Under the pieces are notes generated by a model. The model saw nothing but the letters and a program-made list of their open reading frames with translations. It ran no database searches and had not been told where the DNA came from. The position numbers and the translations under genes are program-made. Below, piece after piece: positions 1 to 64,000 of a stretch of DNA of 64,000 nt (its first letter is position 1; each line of letters begins with the position of its first letter). The DNA is from Sipunculus nudus (lineage: Eukaryota; Annelida; Sipuncula; Golfingiida; Sipunculidae): the NCBI GenBank assembly GCA_026874595.1, contig CM049315.1, forward strand, positions 8,428,664 to 8,492,663. The letters are read 5' to 3'.

Positions 1-166
1 CATCAATGATACCTTAAGTGACTGATTCAAAGTCGAGATATCAGTCATTGCAAGACCTCCTTTTTCTACGGGTTCTATTAGAATTCACCTCTCAATTATT
101 CCAGATAAATTTCTATGAAATCTTATTCAATTCTTTTATTTTAAAATAATTGATTTTTCTTGTCTC

Positions 167-171
<5 letters not shown>

Positions 172-213
<42 letters not shown>
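172..213. repeat. (TA)n microsatellite
   Basis: An uninterrupted run of alternating T and A, about 42 bases. It creates artificial Tyr-Ile reading frames with no coding meaning. Confidence 0.95.
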
Positions 214-216
<3 letters not shown>

Positions 217-264
217 CTAGTTGATTAACCCGATAAAGTGGGCTATTTTCCAGGGTTGGGGGAT

Positions 265-950
265 GTATCAAAACATCCAAAGTCAACTGAGCTATTGTCA
301 CTAATAAATGTCCGTCGTCCGTCCGTCCGTCCTTTCACGTGTCTGTCGGCCTGTCTGTTCTTCTGTACGTTAAAATGGCACGTTTTGACACCATTGAACC
401 TACGAATCTGAAAAATGGCATACAGCAAGATGTCCCTAAGATCTCCTACCAAACCTTAAACTGGATCACTGCGACTTCGTTCCTTTGAGAAATTAAGGAA
501 ACACCTCCATTTTTCATTAAAATCACATTGTCACATTTCAAAACTGTCTTATATCAGAGTCTCTTGTGTTGTTTTGTTCATTTTGTTCATTTAGGTCAGT
601 ATGGCGTGATTTGTAGGTGTTATGGGCTTTAACATAATGTATATTGTCAAAATTTTAGGAAAAATATTCACCCTTTTAAAATGGCAACTTGTGAATTAAG
701 TGAGCCTTTTCCCAGCATGTAACTGTATTGAATTGAGATTTAACCAGATAATAGAAATTGGGTCAAAGTTTGTATATCTATTACCTTACATTTTGGCCAA
801 CTTTGACAGTGGAACATTTGTTTTCTTTAAGCACTGTTGACTTAATGTTCACATCATGCAAACGTTTTGATATTAATAATCTGAAATTTGAAAGCATACA
901 ATAAAAAACTCTAGATTTTATTGACGTTTTTATAAGACCATGTCACTGTG
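265..950 (-). repeat. Dispersed repeat family R1, copy A
   Basis: The same family appears at 7845-8450 (same orientation) and 31850-32105 (opposite orientation). Shared landmarks in order are an AGATCTCCTACC motif, GAGAAATTAAGGAAA, a block around AACTTTGACNNTGG, and ATRAGACCATGTCA near 945. The 3' side (low coordinates) carries GTCC/GTCT microsatellite runs at 310-360 and one arm of the CTCAG(A/T)TGACT hairpin at about 272. In the complete copies that arm pairs with a second arm. I see no coding capacity. The architecture (microsatellite then terminal hairpin) resembles non-autonomous Helentron/DINE-type elements, but this is inference. Confidence 0.6.
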
Positions 951-1168
951 AAGGCACTCCAGTGATAATGTATCCCCCCCCCCCCCTCCAGCTAAGTTCA
1001 TGCACAGGTCTGTGCTGGCCTGCAGTCTTACTGGTTTGTCAAGGTGTGGTCTAAGCCAGAGGCAATTAACTTCCAAGTGATCAGGTACAGGTAACCTGTT
1101 ACATAAGTCAACTGGAGTGAAGGTCATTCAAGTGAAATCCAACTCGGCAAAAAGAATCTTGAGAAAAT

Positions 1169-1426
1169 ATGAATGTCACTAAATGGATCGTGTCATTTTG
1201 TTTAATTTTCACTTGTTGGGTTAGCTGTACCGGGTTAGCTGTACATTTGCAATTATTGAGCGAGAATCAACGCGTTGGTCAGAGTATTGTGTTGTTAGAC
1301 AATGGATTTATTAAAGAGAAGGGTTACAGAGTGCGATTCAGGTCCTGTTATGCTATTGTTGGCGTGCTCGCCGTGAGGTTAAGCGTGTTTTGTTTCCAGC
1401 CTATTAAGTATTCAGCGAGCTCATGA
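1169..1426 (+). CDS. Small ORF with signal-peptide-like N-terminus
   Basis: An 85-codon frame starting with ATG at 1169. The first residues (MNVTK) are followed by a hydrophobic stretch, WIVSFCLIFTCWVS, then CTG, which looks like a secretory signal and cleavage region. The rest has no motif I recognise. A CAG|GTCCTG donor-like site lies within it near 1340 and a TTTGTTTCCAG acceptor-like site near 1390, so it could be a first exon rather than a complete gene. It may equally be a chance frame in repeat-rich sequence. No homologue is recognised. Confidence 0.2.
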   Translation: MNVTKWIVSFCLIFTCWVSCTGLAVHLQLLSENQRVGQSIVLLDNGFIKEKGYRVRFRSCYAIVGVLAVRLSVFCFQPIKYSASS

Positions 1427-1559
1427 AAAAAGATGGGCCATAGTAGAAAAAGCAGGCCAGGCTTTGTTTTATCTCATAAATATAGATGAGCCTCCTGTAT
1501 AGAAGGATATTTTAAGAAGTCCATACACAGTATTAGAGACAGTCTGTGGAGCCTACTGA

Positions 1560-1680
1560 GTCCCGAAGTGCCGACCGGCAGCGACCAGAGAGGTGCTGCG
1601 AGAGGTGCAGCCAGCCGGTGTGCGGTGAGTTGCTGCCAGCGGGTGTACAGTAAGAAGCTGCCAGAGGGTGTTCAGTGAGG
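1560..1680. repeat. GC-rich short tandem repeats
   Basis: About three imperfect ~28-bp units around the core GCTGCCAG(C/A)GGGTGT, embedded in otherwise AT-rich DNA. The composition change is local. It could be part of an unrecognised LTR or leader. The interval 1680-2540 shows no gene, only a poly-C run with a CA repeat at 2280-2310. Confidence 0.5.
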
Positions 1681-2539
1681 TACATGGGGGGTCGCCAGTA
1701 TCGCTAATTCAGGAGATCTAGAGACCGTTTAACCGGACTGTGGTTTTACTAAAGTTTTATTTAGTGTATTTACTAGAGTATCTAATGAGGCGTAACTGGC
1801 TTTGAACCTGTAGGCGATTTTGAATTCTGTACTTTTTTTTCTTTTATTATATACACTTGTTGTTTAGCCACTGACTTGTGTTTTATTGTGTGCCTTAGTG
1901 CTGATAAGTTGAATGCGCCACCAAAAAAACACACACAATCTTTACTTTTCCACGTTGAACCAAAGGATACCTGGTCCGTCACTTGGCAACGGCAACCTTT
2001 TCCCAAGGGCACCAGAAAGGGGGGACATTTATTGGGTGACAGTGCGATAGTAAGATGTAACCTGTATCCAATTTTAGATACACTCACATATGATATTATA
2101 AAATCTTTAATTCTCTCATTTCTATGAGGCTTTTGTATTTGCTTTTTGGGGGGCACTCAAGGGTTCAGACTGATCTTGTCTAATGCCACTAGGTACTGTG
2201 GACTAAGGAACTAACTGATGGACTTGGTCCACTGCTGAGGGAGAGAGTGCAGGTTTATGATTTTCTGAGCTGCCCTCTCCCCCCCCCCCCCCACACACAT
2301 ACACACAGTACAAAGAACATCATGACTGTTCTTATGTTATTCATCTCTTTTTTTCAATATTTTACACCCTGTTATTTCACTTAATCAATAAAAAAAAATA
2401 TTATTGTATTTTGACAATCTTATCTTCACTTTCTTCCTTTTTATATAATTAACATCATCAGTATGAGATGAAAGGGTCAACGGACAGTCTGTAGGAAATA
2501 TTCACAAATACAGATCACCTGGAAATATCCATTTGTTCC

Positions 2540-2724
2540 AGTGAAACCTTCACACTATAGACTCGGAACATCCAGCATGGATGCCGGTCAAAACAAATAC
2601 GAACCTTAAACCCCAACCCTTGGTGCATGCTGGAGTCCTATTGGCCAATCATCAATGTAGAGGGATTTCCATAGTTTACGGTAAGCCGTAAATACACCAC
2701 CTAATCTATGCCATACTGGCGCTA
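2540..2724 (-). other. Possible 3' LTR remnant of the minus-strand element
   Basis: This stretch follows a polypurine tract on the minus strand and holds a CCAAT-like box (ATTGGCCAAT, 2639-2648). It is where the 3' LTR of the retrotransposon ending at 3147 would lie. No matching 5' LTR exists in the window because the element is truncated on its 5' side, so the borders cannot be fixed. Confidence 0.25.
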
Positions 2725-2744
2725 TCCTTCTTTCCTTCCCCTTT
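2725..2744 (-). other. Candidate polypurine tract
   Basis: On the minus strand this is a run of A/G with one interruption, located about 400 bases after the Pol stop codon. LTR retrotransposons prime plus-strand DNA synthesis from such a tract directly before the 3' LTR. The next bases are not a clean TG start, so the assignment is tentative. Confidence 0.35.
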
Positions 2745-3146
2745 GCCTCATTCTGTTATACAATCGTTTACATATAAACGAGAACAAAACAAGAAAGCAA
2801 CGCCCTTATAGAAATGGCGTATTCTGAGGGTATCTGAACAATGGAACAATTGTATATGGGAACTACAACCTAACTTAAGGGGAAGTGCAATTACGACCGT
2901 TAAAGATCCAGAAACTCATACACGAAAGTGTCATACAGAGTTACTAGCATTAAAGCCTACATATGATGCATGCACTAGCTACTTACGTATAATCACACAT
3001 GATGGAATTACTGTAAAATATAGGTGTAGGTCAAATACAGAATCATGGAGATAGTTTGCACTTGAGAAAAGGGACGACTATAACATCATATGGCCGACAC
3101 CAACAATGAAACAAAAACAGCAATGTAAAATAACTAGAAAATAACC

Positions 3147-6100
3147 CTACGTCAGCACATAGTCCTTAAGTCGAACATTAAGAGTTCGTTTTCTGTTTGA
3201 TCGTCTGGGTTCCTCTCCCTGCGGCGTGTCACAGCACTCCGGCTGTAGGTCTGTTGAAGCAGAGCTGACACTAGGATGAAGCACAGACGGGGCAGTTGCA
3301 TCGCTGGGCATAGACAGCTCAACTGGAATATTAGGCGGGTTCGATGGAGGTAGAGCGGCAACGCCCTGAGGTACCGGTAAACTACCGGGCTGAGCCATAG
3401 AGATAGTGGGTTCCCTTTCGGCTGACAAATGAGGAGATAACAATGGGACCATCAGGTCCTCCTCAACAGAGTCATCCACAGAGTATGACCGCAAATTTGA
3501 CGTACACTCGGAGGATGTGGTGGGAACTGTAAAGCACTCGGTACGCTTTACGCGGTAAGACATATTGCGCAGCTGTGACCCTGTAAACTTTTGTATATTG
3601 CACCATGGCCCGTCAATGCTGGTAACCAAGTAGCGATCCCTAGCTTTCGATTTATTCCTGTCACCATGTAAGTAAACTAAATCCCCAATCTTGGCGTCTG
3701 ACTCATGTCTATAACTAGCAAGGGGAGCCTTGCTTCGTTCACTGTGGGCATGGTTACCGGAACGGAGCCGATGTTGTGCTAGTATGACATCCTGGTCGGT
3801 GAAAGGAAGCTGCGCATTGGTAAACATATCTCGTTGGGTGAACATCTCTCGCGCCGATAGACCACGGGCCCTGATTCTGGAATTGAGACGTGAGGTGGCT
3901 ATAGCTAAGGTCATGGACGAGACTGGTCCGCCAGACGGGTCCTCTCGTAACAATTCCCCTTCGAGCTCCTCGATAGCTTTCTCGGCAACAGGGTTCTTAT
4001 TACTGTTTTTTGTTCGGCCTAGCTCAATACACAAACGGTGTTTTTCTAAGAGCTTGTCGCGTTGGATTGCCTGGAACCCCGGACCTGGGTCAGTGCGAAT
4101 GGTGGCATATGGGCCATCAAGTGGAATCATACCGACACAAAGCTGGATAATGGCATCTCGTAGCGTATTCCCACGTTCATCCTGGAGAATGCAAGCATTT
4201 GTAAACGAGGTAACGCACTCACGCACAACCAGAATAAACTGTCTGGACCGACGCATCACATCTGCGGCAAGTGATACGCCCACAGCAGCTGGAGGGTCAT
4301 TTGTACTCTGCTCTACTCTGGCCTTAGGTGCCAACTGCAACACGGCACACTGGTGGCAACACTGTGACGTGGCGCGTACAGACTTCTCGAGATCTAAGGC
4401 ATAAAAGTATCTCTGCATCATCACTTTCAATTGGTTGGAGGAAGGATGGTCAAGCCTGATATGTAAGGCCATAGCTAGGCCATCTAAGACTGCCCTTGGG
4501 ACTATAATACGTTCACGCGTAGGGCCTAAAGGCTCATGCTGAACGACTACCAACAGGCCATCCTTTGCAATAGTGGCGACACGCAGATATCTTTTGACGT
4601 CGCCCTGGTGAGTGAGTTTTTTAGAAGGCCTAGTGCCTTGAACTAAATGGGCGTGAACTCGTCTAAGATCAGCGCACTCCACCTGTATATTAGCCCAGGT
4701 CTTTCTATTTGTAAAAGGGAGCTTAGCGACGTTGTTCATAACATCATCACATGTCACTTTACGAACAACCGACTCCTCTAGCTCACACACAAAACCGCAT
4801 ATTTGGCATTTTTCTTCTTGACACTCTGGCGCATTTCTGCTGGCAAAATCAGAGGGGATGTTGGCAGTTCCTGATAAGTGTCGGATGGAAACCTGATAAC
4901 GGTTGGCTGTAGACAAAAATGTCGAAACACGAGGGCTGCTCGAAAACCCACCGCGGCAGAGCTTACTGAACGCTTCAACACATGGCTTACTGTCAGTGAG
5001 AACGCACGTTTTATGCCTTGACTGGATAATGTAAGGACTGAAGTGCTTGATGGCCGCTGCTATGCCAAGTGCCTCGAGCTCGCAAGGCAGCCAGGTGACT
5101 TGGTGCTTGCGTAACTTAGCGCTGAAATGGCCTGCCACTCGTGGTTTGCCATTGCGCGTGATGTACAAAGTAGCTCCTATGCCCCTGGGACGGGTAGCAG
5201 CGTCGGTAACTACCCAGAGCTGGTCATCCGGATGAGGCAAAGCAATTGATGCGCTCCGCGACAAGGCCCTCTGTGCCTTAGTAAAACTAGACCTAAGCTC
5301 ATCAGACCACAATATTTGTTCTTTAGATTCCATACCTGCTATGGCGTCCTCTAATGGGGCTAACCACTGTGCGCACTGTGGTAATACCCTTGCAAGCACT
5401 TTGTATGCACCAATAAACGAGCGAAGACCCTTAACTGTCCCGGGTATAGAGCATGTGGAGAGTGTGGCAAGGCGGTGCGGGCTAGCTGATATATTTCCCT
5501 GTTGCCAGATCCAGCCAAGAATAACCGCAGATTGAGGCGCAATAACTGTCTTCGACGGAGAAAGTGTCAGATTGTTCGAGGCTAATGCAGCCAAGACTCG
5601 ACTCCAGTTATTCAAGAGATCGGATGGGGTGTCGCCACCGATATACATGTCGTCTGCAATCTTAGCAACTACCCCTTCCACCAGAAGGTCGCCTAGGACA
5701 CGGCACATAAGTTCCTCCAGTGCGGTCTCCGAACCGGGCATCCCCATTGCACATCTGCAGTACACTCTGATGCCACGAAAAGGAGTGGCAACGCCACAGT
5801 ATTTCATTGACTGTTTCGCGAGTGGTATTTGATAAAATGCACTTTTCAAGTCAGTCAGAATTATGTATTTCCACCGTCCTATATTACGAAGTGTACTATC
5901 CATATCAGGAAGAAGCGATGGTTGTGGCTTGCAGTATCTACCGACATCTGCGAATGCGGTGACTAGCCGTGAGCCCCCACTAGGCTTCTCGACTAGGAAT
6001 GAGGGGTTTACATATTCAACAAATATACCTATTGCCTCGGGGACTGCAAAAACTCCCGCCGCTTCCAATGCGTCAAACTGGTCCTGGAGTTCTAGCAGTC

Positions 6101-7316
6101 TATCGCGTGAATACTGTGGGACCCGTCCCTTCCTCTGAGGCGGCTCCACAGGCCCCATATTCACGACAGCCTCAAATGGACCGGATGCGCCATTGTAACA
6201 CCTTATGTTTGGATCAAAAACAGAATCAAAGTCTCTATGTTTGTCAATGAAAGCCGACCTGATTGCTTCGGGCAAGATGTTGTGGGGGTCAACCTGAATA
6301 TGTTGTGAAAACAAGTCACTGGAGCAAGAGGTCTGGTGCTTGTGTGGTGCCTTTAGAGCGTCAGGGGCCTCATAAGGCCTTTCATCTGTATCGCTGGCAA
6401 GGTCCACAGACAAAGCCCGCACTTGGCACACATGATCATTTTTTCTCACAAGTATGGGTGCCCCAGTTAGGTTTGGAATGCGAAGTTTGTGACCCACGCT
6501 TCGGACAACCTCTGGAGATGGCCACGGCTCACAGCCATGAAATGTCTTGGAAGCACAGTCATAGCGGGGCTCAAGAGCCAAATATTTGTCGTCGCACCCA
6601 ATGTTGGGCGGGATGTCCATTTCAAGGAACTCTCCTGGCCAAACGTTTGTGTTGGCGAGTGGTGCGCGTAATACTTGTGCCCGTCGAATGGAATGCAATT
6701 CCTTAATACCGGACCTTTGAGCATATTCATAGACTGTTCCATCACTGAATATTACCTGATGCTTCGCTGGTCTTACGGCGATATCATTCTGCTCCATAAA
6801 GGGTACCCCAGCAAGGATATCAACATCTAACTGGCTCACTACTAATCCCTCAAAATGGAAGGACTTGTCTTCTCTATGAAAGGTCATTGTAGTCTCACCG
6901 ATGACCTCAAGTGGAGACTGACCATCAGCTTGGTTTGCCATTTGGGATGAATGCTTGATAACTGCTCCCGCCCTTCGAGCGGCTTCACCGCTGATCATAT
7001 TACCTGTGGCACCACAGTCAAGAGTTATGTTTATTGGTGTGTGACCATGAAACATGTTCACCGTAGGGGACGCTTTCACTTTAACGCGTCGTGCTGTAGG
7101 AGTAGATAACTTTCTAAACTCAGGTGACCAACCCTCTTGTGAATCATGTGCCCTGTCTAGATCAACATCAGGAGATAATCCCTCACAATTTGGCTCCTCA
7201 TCATATCCGGAGACCTGTCTTGCTCGTACCATGTACCTTCTGTCACTTTCAGGCAGAAATCTACATTCACTTAGGAAATGCTGATCAGGTCTCCCAGCCT
7301 GAGAGCACAACGGGCA
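3147..7316 (-). CDS. pol: Gag-Pol polyprotein, Pol part (PR-RT-RH-IN)
   Basis: An open frame of about 1390 residues with no stop. Residues counted from the TTG codon at 7308-7310 give these landmarks. A zinc knuckle CPLC-X8-H-X4-C spans the N-terminus. The aspartic protease motif is LDCGATGNM with D98. The RT runs about 400-620, with TDLKS (D487) and IADDMYIGG (D553, D554). RNase H has VTDA (D703), CELEALG (E745), LTDS (D773) and PSDFASR (D821). The integrase zinc site is H950, H955, C985, C988, and the DDE triad is D1017, D1074 and E1110 (in [10 protein letters not shown]). The C-terminus is basic. It would be made by -1 frameshifting from the overlapping gag frame. The protein copies the element RNA and inserts it into the host genome. 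All catalytic residues are present. Confidence 0.9.
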
Positions 7317-7831
7317 TTTTTTTCCAAGCGCCTAGTGCGGGGGCGAGACTGAGGAGTGGGCGCTTTTTGTGAGTATGAGCGGGGTTGCTGGAATCTAGAC
7401 ACCGCAGTACGCATAACTTTTGCATCTTCAACTGTGCGGATCTCGTCCAGCAGCGAAGACAAGGCCTGCGATATCTCTGGTTTAATGGAGGCCAATGTAC
7501 GCGACCGAAGCTCCGTGCCGTATCGTTGCTTGACCAAACGTGGTAGATCTGGGTGAATGAGTCTTAACCAAGTCAGCACGACCAAATTTTCCAAAGTCGG
7601 GGTTAATTCCTCATCTTCATCAATGGATTCACCATGATGGGAGATGCTGCCGGACTTTTTCAATAGACTGTCTTCGATAAAGGCTACAAGACGCTGATAG
7701 AGCCTTTCAGGTCTCTCTTCAGGCTCTAAGTGGAAGTCTGCGAAATCAAGAAAATGACCACCTGTGCGTTGAAAACCATAATATAGGCGAATTGATTCCC
7801 ATATACCGTCGATTGATGTAGAATGAGTCAC
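7271..7831 (-). CDS. gag: Partial Gag, N-terminus missing
   Basis: A 186-codon frame ending at 7271 and overlapping the start of Pol. It has the helix-rich capsid-like character of Gag (for example [13 protein letters not shown] and [17 protein letters not shown]). The annotated start is only a GTG at the truncation point; the true N-terminus lies beyond the junction with repeat R1. In this frame the CCHC-type zinc knuckle is not read: it lies only in the -1 frame, so Gag alone would lack it. The last 15 residues, after the slippery site, are specific to the unshifted product. Confidence 0.75.
7316..7322 (-). promoter_or_regulatory. -1 ribosomal frameshift site between gag and pol
   Basis: Minus-strand heptamer A-AAA-AAT, read in the gag phase as GAA AAA AAT. 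A one-base backward slip gives AAA AAA TGC and enters the Pol frame at the first cysteine of the zinc knuckle. This fits the X-XXY-YYZ rule for tandem slippage. I did not identify a downstream pseudoknot by eye. A sequencing error in the seven-A run is the main alternative. Confidence 0.7.
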
Positions 7832-7844
7832 TATTGTGTTTCTA

Positions 7845-8450
7845 TTGTGTCCCCAAGATCTCCTACCAAGCCAAAAACTGGGTCTATGCGACTCCGTTCC
7901 TTTGAGAAATTAAGGAAAAACCTCAATTTTTTATTAGAAACCTATTTTCACACTTCAGGACTGCCTAATATCAAAACCACTGATCTGACTTTGATCATAT
8001 ATAATATACATATTTTCTATACATTCGCGATGCACATGCCAGGAATGATGTCAGTATTGCGTAATTGTTTTAAGTTATGGGTCCAAACATAATGCACTTT
8101 TTAAAAAATCAAGAAATATATTTACTCCCTGAACAAGAGGATTGCTGAAGCTAGAGATTTTTTGTCAGGGATGTAACATTATTTAATCAAGATTCAATTG
8201 AATACCTAAAATTAGTTTTGAATTTTTCAAATTTTATAAGTTATTAGTATAAATATAAAATTAGTACCATAAATTATGCCCAACTTTGACCATGGCACGT
8301 TTGTTTCCTGAGAGCACTGTTGATATAATTTTCATATCATGCACACATAAGGATTTCATCTTTGTAATTTAGAAAGCTGAAAGAAATTGGCCAAAAATTG
8401 TAACTTTTATTTATGTTTTTATGAGACCATGTCAGACCCAGGCTCTACCC
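7845..8450 (-). repeat. Dispersed repeat family R1, copy B
   Basis: Aligns over most of its length with 430-950: the same AGATCTCCTACC start, GAGAAATTAAGGAAA, AACTTTGACCATGG and ATGAGACCATGTCA blocks, with clear divergence. Its hairpin end is missing on the left, where the truncated retrotransposon begins. Confidence 0.65.
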
Positions 8451-9347
8451 AGCCCCTCTTCAGTCACCTGTATGTTAACCTTGTTGACCTTTCATCAAAT
8501 TATGCACGCTTGACGCGAGGCATACACTGGGGCAGCCAGGCAGCTAATGCCCAGCCACAGTTGATCCAGGTGTTCAACCCAACTCATCTAGTAGTTGTTT
8601 TGAAAAACAACATAACAATAAACAATAAATTACTAAATTTTTATTGGTTTTTAATAACAAATTAAAAAAAAATAATAGAAAAGGAATTTGTTAGTTGATG
8701 AGTAACAGGAAATTAACTTGCAGTTACTGATGATGTAAGAATCTTGTAGGGATGGATAGAATGTCAATGTCAATGTTATTCCAAATAACACCATGCAGTC
8801 ACCTATGGTATTTTTCAGTTCAATTTTAATGATAAAAAAATAAATCATATCATTCATTACTAATCATTAGAGGGCCCGAGTGTAGAATCAGTACCTGCAT
8901 TGTGGACTCTATTATACCACTACAAATGAGTAAAGAGGTAATAGTTATACAACCAAATAGCCCTATATTGCCTATTATAGGTTTAGAAATACATATTAGG
9001 ATTAATTTTACAAATATATTTCCTCTGGAGTACATATTAAATACCGCTAGTAGCATGTTGTTGGAATCCAAATCCAGACGGCAGCCATGATTTTTTTAAA
9101 CAGATAATTACGGTATGGTAAACAATCTCCGTTTAGACTACCGTAAAGTATACCGGTCTGACCATGGGGGGGTTTGGGGGGTCTCCCCCCACATTAAAAG
9201 CACTTAATAATGTTTCTGTTTTGTTGTAGGAATTCTAAGGGGGTATGGGGGGTTTCCCCCCATCTTTTAAGTAGTTAATAATATATCTGAATAAATATTT
9301 TCATGATATTTAAAACTGCCATTAGGTGGCGCTATTTATTACTCCAC
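8451..9347. other. Noncoding stretch with a G/C-run palindrome
   Basis: No gene is recognised. At 9164-9270 there are repeated G6-7 and C6 runs (GGGGGG-TCT-CCCCCC type), able to form hairpins or G-quadruplexes. The rest is AT-rich and without recognised structure. Confidence 0.5.
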
Positions 9348-9389
9348 ATCCAGATTTAAAAGCCCTCTTTTTCCTGTGAACTTCACATC

Positions 9390-9463
9390 GTCTTGCATGG
9401 TGTAATGGCATTAGTGTTCGAGTACTGAGCCGTGCTGCACAGGATCGATTCCAGCGAGGACCA
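9390..9463 (+). repeat. tRNA-derived SINE head (copy 1)
   Basis: A tRNA-sized block with an A-box-like TGGTGTAATGGC at 9398 and a B-box-like GGATCGATTCC at 9442, ending in GAGGACCA. The 5' and 3' ends pair only partly as an acceptor stem. This fits a SINE promoter region better than a functional tRNA gene. The same block is in the duplicate at 20878-20951. Confidence 0.45.
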
Positions 9464-10413
9464 ACTTCTGCTCTTTCATGTGATATTCATGAATTATAAT
9501 GTATACATGTACTTACACATTTCTGAATAATAATATGTCTTTCATCAACAGATAACGCCGCAGTAGGAAATATAAGAGAAGACAATAAGTAGTAGCAATA
9601 TTTTATTCAGCTGTCCCAAATGTAGGTACTGATTGTAAATTCGCTCCCATTAGAGATCTTTCGATTTAATTTTCTTATGGTATAATTATTTTGATTTCAG
9701 CTAACAGATTCTGAAATTTGAATAAAATTGCCCAAACCTGGACAAGTTTCAGAAGTTTTAAAATAAGGCATTTCATATTTAACTGTATCGTCTGCTGATC
9801 AAGCGTGCATCCCGGGCAAGCTTCACTGGGAGCCAAACTACAAGGCTGCAGGAGCTTTATCAAATCAAATGAGCTAGCTGTCTGGTAACCCAAACAGCTC
9901 CCCCAAACAAGATTTGCGCTTTCAACATGACCAGCATTTGTGAAATTTCATGCGAGTCAGTTCATGAACTTTTCAGTAAAAAAACACAAAAAGCAACTAT
10001 TTCACAATAATCATGTATTATTGGTCGCCCTAAATATTGCTATTTATGTTTATATAGATAGCTTTAAGGACATTAGACGAATGAAAACACGTTTTCACTC
10101 AAACCAGTAGTAAGATGTAATCTTTCCGTTTTGCGTTGTTAAATCAAATTAGTTAATACCAATCATTTAGAGATTTTATTTATTTTATAACATGTTTTCT
10201 TTTAATTAAGTGTAACTTAACCTTTTAAGACTGATCCCTGGCTCCATTTGTATAGTTTCATAGTTTCAGTCATTTATTATATCTGTACTAGATATATTTA
10301 TCCCTCATTGACAGCTGGGCGCCATGGCACTCGGGTCCCGTGTTACCGAGATATCAGGGGAATTTTTTTTCAAGCATATTTTTTTTTTCAATTAATCGGA
10401 GTTAGCACCTATA

Positions 10414-10617
10414 TGTAGTAGGAACAGATTGAATGACTTGCCCATGGGACCGGGACACGTAGTAGGACCCCCCAGTTTTACACCAGAAGACCACCGAGGA
10501 GTGTCGTGTGTATAAGGGCCGAGCGGTAGAGAGCCATCGAGGAGTCCATGTCCGATTGGAGCTGCCTGTTGGCGTGTTTTAGGTCGTACTACGAGGTGAG
10601 ACTACCCACATCTACTA
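10414..10617 (+). repeat. 5' LTR
   Basis: Starts TGTAGTAGGAACAG and ends CCCACATCTACTA, matching the 3' LTR at 18318-18521. The end may extend one or two bases because both copies continue TA. The preceding bases (CCTATA) and those after the 3' LTR (TATA) give a 4-5 bp target-site duplication whose borders blur in AT-rich DNA. Confidence 0.95.
10511..10516 (+). promoter_or_regulatory. TATA-like box in LTR
   Basis: TATAAG lies mid-LTR and is conserved in all three LTR copies (also 18415 and 22003). It is suitably placed to drive transcription into the leader. Confidence 0.5.
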
Positions 10618-10620
10618 TAA

Positions 10621-10635
10621 TGGCGACGAAGGATG
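10621..10635 (+). other. Primer-binding site
   Basis: TGGCGACGAAGG begins 3-4 bases after the LTR. A TGG start is expected for pairing with the CCA end of a host tRNA that primes minus-strand synthesis. The tRNA was not identified. Confidence 0.6.
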
Positions 10636-11210
10636 ATTTGGAGCATGTTTAGCCCCGGTTTTACCTCTTAGATAGTCGGTGGTCGTTGTATCTAAATCTT
10701 AGCTCGGCAAGGAGCCGCCATTTTGCTTGGCGCGCTAGTCAAAAACTTTGGTCCCTTTGCTGACTTCAGCAGTCGAGACAAGCTTTCGTACAGCGTTGTC
10801 TTGTGTTTTCTTAACTGGACAATTAGTTGTTCTTGCCTGTTATTGTACTGGATAGAGCTGTCAATAGTCTTAGTGCTTGCAATAGTCGAATTTCGGTCTT
10901 CTCCATATCGTCTTGATCAGAGCTGTGATCACGTGACCCCGTGTTTCTGGTCAAGATCCCCGAAATTCTTAACTCTGAACGATTTTTTGTCACGTATTTC
11001 TTTGAGTATTGCCCTAGAATATTTCATATTCTTCTCTGCCCCCTTGATTTGCTGCAATTTCTGTGGTAACAGGCAATTTTCCTTTATATACCTTGTTAGG
11101 ATCGGAGTTTGTACGAGTTTATACTCGAATGCTATTACTGTAGTATTAGCCCCTTTTGTAGTTCACAGTCTGCCTGTACTGAGGCCCAATCTTGTATTTT
11201 TAATGTGCAG

Positions 11211-11616
11211 GTAAGATCAAGGTTGTTTGCTGACAAATTTTTTTTTAAGCCGTCAGTAGTAGAAGGTGGGTAAGCAGGGAGCATGAGGTAACCCCATATT
11301 GCTGTTATTGTATTGTGCTTCCACCAAGTTCTTTTATAGTCTACTATAGACTGGACAGGTACCTCTAGTATACTAGATCCCGATACTTTTTGCGTTATTT
11401 TCCATATTCCTCTTTAAACTGTATAGATCAGGACCCTGTGCATGCACTTTGCTGGCTTACTTGCTTGTTCATGTTGGAGAGCCCCTATTATCTTTGTTGT
11501 TGGCTGTGAGACTGGCATTGCTTTTTGCTAACGTTTGCGCATAACTATTTGGCTTGCATTGTTTGTTTTACTAACCATTGAAATTCCTTGCGTGCATTTG
11601 GCTACCTCTCCAACAG
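11211..11616 (+). other. Candidate intron in the element leader
   Basis: The donor ATGTGCAG|GTAAGA and the acceptor CTACCTCTCCAACAG|GA bound 406 bases. Both sites are unchanged in the duplicate (22703-23108). An ATG at 11204 sits seven bases before the donor, and splicing would place it in frame with Gag part 1. Leader introns in LTR elements can serve Gag expression or subgenomic mRNAs. Splicing is predicted only from consensus. Confidence 0.4.
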
Positions 11617-11650
11617 GAGACCTTCCCTGTCCCTTGTTACAACTGGCACC

Positions 11651-11989
11651 ATGGCTCAGTTTCAAAATTCTATTGATGTCAGTTCTGCTTCGATGTCCCA
11701 ATTGGTCACCTATTTCACGGATATGCTGTCCCCAGCCACTATCCACCACATTGTTCGGTTGCGTGAGTCAACCCCTGATTTTGGCCTACCTGATTTGGCT
11801 AATGCTACTGGTCTAGCTTTAACCTTTTGGGGGCGTCTTTCCCGGGAAGGCAAGATTCGTCTTTCGGGTAAGACGGGTGGGCCCCCAAATCCCGGCCCAA
11901 CCGATTCCTCCATAGATCGAATTCTTCATGCACTTCCTACCGAAGCTGTATATGTCCCGCCACCTAATACTAGAGGGAGGGGAGTGTAG
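11651..11989 (+). pseudogene. gag: Gag part 1
   Basis: Begins at ACCATGG (good initiation context), MAQFQNSIDVSS. It runs 112 codons to a TAG at 11987. The frame is open upstream to 11588 and would join the ATG before the leader intron if that is spliced. The next part of Gag lies in another frame. The stop and frame changes are identical in the duplicate, so they predate the duplication. They may be ancestral decay or programmed recoding. Confidence 0.6.
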
Positions 11990-12018
11990 GAGGTGACTGT
12001 TTACCCAAGTCTAGAGGT

Positions 12019-12303
12019 GTGGGAATGCGAAGTGGTCCCAGCGTAGACCAAACCCAGCCTGAACTCAGTCGTCATGCTGGAGCCCCCAGTAATGAAGGTA
12101 GTGGTCCAGGTTCAACGGCTGGATATTCCCAGCAAGGTATGAGCAACCTTGAAGTGTTAACGATGATTGGGAATCCAGGTCCTCTGTCCACCCAGGGCGA
12201 TATTAGGGGGGAAGTATACTATCAAGGAACAAATGAGGGTTTTGACCCGGCTACAGGTCCCGCTTTAAGCGTGCGTCGGACTTTTCTGCCCCCTTACCAG
12301 TGA
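12019..12303 (+). pseudogene. gag: Gag part 2 (shifted frame)
   Basis: A 94-codon frame rich in Gly, Pro, Ser and Thr, typical of a disordered Gag linker. It ends at a TGA that overlaps the next frame by four bases. Its upstream ATG follows the part 1 stop by 29 bases. It is conserved exactly at 23511-23795. Confidence 0.5.
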
Positions 12304-13559
12304 AATCACGCCCGGGCACTCAACCGGCCTCAGGTAATGTGGGTCCCGATAATCACACACACCGGGAGGCGTACGACCAGGGCGTCCTCTGGGCTCAGCC
12401 TACTAGATCCAGCCGAGTTAGCAACAAGAAACGGTCTTCAAGGCCTACGAAGAGTGTAGACAGACACTCAAGGCGTCGCCAGCATAGGGCCAGTTCCTCT
12501 GAGTCAAGCGACTCAACCTCGGAAGAACGTGGCGGCACACGGCCCCGTAAGAAGCATCACCGGCGTCGGGCTAGGTCCATTAGCTTTAGTGATGGTTCGA
12601 GGCATAGGAGAAGGGATAACCGAGCCAGTTCTTACTCCGAAGATTCAGAATACTCTTGTTCACCTCACCGCCATGGCGTCAGAAGGAGGGGAAGGAGCCC
12701 AGACATCATGAAGTTAGGCACCTTCACAGGCGATAGGAATTGGAGTGGTTTCTTCTTCCAGTTCCAGAGGTTGGCAGACAGACGCGGATGGTCTAGACAC
12801 AAGAAGGCAGAAAAATTTGTCGACTCCCTTGGTGGGAGGGCACTTGATTATGTCAGAGAGCTTGAATTGGAAGGTGACTACAAACGCTTAACTGAGAAGT
12901 TAGAGCAACGTTTCGGCATGAGAGATGCACCTATCACAGTGCGAAGGGAGCTTCAGTTTGCAAGACAGGAGGACCAGGAGACCCTGGAGGAGTTTAGCGA
13001 AGGGGTTCACGTCCATGTTATAAACGGTTTCCGGGGCGCTACAGAAGATTCAATTCAACAGCTCGCCATTGAATACTTCCTGAGGGGATGCGGCAACAAG
13101 AAAGCAGCAGTTAGTGCCATGGGAAGGAACCCAAAATACCTCCACAAAGCTCTTCAATACGTGAAGGATGCCATCAACAACCACCGAGCCATTTATAGGA
13201 AGACACACATAGCCCGTAAAACGGTAACGTTTGCCGAGAGTGCAACGTCAGATATGGAAGGTCAAGTTGACACAAAGCAGGCCCAGTCGACAATATCTGA
13301 AAGGGTCAACCCGCGGAATGGCACACAACCCGAAACCAGCGACCAGGCCTGGGCGCAAATGAACAAACGCATTGACAGTTTGGAAGGATTGATCAAGAAA
13401 GCCTTGATGGTGTCCAGACCTAGATCTGTAAGCCCAAGTAGGCCCCAACTAAAGCCTGCTAATAGCGTCTGCTACAAATGCAATCAGCGGGGACATTTTC
13501 AGAAACAATGTCCAAATATGAGGGCAATCCTGCCCATAAGGAACCAGAACAGGGTTTAA
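12300..13559 (+). CDS. gag: Gag part 3: RS-rich, capsid and zinc knuckle
   Basis: 419 codons. Residues about 20-135 are strongly Arg/Ser-rich (SSRPTKSVDRHSRRR, KKHHRRRARSISFSDGSRHRR), resembling RS domains of splicing factors. Residues about 137-290 are a capsid domain (MKLGTFTGDRNWSGFFFQFQ and EKLEQRFG), then a CCHC knuckle CYKCNQRGHFQKQC near the C-terminus (spacing CX2CX4HX4C). It packages element RNA into particles. The track start is a GTG, so translation probably enters from part 2 by recoding, or the frame is broken. The equivalent in the second copy is cut at codon 133. Confidence 0.8.
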   Translation: MKSRPGTQPASGNVGPDNHTHREAYDQGVLWAQPTRSSRVSNKKRSSRPTKSVDRHSRRRQHRASSSESSDSTSEERGGTRPRKKHHRRRARSISFSDGSRHRRRDNRASSYSEDSEYSCSPHRHGVRRRGRSPDIMKLGTFTGDRNWSGFFFQFQRLADRRGWSRHKKAEKFVDSLGGRALDYVRELELEGDYKRLTEKLEQRFGMRDAPITVRRELQFARQEDQETLEEFSEGVHVHVINGFRGATEDSIQQLAIEYFLRGCGNKKAAVSAMGRNPKYLHKALQYVKDAINNHRAIYRKTHIARKTVTFAESATSDMEGQVDTKQAQSTISERVNPRNGTQPETSDQAWAQMNKRIDSLEGLIKKALMVSRPRSVSPSRPQLKPANSVCYKCNQRGHFQKQCPNMRAILPIRNQNRV

Positions 13560-13761
13560 AAGGCCAAGCATTGCGTTAAACGGCCTAGACGCAACCCAGT
13601 TATCAGAAGGCCATTTACAAGAAACAGAGGCTGACGAGGCCAATCGTCAGCACTCATCGACCCCGCTAGGTGGGGCGGAGCAAGGTCAGTCTCCCCTTCA
13701 GCGGGAGGACTCCTCTGTCAGTTCAGGTACTCAGGAACGTTTCTGTGAGGCAGAAATTAAA

Positions 13762-14316
13762 GTGTGCCAAACTCAAGGACTAACGTTAGTAGCCCCAGTT
13801 AAGATAAACGGGATTGACACCCAGGCTGTGATCGACAGTGCGTCTCAAATCACTGTGATCAGCCTCAGCTTTTATGATAGTCAACCCGAGAAGCCTATAT
13901 GCACAGGCACAGCCACCCTGAAAGGGATTGGCGGGGATGATTCGGCGCTAACAGCAGAGCGCGCCCCTGACACAACTATCCAGTTCGGTAAGAAAGCGTA
14001 CCATTGGCCAGTGTACATAGCCAAAATATCAGATTCAGTGCTTCTTGGTCTAGACTTTCTACTGGCACAAAAGTGCACGGTTAATTTAGAAAACAAAACT
14101 GTAAGCTTACCGGGAGAGTTAGTACAGGCTTCAATCCGGACAAGTCCAGATAACGATATCTGTGGATGTTCAGTAGTCACTGTAGCGCGGAGGGTGCTGC
14201 AACCCAATGCGGTTAGCACCATCCCTATAAGAGTCCTTAGTTGCAGAGTTGAAAATTGCGCTGTGGGGGCGCTGTGCCGGTTCCACCAATGCCAGTGCCC
14301 ACTGTCAGACGTGTAG
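13762..14316 (+). pseudogene. pro: Retropepsin-like protease with altered active site, broken pol
   Basis: A frame with VKINGIDTQAVIDSASQITVIS and, later, LLGLDFLLAQKCTVNL, the two hallmarks of a retroviral-type aspartic protease. The usual D-(S/T)-G triad reads D-S-A here, so the catalytic glycine is replaced by alanine and activity is doubtful. The frame differs from Gag part 3. After about 14256 it runs into sequence that is no longer protease-linker or RT, and stops. Confidence 0.7.
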
Positions 14317-14492
14317 AGGAGCTTGCTAACTATGACTTTAAGATCGTGCACCGGGCAGGCAATAAGCATTGCAACGCGGACGGCCTTTCCAGAATTCCAG
14401 CACCGCCATGTGAATGCTACAGTGCAGGAGCTCGTACCCAAGACCTCCCTTGTAAGGGGTGTCAGCACTGCCAGAGAGCAAGTGAAAAGTGA
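14256..14492 (+). pseudogene. RNase H C-terminal remnant
   Basis: Contains YDFKIVHRAGNKHCNADGLSR, the conserved end of a Ty3/gypsy RNase H, then a cysteine-rich linker (CKGCQHC). No RT sequence precedes it, so an internal deletion of roughly 1.5-2 kb (estimated from usual domain lengths) removed RT and most of RNase H. A one-base frame change follows at about 14489. Confidence 0.8.
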
Positions 14493-15385
14493 TCCGATTC
14501 ACAGAAGATGTAGATGATGTGGTTCCTTTGGCAGTCAGGACGTGTGAACTCGGGGTTACAGCCGGAGATACAGCTGGTGAAGAGGAACCTGGAGATGTGA
14601 GAGAAACTGACGGTTCCTCAGATGCATCTGGATGCCCTACAGCCACTGATTCAGGCAGTGAAGTGTCCGACACAGAATCCAACCCGGACCAGACGCCTAA
14701 TTGGCTGGAAGCTTACTCTTCTAATCAGCTGATAGAGATGCAGGATGCTGACCCAGACCTAAAGCCCTTGGTATTGTGGTTGGACAATGGAGAGCCGAAG
14801 CAGGCAGAACTGCTCCTAACTAGTCCTGCAGTAAAATCTTTGTGGGCATATAGGTCCCAATTGCAGTTGAGGGGCGGTGTCCTCCATTATATGTGGGAAG
14901 GCGATGATGGGGCACACCCCTTGTTGGTGGTCCCTGAGGGTTTAAAACAGGAAATCCTTGAACTTTGCCATGGCTGCCCCACGGCTGGGCACCTAGGAAG
15001 AGATAAGACCTTGGCACGCCTCCGTAGGTCCTTTTTCTGGCACAATATGGTCAGAGACTGTGCACTGTATGTGGCACAGTGTCAAGTCTGCAACCGACAT
15101 AAACGGCCTGTTAGAACTGCAAAAGCAGGATTAGTCAACTATCATTCCGGATATCCAATGGAACGTGTGCATCTGGACGTCCTTGGGCCATTTACAACAA
15201 GCACACAGGGGAACTCTTACGTCTTAATGATGTGCGACCAATTCTCCAAATGGCTTGAGTGTGCTGCTGTTCCTGACCAGACAGCGGAGACCATGGCCAA
15301 ACAATTCATCATGCATTTCGTCACCACCTTTGGTTGTCCTCTAATCGTTCACCACGATCAAGGCCGCAATTTCGAACCTGTTTAA
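14489..15385 (+). pseudogene. int: Integrase, N-terminal zinc and core part
   Basis: After an acidic linker, residues about 150-205 carry the HHCC zinc site (ELCHGCPTAGH, AQCQVCNRHK). The catalytic core follows, with HLDVLGPF (first Asp) and IVHHDQGRNFE (second Asp). It stops directly after the second Asp because of a small deletion near 15377; the rest continues in another frame from about 15385. Confidence 0.85.
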
Positions 15386-15401
15386 AGCGTTATGTGAGAG
15401 G

Positions 15402-16364
15402 ATGGGTATAGCCAAGACTAGGACTACGCCCTACCACCCCTCTTCAAATGGCCAGGTTGAACGGCAAAACAGGAACGTGTTGCAGATGGTGCGGTGTATG
15501 ATCCAAGGCCGAACTCGGGAGTGTGACGAAGATCTACCACTCGTCGTTATGGCTCTGCACTCGATGGTCAGTCGAATGACAGGGTTCTCTGCAAATCAAA
15601 TTATGCTGGGACGCGAGGTTTATCAACCCACCGATTTGATACTTGGTATGAATACAAATGAGCCCAGCCATACTCCTGAGAGCTGGGTCCATAACCTCAC
15701 GAAGCGTATGGAGGCCATTAACCATCGTGTGCGGGAGAAGTTGAAAGGTAACCTTGAGCATCAAAAACAACTGTACGACATTCTCATAAGAGAGGATCGT
15801 TTTGGAATGGGTGATGTGGTTTACCTCCGTGACAGGTCAACAAAGAAGGGGCAAAGCCCGAAGCTTCAACCCATCTGGAAAGGGCCTTATTTAGTAGTTA
15901 AGGAAAAGCCTCCATTGTATTTGGTCAGGACAAAGAAAAAGGAGTCCTACCATCAGCACAACAACCTGAAGCGTTGTGCAGACGGCTTTCTTCCCCATTG
16001 GCTACGAAGAGCTCGCGCCCAGTTATTCCATCAGGAAACCGCCGCCTTACTAGATCAGTCTGAATCCATTCCTGAATCCTCTGATGTAGGTCAAGATCAG
16101 GCAGGGTCCTCAGGGTCAGCACTGACCTCGTCGGGGGAACCTGCAGTAGCTGTTGCAGCCTCAGAGGGCGCCCTTGGTAGTGATCCCGCCGTTTCGGATC
16201 CTAGTTGCAGTATAACTGAAGATATTCCAAAGGGAAGTCCAGAGCCTCTTTCTGAGTGCCAGGATTCAGGGATCTCGCCACTAGACTCACCAGCCCATAG
16301 CAACAGGGAGTCAAGGCGTAAGTGCGGGAAGCCGGCTTATCTTAAGGATTATCTTATGCCATAG
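15402..16364 (+). pseudogene. int: Integrase, C-terminal part
   Basis: Continues the core with RTTPYHPSSNGQVERQNR (the third catalytic residue, Glu) and a GPY-type module IWKGPYLVVKEKPPLYLV. A Ser/Pro-rich tail ends CGKPAYLKDYLMP. No chromodomain is seen. With the preceding fragment it makes one integrase broken by a single frameshift. Confidence 0.85.
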
Positions 16365-16390
16365 CGTAAGGTGCATGGAGTTATAGATAA

Positions 16391-16660
16391 GGCGTTGCCA
16401 CTTATTGTTATTTAGAGTTACATTTTGTAGAGCGATGGAAGACCCAGAGAGTCCTAGGGGAGGACAGATTTGTTCCCATTTGTGAGCCCGTTCCTGGGGC
16501 TAAATCCGGTGCTACTGGCAGCAGCAGGAAGTCCAGGCGCCAACACATGTGCCAACTGACCATTTGCTCTGGTGGCACCACCCCTTCACAGCATGCTGGA
16601 CGTGCAGAGTCCAGGAGTCGTCCAAATGTTTCCTTAGGCTTAGGCATACAGGGGTTGGAT
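16391..16660 (+). pseudogene. Possible frameshifted N-terminus of the TatD ORF
   Basis: From about 16391 a different frame is open through 16690 and reads like a basic, Ser-rich linker (for example GATGSSRKSRRQ). The frame of the TatD ORF itself has an ATG at 16435 (after TTTTGTAG|AGCG, acceptor-like) but stops at 16483 and 16498. One frameshift near 16640-16670, or two stop mutations, could explain either reading. Confidence 0.3.
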
Positions 16661-17862
16661 GCAAAAAGTTTGCTGATAGTAGTCTGTTGAAAGACCTGTG
16701 GGGATTATGGGTATACCAGTTCATCCAGTTCATTACCCAAAAATTAGGCCTGAGTGAACCCTCTGATCTCAAGGCGTATATCCTTCAACACCAGTTGCAT
16801 AACCCTAATCCTCATCCGCCAGGGTTTAACGAGGAAGAGCAGGTACTCTTGGCCAAGGTAGCTTCTAAGTACGGATGGGAGGTACCCAGTGTGTTTAGTG
16901 CTAGGCCCCCTAACTCGGAAATCTGTGTGATTCACTGGGATGTTCTAATGAGGCTTTTAGCCACACTTCCAGTTGATACTAGGTCTGCCATCTCAGGGTT
17001 CGTCCCCGACTCTAACACTCATGCCCCAGTAGTAGGCATCATAGATTCACACTGCCACCTTGACGTCATGCTTAGCAGGGCAGATGCCAGGTCTCTAGCA
17101 CAGTTCGAAGCCTCAGTGGGTGAGCCAGAGCGAGCGGTCTTAGGCATGGTTTCGAACTTTGTGTTCCCTCATTACTGGGATAGTCACCTTAGTTTGTCTG
17201 GGGACCGACGTATAAAGTGTTCTTTCGGTGTCCACCCTCGCCTCATCAAGTCCAGGGCAGCTCGCCAACAGCAGTTATTGTCGCTTGAGCACCTTATGGC
17301 CTTACCTTCCTGTTTAGCTTTGGGTGAAGTGGGGCTAGAATTCACTCATACTAGCACTAGGGAACAGCTTTTGCAGACTGGGTTCATCAGGGAGGTTCTT
17401 AGTCTTCTGCGCCGGGAGGATTTCCAGTCCAAGGTCCTCATTCTCCACTGTAGGGATTACGGCTCGGGGGAGGCGGCTAGACAAGCCTTAGCCATGCTGT
17501 TGGATTCTGGGTTGCAAGGACATAAGATCCACCTTCTTTGTTTCTCAGGGAATAAAGACGAGTCAGAGACGTGGGTTAGTTGTCTTCCGAATTGTTACTT
17601 CGGGTTCACATCTACAGTACGTAGAAGTCAGGAAACAGAGGAAGCAGTATCGGTAGTGCCTCTTGACCGAATCCTAGTCGAGTCCGACAGTCCATACCTC
17701 GCTGCTTCCCCATGGCATCTCGGAGAGCTGGTTAAGTATTTGGCCCAGTTGAGAAGGCTACCAGTAGAAACATTTGCGACGCACTGCAACGCTAATGCAC
17801 AGGAGCTGTACGGAGCCTTTCCGGAGGGTACAGCCGATGTCTGCGATGCAACCCCTCGGTGA
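16549..17862 (+). CDS. TatD-family metal-dependent nuclease inside LTR element
   Basis: 437 codons. Residues 160-425 are a TatD-type amidohydrolase barrel. Visible elements are IIDSHCHLD (H168, H170), FGVHP (H229), ALGEVGLE (E260), ILHCRD (H300), CFSG at 331-334 and ILVESDSPYLA (D380). In the family a histidine precedes CFSG and binds metal; here it is L330, explicable by one A-to-T change (CAT to CTT). TatD enzymes are Mg-dependent DNases/exonucleases, and the closest animal type I recall is TATDN2-like. The N-terminal 160 residues match nothing I know. It sits between integrase and polypurine tract, on the element strand, inside both LTRs, so it is element cargo in the env position. The true N-terminus may start at ATG 16435 or in another frame. 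Confidence 0.85.
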   Translation: MPTDHLLWWHHPFTACWTCRVQESSKCFLRLRHTGVGCKKFADSSLLKDLWGLWVYQFIQFITQKLGLSEPSDLKAYILQHQLHNPNPHPPGFNEEEQVLLAKVASKYGWEVPSVFSARPPNSEICVIHWDVLMRLLATLPVDTRSAISGFVPDSNTHAPVVGIIDSHCHLDVMLSRADARSLAQFEASVGEPERAVLGMVSNFVFPHYWDSHLSLSGDRRIKCSFGVHPRLIKSRAARQQQLLSLEHLMALPSCLALGEVGLEFTHTSTREQLLQTGFIREVLSLLRREDFQSKVLILHCRDYGSGEAARQALAMLLDSGLQGHKIHLLCFSGNKDESETWVSCLPNCYFGFTSTVRRSQETEEAVSVVPLDRILVESDSPYLAASPWHLGELVKYLAQLRRLPVETFATHCNANAQELYGAFPEGTADVCDATPR

Positions 17863-18303
17863 GTCCTCTGAGAGTATTCGTACAGCTAGTTACCCTTGTC
17901 AGTTGTACTTTAGTGGGAAAAGCTCTCTTCGTTTATAGTTCTTTTCATAGTTCACTTGTTATTACCTGTAGGGCAAGGTTTGGTTGAGACAGTTTACACT
18001 TACTAAGTTTAGTAGCTGTACAGTGTACAACGGATGCATTGCCAATGTCTGCGGGGCAAGCCTCGATGACCCTTCTGACTTTGTACAGCTGATTGTCCCT
18101 TAGGGCATCACTAGATAGGTCATGTTGTTCCAAGCCAGAGTAATTTAGACCTTTGGTCGACAGGGTAATTTTAGTGTTCAGTGTTCAGTGTACAGTCCAG
18201 TTTGATTACTTTGTCCAGTTGTTAGCCACTAACATTCAATATCCATAGTCTTGGGATATAGTCGCCTCAGTCTATTCTTTTGGAAGATGGGCTCACCTCT
18301 CAC
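17863..18303 (+). other. 3' untranslated region of the LTR element
   Basis: No frame of interest lies between the TatD stop and the polypurine tract; it is AT-rich and without recognised motifs. Confidence 0.5.
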
Positions 18304-18317
18304 AAAAAGGGGAGGGA
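18304..18317 (+). other. Polypurine tract
   Basis: AAAAAGGGGAGGGA immediately precedes the TG start of the 3' LTR, as expected for the plus-strand primer. Confidence 0.9.
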
Positions 18318-18521
18318 TGTAGTAGGAACAGATTGAATGACTTGCCCATGGGACCGGCACCCGTAATAGGACCCCCCAGTTTTACACCAGAAGACCACCG
18401 AGGAGTGTCGTGTGTATAAGGGCCGAGCGGTAGAGAGCCATCGAGGAGTCCATGTCCAATTGGAGCTGCCTGTTGGCCTGTTTGAGGTCGTACTACGAGG
18501 TGAGACTACCCACATCTACTA
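18318..18521 (+). repeat. 3' LTR
   Basis: Same length as the 5' LTR. By eye it differs at six sites (three near 18358-18369, one near 18459, two near 18478-18485). That is about 3%, far more than the ~0.4% between the duplicated copies. Confidence 0.95.
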
Positions 18522-19389
18522 TATATACTTACTTTAGTGATTATAACTTATGTTTTGGTAACAAAAGGTGATGATTGGGATATTTCAAGGGTTAGTGATA
18601 GTACCCAGATCTCAATGACTATGTCATTACTTGTGACAAACTGGGGGAACTGTAAGCTTTCAAGGGTAATGGTTATTAAACGCTCACATATTACTGACAA
18701 GCACCATTCATTTGTAACCAGCATGTAATGGGAGCTTTTAAAGGGTTACAGTAAGTACCTGCATCTCAGTTGCAATTATTGTATAACATGGGACAAACAA
18801 GATGAATTAAAATCATTCAAGAGTTAGGGCTTTTTCTCACGTATCAGGAAAAGAATTGATTGATTGAAACATTATGTGATGAAAAGGTTCCTACAATGGG
18901 TAGGAGTAGTACCCACATCTCCACATACCCACTGCCGGTAAAGCTGTTTTCCTTATTACAAACTTGGTGAATTGTGAACTTACAATGATCAATGTTATGA
19001 CTTGAATATATCAACGACAAAGACGGATATTTATACAAAAGTGATTTATGGAATTTTTTCAATCGTTAAGAGTTACTTCAGTGATCATCACTATTGTTTG
19101 GCTAATTTAACATATAGTAATATCTACTCACTTATTCTGGCCTGTCCCGTAATGTCTACTGGCTGGTCTGCCAGTAATAGGGTCATACATCAGATACCTT
19201 CCAGGATGTCAACTCTGTACTTTTATATAATTCCTATATATGAAATACATTAATGCTTATTCGACAAGAACGTTGAAGTCCTTTTATCCTTCCAGTTGCA
19301 AATTATTTGGTCAATAGCTACTCAAAATATTAAAATCCTGTCATTCTGCTAGTTTATTACTATCAACAATTAATTAAACTAGACGAATT
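18522..19389. other. AT-rich noncoding flank
   Basis: No gene is seen. Loosely repeated phrases (AGTACCCA(G/C)ATCTC near 18600 and 18905, AAGTACCTGCATCTC near 18754) suggest old degenerate tandem units. Confidence 0.4.
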
Positions 19390-20690
19390 GAAGTTGAGCG
19401 CTTGCCGGAAATGACGTAGAATTAGTCAGATTATTGGACAAGAAAGAAGAGGAAGAAAATGAGCCATTGCTTGAGAAGCTAGGACCAATAATGTCAAAGT
19501 TATGAGGGAAATAAAATGTTGACGTTGTTTTGATGACCTTCACCTTTGATCTATTTAGACAATACACATAAAATCTTTAAGACATGCAATTGATGAAATG
19601 TTAAAAAGTCATTCCAGCAAAACTTAGAACTGAATGTTGTATGTAAGACGCAAGAATCAGCAAGCAGGAGAAATTGAGACAGCTGACAAACCGGCAGACA
19701 TATTGACAAGGTTACACAAGATTGAGACCATATGACTTAACCAGGTTATGTAAAAGACACAATGGAAGAAAATATGCTATAGATTCAACTGACGTTCATA
19801 GTTTTGGAAATATGACCATAAAAAACATATGTTCGGGACGTTCGAGTTTAGAGCCCCCTAACGGCGTTATCTGGAAAAAGAAAAATTCTTTACGAGATAT
19901 TTTTGTAAGACATAAGATGTACTAGTTTCAAGAGGATTAATGCAAAAAAATGGCCTGTAGAATGCTATATGACACGCAAGAACCAGCAAGCAGGCAAATA
20001 AGAGGACAACCGACCAACAGACAGACATACTGACAAAGTGACACAAGATTGAGACCAGATGACTTACTCAGGTTATGGAAAAGACCAAGAGGAAGAAAAT
20101 ATGCCATAGTTTATGTAACTAAGGTTTATAGTTTTGGAGATATGGCCAAAAAAATGATTTGTTCGGAAGGTTCGATGGCAGCGCCCATAGCGCCCATATC
20201 CAGAAAATGAAAAATCCCTTTCGAGATATTAGTGTAAGACAGAAGATATACCTGTTTCATATTGATTCCTGCAAAACTGTGGCCTGTAGTATGCTATAAA
20301 TAAGACGCAAGAACATGGAAGCAGGCGAAATTGACGACAACTGAGAATGAGACAATCATACTGACAAATGGACATAAGATCAAGAGCAGTCGACCAAACC
20401 GGATTATGGAGAAGGGTCATGGGAAGAAATTGAGTCTAAGTTTGTGAATATAGGACTCATATTGACGAAGTTATGATGAAAATAAAAAAAAATGTTTTTT
20501 GAGACCTTGACCTTTGACCTATATAAGCCAAAAACAAAAGATTTCCAGTATTTTTTATCGTCTACCAGCAGTGCAAGTTTGAAAGCAATTGCTGCATAAA
20601 ATTGTGGCCTGTAGAGTCGTCACAAACATTCAAACAAACAAACAGACATACGCAGGTGACCAACAAGCTTGTCGAAATTGAAGATTTCCG
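19390..20690 (+). repeat. Tandem repeat, ~328-bp unit, three to four copies
   Basis: Anchors CGCAAGAA(T/C)(C/A)AGC... recur at about 19648, 19974 and 20302. Each unit holds GCCTGTAGAATGCTAT, GAGATATTTNTGTAAGACA and a GACAGACATACTGACAAA run. Decayed and noncoding, in the same style as the other hairpin-ended element families here. Confidence 0.75.
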
Positions 20691-21904
20691 GCAAGAATTA
20701 AACTACTCAAAAACCTTCAACTTTGATCTTGAATGCATTCATGAAAACATTTAGAAAATATCCATTTTCAAAGCCTTTCTTTTTACCTGTTATTTCATTC
20801 AAGTATTCAAGTTCATGGAGTTTTGGAGTATTTGGATCCAGATTTAAAAGCCCTCTTTTTCCTGTGACCTTCACATCGTCTTTCATGGTGTAATAGCATT
20901 AGTGTTCGAGTACTGAGCCGTGCTGCACAGGATCGATTCCAGCGAGGACCAACTTCTGCTCTTTCATGTGATATTCATGAATTATAATGTATACATGTAC
21001 TTACACATTTCTGAATAATAATATGTCTTTCATCAACAGATAACGCCGCAGTAGGAAATATAAGAGAAGACAATAAGTAGTAGCAATATTTTATTCAGCT
21101 GTCCCAAATGTAGGTACTGATTGTAAATTCGCTCCCATTAGAGATCTTTCGATTTAATTTTCTTATGGTATAATTATTTTGATTTCAGCTAACAGATTCT
21201 GAAATTTGAATAAAATTGCCCAAACCTGGACAAGTTTCAGAAGTTTTAAAATAAGGCATTTCATATTTAACTGTATCGTCTGCTGATCAAGCGTGCATCC
21301 CGGGCAAGCTTCACTGGGAGCCAAACTACAAGGCTGCAGGAGCTTTATCAAATCAAATGAGCTAGCTGTCTGGTAACCCAAACAGCTCCCCCAAACAAGA
21401 TTTGCGCTTTCAACATGACCAGCATTTGTGAAATTTCATGCGAGTCAGTTCATGAACTTTTCAGTAAAAAAAACACAAAAAGCAACTATTTCACAATAAT
21501 CATGTATTATTGGTCGCCCTAAATATTGCTATTTATGTTTATATAGATAGCTTTAAGGACATTAGACGAATGAAAACACGTTTTCACTCAAACCAGTAGT
21601 AAGATGTAATCCTTCCGTTTTGCGTTGTTAAATCAAATTAGTTAATACCAATCATTAAGAGATTTTATTTATTTTATAACATGTTTTCTTTTAATTAAGT
21701 GTAACTTAACCTTTTAAGACTGATCCCTGGCTCCATTTGTATAGTTTCATAGTTTCAGTCATTTATTATATCTGTACTAGATATATTTATCCCTCATTGA
21801 CAGCTGGGCGCCATGGCACTCGGGTCCCGTGTTACCGAGATATCAGGGGAATTTTTTTTCAAGCATATTTTTTTTTTTTCAATTAATCGGAGTTAGCACC
21901 TATA

Positions 21905-22109
21905 TGTAGTAGGAACAGATTGAATGACTTGCCCATGGGACCGGGACACGTAGTAGGACCCCCCCAGTTTTACACCAGAAGACCACCGAGGAGTGTCGTG
22001 TGTATAAGGGCCGAGCGGTAGAGAGCCATCGAGGAGTCCATGTCCGATTGCAGCTGCCTGTTGGCGTGTTTTAGGTCGTACTACGAGGTGAGACTACCCA
22101 CATCTACTA
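21905..22109 (+). repeat. LTR of duplicate copy
   Basis: Differs from the 10414 LTR by only one extra C and one G-to-C change. The primer-binding site follows at 22113. Confidence 0.95.
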
Positions 22110-22702
22110 TAATGGCGACGAAGGATGATTTGGAGCATGTTTAGCCCCGGTTTTACCTCTTAGATAGTCGGTAGTCGTTGTATCTAAATCTTAGCTCGGC
22201 AAGGAGCCGCCATTTTGCTTGGCGCGCTAGTCAAAAACTTTGGTCCCTTTGCTGACTTCAGCAGTCGAGACAAGCTTTCGTACAGCGTTGTCTTGTGTTT
22301 TCTTAACTGGACAATTAGTTGTTCCTGCCTGTTATTGTACTGGATAGAGCTGTCAATAGTCTTAGTGCTTGCAATAGTCGAATTTCGGTCTTCTCCATAT
22401 CGTCTTGATCAGAGCTGTGATCACGTGACCCCGTGTTTCTGGTCAAGATCCCCGAAATTCTTAACTCTGAACGATTTTTTGTCACGTATTTCTTTGAGTA
22501 TTGCCCTAGAATATTTCATATTCTTCTCTGCCCCCTTGATTTGCTGCAATTTCTGTGGTTACAGGCAATTTTCCTTTATATACCTTGTTAGGATCGGAGT
22601 TTGTACGAGTTTATACTCGAATGCTATTACTGTAGTATTAGCCCCTTTTGTAGTTCACAGTCTGCCTGTACTGAGGCCCAATCTTGTATTTTTAATGTGC
22701 AG

Positions 22703-23108
22703 GTAAGATCAAGGTTGTTTGCTGACAAATTTTTTTTTAAGCCGTCAGTAGTAGAAGGTGGGTAAGCAGGGAGCATGAGGTAACCCCATATTGCTGTTAT
22801 TGTATTGTGCTTCCACCAAGTTCTTTTATAGTCTACTATAGACTGGACAGGTACCTCTAGTATACTAGATCCCGATACTTTTTGCGTTATTTTCCATATT
22901 CCTCTTTAAACTGTATAGATCAGGACCCTGTGCATGCACTTTGCTGGCTTACTTGCTTGTTCATGTTGGAGAGCCCCTATTATCTTTGTTGTTGGCTGTG
23001 AGACTGGCATTGCTTTTTGCTAACGTTTGCGCATAACTATTTGGCTTGCATTGTTTGTTTTACTAACCATTGAAATTCCTTGCGTGCATTTGGCTACCTC
23101 TCCAACAG
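22703..23108 (+). other. Candidate leader intron (copy 2)
   Basis: Same GTAAGA donor and CAACAG acceptor as 11211-11616, and the same 406-base length. Confidence 0.35.
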
Positions 23109-23142
23109 GAGACCTTCCCTGTCCCTTGTTACAACTGGCACC

Positions 23143-23481
23143 ATGGCTCAGTTTCAAAATTCTATTGATGTCAGTTCTGCTTCGATGTCCCAATTGGTCA
23201 CCTATTTCACGGATATGCTGTCCCCAGCCACTATCCACCACATTGTTCGGTTGCGTGAGTCAACCCCTGATTTTGGCCTACCTGATTTGGCTAATGCTAC
23301 TGGTCTAGCTTTAACCTTTTGGGGGCGTCTTTCCCGGGAAGGCAAGATTCGTCTTTCGGGTAAGACGGGTGGGCCCCCAAATCCCGGCCCAACCGATTCC
23401 TCCATAGATCGAATTCTTCATGCACTTCCTCCCGAAGCTGTATATGTCCCGCCACCTAATACTAGAGGGAGGGGAGTGTAG
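23143..23481 (+). pseudogene. gag: Gag part 1 (copy 2)
   Basis: Identical to the first copy except for one Thr-to-Pro change (CTACC to CTCCC region near 23430). Same TAG stop. Confidence 0.6.
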
Positions 23482-23510
23482 GAGGTGACTGTTTACCCAA
23501 GTCTAGAGGT

Positions 23511-23795
23511 GTGGGAATGCGAAGTGGTCCCAGCGTAGACCAAACCCAGCCTGAACTCAGTCGTCATGCTGGAGCCCCCAGTAATGAAGGTAGTGGTCCA
23601 GGTTCAACGGCTGGATATTCCCAGCAAGGTATGAGCAACCTTGAAGTGTTAACGATGATTGGGAATCCAGGTCCTCTGTCCACCCAGGGCGATATTAGGG
23701 GGGAAGTATACTATCAAGGAACAAATGAGGGTTTTGACCCGGCTACAGGTCCCGCTTTAAGCGTGCGTCGGACTTTTCTGCCCCCTTACCAGTGA
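23511..23795 (+). pseudogene. gag: Gag part 2 (copy 2)
   Basis: Identical protein to 12019-12303, with the same TGA overlap with the next frame. Confidence 0.5.
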
Positions 23796-24208
23796 AATCA
23801 CGCCCGGGCACTCAACCGGCCTCAGGTAATGTGGGTCCCGATAATCACACACACCGGGAGGCGTACGACCAGGGCGTCCTCTGGGCTCAGCCTACTAGAT
23901 CCAGCCGAGTTAGCAACAAGAAACGGTCTTCAAGGCCTACGAAGAGTGTAGACAGACACTCAAGGCGTCGCCAGCATAGGGCCAGTTCCTCTGAGTCAAG
24001 CGACTCAACCTCGGAAGAACGTGGCGGCACACGGCCCCGTAAGAAGCATCACCGGCGTCGGGCTAGGTCCATTAGCTTTAGTGATGGTTCGAGGCATAGG
24101 AGAAGGGATAACCGAGCCAGTTCTTACTCCGAAGATTCAGAATACTCTTGTTCACCTCACCGCCATGGCGTCAGAAGGAGGAGAAGGAGCCCACCCTGCA
24201 AACAATAA
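23792..24208 (+). pseudogene. gag: Gag part 3, cut off (copy 2)
   Basis: Retains the Arg/Ser-rich region, then breaks at codon 133. It ends after four residues encoded by the satellite element. Capsid and zinc knuckle are lost. Confidence 0.85.
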
Positions 24209-26500
24209 TGCGTTCTAAAAACGTCCTCACAACATTTTAGTTAGGTTCGGATAACATTATTCTGAAACGTTCTGTGCACGCAAAAATGTATGGTTTTATG
24301 TACGGACTGTGAACGTAAAATCAGACGTTCGTTGCCGTTGTTTTTATTACGTGTTTGCAACGTTTTATCAAGTCGTTGTAGTTATGTTAAGAATACGTCT
24401 AATAAACGTTTGCTCCTAGTACAATGCTAACGTGTAAGCAACATTTCTGTTAAAACGTTCTGTGCACGCAAAAATGTATGGTTTTATGTACGGTCTGTGA
24501 ACGTAAAATCAAACGTTCGTTGTCGTAGTTTTTATAACGTGTTTGCAACGGTCATCAAGTCGTTGTAGTAATGTTTGGAAAACGTCTGATAAACGTTCGC
24601 TATTAGCATAATGCTAACGTGTAAGCAACATTTCTGTTAAAACGTTCTGTGCACGCAAAAATGTATGGTTTTGTGTACGGACTTTGAACATAAAATCAAA
24701 CGTTCGTTGTCGTTTTTATAACGTGTTTGCAACGGTCATCAAGTCGTTGTAATTATGTTAAGAATACGCCTTATAAACGTTTGCTCTAAGTATAATGCTA
24801 ATGTGTAAGCAATATTTCTGTTAAAACGTTCTGTGCACGCAAAAATGTATGGTTTTATGTACGGACTGTGAACGTAAAATCAAACGTTCGTTGTCGTTGT
24901 TTTTATTACGTGTTTGCAACGGTCATCAAGTCGTTGTAGTAATGTTAGGAAAACGTCTCATAAACGTTTGCTCCTAGTACAATGCTAATGTGTAAGCAAC
25001 ATTTCTGTTAAAACGTTCTGTGCACGCAAAAATGTATGGTTTTATGTACGGTCTGTGAACGTAAAATCAAACGTTCGTTGTCGTAGTTTTTATAACGTGT
25101 TTGCAACGGTCATCAAGTCGTTGTAGTAATGTTAGGAAAACGTCTGATAAACGTTCGCTATTAGTATAATGCTAACGTGTAAGCAACATTTCTGTTAAAA
25201 CGTTCTGTGCACGCAAAAATGTATGGTTTTGTGTACGGACTTTGAACATAAAATCAAACGTTCGTTGTCGTTGTTTTCATTACGTGTTTGCAACGGTCAT
25301 CAAGTCGTTGTAATTATGTTAAGAATACGCCTTATAAACGTTTGCTATAAGTATAAAGCTAATGTGTAAGCAACATTTATGTTAAAACGTTCTGTGCACG
25401 CAAAAATGTATGGTTTTATGTACGGACTGTGAACGTAAAATCAAACGTTCGTTGTCGTTTTTATTACGTGTTTGTGACGTTCATCAAGTCGTTGTAGTAA
25501 TGTTAGGAAAACGTCTCATAAACGTTTGCTGTTAGTATAATGCTAACGTGTAAGCAACATTTCTGTTAAAACGTTTTGTGCACGCAAAAATGTATGGTTT
25601 TGTGTACGGACTTTGAACATAAAATAAAACGTTTGTTGTCGTTGTTTTTATTACGTTTTTGCAACGTTTCATCAAGTAGTTGTAGTTGCGTTAAGAATAC
25701 GTGTCATAAACGTTTGGTCTTTGTATAATGCTAACGTGTAGGAAACATTTCCGTTAAAACGTTCTGTGCACGCAAAAATGTATGGTTTTATGTACGGACT
25801 TTGAACGCGAAGCCAAACGTTCTTTGTTGCGTTTTTATAACGTGTCCGCAATGTTCATATAATCGTTGCAGTAATGTTGGGAATACGTCTAACCAACATT
25901 TGCTCTTAATTATAATGATAACATGTAAGCAACGTTTCTGTTAAAACGTTCTTAGCACATACAAATGTATGGTTTTTTTTGTACGGACTTTGAATGTAAA
26001 ACCAAACGTCCTTTGTCATCGTTTTTATTACGTGCCTGCAATGTTTCATTAAATCATTAGAGTTATGTTTGGAATACGTCTCACCGACGTTTGTTCTTAG
26101 GTATAATGATAACATGTTAGAAACGTTTCTGTTAGAACGTTCTTAGCACATACTAATGTATGGTTTTATGTACGGACTTTGATCGTAAACCCTAACGTTC
26201 TTCATAGTTTTTATTTCTTGTATGAAAAGTTTCACTTTATCTTTGTAGATACGCTGGGAATGTCTCATACATATTTGCTCTTAGTTTAATAAAGTGTTAG
26301 CAACATTTTTGATAACGTTCTTTGGTCACATAAATGTGGTTTTATCTACGGAATATTTAACGTAAGATAACACCTTCTTTGTCGACGATTTTCTCATGAA
26401 TCTACAACGTTTCACAATGTTGTTGCAGTTACGTTGGGAATACATCCCATCAATGTTTGCTCCTAAGTATAATGATAACATGTTAACGATATTCTTAAAA
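24194..26500 (+). repeat. Satellite-bearing element, ~187-bp units with trimeric order
   Basis: Starts CCCTGCAAAC, a MITE-like terminus. About 13 units follow; CGTTCTGTGCACG-type anchors lie at 24268, 24456, 24643, 24827, 25014, 25201, 25388, 25572, 25760, 25947, 26138 and 26316. The variable part cycles GTCTNATAAACGTTTGCTCC, GTCTGATAAACGTTCGCTAT, GCCTTATAAACGTTTGCT with a 558-561-bp period (24456-25014-25572). Each unit is studded with AACGTT or ACGT. Units decay from 25900 on, and no right terminus is seen. Short frames inside (for example minus 25906-26115) are not genes. Confidence 0.9.
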
Positions 26501-27212
26501 CATAAAAAATGTATTGCTAAGGTACAAAAATACCGGAAAAGGGGAAAGTGCTCAATGCCTGTATACTCGATATATCCTAATATTTGTTCACTCGGAGTAA
26601 GTCCATTGAAAAATAGTCTATATCAAGTTAACATTAATTCTGTTAAACAGTTTTGAGTATTTTAACCAATATCTTGATGATTCAACAAGTTATCAACATG
26701 TTGACAATTCTTATGATCTGTCACCGACCGTGTGAACCGGCATGATTAATCCACATACATTAATACATTTTAAAAGAAAGTACATTGTACTTTATTTATA
26801 CAGCACAGAGTAGGCTTTCATATAACTGGCAATACTTCAGCTTCTGATTAGACCGCAGGTGTATTTTCCATTTCAGTCTGTGGAAGACATTTTCAATGAA
26901 GTGTTAAAATTGATGAGTGCATGTGCATAGCTTTAATCATAAATCTGACCATGACAGTGGTTTCCAGTCATATCTATTGTTTTCCATTTGTCAAATCCAT
27001 TTACCAACAGTTAGGTACCAACCAAACGTTCTCTTCATGTATTCAACAAAATACTAAAAGACATTAAAATTATTTATTTATTTTACAACAGAGTCAGAGT
27101 ACTTGTAGTACTCTCAGAGTTCAAGTATTTCTGTGTGATACCACTCTTGGTCCCTCTCAGCCTTTCTTCTTTAAGTTTTTACACGGCCTGTAAAAGAAAA
27201 GTAAGTTAATTG

Positions 27213-27220
<8 letters not shown>
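26501..27220. other. AT-rich noncoding stretch
   Basis: No gene, tRNA or clear repeat is seen between the satellite and the AT microsatellite. Confidence 0.5.

Positions 27221-27262
<42 letters not shown>
27217..27262. repeat. (AT)n microsatellite
   Basis: Alternating AT run of about 46 bases, with further degenerate AT-rich sequence to 27420. Confidence 0.9.
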
Positions 27263-27270
<8 letters not shown>

Positions 27271-27436
27271 TATATTTATATGTTCAATTACTTTAAATCG
27301 ACTTCATCTATTTTGTATTCAGTAATTTCATAAGAGCATTGTTAAAGTTGCTCGTACTCTTCAAGTATTGGGAACAATACAAATACTATTTTTATATATA
27401 TTTATTAATATATATTTATAGTCCAATACTTATTTA

Positions 27437-27646
27437 ATGGCAGAAAAACATAGCATTCCTGCAAACTGTCTTACAGGACCCCCTTCCCCTTTATTCATGC
27501 ATAACAACATACAGCGCACAACTATAGGTGTTTCTACACTGAAAGAAGTCACCCAGGCATCATTCCAGCTGACTTATATATTTGTACTGGCTACAATATT
27601 TTTCGTACTGGTTATCTTGAGGAACTCTACAAATTCTGTAAAATAA
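27437..27646 (+). CDS. Small ORF with a transmembrane-like segment
   Basis: 69 codons with a true ATG. Residues about 44-62 (FQLTYIFVLATIFFVLVIL) are hydrophobic enough for one membrane span. No family is recognised, and the AT-rich context makes chance likely. It could be an exon fragment. Confidence 0.15.
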   Translation: MAEKHSIPANCLTGPPSPLFMHNNIQRTTIGVSTLKEVTQASFQLTYIFVLATIFFVLVILRNSTNSVK

Positions 27647-28890
27647 GCCAAAAAGGCCATTGTGACCTTATCACCCACGTGGTGATCCAATAATTACAAT
27701 TAGTGCCCTGCAATACATCCAAATTCCACAGGTTGAGTGAATGAAAATTTGTAACAGAATTTAAACGCATGGATCTCAACTTGTAATTAATGGATTAGTA
27801 ATTTCAATAAATGAGTTAATACTATTCTGTCCAAAAAGTGTGAAATGGGCAAAATGATAATTTAAAAAAAAATTGATATGGTCAATCTCTACCCAGGTCT
27901 GAAAAAAAGAATGTCCGAAGTTAAAACCCATTGATTAACCATTAAGTACTATATAATATACGCTGAAACTTCAATTGCTTTTTCCGTTTGTGTTTTTTTA
28001 CAAAACAAATGACGCTCATGGTTCATGACACTCAGCATGGTGACATGCTGACAATATGTCCATGCACAGGCAACAAATTAAGATAATATAGGTGGTATCA
28101 TCATTCATGCATATTAGCATAAGTTCATCAAGACTCATTAGCACACCAAATTTGATGAAAATCCATCCAGCCATTTATGAGGAATCCGGCAATTTGTGTG
28201 TAAATTGCATTATTTCTGGGTGCTCAAACATGCTCCGCAACTTTTCACAGTGACCTGATATTAGCATGACGCTACATCCCCATAAAAAATCTTGGACAAA
28301 ATTCTGGGGTCCTCCCACCCTACTGCTACTTAATAGGCCATCATTGAGGTAATCAGTTGATACAGACCTGATCAGCAGTGTGATAATGATCCCAGTGGGG
28401 AGCCATTAATCACTGCCGAACTACTTTTTTTGGTTTGGGGTGGGGGGTTGAAAGGGACGGGGAGAAAAGCTTGTCAATTTTGCTTCATAAAGTTTTACGG
28501 AATACAAATGGGGGAAAATATTTTTGATCAAGACATGCTCAGGAGTCACAGAGTTTATTGTTTAGAGCAAGGGAAATAGAATGTGTTCCTAAAAGAAACA
28601 GTGTGGGTATCTAGATAGTGTAGAAAAACATGACTACATGGGACAATTATGATTGCACATACTGGTCCCACAAATCATGCCAAACAGTGACAACTTTTGG
28701 AAAGAGGAAATACTGTGCACAATGCTTGAAATGACTTGGATCATGTTTACGACACGTGGTTGCATTTTTAAATCAATGTCAACCCAATATGCATGGTATA
28801 GGTAGACTACAATGAGACCTAAATTATTTAGGTATGTTCGGTATAGAGACTTAATTTGGATCTATAATGTCCTCAGTCAGCTTTATTTCC
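27647..28890. other. Noncoding stretch
   Basis: No gene is seen. The region 28120-28200 holds the phrase AAATTTGATGAAAATCCATCC, shared in style with the tandem units at 35190-35625. A G-rich run lies at 28430-28465. Confidence 0.4.
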
Positions 28891-29098
28891 CAGGAGCGGA
28901 TCAATGGGGAGGGTCAAGGGGGGCCCGGACCCCCCCCCCATCCCTTTTTCAGTCATTGCAACCTTTTTTTAAGGGTTTCCGACCTATTTTTGCGGCCTGG
29001 ACCCCCCTTTTCCGAACCTGGGGACCTATTTTTTAGCTTTTGTCATTTGTCCTCTTGTGTTGGACCCCTCCTTTTCCTAAATCCTGGATCCGCCCCTG
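28891..29098. mobile_element. hAT-like MITE, 208 bp
   Basis: Inverted ends CAGGAGCGGATC (28891) and GATCCGCCCCTG (29087-29098), one mismatch in 12. CAG(G)GGCGGATC ends are typical of hAT-derived miniature elements. The interior is rich in C and T runs and noncoding. The flanks are similar but do not give an exact 8-bp duplication. Confidence 0.6.
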
Positions 29099-30089
29099 TT
29101 TCTTAGGTAAGAAGGAGGAGATTATGATACAGGCAGGACCATAATGGATTATAGGGAGTTTATGTTGATATGGCATCAGATGAAGTATTAATATTAAAAC
29201 TATAGTGTTTTGTAGTTGTATTTTTGTATGTTTGTGTCTGAATTATGAGAATGAAAGCGAGGTAGTTAATGTTTAAGTTAGTACTTTGCAATGATGCAAC
29301 AAATATATTCTAATTATGAGTTGTCTCAATGATATTAACTGATTATGTGTGTAAGCTGACACTGTATAAATGAATTTATAATAATAGTCAACGCAAAGTG
29401 CTGTGTTAATTCAAACAACAATGTTGTTCTTTATTTCTTTTAAACTAAATTTATCGCAATTTTAGAAGTTTTCATCCTATATCCCTGATTTCAAAAGTGC
29501 TAGAATATAGTACATAGTGTTTACTGATAATAATTTTAGGTTTACACTTTACAAATGTACTTAGCTTATCAATTTCATATAGTATTGATTTTTTACGAGC
29601 CAATGTTTATCAGCTGAATAATTATATGCACAAGATACATACTTATTTATTAAAGGGTGTGCTATCATGATTCTTTAGGTCTTTAGTGAAAAGTGATGCT
29701 CTTATGTATTAAAATATTTTAAAGTAAATTTATAACAATTCTGTAAGTTCTAGATCTTTGCAAGTGCTTGAATATAATATCTGTGACAGTGCTTCAATGT
29801 AGATATAACTATTTTTCTGTGAGATTTTTGTATATTTATGTATTAATGTGTGTCTGCCTCATGATTGTGAATTATGACTATTAAAATGGTTTCGTTAAGT
29901 GTTAAGGGTGCCAAATCACCTATAAAGCATGTTGAATTTACATGAAAAATAGCTTCCTCCCTTTAAAATAATTGTATTACATGTTCCCCCTGCCCTGAGA
30001 CCATTTGCCTAAAAACAGTGGACTGGGCGCGATCAAAGGTGTCAACAAGAACATAGTGCGTTGAACTCTGTGCATAGCTGAGCCACAGC
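29099..30089. other. AT-rich noncoding stretch
   Basis: No gene is seen. Two loosely similar blocks (29200-29300 and 29800-29900, around TTTTTGTATRTTTRTGT) may be an old duplication. Confidence 0.35.
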
Positions 30090-30835
30090 TTTCTCAGGAG
30101 ACCTTTTTAGAAACCCTCAGAATGTCAAGTAAGAAGATTCTATGTCCAATGGTTATGAATTGTGCCCTGCTTTGGTATCAAATTTTCAATTATTCTGGGG
30201 TGAGCTTATAAGCCCCAAAGCAAGGAGAATATATGTAACTGAGACCTAATTTCTAGTTTTCAAGGAGTGTTTTTCATCAACCTCCCTGGATGTCAAGTAA
30301 GAAGATTCTAGGACTAACGGTTACGATTTGTGCCCTGTTAACGGATGACCACATATTTAAAGGTGTCAAAATAGAGAAAAAATGTGTTAAAATTAGAAAA
30401 AAAAATACAAGTGGCCCCACCAGTCTGCAGGAAATGATGAAACACTCCATGTTCAATATGCATGCAAAGAATCATGGTGATCAATGCATTAGTTGTTCAG
30501 ATACTGGTGCTTTTGTATCAAATTTTTAATATTCTGGGGGTGCTTCTGACCTGGGCATAGCTCATAGGATATGGACAACAGTGACCTAGTTTCAGGTTTC
30601 AAAGGAGACTTTTCATGGACTTCCCAGGATGTCAAGTAAAATATTCTAGTTCAAGTAGTTATGATTTGTGCCCTGTTGACAGATGACTGCATCTTTAAAT
30701 AAACAGTTGAAACACTCCATGATGAAGATGCATGCACAGAATCATGGTGATCAATGCATTAGTGTTCAGATACTTGAGCTTTTGTATCACATTTTTTTAT
30801 TATTCGGGGGGGGGGGGGGGGGTTATTATTCCTCA
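30090..30835 (+). repeat. Tandem repeat family R2 fragment, two-plus units
   Basis: Units hold AGAAGATTCTA, GTTACGATTTGTGCCCTGTTAAC, AATCATGGTGATCAATGCA and TTATTCTGGGG, the same family as 53330-55564. The poly-G run at 30804-30822 is an expansion of the family's own TTCTGGGGGG motif. No terminal hairpin is seen. Confidence 0.75.
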
Positions 30836-31094
30836 TGACCTCAGATTCAATAAAGTTCTTACATAAATAAGTAAAGTATAAAATCCATGTCAACCCAAAC
30901 TGGAGTTACCATCCAGAAACAAATTTTTGGAAGGACAAACATGGTGATTACTGTAGGGCAGCCAGATGAAACCAAAGTTACTGTAATTATTGACCTGATT
31001 GTGTCAATACATTTTTTATTTTCAAAATAAAGAAATACGTTAAAAACAAAAAAAAATACAGGCAGCAACACCTGTCCTCAGTAGAGGAAGAAAC

Positions 31095-32105
31095 AGTCAA
31101 GATAAACATCTCTCAGCTGAGTTTTGGAAAATTATTTCTTTGGGTTTTTTTTTTCATATATATTAGCATTTGTAAAACTAAGAGGAAAAGGCCCTGCTAA
31201 GATGAAACCTTACAAATTATAGAATATGGACATGAGAAAAGCATAATAATAAACATTAATTTATCAACTGAGATAAAATGCTGTAAAAATTTGGTATAAA
31301 TTGCATATGCACTGTTTAATAAATGAAACTTGAGGCTTGAAACCATTAAATGATGCAACAAGGAATAAATAGGCCTAAGTGTTATATGAAAGGATACAGT
31401 TCATTGACAAACAATTAAGGGACCCATGGGTCACATCACTCAGCTGAATTTTGGAAAATATTACCAAATGCAAAATAAATTTTGGTTTTTGATATATATA
31501 TTAGCAGTTGATAATCTATGAGTAATTGGCCCTGCTAAAATGAAACTTTTTTTTTTTAAATTACAGAATAACTGACTTGAGCCAAAGTTAAATAATAAAC
31601 ATTAATATATCAACTGAGATAAATTGCTGTAAAAATTTAAATGAGCATGAACAAAATTTAATAAGTATGTTTAAACAAGCCAATTAGGTATATATAAATT
31701 GCATTTGCACTGTGTTATAAACAAAACTGTTTAATGATGCAATAAAAAAATAAAGCAATACTGACATAATATCTGGTATGATTAGAGGAAATATATAGAG
31801 GAACATGAAATATGATCAAAAACGGATCAGTGGTTTTTATATCAGGCAGCCTTGAATTAAGTGCAACAATGGGTTTTAAATGGAAAAATGAGGTTTTTCC
31901 TTAATATCTCAAAGGAATGAATGTCATAGTGACTCGATATTGGATATGGTAGGAGATTTTTTAGACATCTAAATGTATGCCAAATTTTTGATTAATAGGT
32001 CCAAGAGTTTTAAATTATGCCGTGTTCATGGCCAGATGGCCAGACAGATGGACAAGGGACCATGACTATAGCTCAGATGACTAACAGTCAGCTGAGCTAA
32101 AAATG
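31095..32105 (+). repeat. Hairpin-ended element, R1 copy C
   Basis: Two diverged direct repeats (about 31095-31385 and 31425-31765: CTCAGCTGA, GGAAAA, GGCCCTGCTAA, AATAATAAACATTAAT) are followed by the R1 block in plus orientation (31880-32070). A GACAGATGGACAAGG microsatellite and a terminal hairpin (arms CTCAGATGACT and AGTCAGCTGAG, 32072-32096) then CTAAAAAT end it. This is the best complete 3' end of R1. Confidence 0.65.
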
Positions 32106-33309
32106 TGTGTATGTAATCAAGTTTTCAATATTTAAATATAAGGCCATATGAGCGAAAAAATTAATCCCATATTCCTGATTAACTAAGTAAATTCAGTTTA
32201 TTTAGTTTTATTCATATCAAGGGCCAGTCAACCTTAAGAGAAATGAATGAAATGTAAATAAAGAATTATCTCTCACTAAATCTTAAAATATGTCGGCGAG
32301 CACTTACATAAGTTTCTAATATTTTATCACATTTGAATATTAGGATTCAAACCCTGCAAATTTTTCAAGTCTCAACAAAAAAATTAATACAGAAATTATA
32401 AGAATATTCATCTTGTTTATTAGTCCTGTGTATTGAACGGGTGTGTTGGGGAGGAGAAGTACCAAGCATGTGCGAAAATGTTCAGTTTTAACCCGGCACA
32501 TTGGTAAAACCCTCGGCATGTTTGTTGAATTTATGACAGCATGAATACAAGCATGGCTCGTACAGGTTACAATAGGCAGGCAGCTTGCATACAATACAGG
32601 AAATGACCCGTGTCCATGGAGACAGTGTTTCAGTTTGGGTTGTGAGCTCACATGTATACTATTGTTTTAATTCATCATTCTTAGCATGATATTGAGATTA
32701 TGGGCAGAACGTTAACCACAATATGAATGCAACCTGATGCAAGACCACTGCGATGCATTCCTTGATATTACTTGTATCACAACTCGAGTAGGCTTAACAG
32801 CCCAATTATCCAATTGCCTACTGAGGCTGGTTGTCACGGCTAGGAAAATGATGGCAACCACTAATTTGCATCTTAGAGAATTTTATGCAATAAAAGTGTC
32901 AATGTACACTATCTCTGATATAATACTGCTGAGTAAGATATTCTTCCTTAGGTCCTGAAACTGCAAAAATATTTTATCCAGACATGAATGTATGGTTCCC
33001 CTGTCATACTGCTGGACAAAAACATTGTACCCTAGAAGGTATCAATTTTTTTTTTTTTGGGGGGGGGGGGGGGGACCTGATCTATTCTGTTGCACTGATA
33101 TTGTAGTAATTAGATATTCAACCATGATTCAGAGGGATTGACCAATACTCTCGGTTGGAAGATGTTGTTAGAAAGTATACTAAAACAGCTAATGATCGGT
33201 CTGGTTTATGTTAAGTGGTGAGGTATTTGCTTCTTCAAAAGCACATGCAAAAAGAATCACATATCATGCACCCTGGCTTGTGGAAACTGTGGGGGCTCTA
33301 GCTGCATAT
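32106..33309. other. Noncoding stretch
   Basis: No gene recognised. A T-run then poly-G run lies at 33046-33074. Short frames at 32340-32651 (minus) and 32737-32958 have no recognisable features. Confidence 0.4.
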
Positions 33310-33311
33310 AA

Positions 33312-34087
33312 GGTTGCCAGTGGTCAGGGAAAGGAAAGGGAAAATATTATGTTTTCAAGGGCAGGGAAATGTCATGGAATTTCAAAAAAAGTAATTGGAT
33401 TTTCTAATGATTGTATGCAAGGGAGAAGTCGGAATTTTAATGGCTTATATGGCAACTGCAGTTGATTATCCAACAGGAAGACCTTTTCATCTCATGAGCC
33501 AGCATTCAATAATTTCATACTACATTTTCATTTTCCTTTCAAATATTGTTGTGTTATGTAAGTAGATTAAATCTTAAATCCCTTTGATTTTTGAACATAC
33601 ATATTGACTGATGATGCAGAGCATGGATCCACGAAATGTATGCATATAGCACCAACCATCAATGAAAGGTCACCTGTTTCTTAGCAGTAATATAGAACTA
33701 ATATTTAGTACTAGTAAAACATTTTATGCAAGGACATGAATCTGACCAGGTAACAAACTAGAAAGGCAGAACACAGTGCAGTTACACTGATCCATAGAAG
33801 TCATTCGTTGTTATTGTATGATAAATTTATAAATATGATTTATGCTAGATAACAAAGTGAATCTTTTTTTAACTGATACATTGTCATTCCTAATTTCTAG
33901 TTTCAGATTGCTTTGCTTTACAGTTACAATTTTTCAAATAAACATTTGGTTTGTGTTAGCAGTAGAATGACATTTCCTAGAGGGAATTTAAATTTTGTTG
34001 GTTAGTTTATCCCTGAAAATCAACTAAAAGTCCAGGAACAGTCAGGTAAAAGTCCAAGATTTTTTTCAGAGTTGACTGCTGGCAACC
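33312..34087. mobile_element. hAT-like non-autonomous element, ~780 bp
   Basis: Inverted ends GGTTGCCAG (33312-33320) and CTGGCAACC (34079-34087), with (C)AGGGTTGCCAG-type sequence on the right as in hAT ends. Subterminal stretches are partly complementary (CAGGGAAA/AAAATATT against AGTCCAGGAACAG). There is no transposase, and the target duplication is not exact. Confidence 0.45.
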
Positions 34088-34089
34088 CT

Positions 34090-35189
34090 GTGAATAACTC
34101 ACACAGACACTTTTTGATAAGAATTGAAAGAGGATGTATAATTTAAATTGTAATCATTACACATCTGCATTATTTTACTGATATGGTGATTAAAACAAGG
34201 GACCTGTTGGTCATTGTGCTATGCTAAAAATGACCTTAAAGGAAAAAACTAAAATAAAAACTAATGGAGATAAAGTCTGGGAGGAAAAGGTAGTATAAGG
34301 TGGGTATTGGTTAATATGATAGATTTGTACTGACAAGTAAGAAAATTGTTGCAAATAATACTATGTGATCTGACCATGTGTCTTCTAATGATGAAACTGA
34401 AACATTGTAAGCAGTTTTAAACATAAGATACATACCAACACCATGATCAGTGGTTGACTCCTTGATAAGTTGTTGACAGCTCTGCAGGTGACAGGTGTGT
34501 TCAATTAAATTCTAATTTTTTTCTACACCTTTTTTTTTCAGTTTAATATATTTTTTTCAAATAACTAACAGCCTCAGTCCCCAGATGCAAGGTAGGGGTT
34601 TTCAATGGTGCTAAATGGTGGGAGTTACAACATCTCTGAATATACTTATGGGATATAAAATTTAATTCAACAGTTAGTACAGGAAAAACAGTTGATCCAT
34701 GATTACTGAATATAAAAATGGGTAGACTGACAGGGGAGACAAACAAGGCTGATCACTTTATTTCAAATTTGTCTGAGGCAGGAAAATAATGAATGTGCAT
34801 TAGATCCTCACTTATTACTTTATCAATTTTCTTTGTTTCATCATTTTGATTTTCGTACATTTGCAATATAACATATATATCTGGATCTATAAGTCAATTC
34901 AAATTTCTCAATATCATCATCATTTATCCTTAATTTTGGTAATATAACATCACATTATGCACACAGGTGGATTTAATTTTATTTTGAATGTTAACTTGGT
35001 TAAATTATTCAAGTGGAAATTAGTTTCTTTAAAGTGCCACAATAGCACAACACGGCATCTTGTGGATTACATTTGCGATGAAATAACTTTAGTTTTGGAA
35101 ATACAGTTCAAACAATAACAACTAGAAAACACACACTCACAGTCACAAAATTGTTCAAAAACACTTTGTGCAGGCTTAATCAGAGAACC
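34090..35189. other. AT-rich noncoding stretch
   Basis: I see no gene or ordered repeat here. Confidence 0.45.
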
Positions 35190-35625
35190 TAATCTGCTGA
35201 ACTCTGATCTCATGAAATATGCTTGAATTTTTATGAGAATGAAATTCAAGTGGGAAACTCTATTAGTGTTTATGTTAATAGTGTTTCATGAAAATCCATA
35301 AGAATTTTGGTAAGTCACAATGGTGCCACCAAAGTTTGGTGTCCTAATTAAATATGGGTGGATTTGGCTGGGAATAAAAATTAGGTGAGATATTTAATTG
35401 ATTAATATTTCTGCTGAGATTGACAAAAATCCATCATATTCTTACTAAGTTATCACGGCAACCCTTCAAAATAGCTCTGTGACCTCTGACCTCATTAAAT
35501 ATGTGGCCGGTTATTTGACTTTAATCAAACTCGGGTGAGATAATCTATTGGTAAATAGTTATGGTTAGTTTCTTGAAAATCCATCAAAGCCCTTGTCAGT
35601 TTTAGTGCTATTCCAATAATCCCAG
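35190..35625 (+). repeat. Diverged ~140-bp tandem repeat, three units
   Basis: Each unit holds T(C/T)ATGAAATATG or CTCATTAAATATG, then AAATTNNGTGAGA, then GAAAATCCATNA(A/G) and AAGT. Anchors are near 35210, 35350 and 35490. Noncoding. Confidence 0.5.
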
Positions 35626-36270
35626 GAAAACTTTTTAGTGTCACATATGAAATGTAAAAATTTTGTATAAAAAGATTTCAAAAATCAAAAAATCATTCAA
35701 GTATGACCAAAACCTTATCAGCTCTAGAAACCCATACGATGCACCTGCTACAACAATTAGGAGTAGATCTTAGTAAAAATTTAGATATCTTAGGCATAAA
35801 AAAATAAAAGGTAAGGTTCTCAAGCACCGCCCGCTTCAATTTTAATACCTGGCATCAAACATTTTTATTTTGATTTTCATCTTTCAAGAAATTAAATTAA
35901 TACAATTTTGATACAATTTCCTTTGTTATGTAGTGCTTTTACCTGTTTAGCAAAAACACCCTGTTATTTTTTATACTTTTCCATGGTCATATGACATTTT
36001 CACTGAAACATACAATAAATGGTAAAAGAAAAGAACGCCCACCTGCAGTGATTTCTAAAAAAAGAGAGCCTGGGAACCATACCTTTTTATTTTGTTGGCC
36101 TTATTTAGATATTTTATGTCGAATAAAATTGTTCACGGATGGACAGAGCTGAACACTATACCTGATATGAAATGCATCACTCAGAAGCACCCTACTGTTG
36201 CAGTTAATCTCATCCCACCCCCACAGCAATATCCCGGCCATATACATCAAGTGTAATGGAATAACTAGAA
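35626..36270. other. AT-rich noncoding stretch
   Basis: No gene or repeat recognised. Confidence 0.4.
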
Positions 36271-37350
36271 TACAGGTAGTCGACAAGCGACTACGTGTAT
36301 CCGCCTAAATCAGAGTGGAACGGGTGAAGTGAGGCATGGATTGAGTGGCAAGGGGAAATAGAGTGTTGCAAATTAGCATGGATGTCTGCAGCCAAATGGT
36401 GTATGTAGGTTGCCCCCCCTACCACAAAATCCGGAAAGCCGTCCAAGTTGTATACATATGCAAAATTTAAGGCAGATAAGTCAAACCACTACATGTATAT
36501 GAGTGATTTTAGCCTGTGGCAGACAAACAGATGGACGCTGAGCAAAAATGGTTGCAGGTGACGCCACCAGTTTAGCATATGATAAGGAGCTATGTGAGAA
36601 CTATTCACATGCAAAACTTTGGCCTAATCAGTCAAACGGTTCCCAAGATATGAGCTTGGATGTCTGCTGCATAAACTAGAATGCAGGTGGCACCACCTGT
36701 CATAAAATCAAGAGAGCTGTTGAGGATGTATAAACCTGCAAAATTTTAGGCAGATATGTCAAACCACTGCCGAGATATGAGTGATTTAATCCCATGGCAG
36801 ACAAACAGACAGGAGCTGTGCAAAAATTGCTGCAGGTGGCGCCACCAGTTTTGCGTATGATAAAGAGCTATGTGAGATCGATACACATGCAAAATTTTGG
36901 CCCAATCAGTCAAACGGTTCCTGAGATATGAGCCTGGATGTCTGAAGCGTAAACGTGAATGTAGGTGGCGCCACCTGTCATAAAATCAGAAAAGCTATCC
37001 AGGATGTATAAGCATGCCAAATTTCCAAATTTTAACCCAAGGCAGACGAACAGATGGACACTGTGCAAACCTGGTTGCAGGTGGCACCACCATTTTTGTG
37101 TATGTTATAAAGCTCTCCAAGGGCTACATTTGTGCAAAAAAATTTTCCAGATCGGTCAAACGGTTCCCGAGATATGTGGGTTTATGTGTGGAAACAGACG
37201 CACAAACGGACGCAGAGCGCAGAGGAAAGGTCAGAGGTCAAAACAAAATTTGGGCGCAGCAGTTACGGAGGAGTTCTCCGGACACCTACGTGGCAGCGGC
37301 GGCGTGCAGCTGAAAACATAGTATCCGCAAAACTCTGTTTTGGCGGATAC
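36271..37350 (+). mobile_element. Hairpin-bounded tandem-repeat element R3, ~1.08 kb
   Basis: The left end has a perfect 7-bp hairpin, GTAGTCGacaagCGACTAC (36276-36294), followed by GTATCCGCC. The right end has GTATCCGC...GCGGATAC (37321-37350) with inner AAAAC/GTTTT pairing. Between them are about two and a half units of ~280 bp, each with two GGTGGCRCCACC palindromes (36548, 36685, 36833, 36963, 37079). The phrases TCAAACGGTTCC(C/T)GAGATATG and GACGAACAGATGGACRCTG recur. A CAGACGCACAAACGGACGC microsatellite precedes the right hairpin. No protein is seen. The layout matches non-autonomous rolling-circle (Helentron-like) elements, by inference. Confidence 0.55.
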
Positions 37351-37639
37351 AATTATCCCCTGGAAGTGGGGTATGCAGGCAATGCTGTATTAAATGAGTT
37401 CCAGTGACCAACAGTGGGCTGCTTAGAACTAAGTTAACAATGCAAGTGTATACAATAGAGCCCCCCAAAAAAATCAAGAAAGAGCCCTGTTTCTGAGCTA
37501 ATATTTTCAAATTTCATATTTTAACAGATTAAACCCTTATGTGTCAAAAGCAAACCAGCAGTGTGTTTACAGGAATAAAATGTGCTATGGTCAAAGCTGT
37601 GCAAAATGGAAGGTGCTGATCGCACACTTATATATGCTA

Positions 37640-37835
37640 TAAACTTTATTTACAATATTTTGATCTAATTTCTTTCATACAATTAAATCTTGATTAAATA
37701 AAGTGTCTAAAATTTTGGATTCGTAAGTCTAATTTCAAAATGTGCCAGTCTAGTGAACAGACAGACAGACGCACAGATGACATACAATTCATCATAACTA
37801 TAGCTCAGATGACATTAAGTCATCTGAATTAAAAA
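37640..37835 (+). repeat. 3'-end fragment of hairpin-ended element
   Basis: GACAGACAGACGCACAGATGAC microsatellite-like run, then a hairpin at 37804-37828 (TCAGATGAC and GTCATCTGA) and AATTAAAAATTG. Same 3' architecture as R1/R2. Confidence 0.6.
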
Positions 37836-38559
37836 TTGTAATGTATATCAACAGTTTTTACAATGTTAATGTTTTATAGAGATCTTTGGTTATTTTTATC
37901 ATTTTCAACTTGAATAGTGTTGCACATGATGTCCCTTGAATTCACTGATTTTTTAGATCTATACCACTGTATATTGTAGTTCATGAAATACACTATTTCA
38001 AAACATCTTGAACAGGAATAAGCATGATGATAACCAAGAGATGAGATCATTCATACAACTCCATTTGAATGCTGATGTATAGTGAAATAAAGGTATTTTC
38101 TGCCTGGACAAGTGTGATGATTTTTAAACTTTCCCAACACACTATTGCATAAAACTTTTTTTTTTACATTAAGGCCATAACCAGGAATCAAAATGAGGTG
38201 ATTTTGCTTTTGTTGCATTTTGTGTGAGGTTTACCTGACATTTCAGGTATTTGCCTGTCACTAAAATGTTTATCCCATTTGAGAAAACAATATGCAATAC
38301 TTCAGAATTCACAAGAAATCCTATAAAGCCACATATTTGACATGAAGTTCAAGGTCATCAGTTTTAAAACTCCTGCCAAAACTTAGAGAAAAAAATTGTA
38401 TCAAACATGAGTTAAAATTAAACTATACTTCAAACGAGATGGTGTTAATAAGGTAATCAACAGATAATCATAGTGCTTCAAGGCATATTTTTGCTGTGAA
38501 GCTCACAGAATATTGATCATGTAAAACAGTTTTGACCTAGGTTCTTGGGAGATTTTCCA
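37836..38559. other. AT-rich noncoding stretch
   Basis: No gene is seen. Confidence 0.4.
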
Positions 38560-38755
38560 AGGTCCTCCCACAAGGTTTTCTATTTTGAGAAGTTCCTAGG
38601 TAGTGAGAAGTTTCTAGGTTGAATGGTTACAATCTGTGCCCTGCTATGAACTATGAACTGTTGTGCCCCAGATGAACACACAAAAAGAGAAATAGTGCTA
38701 AATAGTGATAGATATAGCTCAGATGACTTACAGTCAGCTGAGCTAAAAATAATGT
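38560..38755 (+). repeat. R2 3'-end fragment with terminal hairpin
   Basis: Carries GGTTACAATCTGTGCCCTG of R2, then the hairpin (arms CTCAGATGACT and AGTCAGCTGAG, 38718-38742) and CTAAAAATAA. It abuts candidate exon A. Confidence 0.65.
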
Positions 38756-38768
38756 CACTTGAGTATAC

Positions 38769-38893
38769 CTTCAAGGTGTATCCAGGTATTGTCATTTCAC
38801 CCCGGTTGCTTTTAAGGAACCATAAATTTTCTGTTACTCCACCAGTAGAGCACTTCTGTAACCCCATCAGCGGAGAAAAACTGGAACAGGGTT
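38769..38893 (-). other. Candidate exon A of a tandem exon set
   Basis: On the minus strand the acceptor TTTTAATTCCTATCACAG|AACCC and the donor TTGAAG|GTATAC bound 125 bases. One phase is open throughout and ends IPGYTLK. Segments B and C have the same acceptor and donor surroundings. No domain is recognised from this exon alone. Confidence 0.3.
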
Positions 38894-39531
38894 CTGTGAT
38901 AGGAATTAAAACAATATAAGTGACTTATATAAATTTAAAAATCACAAAAAAGAATATTCCAATAAATATACTTAATGTAACAATGACTGTTCCAATCAAT
39001 TTGAAATGCTGATCCTGCAAGAACTCACTCCAATAGGAGTTGATGTCAGACAAACCCATGATCTTTGTTTATGCTAGTAGGATTGAAATTTGACCACTGG
39101 GACAAAATCCAATTAGAATATCCTAAATTAATTCTGATCTTACTTAAAGTAATTTACCAAAAAAGATACAAAATAAAAAAAAATTAATAATTCAAAATAT
39201 CTTTAATTTAGTGAAGGGTGTATTTCAGTGCCATTTGTCAGAAACTATAAGAGTTTCCATTTGGTGATCTCAGTTTATGCAAACCTGGAAAAAAGTCATG
39301 AACTCAAGAATTGGCTATACACATATACTAGCATGATCATTGTGTACAACATGTATGAAGACAAATGGGAGCTGTTTCTCTTTAAAACAAATATATTTAT
39401 ATGAAAGAATGTCTGAAGAATTAACAGGAGAACTGTAAATATATTAATTATGAAAGGCTGTTCACACATACTTGCTGGTACGGTAAATTCGTCCCATGAT
39501 TTTACATCTGGGATAATCCCACCATCCATTT

Positions 39532-39952
39532 GAACATACCCTTACAGAAATTTTGGGACATGAAGTGTGCTTAAAGTGTGCTTCATTTGTGCTTATTTTG
39601 TGCTTTCAGTGAAATGCTGTACAGAATACTTTGAAAATGCTGAAACTGCATGTGCTTCGTTAGTGCTCCAAGTGTACTGATTCTGTGCTTCAGAAATACA
39701 ATGTGCTGAAATTGCTGCTTTGGTGCTCCAAATAAACTGATTAACTGCTTTTATAGTGCTCCTAGGTCTGCTCAAATATTTTCAAAGTACCATTCAATTG
39801 TGATAACATTTATGCACACTGAACAATACCTCAAAGGTGTTTTTTACATGCCTAAGTAGTGCTTAAACCATGCTCCATTTACATTTCTTTTTTACTTTTC
39901 CTGTGCTTATTGAGTGTGCCTCAAATACAATTTTTTCTGCAAGGGTATGTTC
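39532..39952. mobile_element. MITE with 20+ bp inverted ends and iterated GTGCTT
   Basis: Left end GAACATACCCTTACAGAAA, right end (reverse complement) GAACATACCCTTGCAGAAA: near-perfect terminal inverted repeats. The 421-bp interior repeats GTGCTT/GTGCTCC about a dozen times. No coding capacity. It lies between candidate exons A and B. The core CCCTTRCAGAAA resembles the termini at 24194 and 57991. Confidence 0.8.
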
Positions 39953-39987
39953 TGAGAACATCTGTATTAAAATAATTCCAACTATAC

Positions 39988-40092
39988 CTTCAGGAATTGT
40001 CCAGGGTTGTCACTTCGAACATCTTTGTTGTTGAGTGTACATCACAGGCCTTTTTTGCTTCCCAATCAATGTATAATGTCTGCTGAGGAGTT
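39988..40092 (-). other. Candidate exon B of a tandem exon set
   Basis: Minus strand: acceptor TTTTAATTCCTATCACAG|AACTCC, donor CCTGAAG|GTATAG, 105 bases. One phase is open for 33 codons and contains TLYIDWEAKKACDVHS, then TGA at the last full codon. The (Y/F)xxxWxxxxAC pattern recalls the mannose-6-phosphate-receptor homology (IGF2R-type) repeat, but the match is short. The stop suggests decay or a wrong phase. Confidence 0.3.
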
Positions 40093-41173
40093 CTGTGATA
40101 GGAATTAAAACAATGGTGGAAATTTCTTATATCAACTGAAGAATCACAAAAAAAATATTAACATAAATTAACTATATGTAGCAATTCCTACTCTGATCTG
40201 TTGGAGCAGAATCATTGATCCTGCAAGGCCAAACTCAGAGGGGTTGTCACAAGACAAACTCTGATCCTTTTTTATTTTGCTATTAGGACAGCTGTTTCTA
40301 CTACGACTAATCCAATTAGAGTGTCCTTAGACAAATTCTGACCTCATTGTAAATAACTTATTTTGAAGCAAATTACAGGTACAAAATCACAAAAGAAATT
40401 AGTCAATTATGAAACTAGAGGTTGAAGGTCCTCAATTAGCTCCAGCTCCTAAAATGGCAGCCAAAAGGACAGGGATCCATATTGAAAGTCAGATTGGTCT
40501 GAAATTTTTTACCATAAATAATCTAAAAGGGAAAAAAATTAATAAAACAATCACAGGATTGTCTAAAACGTTATTGTAAAAAGATTTAAAGTATTTGATT
40601 GGCAGCCATATATTTATGGATTCAACAGCAGTCTGAAATTTTAAAGCACACAAACCCTCAAGGGTGTCAATGTTCTGTCAAAATTTTGCATGAAAATCAC
40701 TTACTGAGGTCCAGTCTCCATAATAGGTATTAAGCAGGTCTGTAATTGGATAACAGGCACCATTTTGAACCATGAATTCTAGAAAGATCTCATTGAAATA
40801 CTGCATTCAAAAGAAAGCATCCCGGATGGACAGAAAAGATAAGATGAAAGGGTGGACAGATGGACAAGTCAATCACTATAATACACCCCTTTTCAAGCGG
40901 GGTTCTAACAACAAAAAAAGTAAATTCTGTGAAGGGTATATTGCGATGCAATTTACTAGAAACTATATATCAGTGTATCCAGCAGGTGAACTCGGCCCAT
41001 GGAAACCTGGCTGAAGTCTTGAACTCAAGAACAGGTAATATTCTACTAAGGACATTGTGAGCAACATGTATGATTGGAAGCTTAACAATGGGAAGCTCTT
41101 ACTAGTTTATTTGTAAGGAGCAATCTTGGAAGAACTAAAAGGAGTAAATACATTACAAAAATTTCATCTATAC

Positions 41174-41277
41174 CTTTGGGAATGATCCTGGACAGTCACT
41201 TATTATCTCTGTTGCTTGAGTTCATCAAATTCCTTTTTTTGCATCTGAATTAAAGGATAGACTGTACTCAAAGTGTT
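41174..41277 (-). other. Candidate exon C of a tandem exon set
   Basis: Minus strand: acceptor AGCACCGACCACAG|AACAC, donor CCCAAAG|GTATAG, 104 bases. It aligns with exon B along its length (shared GATGCAAAAAA and AAGTGAC-CC-GGA blocks). No phase is fully open, so it looks decayed. Confidence 0.3.
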
Positions 41278-41999
41278 CTGTGGTCGGTGCTAAAGAAATG
41301 TCTGCTACAAATATAAATTCTAAACGTCACATAGAAATATGAAAACTGAGCATATCTTGCAGAGCATAAAAATGTATATATAATTACATACACACCTAGA
41401 CAATTATTATATATCCAACTTCAAGGGAAATAAGCAATTCTTCAAAAGCTAAGGGGTTCAGAATATTAATGTATTTTTGCATGAAAAATGCACTGCAATA
41501 ACCACTATAGAAGCTACTAATAAAATGTATGGTAATACCAGACCATTACCATATGAAAAACTAGCCAAGAAAAATAAAAATTAAAAAAAAAGCACCGTAT
41601 TATATTATTCTTGCACATGATATTCACCCTAATATTTTTCAGATACAACATCAAACAAATTGCATGGTCAGGATTTATCTGCTACACACACTTGCTTATA
41701 CACCCACACACAAAATACACTTTTATTCCTTTTACAAAAATAATATATAAAATATGCAGGGGATAACAACATGCTATGACGGGGGTTCTCTGGAGGATAC
41801 TGGAAGGGCAGTACTATATTTTGAGGACAGACTATCCCTACCAGCATATGTTGTATTCTCATCATTGCTTACAGTATATAACACAATGCAAACTTATCAC
41901 GCACACCTGCAAGAGGCAACAAACAACACAACAAATACACATAAACAAACACCTCATATCACTAAAAACAAATACATACACCTTTATTGAGTAAAATGG
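41278..41999. other. AT-rich noncoding stretch
   Basis: Nothing is recognised except CA/TG-rich patches (41690-41720). Confidence 0.35.
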
Positions 42000-42352
42000 A
42001 AAACATAACAGTACTCCAGGCTGCAGGCTTATGATGAAAATGTTAATCGCTCTCCAATCATTCAAGATCAAGTTCTGCTCTCTGGATTGGCTGGGTCTCT
42101 GCTGCTGGTGTTGGTATAGGTTTGTATTCTGCCTGGCCTTTTTGGCTTTGGGTGCTGTGGCTCTCCTCAGGTCACCAGTATGGGTAAAACGCTGGTGGTC
42201 TCGCGGCTCCCTGCAATGCTTGCATATATATATGGCATCAAGTCTATATATAGGCTCCATCAAATGTCAATTATGCTTTAGGAGCACAAAGGGCTGGAGC
42301 CTTGACTACAGCCACCTGTAGCTGCTCAATAAAACATGTTCAGTCAGTCAGT
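42000..42352 (+). repeat. Probable retroposon 3' region with (CAGT)n tail
   Basis: A comparatively GC-rich block ending AATAAAACATG then TTCAGTCAGTCAGTG, the kind of simple-repeat tail left by LINE or SINE 3' ends. The overlapping minus frame 41862-42263 (ICKHCREPRDHQRF) has no clear domain and may be incidental. Confidence 0.3.
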
Positions 42353-42506
42353 GAACCTATATCTGGATATTTGCATGACCTTGACAAAAAAGGGCCAGGT
42401 CACTAGTTTTTTTATATTCTCAAAGAATTAGTTGACATGATTCATATAACAAAGATGAGTGGAAAATAGGTAATATACTTTAAAAGTTGTAGGTTTCACA
42501 ATAATG

Positions 42507-42509
<3 letters not shown>

Positions 42510-42548
<39 letters not shown>
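42510..42548. repeat. (AT)n microsatellite
   Basis: Alternating AT run of about 35 bases with short degenerate ends. Confidence 0.9.
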
Positions 42549-43418
42549 TTTAGTCAAGGGTGGGCTTTTGTCCTATTCTGCAAGTTCAGGGATGGGCTTT
42601 TGTATGGATGGGTTTTTGTCTGTCACACTAACTCAGTAACCACTGGATGGTTCATGGTCAAAACCTTCATACACCTACACCGAAACAACTATTGGGTGGA
42701 TTATTTTGATAAAATGTTGGTAAATCTATCAAAAAAATATATGTCAAATATAAAATTTGTATTATTTTATATCATTTATATATTTTTTATATTTCAAAGA
42801 TATTTTGGTGGGATGTTTTAAATAGACATGGAGTCTATTAGAGTTATTGTATTATTCTAACAATATCTTTCTGTTTGTGATATATCACGTACTATTACTA
42901 TTACCACATTTTACCATCTGTTATTATTACTATTACTGGGGTATCAATTACTCTTACTATTACCTATACATGTGGGATGCTTCTACACCTCGCACAGCCA
43001 ACAGTGCTAAACCAGCACTATCATCACTTGTGTAAACTAAAATTAAAATATATTGTAGGCGATATATGACCTAGTTTTATTAACATTTTCTCATACGAAG
43101 TCTGTCATCGACAGAAGGCTTATTATAATGCTTGACACCTTAATTATTTAAACATATTTAACGCTGTTCATTTTCATTTTGTAACCTTAACGATCTATAT
43201 TTTCATTAAAAATGTAACTTTATATTCTAATTAACAATGTATAAAGAACAAGACAATGCAATTTCCTAGCAAGGGATTAATTCAATTTTAACCTTATAAA
43301 TCAGTCTTATCATGCATTTTAAAAGTGAAGCATTTATTTTACCATACCAATACTACATAAAATATAGCACAGACACATCCTTCCTCACATATTCATAAAC
43401 TTATTGTAATGTTACAGA

Positions 43419-43634
43419 ATGAAATTTCAGGTTCTATGGTTATCTTGTCATCTTCACAGTATTTCCACTGGATTTTCCAACAAAGTTTTACAAATTATGA
43501 AATTACTGAGAGGAATGCAGGTTAATATTCAACCAATTGAAACTATTCTATTTGGAAACATACCAAACATTGATAACTATAACAATGAGGCCTCCGAGAG
43601 TCAGTGGTTGCGAGCTAGAGAACATATAAAGTAG
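43419..43634 (+). CDS. Small ORF or terminal exon, unknown function
   Basis: 71 codons from a true ATG, preceded by an acceptor-like TTATTGTAATGTTACAG|A. Composition is protein-like (for example QWLRAREHIK at the end) and more varied than nearby AT-rich frames. No family is recognised. It could be the last exon of a plus-strand gene or a relic of a transposon protein. Confidence 0.25.
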   Translation: MKFQVLWLSCHLHSISTGFSNKVLQIMKLLRGMQVNIQPIETILFGNIPNIDNYNNEASESQWLRAREHIK

Positions 43635-43780
43635 TAATATTATGAAGGTCTTACTGTTTTGAGAGGCCTCTGACAGTTCCAACAGTCACCAACAGTAAGC
43701 ATATCATCTGGTAGTATGAAGGTGTTACTGTCCTGAGAAGCCTCGAACAGTTCTCGAAAAGACCTAACCATGAGTATCAG
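43635..43780 (+). repeat. ~76-bp duplicated unit
   Basis: TATGAAGGT(C/G)TTACTGT(T/C)(T/C)TGAGA occurs at 43640 and 43716, with GCCTC(T/G)(G/A)ACAGTTC following each. Confidence 0.6.
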
Positions 43781-44984
43781 TTTCAACAGATTAGGAAAAA
43801 GAAACTAGCATTACTGTATTTACTTTTGTATAAGACACCCCATGTATCAGACAACCCCCCCCCCCAATTTTGAACCTCAAGTTCTGGTACAAATTATTTT
43901 TCAGCATCTTGGCTTTGCCAGCTACTAAGGATCACTATGTCAGCATAATGATCACTTTAAAACCAATAACTGAGATGGGATTTTATAATATTTGATTCTT
44001 AAAATCGTCAGTGGTATATTTTTTTTAAAGATTCTACAAGTGAAAACAGGAAAGTTAAATAGAAATTTTAAGGTATGGAACAGACCAAAACAGAATTTAT
44101 CAACATATAAAAAAATGTGTATTTACAACAATTCAAATGAATATCATAAGAGACAGCAGAGGGTCAATTTTAGGGCCCAAATTGGGGTAATAAATTATTT
44201 TTGGCAAATGACCATGAGGTGGCACCCACTAAAAATTAGCATGGAAGTTTCATCATACCATGCAGGTAGGATAACAGGACCCTTTTAATAACCATTTTCC
44301 CCTTAGAACAGTCGTAGAATGGAATAACTTGGGATAAAATGTGGTTGAAGCCCTATCTTAACCACTCTCAAATTATCATGTAATCAAAATTAATATTAGT
44401 ATGATACTTATTAAATGAGTGGTGCACCCTCATCAAACTCTTAATTCTGTATACTTGGGACTGCTTGTATTCCTACCAGTCTTTAATTCAACAAAGCTGA
44501 ATGACTTGTTCTGCAGCACAGCGAAACTTGAGCCTCTACTTTAATTGCAGTATCTTACCCACACCATGCTGACATACTAACATGGTTTGTGAATCAGTTC
44601 ATGGTCCACATTACTTCATTACCAGGTTGTTTTCTAAATGGTAGCTTCAAAGCCTTCATATATCACCCAGTCAAAATTACTCACCTGAGGCTATATGCAT
44701 GGCATCAGGCATGCACACTACGGTTTGCATGATATCCTGCATAGTTTGTACTATTTACCTGATACTGTGTGTATTATTACCTATGTACACAAAATATTGT
44801 GTATATTGCTCCTTTTACACATATACTTTCGTTCACACAGAAGGCTACATGCATGATTTTGATCAGAACTGTGCAAAAAACATGGTGGTCAGAAGTGAGA
44901 ACACATATATTCTTTTTCAATAAAGTTATAAATCATCAGCAAAATCAACATAGTTATCTCATAATTCTACATAGCCTCTGAGCA
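43781..44984. other. AT-rich noncoding stretch
   Basis: A C-run at 43856-43865; no gene is recognised. The frame at 44699-44923 is Cys/Tyr-rich without a motif. Confidence 0.35.
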
Positions 44985-47900
44985 ACAGTGTTTCAGTGAG
45001 AGGCATATTTTACTCTGACAGTGTGCTCATCTTGTATTTCAAGGGTTAGGGTTTCACCAATATCTATTTAACAGCCACATTTTACTGTGATACAGTACAA
45101 TCATCTTGTAATTCAAAGGATAGGGTATCAACTATATCTATGTGACAGGCACAGTTTACTGTGACACAGTGTGATCATGTTGTATTTCAAGGGCTAGGGG
45201 TTTACCCATGTGTGATAATCACATATCACTGTCACGCTGTATGTTCATCTTGTATTTCAAGGGTTACAATTTCAGCCATATCTATGTAACAGGCACATTG
45301 TACAGTGACACAGTGTGCTCATCTTGTATTTTAAGGGTTAGGGTTTCACCCATATCTATGTGAAAGGCACATTTCACAGTGATACTCATTCACTTTGATT
45401 CAGCCTTTTGAAATCAGTTCATCAAAAGCTAAACAAAAGGCCTATTGCCCAGCAATATACTATTGTGACTAGTGTGTTCATCTTGTATTTCAAGGGTTAG
45501 GGTTTTATCCATATCTATATGACAGCCACATTGTATTGTGAAACGGTAAGCTCGTCTTGTATTTCAAGGGTTAGGGTTTCACCTATATCTATATGACAGC
45601 CATATTTTTAATATTGTGACACAGTGTACTCATCTTGTATTTCAAAGGTTAAGGTTTTACCTACATCTTTATGACCCCTGTATTTTTAATATTGTGACAC
45701 AGGGTGCTCATCTTGTATTTCAAGGGTTAAGGTTTTACCTATATCTATTTGACAGGCACATGGTACAGTGACACAGTGTGCTCATCTTGTATTTCAAGGG
45801 TTAGGGTTTCACTCATATCTATGTGACAGGCACACTGTACAGTGACACAGTGTGCTCATCTTGTATTTCAAGGGTTAGGGTTTCACTTATATCTATATGA
45901 CAGCCATATTTTTAATATTGTGACACAGTATGCACATCTTGTATTTCAAGGGTTACAGTTTCAGCCATATCTATGTGACAGGCACATTGTACAGTGACAC
46001 AGAGTGCTCATTTGTATTTCAAGGGTTAGGGTTTACCCATATCTATGTGACAGGCACATGGTACAGTGACACAGTGTGCTCATTTTGTATTTCAAGGGTT
46101 AGGGTTTCACCCATATCTATATGACAGCCATATTTTTAATATTGTGACACATTGTAGTCATCTTGTATTTCAAGGGTTAAGGTTTTACCTATATCTTTAT
46201 GACAGCTGTATTTTTAATATTATGACACAGCATGCTCATCTTGTATTTCAAGGGTTACAATTTCAGCCACATCTATGTAACAGGCACATTGTACAGTGAC
46301 ACTGTGCTCATCTTGTATTTTAAGTGTTAGGGTTTTATCCATTTCTATATGACAGCCACATTGTATTGTGAAACGGTAAGCTCATCTTGTATTTCAAGGG
46401 TTAGGGTTTCACCTATATCTATTTGACAGCCATATTTTAATATTGTGACACAGTATGCTGATCTTGTATTTCAAGGGTTAGGGTTTCACTCATATCTATG
46501 TGACAGGCACATTGTACAGTGACACAGTGTGCTCATCTTGTATTTCAAGGGTTAGGGTTTCACCTATATCTATATGACAGCCATATTTTTAATATTGTGA
46601 CACAGTGTACTCATCTTGTATTTCAAGGGTTAAGGTTTTACCTATATCTTTATGACAGCTGTATTTTTTATATTGTGACACAGGGTGCTCATCTTGTATT
46701 TCAAGGGTTAGGGTTTCACCCTTATCTATGTGACAGGCACATGGTACAATGACACAGTGTGCTCATCTTGTATTTCAAGGGTTAGGGTTTCACTCATATC
46801 TATGTGACAGGAACATTGTACAGTGACACAGTGTGCTCATTTGTATTTCAAGGGTTAGGGTTTACCCATATCTATGTGACAGGCACATGGTACAGTGACA
46901 TTGTGCTCATTTTATATTTCAAGGGTTAGGGTTTCACCCATATCTATATGACAGCCATATTTTAAATATTGTGACACAGTGTACTCATCTTGTATTTCAA
47001 GGGTTAGGGTTTACCTATATCTTTAAGACAACTGTATTTGTAATATTGTGACACAGCATGCTCATCTTGTATTTCAAGGGTTACAATTTCAGCCATATCT
47101 ATGTAACAGGCACATTGTACAGTGACACAGTGTGCTCATCTTGTATTTTAAGGGTTAGGGTTTTATCCATATCTATATGACAGCCACATTGTACAGTGAC
47201 ACAGTGTGCCCATCTTGTATTTCAAGGGTTAGGGTTTACCCATATCTATGTGACAGGCACATGGTACAGTGACAGTGTGCTCATTTTATATTTTAAGGGT
47301 TAGGGTTTCACTCATATCTATGTGACAGGCACACTGTACAGTGTCACAGTGTGCTCATCTTGTATTTCAAGGGTAGGGTTTCACTCATATCTATGTGACA
47401 GGCACATTGTACAGTGACACAGTGTGCTCATCTTGTATTTCAAGGGTTAGGGTTTCACTCATATCTATGTGACAGGCACATGATACAGTGACACAGTGTA
47501 CTCATCTTGTATTTCAAGGGTTAAGGTTTTACCTATATCTTTATCACAGCTGTTTTTTAATATTGTGACACAGCATGTTCATCTTGTATTTCAAGGGTTA
47601 GGGTTTCACCTATATCTATGTGACAGGCACATTGTACAGTGACACAGTGTGCTCATAATGGATTTCAAGGGTTAGGGTTTCACCAATACCTATGAGACAG
47701 GCACATTTAACAGTGACCAATTTGCTCATCTTGTATTTCAAGGGTTAGGGTTTCACCCATATCTATGGGACAGGCACATTGTACAGTGACACAGTATGCT
47801 CATCTTGTATTTCAAGGATGAGGGTTTCACCCATATCTATGGGACAGGCACATTGTACAGTGACACACTGTGCTCATAATGTATTTCAAGGGTAAGGGTT

Positions 47901-48364
47901 TCACCCATATCTATGTGACAGGCACATTGTACAGTGACACAGTATGCTCATCTTGTATTTCAAGGGTTAGGGTTTCAACCATATCTATGGGACAGGCACA
48001 TAGTAGAGTGACACAGTGTGCTCATAATGGATTTCAAGGGTTAGGGTTTCACCCATACCTATGAGACAGGTACATTTAACAGTGACCAATTTGCTCATCT
48101 TGTATTTCAAGGGTTAGGGTTCCACCTATATCTATATGACAGCCACATTGTATTGTGACACACCATGTTCATCTTGTATTTCACGAGTTAGGGTTTCACT
48201 CTTATCTCTGTGACAAGCACATTTTACTTTGACAATGTGTGCACAGGTTGTAATTCAAGGGTTAGGCTTTCACCTGTATATATGTGACAGGTATGTTTTA
48301 ATGTGACATAGTGTGCTCTTTGTATTTCAAGGGTTAGGGTTTCACCCATATCTATGTGACAGGC
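44985..48364 (+). repeat. ~74-bp satellite, about 45 units, TTAGGG-like core
   Basis: The unit is roughly ACAGTGTGCTCATCTTGTAT, then TTCAAGGGTTAGGGTTTCAC, then a TATCTATGTGACAGG(C)ACAT part. Two spacer types exist: GGCACATTGTACAGTGAC and the longer GCCATATTTTTAATATTGTG. Nearly every unit keeps GGGTTAGGGTTT. A 90-bp non-repeat break lies at about 45382-45472. Open frames inside are by-products of a repeat without stops. Confidence 0.95.
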
Positions 48365-50340
48365 TAGAGGACAAAAATGGCGGGGTAAGGGTGGATGGGG
48401 GGGCTTTCTGGCATGACATCTCACCTTTATGGGTTCTGAAAGGGAGCTTTTTTCAAGCAAGGTACTTATTCTGTGACCCAGCCAAGATGTTTCAGACAAG
48501 TTCAAGTAATTGCCCAAAAGGGTTCAATAGCTATGGGTAACATAGCACAGTATTTCCATAGATCCTGTTATGATCATGAGAAATTACCATTTTGACCATT
48601 TTCTAATGTTATAACCTAAGAAACGCTGAACTAACTATCAATTAGGCTACAAATAATGAATTCACACAAAGAATATATGATGTGAACTCATGAACCCAAA
48701 CTGAAACTCTATCTCTATGGTAAAGATTCATTTGGTAACCTTTGTGAGCAAGGCTTTGTATTAATAAGGTCAGAATTAAACAAATATGTTGAGGGGGTTT
48801 ATCAGTGTCAGGTGCTGTTAAAAGTATACTGAAAAGCTGACAATCAGTAAGGTGTATATCATGTGACAGCATACTTGTAGGCCGATGAGGTGTTGTCAGA
48901 ACTGATGAAAATATTTGCATCCTTATAGAGCTTTGAAGGGTGTTCATCACTGAAGGATGTAACAGCACTCTGACTGCAAGCACACTGGTTGTAGACTCTC
49001 TAATGTCAGAGGGTGCTACATGGTGACAATTGGTTTTGATTACCTAGGGCACTTTACTGACCATAACAAGCAACAGCCATGAGATAGCAAAGTACTTGTA
49101 TATATTCTATAGATTACTGGTCTTTGATGACTAAAAGCGTTAAAATTATATTGCACATGATTGTGCTCATTCAAGCAGTTTTTTTACCTTGCTATTGTTA
49201 GGGGATATAACAGAGATCAGCCACCCCCACCCCACCCACCCAATAGGATGTAGGGCAACACCATCTTTCATCTTTGCATATGAACTTACTATCTCAGTTT
49301 CAAATTTTACACATTATTATGGTTCTGTGTGTAAATAAACAGTATGTATGTCCAGGTGTGTATGTTAACTATAGTAAGAAAGCATGAGCAAACAAACGTC
49401 TGATACTGTACTGTGGCAACAATTCACAAACAAGAAGCTCATTCCCCCTCCTGTATTGGCACATACCATACTACAATAAGAAAACACTATATTTCATGTA
49501 TATTTAACATGCCTGCAATGCCTGGTATGTAAATAGGCCCCTTTAATGCCTTACATACATTTAACACACATATCAACAGATAAAATGTACAGAATTTTAA
49601 GTGTAGACAGACATTTTCTTTTAATATGATAAGGGGGAGGGAAGGGCTTTTGTCCTCTTTGTGTTGGGGGCCTTTGTTTGTACATCCCTCCACCACCCCA
49701 TAATCAAAAGAACTTTAATGTTTTTCACCACCCAAAAAGATTATTTGCATATTTATTCATTGCACTAGGTAATAATGGCCACTCATTTGAAATCCAAATA
49801 AACCTTGTAATTAATGATATTTCAACTAGCTTTTGAGTAAATTAAACCAATTCGTAACAAAACTAATTAGTGTAAAAATAAAAAAAAAACACACCTGTAA
49901 ACTATAGTAATCATGCATCCAGAAAAACATCATTTTCTCAAAATACAATACATAAAAATAATTTAACTATATTTCACGTTGTTTATAATAACCGCCATTG
50001 ATAATTATAAGAAACAGTAATTCTTTTGGAATGTTGTGTATATACAATTACTTCAGCATCCAAATGCAATTGATAACTACTTCATAAATACAGAACAAAG
50101 GGTACTGATGTAGTGTGCCACTGACCAATTATGGTCACATAAGCATTAACCTAATATCATATTGGTTTTAGAAACAGCTAGAACAACCACGCTTTCCAGC
50201 TGTAAAATATATTGCCAAAACTCAACAGCATTGATCAAAGCATATGTACTTAAAAAAATATGTGTCTGCATTCTTATTGTGACAATAACCAGCATTCTTC
50301 AGGTGCACTAATCAGTAATTTTCACAAGTATATGTTACAC
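48365..50340. other. Low-repeat noncoding stretch
   Basis: No gene is recognised. Frames at 48642-48983 (minus) and 49487-49696 (minus) lack motifs. The stretch is AT-rich and ends at a long poly-C tract. Confidence 0.4.
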
Positions 50341-50358
50341 CCCCCCCCCCCCCCCCCA
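50340..50358. repeat. Poly-C tract
   Basis: Run of about 18-19 C. Similar C or G runs occur near 965, 2280, 30804, 33057, 43856 and 63636. Confidence 0.9.
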
Positions 50359-50569
50359 GCAGACAAGCTTGCTGTACAGGCACTCTATACAATCCACCTT
50401 TGACCTTACTGTACCCTGCCCTGGAATTGTGCATGGTGATGTCACATGAATGCTGTACAGGCTGTGCACATCAGCAGGACAAAGGCATGCAGATTCAGTT
50501 ACATCTGAATCAGTGATAACATCCGGTAATAGTTAAGGAGTACCAATACACACTTTGAGTGACAAGTTC

Positions 50570-52885
50570 TTTGTCAAGCAGAAGGGGAATGTATCGCTGA
50601 AAATGTTTCATTGGTGAGTAATCTTGCATTACTTCAGTTATTTTTGCATATTAAACCAGTGATTGCATAAAGATGACTTAACCCATCTTGGTTTGCCCTG
50701 CAAAAACACAATCTGTGCGTTTCAAGATAACATTTCCTAATTGGTGGCCCATTTTACAAAATACAACATTTTTGGACAAAAAGCTGATGCTGTTGCCCCT
50801 GTAAAGTGACAATTTGCATGTTCTATACTACAACAGGAACTGAGCTAAGAACAAATCCTTTTCACTGATGCTATTTGCAATTGGGTGTGGAAAAATCAAG
50901 AGTAAACAGCAGGCCCCAAATTTACATATTGATGTAATTTCTGAATGTCCCCAACCTGTGAAGAGATTATTAATCAATCTACATAAAGCTTCATCAGATC
51001 AGCATACAAATGTTATGAGTACCACATACTACCATTTAATTTGTTGGACCTTTGGCTATTGACCATGTTCTTATTTAGCTGAACTCTGGGTCATGAAAAG
51101 AAAAAGCTTCTACACATAAAGCCCTACAAGGTAATGATGTCCTCTTCATTTTCGAAATTGACTTGAATTTTTCTGTCTTGCTAGAGTGCATAAAAGTTAT
51201 AATATGGTAAAAAATTATTATTTATATAATGCTCATAAGTTTTTCTTTCAGCCAAAGTAAACATTAAACACTGTTGATCATTGCTGATTTTACAGCCACT
51301 GTCTCAATTTTGGTGAATGCTTTTTACAAAATTGAAGAGGGGTTTACTGTACTCAACCAAAACATTACAGCTAATCAAATATTTTTTAACTATTGGGGTC
51401 TATCACACAAAAGCTCCTAAATTAAGCTTTAATTTGGTAATATGCCTTTCTACTTGTCATTTCCATATACTGTAAACACCACTTAATTTACAATTTTAAA
51501 CATAAACACACTATGTTTGATAACAATCCATAAGCCATTCATATGTAGAATTTAATCTGAATGTGACATCAGAAGGTCAAGAACACTCTTACATAGGTTA
51601 TGAGCACTTTAACTTTAATGGGCTTGGTCCTGTGACTTTTTTTTCATTTGAGGTTTCTTCTGAAATGTTCACTTTCATTACAAAAGGCAAAGGCATAATG
51701 ATTTGGGAATTCGTTTCACTAAGGATCAGATGATTACATCATATACTATTTTGATTCCCAAAGAGAAATCAAATTCAATTTACAGGGCAATCAAAAGTGG
51801 ATTTTTTGCCCACCTTGAATAATTTCTTTTTAAGTAGTAGTGCCATTTCACCTTGAAAGGTCAAGACATCATTTCGAACATTACTGACCACCAAGATATC
51901 ACTGATGTACTGTTTTAGTTAAATGATATGATGTGAGGTCCTGTTTTATGTTTATTTGTCTACTTAAATTTCAAAATAGGCATGGCTCAATGTTCATAAT
52001 TATTTAATTCCAACAACCTTTGTTTCTATGATTTGTAATGGTTTCTTTACTTTTCATACAACCAGTATGAAGAAATGGAGCTGAAAGTATAAGGAAAACC
52101 TAAATATGTCCAGCCCTTGCAAGAATTTTCTGGTAAGCATATTCAGTTTATCATATAAAGTAACATTTAAATCTTTAAGCAAATGGGCAATATTATTATT
52201 TGTAGGGTTTTTTTTTATCTAATAGCTGGAGCATACAATATTTGAAGTGCAAATTTAGTGTTTAACATTTATGGTGATAGGGATATTCATATGACTGCTT
52301 ACATGTTAAAATTGTTTCAACTGAGTAACCTACTTTCTGAGCCTATGAGCACCTTTAGGCCACAATGTCTATCCTGTGACCAGTATATTTGATAATCTTT
52401 AATGTTTGTATATACTCTGTATAACTAGAAAACTCTTCCTGTGATAGTAATTGAGAAGTCCAACTGTATTTTCTTATAATCCTTAATTTTAAACAGGCAT
52501 ATTTCCAGAACACTTAAAACCCCTTAATTGAGAGTAGATTTACTTTCAGTGAAATCTTTTCTTTTTTTTACTTGTGTTGCCTCCAGAAAATTTAAATGTT
52601 AAAAAACACTACTAAGCATCAATGTCAAAAGTTTATCTTTAAACTTATTTGACTAAATAATTTATGTGAGCAGTAATGACTATATGTGTATACTTAGACT
52701 GGTAACATTTGTTTTTGCAGGTCAAACAGGAGGGGACTGAAAAGGATTTAGAGTGTGGCAAGGGTGTATATTTCCTTTCAGCCTTTATTCCCTAAAATGA
52801 CAACTATCTCATATCTGACAGAACCAGGGAGTTTTTAAAATCTTATGAAAATATTATTTTCAGTTAATAAATGTGTAAATAAACA
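50570..52885 (+). ncRNA. Candidate spliced noncoding transcript
   Basis: Splice-like signals in consistent order: donor TTG|GTGAGT (50614), acceptor CTACAACAG (50836), donor CAAG|GTAATG (51131), acceptor TACAACCAG (52065), donor TCTG|GTAAGC (52133), acceptor TTTTTGCAG (52720). Two AATAAA signals follow at 52866 and 52878. The internal segments contain stops, so a long protein is excluded. The last two segments could encode a short peptide from the ATG near 52107. All sites are consensus-only predictions. Confidence 0.2.
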
Positions 52886-53084
52886 TTTATTTTTGATATT
52901 TTGTTTTCATACTTTTATGTTTCATGTGTTTACATCCATATGACTGAATGAAGTTGATGACCCCCAGTGTGATCGAGGCCAGCTTTAATTTCAAGGAACT
53001 GCACAGTGAAGGAAGCTCACCACACACACACACAGACCTTAATTACTATTGTCTACCATAATTTCTTGTGGAATAAAGAAAAGA

Positions 53085-53329
53085 GTAAACACCGTTCAAG
53101 ACAGAACAACAAGGTCCTGATGAAGTGCCCCCAATCGTCCTTCGGGAATGCCACAAAGAACTGGTTTATCCACTATGGAAATTTTTTACCTTGTCAATGG
53201 AAAAAGGGCAACTTCCCTCACTATGGAAAAAGGCTAACGTATCACCAATCTATAAAAATGGAGAAAAAAATATGCCAATTAATTACAGACCTATATCACT
53301 GACATCCTGTATTTGCAAACTTTTTGAAA
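53085..53329 (+). pseudogene. LINE reverse transcriptase, 5' fragment
   Basis: A frame reading GPDEVPPIVLRECHKELVYP, then LWKKANVSPIYKNGEKNMP and NYRPISLTSCICKLFE: the first RT blocks of a CR1/jockey-type non-LTR retrotransposon. No endonuclease precedes it, so the element is 5' truncated. It is interrupted right after KLFE by a 2.2-kb insertion. The rest resumes at 55565. Confidence 0.85.
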
Positions 53330-55564
53330 CAAGTGACCCAGGGGTCATGACGCTCAGCTGACCAGGAAGACATTGACAAAAGTAATTTTATCATCTGAAT
53401 GTCAAATTTGAATGAAATACTTTTTCCAAACTTGACCTTTTGTATAAAATCATCCAATATTCATTGGGGTACTATGGAGCTCTGTAGCATGAAGGATATG
53501 GGTAACAGACACCTATTTTCAAGGTTTACAAGATGATTTTTCAGGGGTCTCCCAGCATGTCAAAAAATAAAATTCTAGGTCCAGTTATTATGATTTGTGC
53601 CCTGTTAACAAATCCAAATGTTTATTCTGGGGGGTATTTCAAAGCCGCATAGGATGAAGGATATGGGTAACAGAGATGTAATTTCAGGTGCACAAGGAGA
53701 CTTTTCAGGGGCCTCCCAGCATATCAAGAAAGGAGATTCTAGGTCAAGTCATTATAATTTGTGCTCTGTTAACAGATGACCAAATCTTTATTCTGGGGAG
53801 TACTTCCAAGCCCCAGAGCATGAAGGATATGGATAACAGGGACCTTATTTCGGGTTTCCATGTAGACCTTTTATGGGCTTCCCTGGAGGTGAGGACAGAA
53901 GATTCTAGGTCCAGTCATTATGATTTGTGCCCTCTTAATATATGACCAAATCTTTATTCTGGGGAGTACTTCAGAGCCCAATAGCTCACAGAATATGGGT
54001 AACAGGGACCTTATTTCGGGTTTCCATGTAGACCTTTTATGGGCTTCCCTGGAGGTGAGGACAGAAGATTCTAGGTCCAGTCATTATGATTTGTGCCTTG
54101 TTTACAGATGACTAAATGTTTAAAGATCACAAAAGTAGAGAAAAAAAAATCGTAAATAATAAAAAAATATAGGTGGCGCCACCAAATTGATGAAACACTC
54201 CATGATCAATATCCATGCAAAGAATCATGGTGATTAATGCATTAGTTGTTCAGATACTTGAGCTTTTGTATTAAATTTTGCATTATTCTGGGGGGTACTT
54301 CAGAACCCCATAGCTCGAAGAATATAGGTCACAGTGACCTAATTTCAGGTTTACAAGGAGAATTTCCATAGACCTCCCAGGATTTTAAGTAAGAAGATTC
54401 CCGTTCTAGCGGTTACGATTTGTGCCCTGTTAACAGACAGACGCCTGGATGGCTGGACGGACGACGGACAAAAGGTGATCCCTACAGCTCAGATGACTTT
54501 CAGTCAGCTGAGTTAAAAATTGAAAAAAATACAGGTGGCGCCACCAGAATGCAGAAACTGATGAAACATTTCATGATCAATATCCATGCAAAGAATCATG
54601 GTGATCAATATAATAATTGTTCAGATACTTGAGCTTTTGTATCAAATTTTCCATTATTCTGGGTGGTACTTCAGAGCCCCATAGCTCAGAGGTTATGGGT
54701 AACAGAGACCTAAATTCAGGTTTCCAAGGAGATTTTTCATGGTACTCCCTGGATGTCAAGTTAGAAGATTCCAGGTCCAGTGGTTACCATTTGTGCCATG
54801 TTAACAGATGACCACATCTTATGAGGTCTCAAAAATAGAGAAAAAAATTCGTAAAAATAAAAAAAATACAGGTGGCACCACCAGACTGCAGAAACTGATG
54901 AAACATTCCACGATCAATATCCATGCAAAGAATCATGGTGATCAATGCAATAGTTGTTCAGATACTGGAGCTTTTGAATCAAATTTTCCATTATTCTGGA
55001 GGGTATTTCGGAGCCCCATAGCTCAGAGGTTATAGGTAACAGAGACTTAATTTGAGGTTTCCAAAGAGACTTTTCATGGGCCTCCCGGAATTTCAAGAGA
55101 GAAGATTCTAGGTCCAGTCATTACAATTTGTGCCCTGTTAACAGATGACCACATCTCAAGAGGTCTCAAAAATAAAGAAAAAAATTCGTAAAAATCGAAA
55201 AAATATAGGTGGCGCCACCAGACTGCAGAAACTGATGAAACAATCCATGATCAATATCCACGCACAGAATCATGGTGATCAATGCAATAGTTGTTCAGAT
55301 ACTTGAGCTTTTGTATCAAATTTTCCATTTTTCTGGGGGGTACTTCGGAGCCCCATAGCTCAGAGGTTATGGGTAACAGAGACCTAAATTCAGGTTTCCA
55401 AGGAGATTTTTCATGGTACTTCCTGGATGCCAAGTTAGAAGATTCCAGGTCCAGTGGTTACGATTTGTGCCTGGTTAACGGACAGACAGACGGACAGACA
55501 GACAGACGGACGACGGACAAAGAGTGATCGCTATAGCTCAGATGACTTTCAGTCAGCTGAGCTA
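53330..55564 (+). mobile_element. Hairpin-ended tandem-repeat element R2 inserted in the LINE
   Basis: Begins after GAAA with CAAGTGACCCAGGGGTCATG. It carries short units of ~165 bp (anchors near 53570, 53727, 53898, 54065) and long units of ~337 bp (54395, 54764, 55101, 55438; anchor AGAAGATTC(T/C)AGGTCCAG). Long units contain GGTGGCGCCACC and AATCATGGTGATCAAT. It ends with (GACA/GACG)n, GTGATCGCTATAG and a hairpin (55537-55561, arms CTCAGATGACT and AGTCAGCTGAG), then CTAA. An identical end module sits internally at 54440-54512, followed directly by another repeat unit. No protein is encoded. Confidence 0.8.
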
Positions 55565-57140
55565 AAAATAATCTTTGCCCAAATGTACAACTTTTTAAAA
55601 GAGAATAACATAATAAGCCCATATCGGTCTGGCTTTATTCCAGGAGACTCGACAGTATACCAACTGTCTGACCTATACAATTCAATCTGCCAAGACGTTG
55701 ATAAAGGCAAGGAAGTACAGGCTGTATTCCTAGATATGAGTAAAGCTTTTGACAAGGTCTGGTCTGAAGGCCTCCTCACCAATTTGTCATCAGTTGGAAT
55801 TAAAGGAAAATTACTTCGGTGGTTAGCACAGTATTTAAAAAATAGGAAACAAAGAGTAATAATTGAAAATGAACTTTCTGATTGGTGATCACTTCATGCA
55901 GGAGTACCCCAAGGGTCCATACTGGGACCCATATTATTTTTAATATTCATCAACGACATCACAGAAAACATAGTGAGCAATATTAGATTATTCGCTGATG
56001 ATACTATGTTATATCTCACCATAGGAAATTCATCATTAGCAGAAAAAATATTAAACAATGACTTCGATAAAATATTTAAATGGTCCACAAAATGGTTAGT
56101 CACTTTTAACGCAAAGAAAACCAAATCCTTAATATTTTCATCTAAATCATCTAAAACTTCTCACCCAGACCTATATTTAAATGGCATTAAAATAGATAAA
56201 TTTAACAGTCACAAACATCTAGGATTAACATTCTGAAAGGACTGTAAATGAAATGATCACATAGAAAATATAAAAGCCAAAGCAAACTCTAAAGTATTAA
56301 TACTAAGCAAACTGAAATATATGCTTGATAGGAAAACTTGAAAACATATACTTCACTTATATAAGGCCAATATTGGAATATAGCAATGTTGTGTGGTGTA
56401 ACTGCACACAAGAGCAAAGTGATACATTGGAGGCAGTGCAGCTACAAGCTGCCAGGATTGTGACAGGCTGTGTCAGAGGAACTAGCCATGCCAAACTATA
56501 CAAAGAAACAGGCTGGCCCCAATTAAAAAAACGTAGGGAAAACTCTGTGGTCATCCAACTACACAAAATGTTAAAACAAGAAACTCCAAAGTACCTTTAC
56601 CTTCTATTACCTCCACCAAGAAACTATACCTTTAATACAAGGTCAAGTGCTCTACTCAATAAACAAAACATTTTCTCTAGAACAGAGCTGTACTACAACT
56701 CATTCCTACCAAACTCTATACGACTATGGAACAAACTAGATGATAGACTTAAACACTGCCAGACCAGTAAATTGCTAAAAAATAATATATTAAGAGAAAT
56801 TGCTAAAAACAAACCACCTAAATATTATAATTCAGGATCAAGAAGAGCCCAGATAATTCACACACGGCTAAGAACACAGTGCAGTAATCTAAACCATGAT
56901 TTATATAGAAGACACTTATCAAATGATTCAAAATGCCAATGTGGATTCGAAACAGAAAACGCAGAACATTACCTACTGCAGTGTCACCTCCATGTCAACT
57001 CTAGAAGTAAACATCTCCCCCTAAATATACCTGTAGAAGAACTTCTTTATGGAAATCCCTATGCAAGCCACATCAGAAATGAAGAAATTTTTGAAGCAGT
57101 ATCTTCATACATAGAAGACACAAAAAGGTTCAAAATATAA
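55565..57140 (+). pseudogene. LINE reverse transcriptase, 3' fragment and C-terminal domain
   Basis: Resumes with IIFAQMYNFLKENNI, continuous with the 5' fragment. Blocks seen are FLDMSKAFDKVW (catalytic Asp), GVPQGSILGP and LFADDTMLY (catalytic FADD). A C-terminal domain follows with YIRPILEYSNVVW and a Cys/His motif CQCGFETENAEHYLLQC. Lesions are in-frame TGA codons at 55886, 56234 and 56249, and a frame change near 56325-56345. The family is CR1/jockey-like; finer placement needs a tree. The 3' end continues noncoding to about 57547, with AATAAA at 57526. Confidence 0.88.
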
Positions 57141-57547
57141 TATTCCCCACCATATTTTCCCCTATAAGTGATATTCATAATTCAGTCATAAAATTAGTCC
57201 TAATATACTAGGACCTGAAACAAAAATGAAACAAAAACAATTTTAAATACTTGTCTTCCAAATAATTAATTAAATTTTAAAAAAAAAGAACAAATGAACA
57301 ATTTCTTCCATTCTTACTAAGAAAATTTACAACTTGCCTTCACTTACCCAACATCCATACCACCCTACCTCACCTAAACTCACTCACATCCAAACACTCT
57401 GAATACTGCCATCGTATATTGTTAATGGAAACATTCGGGAGACAGTCGAGGTAAGCTTTAAGTAGCTTGCACTTAATCCCACTGATGCTTGTATTATGTG
57501 ATTTATATGTGCATATTCAGTATCAATAAAATATCTAAAACAAAAAC
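57141..57547 (+). other. LINE 3' untranslated region
   Basis: AT-rich, ending CAATAAAATATC then an A-rich CTAAAACAAAAAC tail, consistent with a LINE 3' end. Confidence 0.5.
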
Positions 57548-57589
57548 AGACATAATTGAGCTACTGACAAACAGCACAGAAGGTGCATA

Positions 57590-57991
57590 CACTGGACTTA
57601 TATGTGAGTTATATGTCACTTATAAGGGACATATATGGCACTTATAAGGCACATATATGGCACATATATGGGAGTTATAAGGCACATATATGGGAGTTAT
57701 AAGACACATATATGGGACATATATAGGAGTTATAGGGGACATATATGGGACATATATGGGAGTTATAGGGGACCTATATGTGGAAGCCTTATAAGTGACA
57801 TATAAGGCCCATATATGTTACATATAAGGCTCCTATCCAATTTGCATATCAAATCCATATACCAGACATATATGTGACATATATGGGTGCTATAAGGTTG
57901 GACATAAGGGACATATATGGCACATATATGTACCTTATATGTGCCATATAACTTTCACATATATGGCACTTATAAAAATTTTCGGTAAGGG
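57590..57991. repeat. Iterated palindrome element (CATATATG/TTATAAG)
   Basis: About 25 occurrences of ACATATATGG alternating with (G/C)TTATAAGG(C/G)AC, both near-palindromic. The right terminus reads, in reverse complement, CCCTTACCGAAAATTTT. That resembles the MITE end at 39539 (CCCTTACAGAAATTTT). No matching left terminus is seen. Noncoding. Confidence 0.75.
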
Positions 57992-58885
57992 TTATAGTCA
58001 GCTAAAAATTGAATTGACCCCAAGTCTGTTATCAAAGATGACAAAGCAGTGTTTTAAACGTATGTCTCAGGAGAGGCATTATACATGGCTATGCCCTGTT
58101 TCCCAATCCTAATTGATACATTCAATAAAAATACTGTTTCAAGAAACATTATGGAGAGAACCAAACTTGAGACAACAGATGAAGAGTACCCTAGCTTCTG
58201 TGGCATGTATGTACATTTGAATGTGATGACATTTTTTATTCCACTGCATTGGACATCTTGAGGGTGGACAAAGAAGTGGTTAACTTTACAATACCGGTAT
58301 TAGAAGGATGCATGGCCTATGTTCCTCAGGCATGTCCATAACTGATAATACCATGTCCTTGTCCCTGTACTCTCTTATGGTTACTGATACGCTAAGGCCC
58401 CATATATGACGTAACTTTGAGCAAAGGAAGACCATGCAAATATTTAAAAAATACTAAAAAAGATGTAGCTTATCTTATTGAAAATACTATTTTCTTTCAT
58501 GAATATGGATTGTAACCACAAGGAATCAAGAAGCTATGTGTTACCGTCAATGCTGCAGCTCATAACTAATTCATACTGGTCTTCTCTAGCATTCCCCTGC
58601 AGTGATCTGACATTCTGGCAACATTAGAATCTGAAATGGGAGAGACAACTAAGTAATCAAGTAAATATTATAACTCAAATTATATTAAAAGTCAGAGGAA
58701 CTACTTTCAACAATTTGATTATTATTTTATTGTTTTGATTATAATAATAATTCATTCTGAAGCTTCATTAGAGGTGAAAAAAGGTAACATTTTATATATA
58801 TGTTTATGTATGGTTATAGATATAAAGTTGCGGATCCAGTTATTCAAAATCAGGGGGTGAGGGGGCGTTTTGTTTAATATATACA
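57992..58885. other. Noncoding stretch
   Basis: No gene is seen. Position 58830-58870 holds TTGCGGATCCAG and GGGGGTGAGGGGG, a possible remnant of the hAT-like MITE type at 28891. Confidence 0.35.
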
Positions 58886-58886
58886 C

Positions 58887-58980
<94 letters not shown>

Positions 58981-59010
58981 GTAAAAGTATATGTATATAT
59001 ATATATATAT
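58886..59010. repeat. (AT)n microsatellite, interrupted
   Basis: Two long AT runs broken by CTGTATATA and CATATGTAAAAG. A Tyr-Ile-rich reading frame across it is an artefact. Confidence 0.95.
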
Positions 59011-59682
59011 TCAGGCTATGAAAATTATAAATATTTGTTTTTATTAAAGGTCTGATTCTGCACTTAGGCAACCATTAAAAAACGAGAAGCTTATTCCCAA
59101 TCATGGACAGGATTATACAAACTGAAGCATACTATTATAAGATGAAAACACTATATTACAGGTATATTTAAAAAGATTTGTTTGCATTACAGCCCTGTAG
59201 CTAGATGTTATGATACTGGCAAAGAGCAGACTGTTCACTGAATTCAACCAAACTTGACTGAAAATTGACTAAAATTAACTAAAACTGACTGAAATTGACA
59301 GAAAGTGATCATTGACCTTAATTTCATCAAATGCACTGTTGCATAGTTTATCACTACTAATTTTGATTTGTTCTGACGAATATTGATACGTACAAGTATC
59401 AATATTCTTCAAAAGACCAATTTATGAGAGCATTTAATTCAGGCGAGAAACTGAAAGGGTAGGGGTTTTAGATTTTCTTTCACAGAGACTATTTTAAAAA
59501 ATCAATCATTTTTATTCTTATGTTTCTTCAGACAGATAATGTCAATTTTATTTTAAATTTATTATTGTAAAATATAAATATATATATATATAAAAAGACT
59601 GTGGAGTCTATAAATGTGTTCAGATAATGGCTAAATGTCCAATGTATAGATTATTTGCATTTGACAGGTTTCTCTCAAATTA

Positions 59683-59713
<31 letters not shown>

Positions 59714-60639
59714 AAGAGAAGTCAGCTTGAAATGAAAATCATAAATCAAAAGGAATATTATCATTTTTAACAAATGGTATGTCAGTGTGCACAAAATATA
59801 TTTAAAATAAATGTCCATGCAGTACATGTTGCAAACTGCATGTTACACTGTTGGATTTCATAACCAAACTAATATGCTGGAGAAGAATTATTAAATATAA
59901 TGAGTCTAATGGTACATTTGGTTATTTGGCAGAAAGACAGTTAGTATTAAGTTAAGAGTCCTGTTTTATTTGAAAAAAAAAATAAATATTGAAGTACTAT
60001 AGTAAAATATCATAAGTTGACAGCATATTGCTGTTCAGATGAAATGCCTAGCATATATAAAAGCCGGTGTAACAGACTGCTTAAAACACATGAGCAGCAG
60101 TACATGACTTGGGGTGGTTCCTATGTTTATCCTGACCTGAGCAGGGAATCATGATTATCACCAGATATATCTTAGTTCTATAAATGTTAAAAAATAGTAA
60201 AAAGAAATGTTTATTTTGCATTTTCTAAAATGTTACAAAATGCGCTGAGTGCTGTGACCAATGGGTCCCTTTCAGGGTTTGCAGGTTTTACCCACTACTT
60301 AGGGTTGGCACAATCTTCCTGGAGGGAAGGGAAGGGATGGAAAGAAATATTTTCTTTCGGAAGGGAAGAAATACTTTCTTCCCACAATTTCTTCCCAGGG
60401 AAGAAATAAGATTCCCAGGGAAGAAATAAGATTCACAACATACCTGTATTTCACGTTGTTCAAATGTCATTTTGGCTTGTTATATCAGTGCAAATCAGAA
60501 TGATTGATTTCACACCCTTTGGTAAATAAAGGACATGCAAACAAACCATGTGGATGTGACTGGTGTGTCATTTTATTATGGGGATGGATGATGTAGTCTT
60601 CAGCTGAGTAATCAAGATGAATTCAACTTGAGTCCACTC

Positions 60640-60930
60640 AGTCCATTGGTGTTGTTGTTGCTGAAGGCTTGTCTTGAGCTGTGTGATAAGGATGAACTCA
60701 AAATGAGTACATACCCTTCAGGGGTGGAGGTCGGCTTGTACAGTTGAGCTGGTTTTTAGTTAAGTAATAAGGATGAACTCAACTTTAGTTCATAACCTTC
60801 AGGGGTGGAGGTCAGCTTGTACAGTTGAGATGGTTTTTAGTTAAGTAATTTGGATGAACTCAACATTAGTTTATACCCTTCAGGGGTGGAGGTCGGCTTG
60901 TACAGTTGAGCTGGTCTTTAGCTTAGTAAC
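60640..60930 (+). repeat. ~81-bp tandem repeat, three to four units
   Basis: GGATGAACTCAA anchors at about 60690, 60771 and 60852, each followed by CCTTCAGGGGTGGAGGTC and GCTTGTACAGTTGAG. Confidence 0.85.
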
Positions 60931-61010
60931 TGGCAGTCCAGCCATGTCTTCTGGTAGCTCACCTACTCCATCCAACTTATCAAGGTCATCAACTCGACAC
61001 AGGCCTACCA

Positions 61011-61345
61011 GCTTCTGTGGCTCAGGGGTAGAGTTCAGGACTCGAAGCCGGGAGATCATGAGTTTGAATCTAAGCCAGGCGGTGAGATTTTATCACGGTT
61101 AGCTCCCACCCAGGGTTAGCGCTCTGAAAGCTAAATGGGGAGACTTTGCCTAACAGTCATGTTTCACTGAAAAATGAGTGCACCTTTCGGGGGTTCCTTG
61201 GTGTTGTGATCAAGCAATGGGGATGACAAACACCAAGGACCCGCATGAGTGTTACACTGAGCCCTGTTGACACCAGGATAACTGGGTATAAGCCCCTGTC
61301 ATGTAGTCCAGAATAGAACTCTGCAGATGTACTTAGTAATAGTTA
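61011..61345 (+). mobile_element. tRNA-derived SINE
   Basis: A tRNA-like head (61011-61082) with A box TGGCTCAGGGGTAGAG (61018) and B box-like GAGTTTGAATC (61060). A central body follows with CCTTTCGGGGGTTCCTTGG (61192) and AAACACCAAGGACCCGCATG (61230). RNA polymerase III boxes and tRNA-like spacing support a SINE rather than a tRNA gene. It ends near 61345 without a clear tail. Confidence 0.6.
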
Positions 61346-62202
61346 AGCAAGCATAAGGTTACCTCCACCAAATAAAAAATGTAAAAAAAACTCCACTGGA
61401 CAGCAGCAGCGAGTTATAGATTTGTTGGCAAAGCGTAACCATGAGTACATCACAGCTGCCATACAGCCTTCAGACAAAGTCTGCACCATATCCAGCTTTC
61501 TACTTCTCAGCTATGTCTTTGCCTGCTGTATCCTGGTAAATGGGAATAAAGAATGGGAGCCCTACTCTACCTGCAGGGTTTGCTGAGTTAGTATTGAACC
61601 TCCACACAGCATATGCATCCTCCGTATCCATAAAATGGGCTGTCTCAACCATGGGTGTGGTTCAGTCAAAACTTTGAAAAGGTTCATTGTGGAACATACA
61701 AACAAGCTTGTATTGGATTCACTGTGTTCTATGAAATATAAGTCTAAACTATCTGAGTGTGTAAATATTGAACAACAATGTGTGCTTAATGAACAACTGA
61801 TATATATTATTCAGTGGTTCTCTGTATATATGCTTATTTACTATGTTATATATTATTAATAAAAGGTTGTGGGAACCTGTGGGAAAAAGAGTTTCTTCCC
61901 TGACTTTTTTTTCTTCCCAGAAATTTCCTTTTCTTCCCTGAGAAGGGGGAAATACCTATCTTCCCAACAGGTTTGCCAACCCTGTACTTAGTACAACGGT
62001 AAAAACCTGTGTTTAACCCAGGTTTGGGAAAAATAAGTTTTACCAGGGTTCTACCAAAGTTTTCAAAAAAAATTTCATCAAAGTTTAAATAAAATGCTCT
62101 TATTTTTTCATACTCAATGAAAATTGACACAGGTAACATGTAAACCAATTCATTTAATGTTTTTATCATGGTCAATTTCGGTCAATTTAACTCCATTTCA
62201 GT

Positions 62203-62235
62203 GAATAGTCTGTCCCAGCCAAGGACAGACTATTC
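62203..62235. repeat. Perfect 13-bp inverted repeat
   Basis: GAATAGTCTGTCC, a 7-base loop, GGACAGACTATTC. It overlaps the right end of the 59226-62213 element, so one arm is the element terminus and the other may belong to an adjoining inverted copy. Confidence 0.85.
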
Positions 62236-63245
62236 TGTTCTACCTAGCCCTAGCACCTGTGCTCTCTTACTACGCTAAGCTGTGCAAGAGCCCTAGAAGA
62301 TGATTTGAGGAAACTGGTGACATTCCACATGACAATTTAATTCTGATATTTCGTCTCAAAATGTTGTATTCGTTAGGAAATAAAGATATTCTAATCAAAT
62401 ACGCATATAACATACCACATAACAGTGTTTGTCCACTTCAAATGTTGATTAGAAGAATATGTATTATCCTATATGAACGGTGATACACAGGGAACGATGT
62501 GTGCTCTGGGTTTTCCCCCAGCCACAGCTGGCTGGCAGCCCCCTGTGTAACCATTGGTAACGGGCCGTGTTGGCTCAGCGAGCAAAGGTCAGGCAGTTCA
62601 TTGTTTCAGATTCTGAGGCAGTTTTAAGCGCAAGGGTTGCAAAGTTTTAAAAGTGAGTCTTGTTTACATACTAAAACATAATATTTATCTGAATTTCTTG
62701 GTCATTCGAATAAAGTACTATATCTCCCTCAGATTACTTACAGTTTCCTTGTCATAAACGCAATATTTGATTTTAAACAATTTTTTTCCGACAAGGGTTT
62801 GAAGTTCTCCAGTTTACTCTGAAGCTTTTTATGCGGTATCCAGAGTCCTGGATACCGCCGCATTTAATGCAGTTATGTTCTACCCTGCACTTCTAGGGAT
62901 ATTGTCTTTGACTATGTCCGGGTTGGCTGTGATTGCCCTAAACCTTTGTGGTGGAATCAACAACTAGGATTCTCCTTTCATGCGTAATTGTTTATGCAGA
63001 AAGCTAGCAGCGCGAATTGGAATATTATGTGTTTGGACGAGGCAATCTAAACCAAAGACATACATTCATAAAACTTGACCTGAGCGATAATAAAAGATCG
63101 AAGAAACTTTCTTATCATATGGTCATTATTACTCAATTTGAAGAGAATATTTTTATGGGTTTTCGCATACCTAAGAAAACAGTGATGTGCCTGAAGACAT
63201 GAGCTGGTTACATTGGCCTAGATGGGCCTATTGTCATACTATATA
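62236..63245. other. Noncoding stretch
   Basis: No gene is recognised. A small palindrome (CAGCCACAGCTGGCTGG) lies at 62520. The frame at 63017-63202 has no motif. Confidence 0.4.
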
Positions 63246-63250
63246 CTTAC

Positions 63251-63292
63251 CGAAGGAGCTAACGACCACGTCCTGCCTGCACGCAGTTTCAT
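63251..63292 (-). CDS. Candidate first coding exon of an unknown gene
   Basis: On the minus strand an ATG (63290-63292) opens 14 codons, basic and polar (MKLRAGRTWSLAPS), ending at a consensus donor TCG|GTAAGTATAT (GT at 63249-63250). The sequence just upstream is GC-richer than the surroundings, as for a promoter-proximal exon. No downstream exon is assigned; the exon set at 38.8-41.3 kb is on the same strand, but a link is speculative. Confidence 0.3.
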
Positions 63293-64000
63293 ATTTCCCG
63301 CCAGCACAAAGTAAATGCCGAAATCGTAACCTCCTATCATATCCAAATATTTTCTTTTAAACTTGGACGATAGGTGCTTTGAAACTTTTTACCCGCCAAA
63401 TTCACAAGTTTGTTACGCCTGTAGACATGGGTAGGAAAATATATATGAAAAAGTGTCAGGTTCATTTTATTTTTCGTCTATTTATGAGCCACCTTCCCCA
63501 GATGGAACCACTCTCCACATCATGAATAATGACTTAGAATGGCACACACACACACAACTCGTTGTCCATGCAATCACATAAATTATAGCAACAGGTTATA
63601 AGTAAAAAGCCATATGTATTGTATTTAATAAAGTCCCCCCCCCCCCCTTATAAATAGGCCTATGCATGTCTGATCTATATGAACTTTTTTTTTTATAAGA
63701 GCAAAATATGGATGTCTTATAAAAGCGGAAATGTGCCATATACGAAACAATAAAAAAAATTATCTTCATTTTGAGAGGAGGCTAGCAACACACAGTGACA
63801 CATAGGCCTTCATCAAACATTGGTTATGTATTACGCCCACAATTAAGGAAAATTATGTTCAAATATACATTACTGAGTGCTGGTATAGACCATAAAGTTA
63901 TATAAATAAAATGTCAACTTATCTTAAAGTTAGGGTTGGGGAATTGAATAAGGTATAATGTTTTAAAAATAAGATATATTATGTTCCAGTTTAGGTTTAA
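63293..64000. other. Possible promoter side, otherwise noncoding
   Basis: Upstream of the candidate exon. Contains a C-run at 63636-63646 and AT-rich DNA. No promoter motif is identified with confidence. Confidence 0.25.

What the first reader, a model, noticed from the sequence alone, without database searches (positions are those of the whole stretch)
16549..17862. TatD nuclease carried as cargo in the env position of an LTR retrotransposon
A full TatD-type hydrolase domain (HCH, GEVGLE, LHCR, ESDSPY motifs) lies after integrase and before the polypurine tract, on the same strand and inside both LTRs. TatD proteins are normally cellular DNases. Large TATDN2-like families in invertebrate genomes may therefore be partly retrotransposon genes. 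A nuclease could process element cDNA, act on competing DNA, or counter host DNA sensing; these roles are inference.
Basis: partly seen in the sequence, partly recalled or inferred. Interest (0 to 1): 0.9.

Follow-up and report, generated by a model that had tools for sequence, protein, structure and literature searches.

The report
TatD nuclease gene inside LTR retrotransposons
A whole group of virus-like jumping genes in this animal genome carries its own copy of a DNA/RNA-cutting enzyme of a kind normally found in cells, and has kept it through long diversification, although some members have lost it and the copy in this window is a dead one.

Summary
ORF 16549-17862 is a TatD-type hydrolase (PF01026, E 3e-36) between integrase and the polypurine tract/3' LTR of a Ty3/gypsy-type element. 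It is not a lone insertion. In the host's own 1.43-Gb genome, 17 of 19 LTR pairs found for this family enclose TatD between integrase and 3' LTR, and 67 of 85 TatD loci, down to about 30% identity, have gypsy pol upstream (18 not tested). TatD and integrase diverged together (Mantel r 0.876). The 20 element TatDs in the tree form one clade, outside the host's intron-containing TATDN2-like gene; the source gene is unresolved. Shared variants (21) suggest purifying selection, close to that on pol. The gene is a separate third ORF with its own ATG and an added Cys/His N-terminal module; splice-like signals are suggestive. TatD is dispensable in cis: some copies of this family, and apparently most integrase relatives of a second lineage, lack it. 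The window copy is degenerate: reverse transcriptase deleted, integrase frame broken, Cys/His module removed, a metal-ligand histidine replaced. Captured ORF3 enzymes have precedents; a TatD one was not found in the papers searched. Function is inferred.

The parts
10414..10619 (+). 5' LTR (206 bp), TGTAGTAG...CTACTATA, preceded by TATA (10410-10413)
   Evidence: 97.1% identical to the 3' LTR
10593..10601 (+). splice-donor-like site in the LTR (GT at 10596)
   Evidence: found by pattern scan only, with a second pattern match at 11208; not the best-scoring site of relative L010 in the shuffle test; suggestive only
10621..10635 (+). probable primer-binding site just after the 5' LTR
   Evidence: position and sequence; matching tRNA not tested
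12300..13559 (+). gag ORF with CCHC zinc knuckle
   Evidence: PF00098 E 5.6e-6
13762..14316 (+). aspartic protease part of pol
   Evidence: PF13650 E 7.2e-6
14314..14316 (+). junction of an internal deletion that removed reverse transcriptase and most of RNase H
   Evidence: blastn against relative L010 jumps from its position 829 to 2220; 19 of 20 fetched relatives keep RT-length spacing
14489..15385 (+). integrase, first part (H2C2 zinc binding and rve)
   Evidence: PF17921 E 7.9e-20, PF00665 E 2.2e-8
15402..16364 (+). integrase, second part, in another frame (frame broken in this copy)
16402..16430 (+). two pyrimidine/AG stretches, splice-acceptor-like, before the ORF3 start
   Evidence: in relative L010 88 of 500 shuffles score as high, so weak
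16435..16437 (+). ATG that starts ORF3 in relatives; here the frame breaks soon after
16531..16558 (+). site where the N-terminal Cys/His module of ORF3 is deleted in this copy
   Evidence: alignment with relatives
16549..17862 (+). TatD ORF as reported (open from 16504); TatD domain about 17041-17814
   Evidence: PF01026 E 3.2e-36, residues 165-422
17863..18303 (+). 3' untranslated region
   Evidence: matched in 20 of 20 fetched copies
18304..18317 (+). polypurine tract
   Evidence: AAAAAGGGGAGGGA directly before TG of the 3' LTR
18318..18523 (+). 3' LTR, followed by TATA (18524-18527)
20836..24193 (+). duplicated fragment: 1 kb of flank, 5' LTR and gag start of the same insertion
   Evidence: 99.55% identical to 9348-12701

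Best explanation
This is a defective member of a diverse clade of Ty3/gypsy-type LTR retrotransposons whose ancestor captured a TatD nuclease, possibly a TATDN2-type cellular one, as a third gene (ORF3) after pol. Shown here: the position in most copies examined, one clade of element TatDs, co-divergence with integrase, a bias against amino-acid changes in family A, conserved catalytic motifs, a separate ORF, and absence from some sublineages. Inferred: ORF3 is translated from a spliced subgenomic mRNA, as env is in retroviruses; its N-terminal Cys/His module binds nucleic acid; the TatD domain then acts, mostly in trans, as a metal-dependent nuclease on single-stranded 3' ends or RNA-DNA hybrids, either cleaning up the element's own replication or integration intermediates or removing host nucleic acids that restrict it. 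I think processing of the element's own RNA/DNA intermediates slightly more likely (about 0.45) than counter-defence (about 0.35). The confidence below is for the shown part; the enzymatic mechanism as a whole I hold at about 0.6.
For: Order PR-IN-TatD-UTR-LTR in 20 of 20 fetched family copies, RT-length spacing in 19 of 20. 17 of 19 LTR pairs found enclose TatD, including all 9 pairs whose two LTRs are both identical to the query. Pol upstream in 6 of 6 further loci at 31-41% TatD identity and, by tblastn, in 19 of 20 more (integrase 18, RT/RNase H only 1); the remaining one keeps a pol-like tail read by eye. Mantel r 0.876 over 23 taxa, 0 of 2000 permutations as high. 20 of 20 element TatDs in the tree in one clade, support 0.81. 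Shared variants 8 nonsynonymous to 13 synonymous against a neutral 2.40, p 0.002; pol 27 to 58. Open ORF3 frames: 12 of 19 family-A copies L010-L028 with the 505-codon frame and no stop; in family B 10 copies without a stop, with at least one broken copy besides. Separate start 70-247 nt after the pol stop, another frame, 6 of 6 loci. Cys and His of the N-terminal module invariant in 6 of 6 lineages.
Against: TatD is not needed in cis: 2 of 19 LTR pairs and locus L075 lack it; 8 of 30 family-A integrase loci and 25 of 27 L031-like ones have no TatD hit nearby. In the tree the nearest neighbour of the element clade is a bacterial protein (3gg7), not the host gene, and support for the host gene's place is 0.29; best structural matches by sequence are bacterial, so the source is open. 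Splice signals are only suggestive (acceptor beats shuffles clearly in 2 of 6). The Cys/His module has no Pfam zinc-finger match over cut-off. No expression or activity data. TatD shared variants number only 21 and are linked by descent; the window lineage shows dN/dS near 0.5.
Confidence: 0.85

Rival explanations
1. ORF3 TatD is a counter-defence factor: it degrades host nucleic acids or small-RNA/R-loop structures that restrict the element, acting in trans for the family.
For: Bias against amino-acid change yet absence from copies that kept LTRs and integrase, as expected of a trans-acting accessory; an accessory enzyme proposed to face host surveillance is known from orchid gypsy AlkB (passages of PMC9289625); human TATDN2 is described as an RNA 3' exonuclease/endonuclease that resolves R-loops (passage of PMC12709183).
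Against: No host target known; the same retention pattern fits any trans-acting helper.
Confidence: 0.35
2. The captured gene came from a bacterium (or another distant source) rather than from a host TATDN2 gene.
For: Nearest neighbour of the element clade in the tree is bacterial 3gg7; best sequence matches among solved structures are bacterial; QatD and TIGR00010 models match below their cut-offs.
Against: HRHCF motif shared with the host's intron-containing gene and not with the five other cellular proteins aligned; 3gg7 sits on a long branch.
Confidence: 0.25
3. Passive cargo: a gene carried along by chance and not selected.
For: Absent from some copies that retain integrase and LTRs; few shared variants.
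Against: Persistence over lineages at about 39% mean TatD identity, open frames in many copies, low N/S of shared variants, catalytic motifs mostly conserved.
Confidence: 0.05
4. Several independent captures of TatD genes by different elements.
For: Tree support for one clade is moderate (0.81) and cellular sampling is thin.
Against: Shared N-terminal Cys/His module, a shared 5-residue insertion after the CRD motif (19 of 20 element, 0 of 6 cellular sequences), co-divergence with integrase.
Confidence: 0.08
5. TatD acts as a domain of pol (integrase fusion) inside the particle.
For: It directly follows integrase.
Against: Pol ends in a stop, 70-247 nt separate it from the ORF3 start, and the two are in different frames in 6 of 6 loci examined. 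In L032 the ORF3 frame does run on from integrase remnants, after a deletion.
Confidence: 0.03

Closest known systems
Bdelloid rotifer LTR retrotransposons Vesta/Juno with DEDDy exonuclease or GDSL esterase ORF3 (Rodriguez et al. 2017, PMC5408684; abstract, section 3.3 and Discussion read)
   Same: Enzymatic, non-envelope ORF3 in LTR retrotransposons, including a 3'-5' exonuclease type
   Different: Other nuclease fold (DEDDy, not TatD); the paper reports no significant departure from neutrality within genomes, whereas a bias against amino-acid change is seen here; there ORF3s are missing from the earliest branches
Orchid Ty3/gypsy elements with an AlkB m6A demethylase ORF (PMC9289625; passages read)
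   Same: Captured nucleic-acid enzyme as an additional ORF of gypsy elements
   Different: Different enzyme; described there as a recent acquisition, with activity shown in vitro; here many divergent lineages of one animal genome, no assay
Cellular TATDN2 (and TATDN1/3, bacterial TatD)
   Same: Same TatD domain and catalytic motifs; HRHCF motif shared with the host's intron-containing gene
   Different: Intron-less, element-borne, extra Cys/His N-terminal module, insertion after the CRD motif, one clade apart from the six cellular sequences sampled
env of errantiviruses and retroviruses (recalled; envelope acquisitions mentioned in PMC12440569, passages read)
   Same: Third gene between pol and 3' LTR, splice-like signals
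   Different: No envelope found; an enzyme instead

Membership tests
Ty3/gypsy-type LTR retrotransposon | Paired LTRs with target-site duplication | tested here: met
   206-bp LTRs and TATA direct repeat in the window; 19 LTR pairs found in the genome, their target-site repeats not examined
Ty3/gypsy-type LTR retrotransposon | Pol order PR-RT-RH-IN | tested here: met
   Read in one open frame in L010; RT-length spacing in 19 of 20 copies; RT absent in the window copy. RT was recognised by eye, not by Pfam
Ty3/gypsy-type LTR retrotransposon | Placement in a named gypsy clade by RT tree | not tested
   No reference set of clades was at hand
TatD nuclease family | PF01026 domain over its curated cut-off | tested here: met
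   125.5 bits against cut-off 27
TatD nuclease family | Metal-ligand residues HxH, E, H, H, D | tested here: met
   In relatives: E in 19 of 20, H of CRD motif 17 of 20, H of HCF motif 19 of 20, D 18 of 20 aligned sequences; L032 has N for the second H of HxH. Not met in the window copy, which has Leu at the HCF histidine. That these are the ligands is recalled
TatD nuclease family | Nuclease activity | not testable with these tools
   needs an assay
TATDN2 subtype | Closer to TATDN2 than to TATDN1, TATDN3 or bacterial TatD | tested here: inconclusive
   HRHCF motif shared only with the host's TATDN2-like gene among six cellular sequences, but the tree puts bacterial 3gg7 nearest and the host gene's place has support 0.29; the name TATDN2 for that gene rests on recall
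Enzymatic ORF3 element (rotifer Vesta/Juno kind) | Non-envelope enzyme ORF between pol and 3' LTR in several lineages | tested here: met
   After pol in several lineages; 3' LTR located by paired LTRs in family A only; LTR-like sequence after ORF3 read by eye in L029-L032
env-bearing retroelement | Transmembrane fusion glycoprotein ORF3 | tested here: not met
   In 3 ORF3 proteins scanned, Pfam gives TatD and sub-threshold matches, no envelope; no transmembrane prediction was run

The most novel reading that the evidence does not exclude
A long-lived clade of animal gypsy elements uses a captured TATDN2-type nuclease, joined to a Cys/His nucleic-acid-binding module and expressed from a spliced mRNA in the env position, as a trans-acting accessory enzyme against host restriction of RNA-DNA intermediates; many annotated 'TATDN2-like' gene expansions in invertebrates would then be retrotransposon genes.
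Probability: 0.35. Interest if true: 0.87.

Novelty: new variant of a known kind. Interest (0 to 1): 0.72.

Why it matters
It adds a nuclease of a different fold to the short list of enzymes captured by LTR retrotransposons, with evidence in one genome for one clade, long retention, selection and loss. It warns that 'TATDN2-like' multigene families in animal genomes can be element genes: in the giant squid paper TATDN2 is listed among the non-Hox genes of the Hox cluster, together with a pogo-derived gene (PMC6962438, section and figure legend read). It also gives TatD-bearing and TatD-less sister copies in which the gene's role can be asked.

Tried and rejected
Rejected readings: lone gene insertion; integrase-TatD fusion; the window's partial copy as an independent insertion. 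A first idea that nine integrase loci at 43-46% identity were TatD-less outgroups was withdrawn: six of them are 80-86% identical to the integrase of TatD-bearing L031, so they suggest loss of TatD in that lineage. A confirming search with the L031 TatD did not complete. AlphaFold2 on the window protein alone gave mean pLDDT 38.7 and was not used. Searches for relatives in viral contigs and genome contigs found none; those collections hold viral and prokaryote contigs. Literature: searches; none listed a paper that I recognised as describing a TatD gene inside an LTR element (0 papers; 14 papers hold 'tatd' and 'retrotransposon'; passages read in two, the other 12 judged by title and abstract start). 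Most subscription papers, bioRxiv and Repbase were not covered.

Full report
What was claimed and whether it is there. Pfam gives TatD_DNase at E 3.2e-36 over residues 165-422 of ORF 16549-17862, with integrase (H2C2 E 7.9e-20, rve E 2.2e-8) and aspartic protease upstream on the same strand, and a CCHC gag. The LTRs are 10414-10619 and 18318-18523, 97% identical, flanked by TATA, with a polypurine tract at 18304-18317.

State of the window copy. It does not look like a working gene. A deletion with its junction at 14314-14316 removed reverse transcriptase and most of RNase H; integrase is broken into two frames. ORF3 is frame-shifted soon after its ATG at 16435, its Cys/His module is deleted, and the histidine of the HCF motif is leucine. 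A near-identical RT-less copy lies about 59 kb downstream (L009), and a partial piece lies in the window at 20836-24193 inside a 99.55% identical duplication with 1 kb of flank. Copies with an open ORF3 exist elsewhere.

Is it a lone insertion? The host genome is held (1.43 Gb, unnamed). A TatD protein search gave 102 matches, 96 of 252 candidates being scored; merged by hand they are 85 loci. I fetched 20 close family copies besides the window's (family A; two more with over 85% identity were not fetched). All 20 show protease, integrase, TatD, 3' UTR and LTR in order, and 19 of 20 keep RT-length spacing. An LTR search (40 of 64 candidates scored, the window's LTRs not among them) gives 19 LTR pairs; 17 enclose TatD just before the 3' LTR, most in an element of about 9.7 kb (range 9.6-12.0); all nine pairs whose LTRs are both identical to the query are among them.

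Other lineages. Six loci at 31-41% TatD identity all have pol upstream: integrase core in four (L029, L030, L031, L034), an integrase tail in L033, RT/RNase H in L032. Of 20 further upstream stretches, 18 have integrase and one has RT/RNase H only by tblastn; the last (L039) showed no match but keeps a pol-like C-terminal tail before the ORF3 start, read by eye. By coordinates, 57 of the 85 loci have integrase within 5.5 kb upstream; ten more have pol by the sequence evidence above, so 67 of 85; the other 18 were not tested.

Where TatD is missing. Among 102 integrase loci from two searches, 62 have a TatD hit within 5.5 kb downstream: 22 of 30 family-A loci, 38 of 40 in intermediate lineages, 2 of 27 loci with at least 70% identity to the L031 integrase (L031 itself included), and 0 of 5 distant ones. 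Two family-A LTR pairs are 8.28 and 8.31 kb and hold no TatD match. In L075 most of the coding sequence is missing through a deletion of about 1.4 kb. The three fit one deletion in size, but it was read directly in one locus only. So TatD can be lost from elements that keep LTRs and integrase. The TatD searches did not score all candidates (96 of 252, 150 of 171), and the L031-like absence was not confirmed with a query from that lineage.

One clade, long co-inheritance. Over 23 loci, distances of integrase and TatD correlate with r 0.876 (246 pairs, 0 of 2000 permutations as high; 0.865 without L028 and L009). In a FastTree of 20 element TatDs (L009, L070, L071 and L073 left out, the last three as too short) with the host gene, TATDN1, TATDN3 and three bacterial proteins, the 20 form one clade (support 0.81). 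The host gene (L035, at least four coding pieces read by eye, HRHCFTG motif; called TATDN2-like from recall) lies outside. Against a simple host origin, the nearest neighbour is bacterial 3gg7 on a long branch, and the node with the host gene has support 0.29. A five-residue insertion after the CRD motif is in 19 of 20 element and 0 of 6 cellular sequences. I infer one capture; its source is open.

Selection. Mean dN over mean dS is 0.34 over 171 pairs of 19 copies, dead copies included; the window copy against L010 gives 0.48. Variants shared by two or more copies are 8 nonsynonymous and 13 synonymous in TatD against a neutral expectation of 2.40 to 1 (p 0.002), and 27 to 58 in pol; singletons are nearer to neutral, 72 to 51 and 180 to 115. 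Sites are linked by descent, so p is approximate. TatD diverged less than UTR and LTR between copies (0.0128 against 0.0202 and 0.0213).

Anatomy of ORF3. In 6 of 6 loci examined (5 lineages) it starts 70-247 nt after the pol stop and in another frame; the ATG was chosen by me from the conserved N terminus, and L031, L033 and L034 have an earlier in-frame ATG. Its N terminus holds CxxC...H...H followed by a CxxC pair, invariant in 6 of 6 lineages. Pfam gives no zinc finger over cut-off in the 3 proteins scanned, so zinc binding is inference. Donor-like sites occur in the LTRs of 4 of 4 lineages (3-23 of 500 shuffles score as high; reverse strands score 3.9-9.6 against 9.9-11.3), the end of one LTR being unknown; acceptor-like sites before the ATG are strong in 2 of 6 (matrices recalled). 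The best donor of L010 is not the site listed for the window. This fits a spliced subgenomic mRNA but does not prove it.

Likely function. Per the introduction of PMC12709183 (passages), E. [quoted passage not shown] Catalytic residues are present in 17 to 19 of 20 aligned element copies, by residue. Retention with loss suggests an enzyme usable in trans. My choice is processing of the element's RNA-DNA or ssDNA intermediates, with counter-defence a close rival.

Known or new. Enzymatic ORF3s are known in rotifer LTR elements (PMC5408684) and orchid gypsy elements (PMC9289625). In the held library no paper that I recognised as describing a TatD ORF in an LTR element was listed. Hence: new variant of a known kind.

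Noticed in passing
window 9348-12701 and 20836-24193; C10:8503006-8507316 (L002): Segmental duplication (99.55%) of the insertion with its flank, plus a further RT-less copy about 59 kb downstream: local amplification of one dead element, or an assembly effect.
   Followed up: partly
window 3150-7909, minus strand: Another LTR-type gag-pol with a 1394-codon open frame (read by eye); no TatD match in the window other than the one reported.
   Followed up: no
window 55439-57137: LINE-type reverse transcriptase frames (read by eye).
   Followed up: no
window 24253-26500, 44993-48364, 53411-55569: Satellite-like tandem arrays seen in the self-comparison.
   Followed up: no
G000 contigs C61-C89: Ten TatD matches with E below 1e-60 on high-numbered contigs, probably bacterial contigs in the assembly (inference).
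   Followed up: no
L039 (C7:62426184-62427884): LTR-like sequence shared with L032, then only a pol-like tail, then ORF3: an internally deleted element that still keeps the TatD gene (read by eye).
   Followed up: partly
integrase loci with at least 70% identity to L031: Sublineage with 25 of 27 loci without a TatD hit; several matches stop near the same integrase position, suggesting a shared rearrangement.
   Followed up: partly
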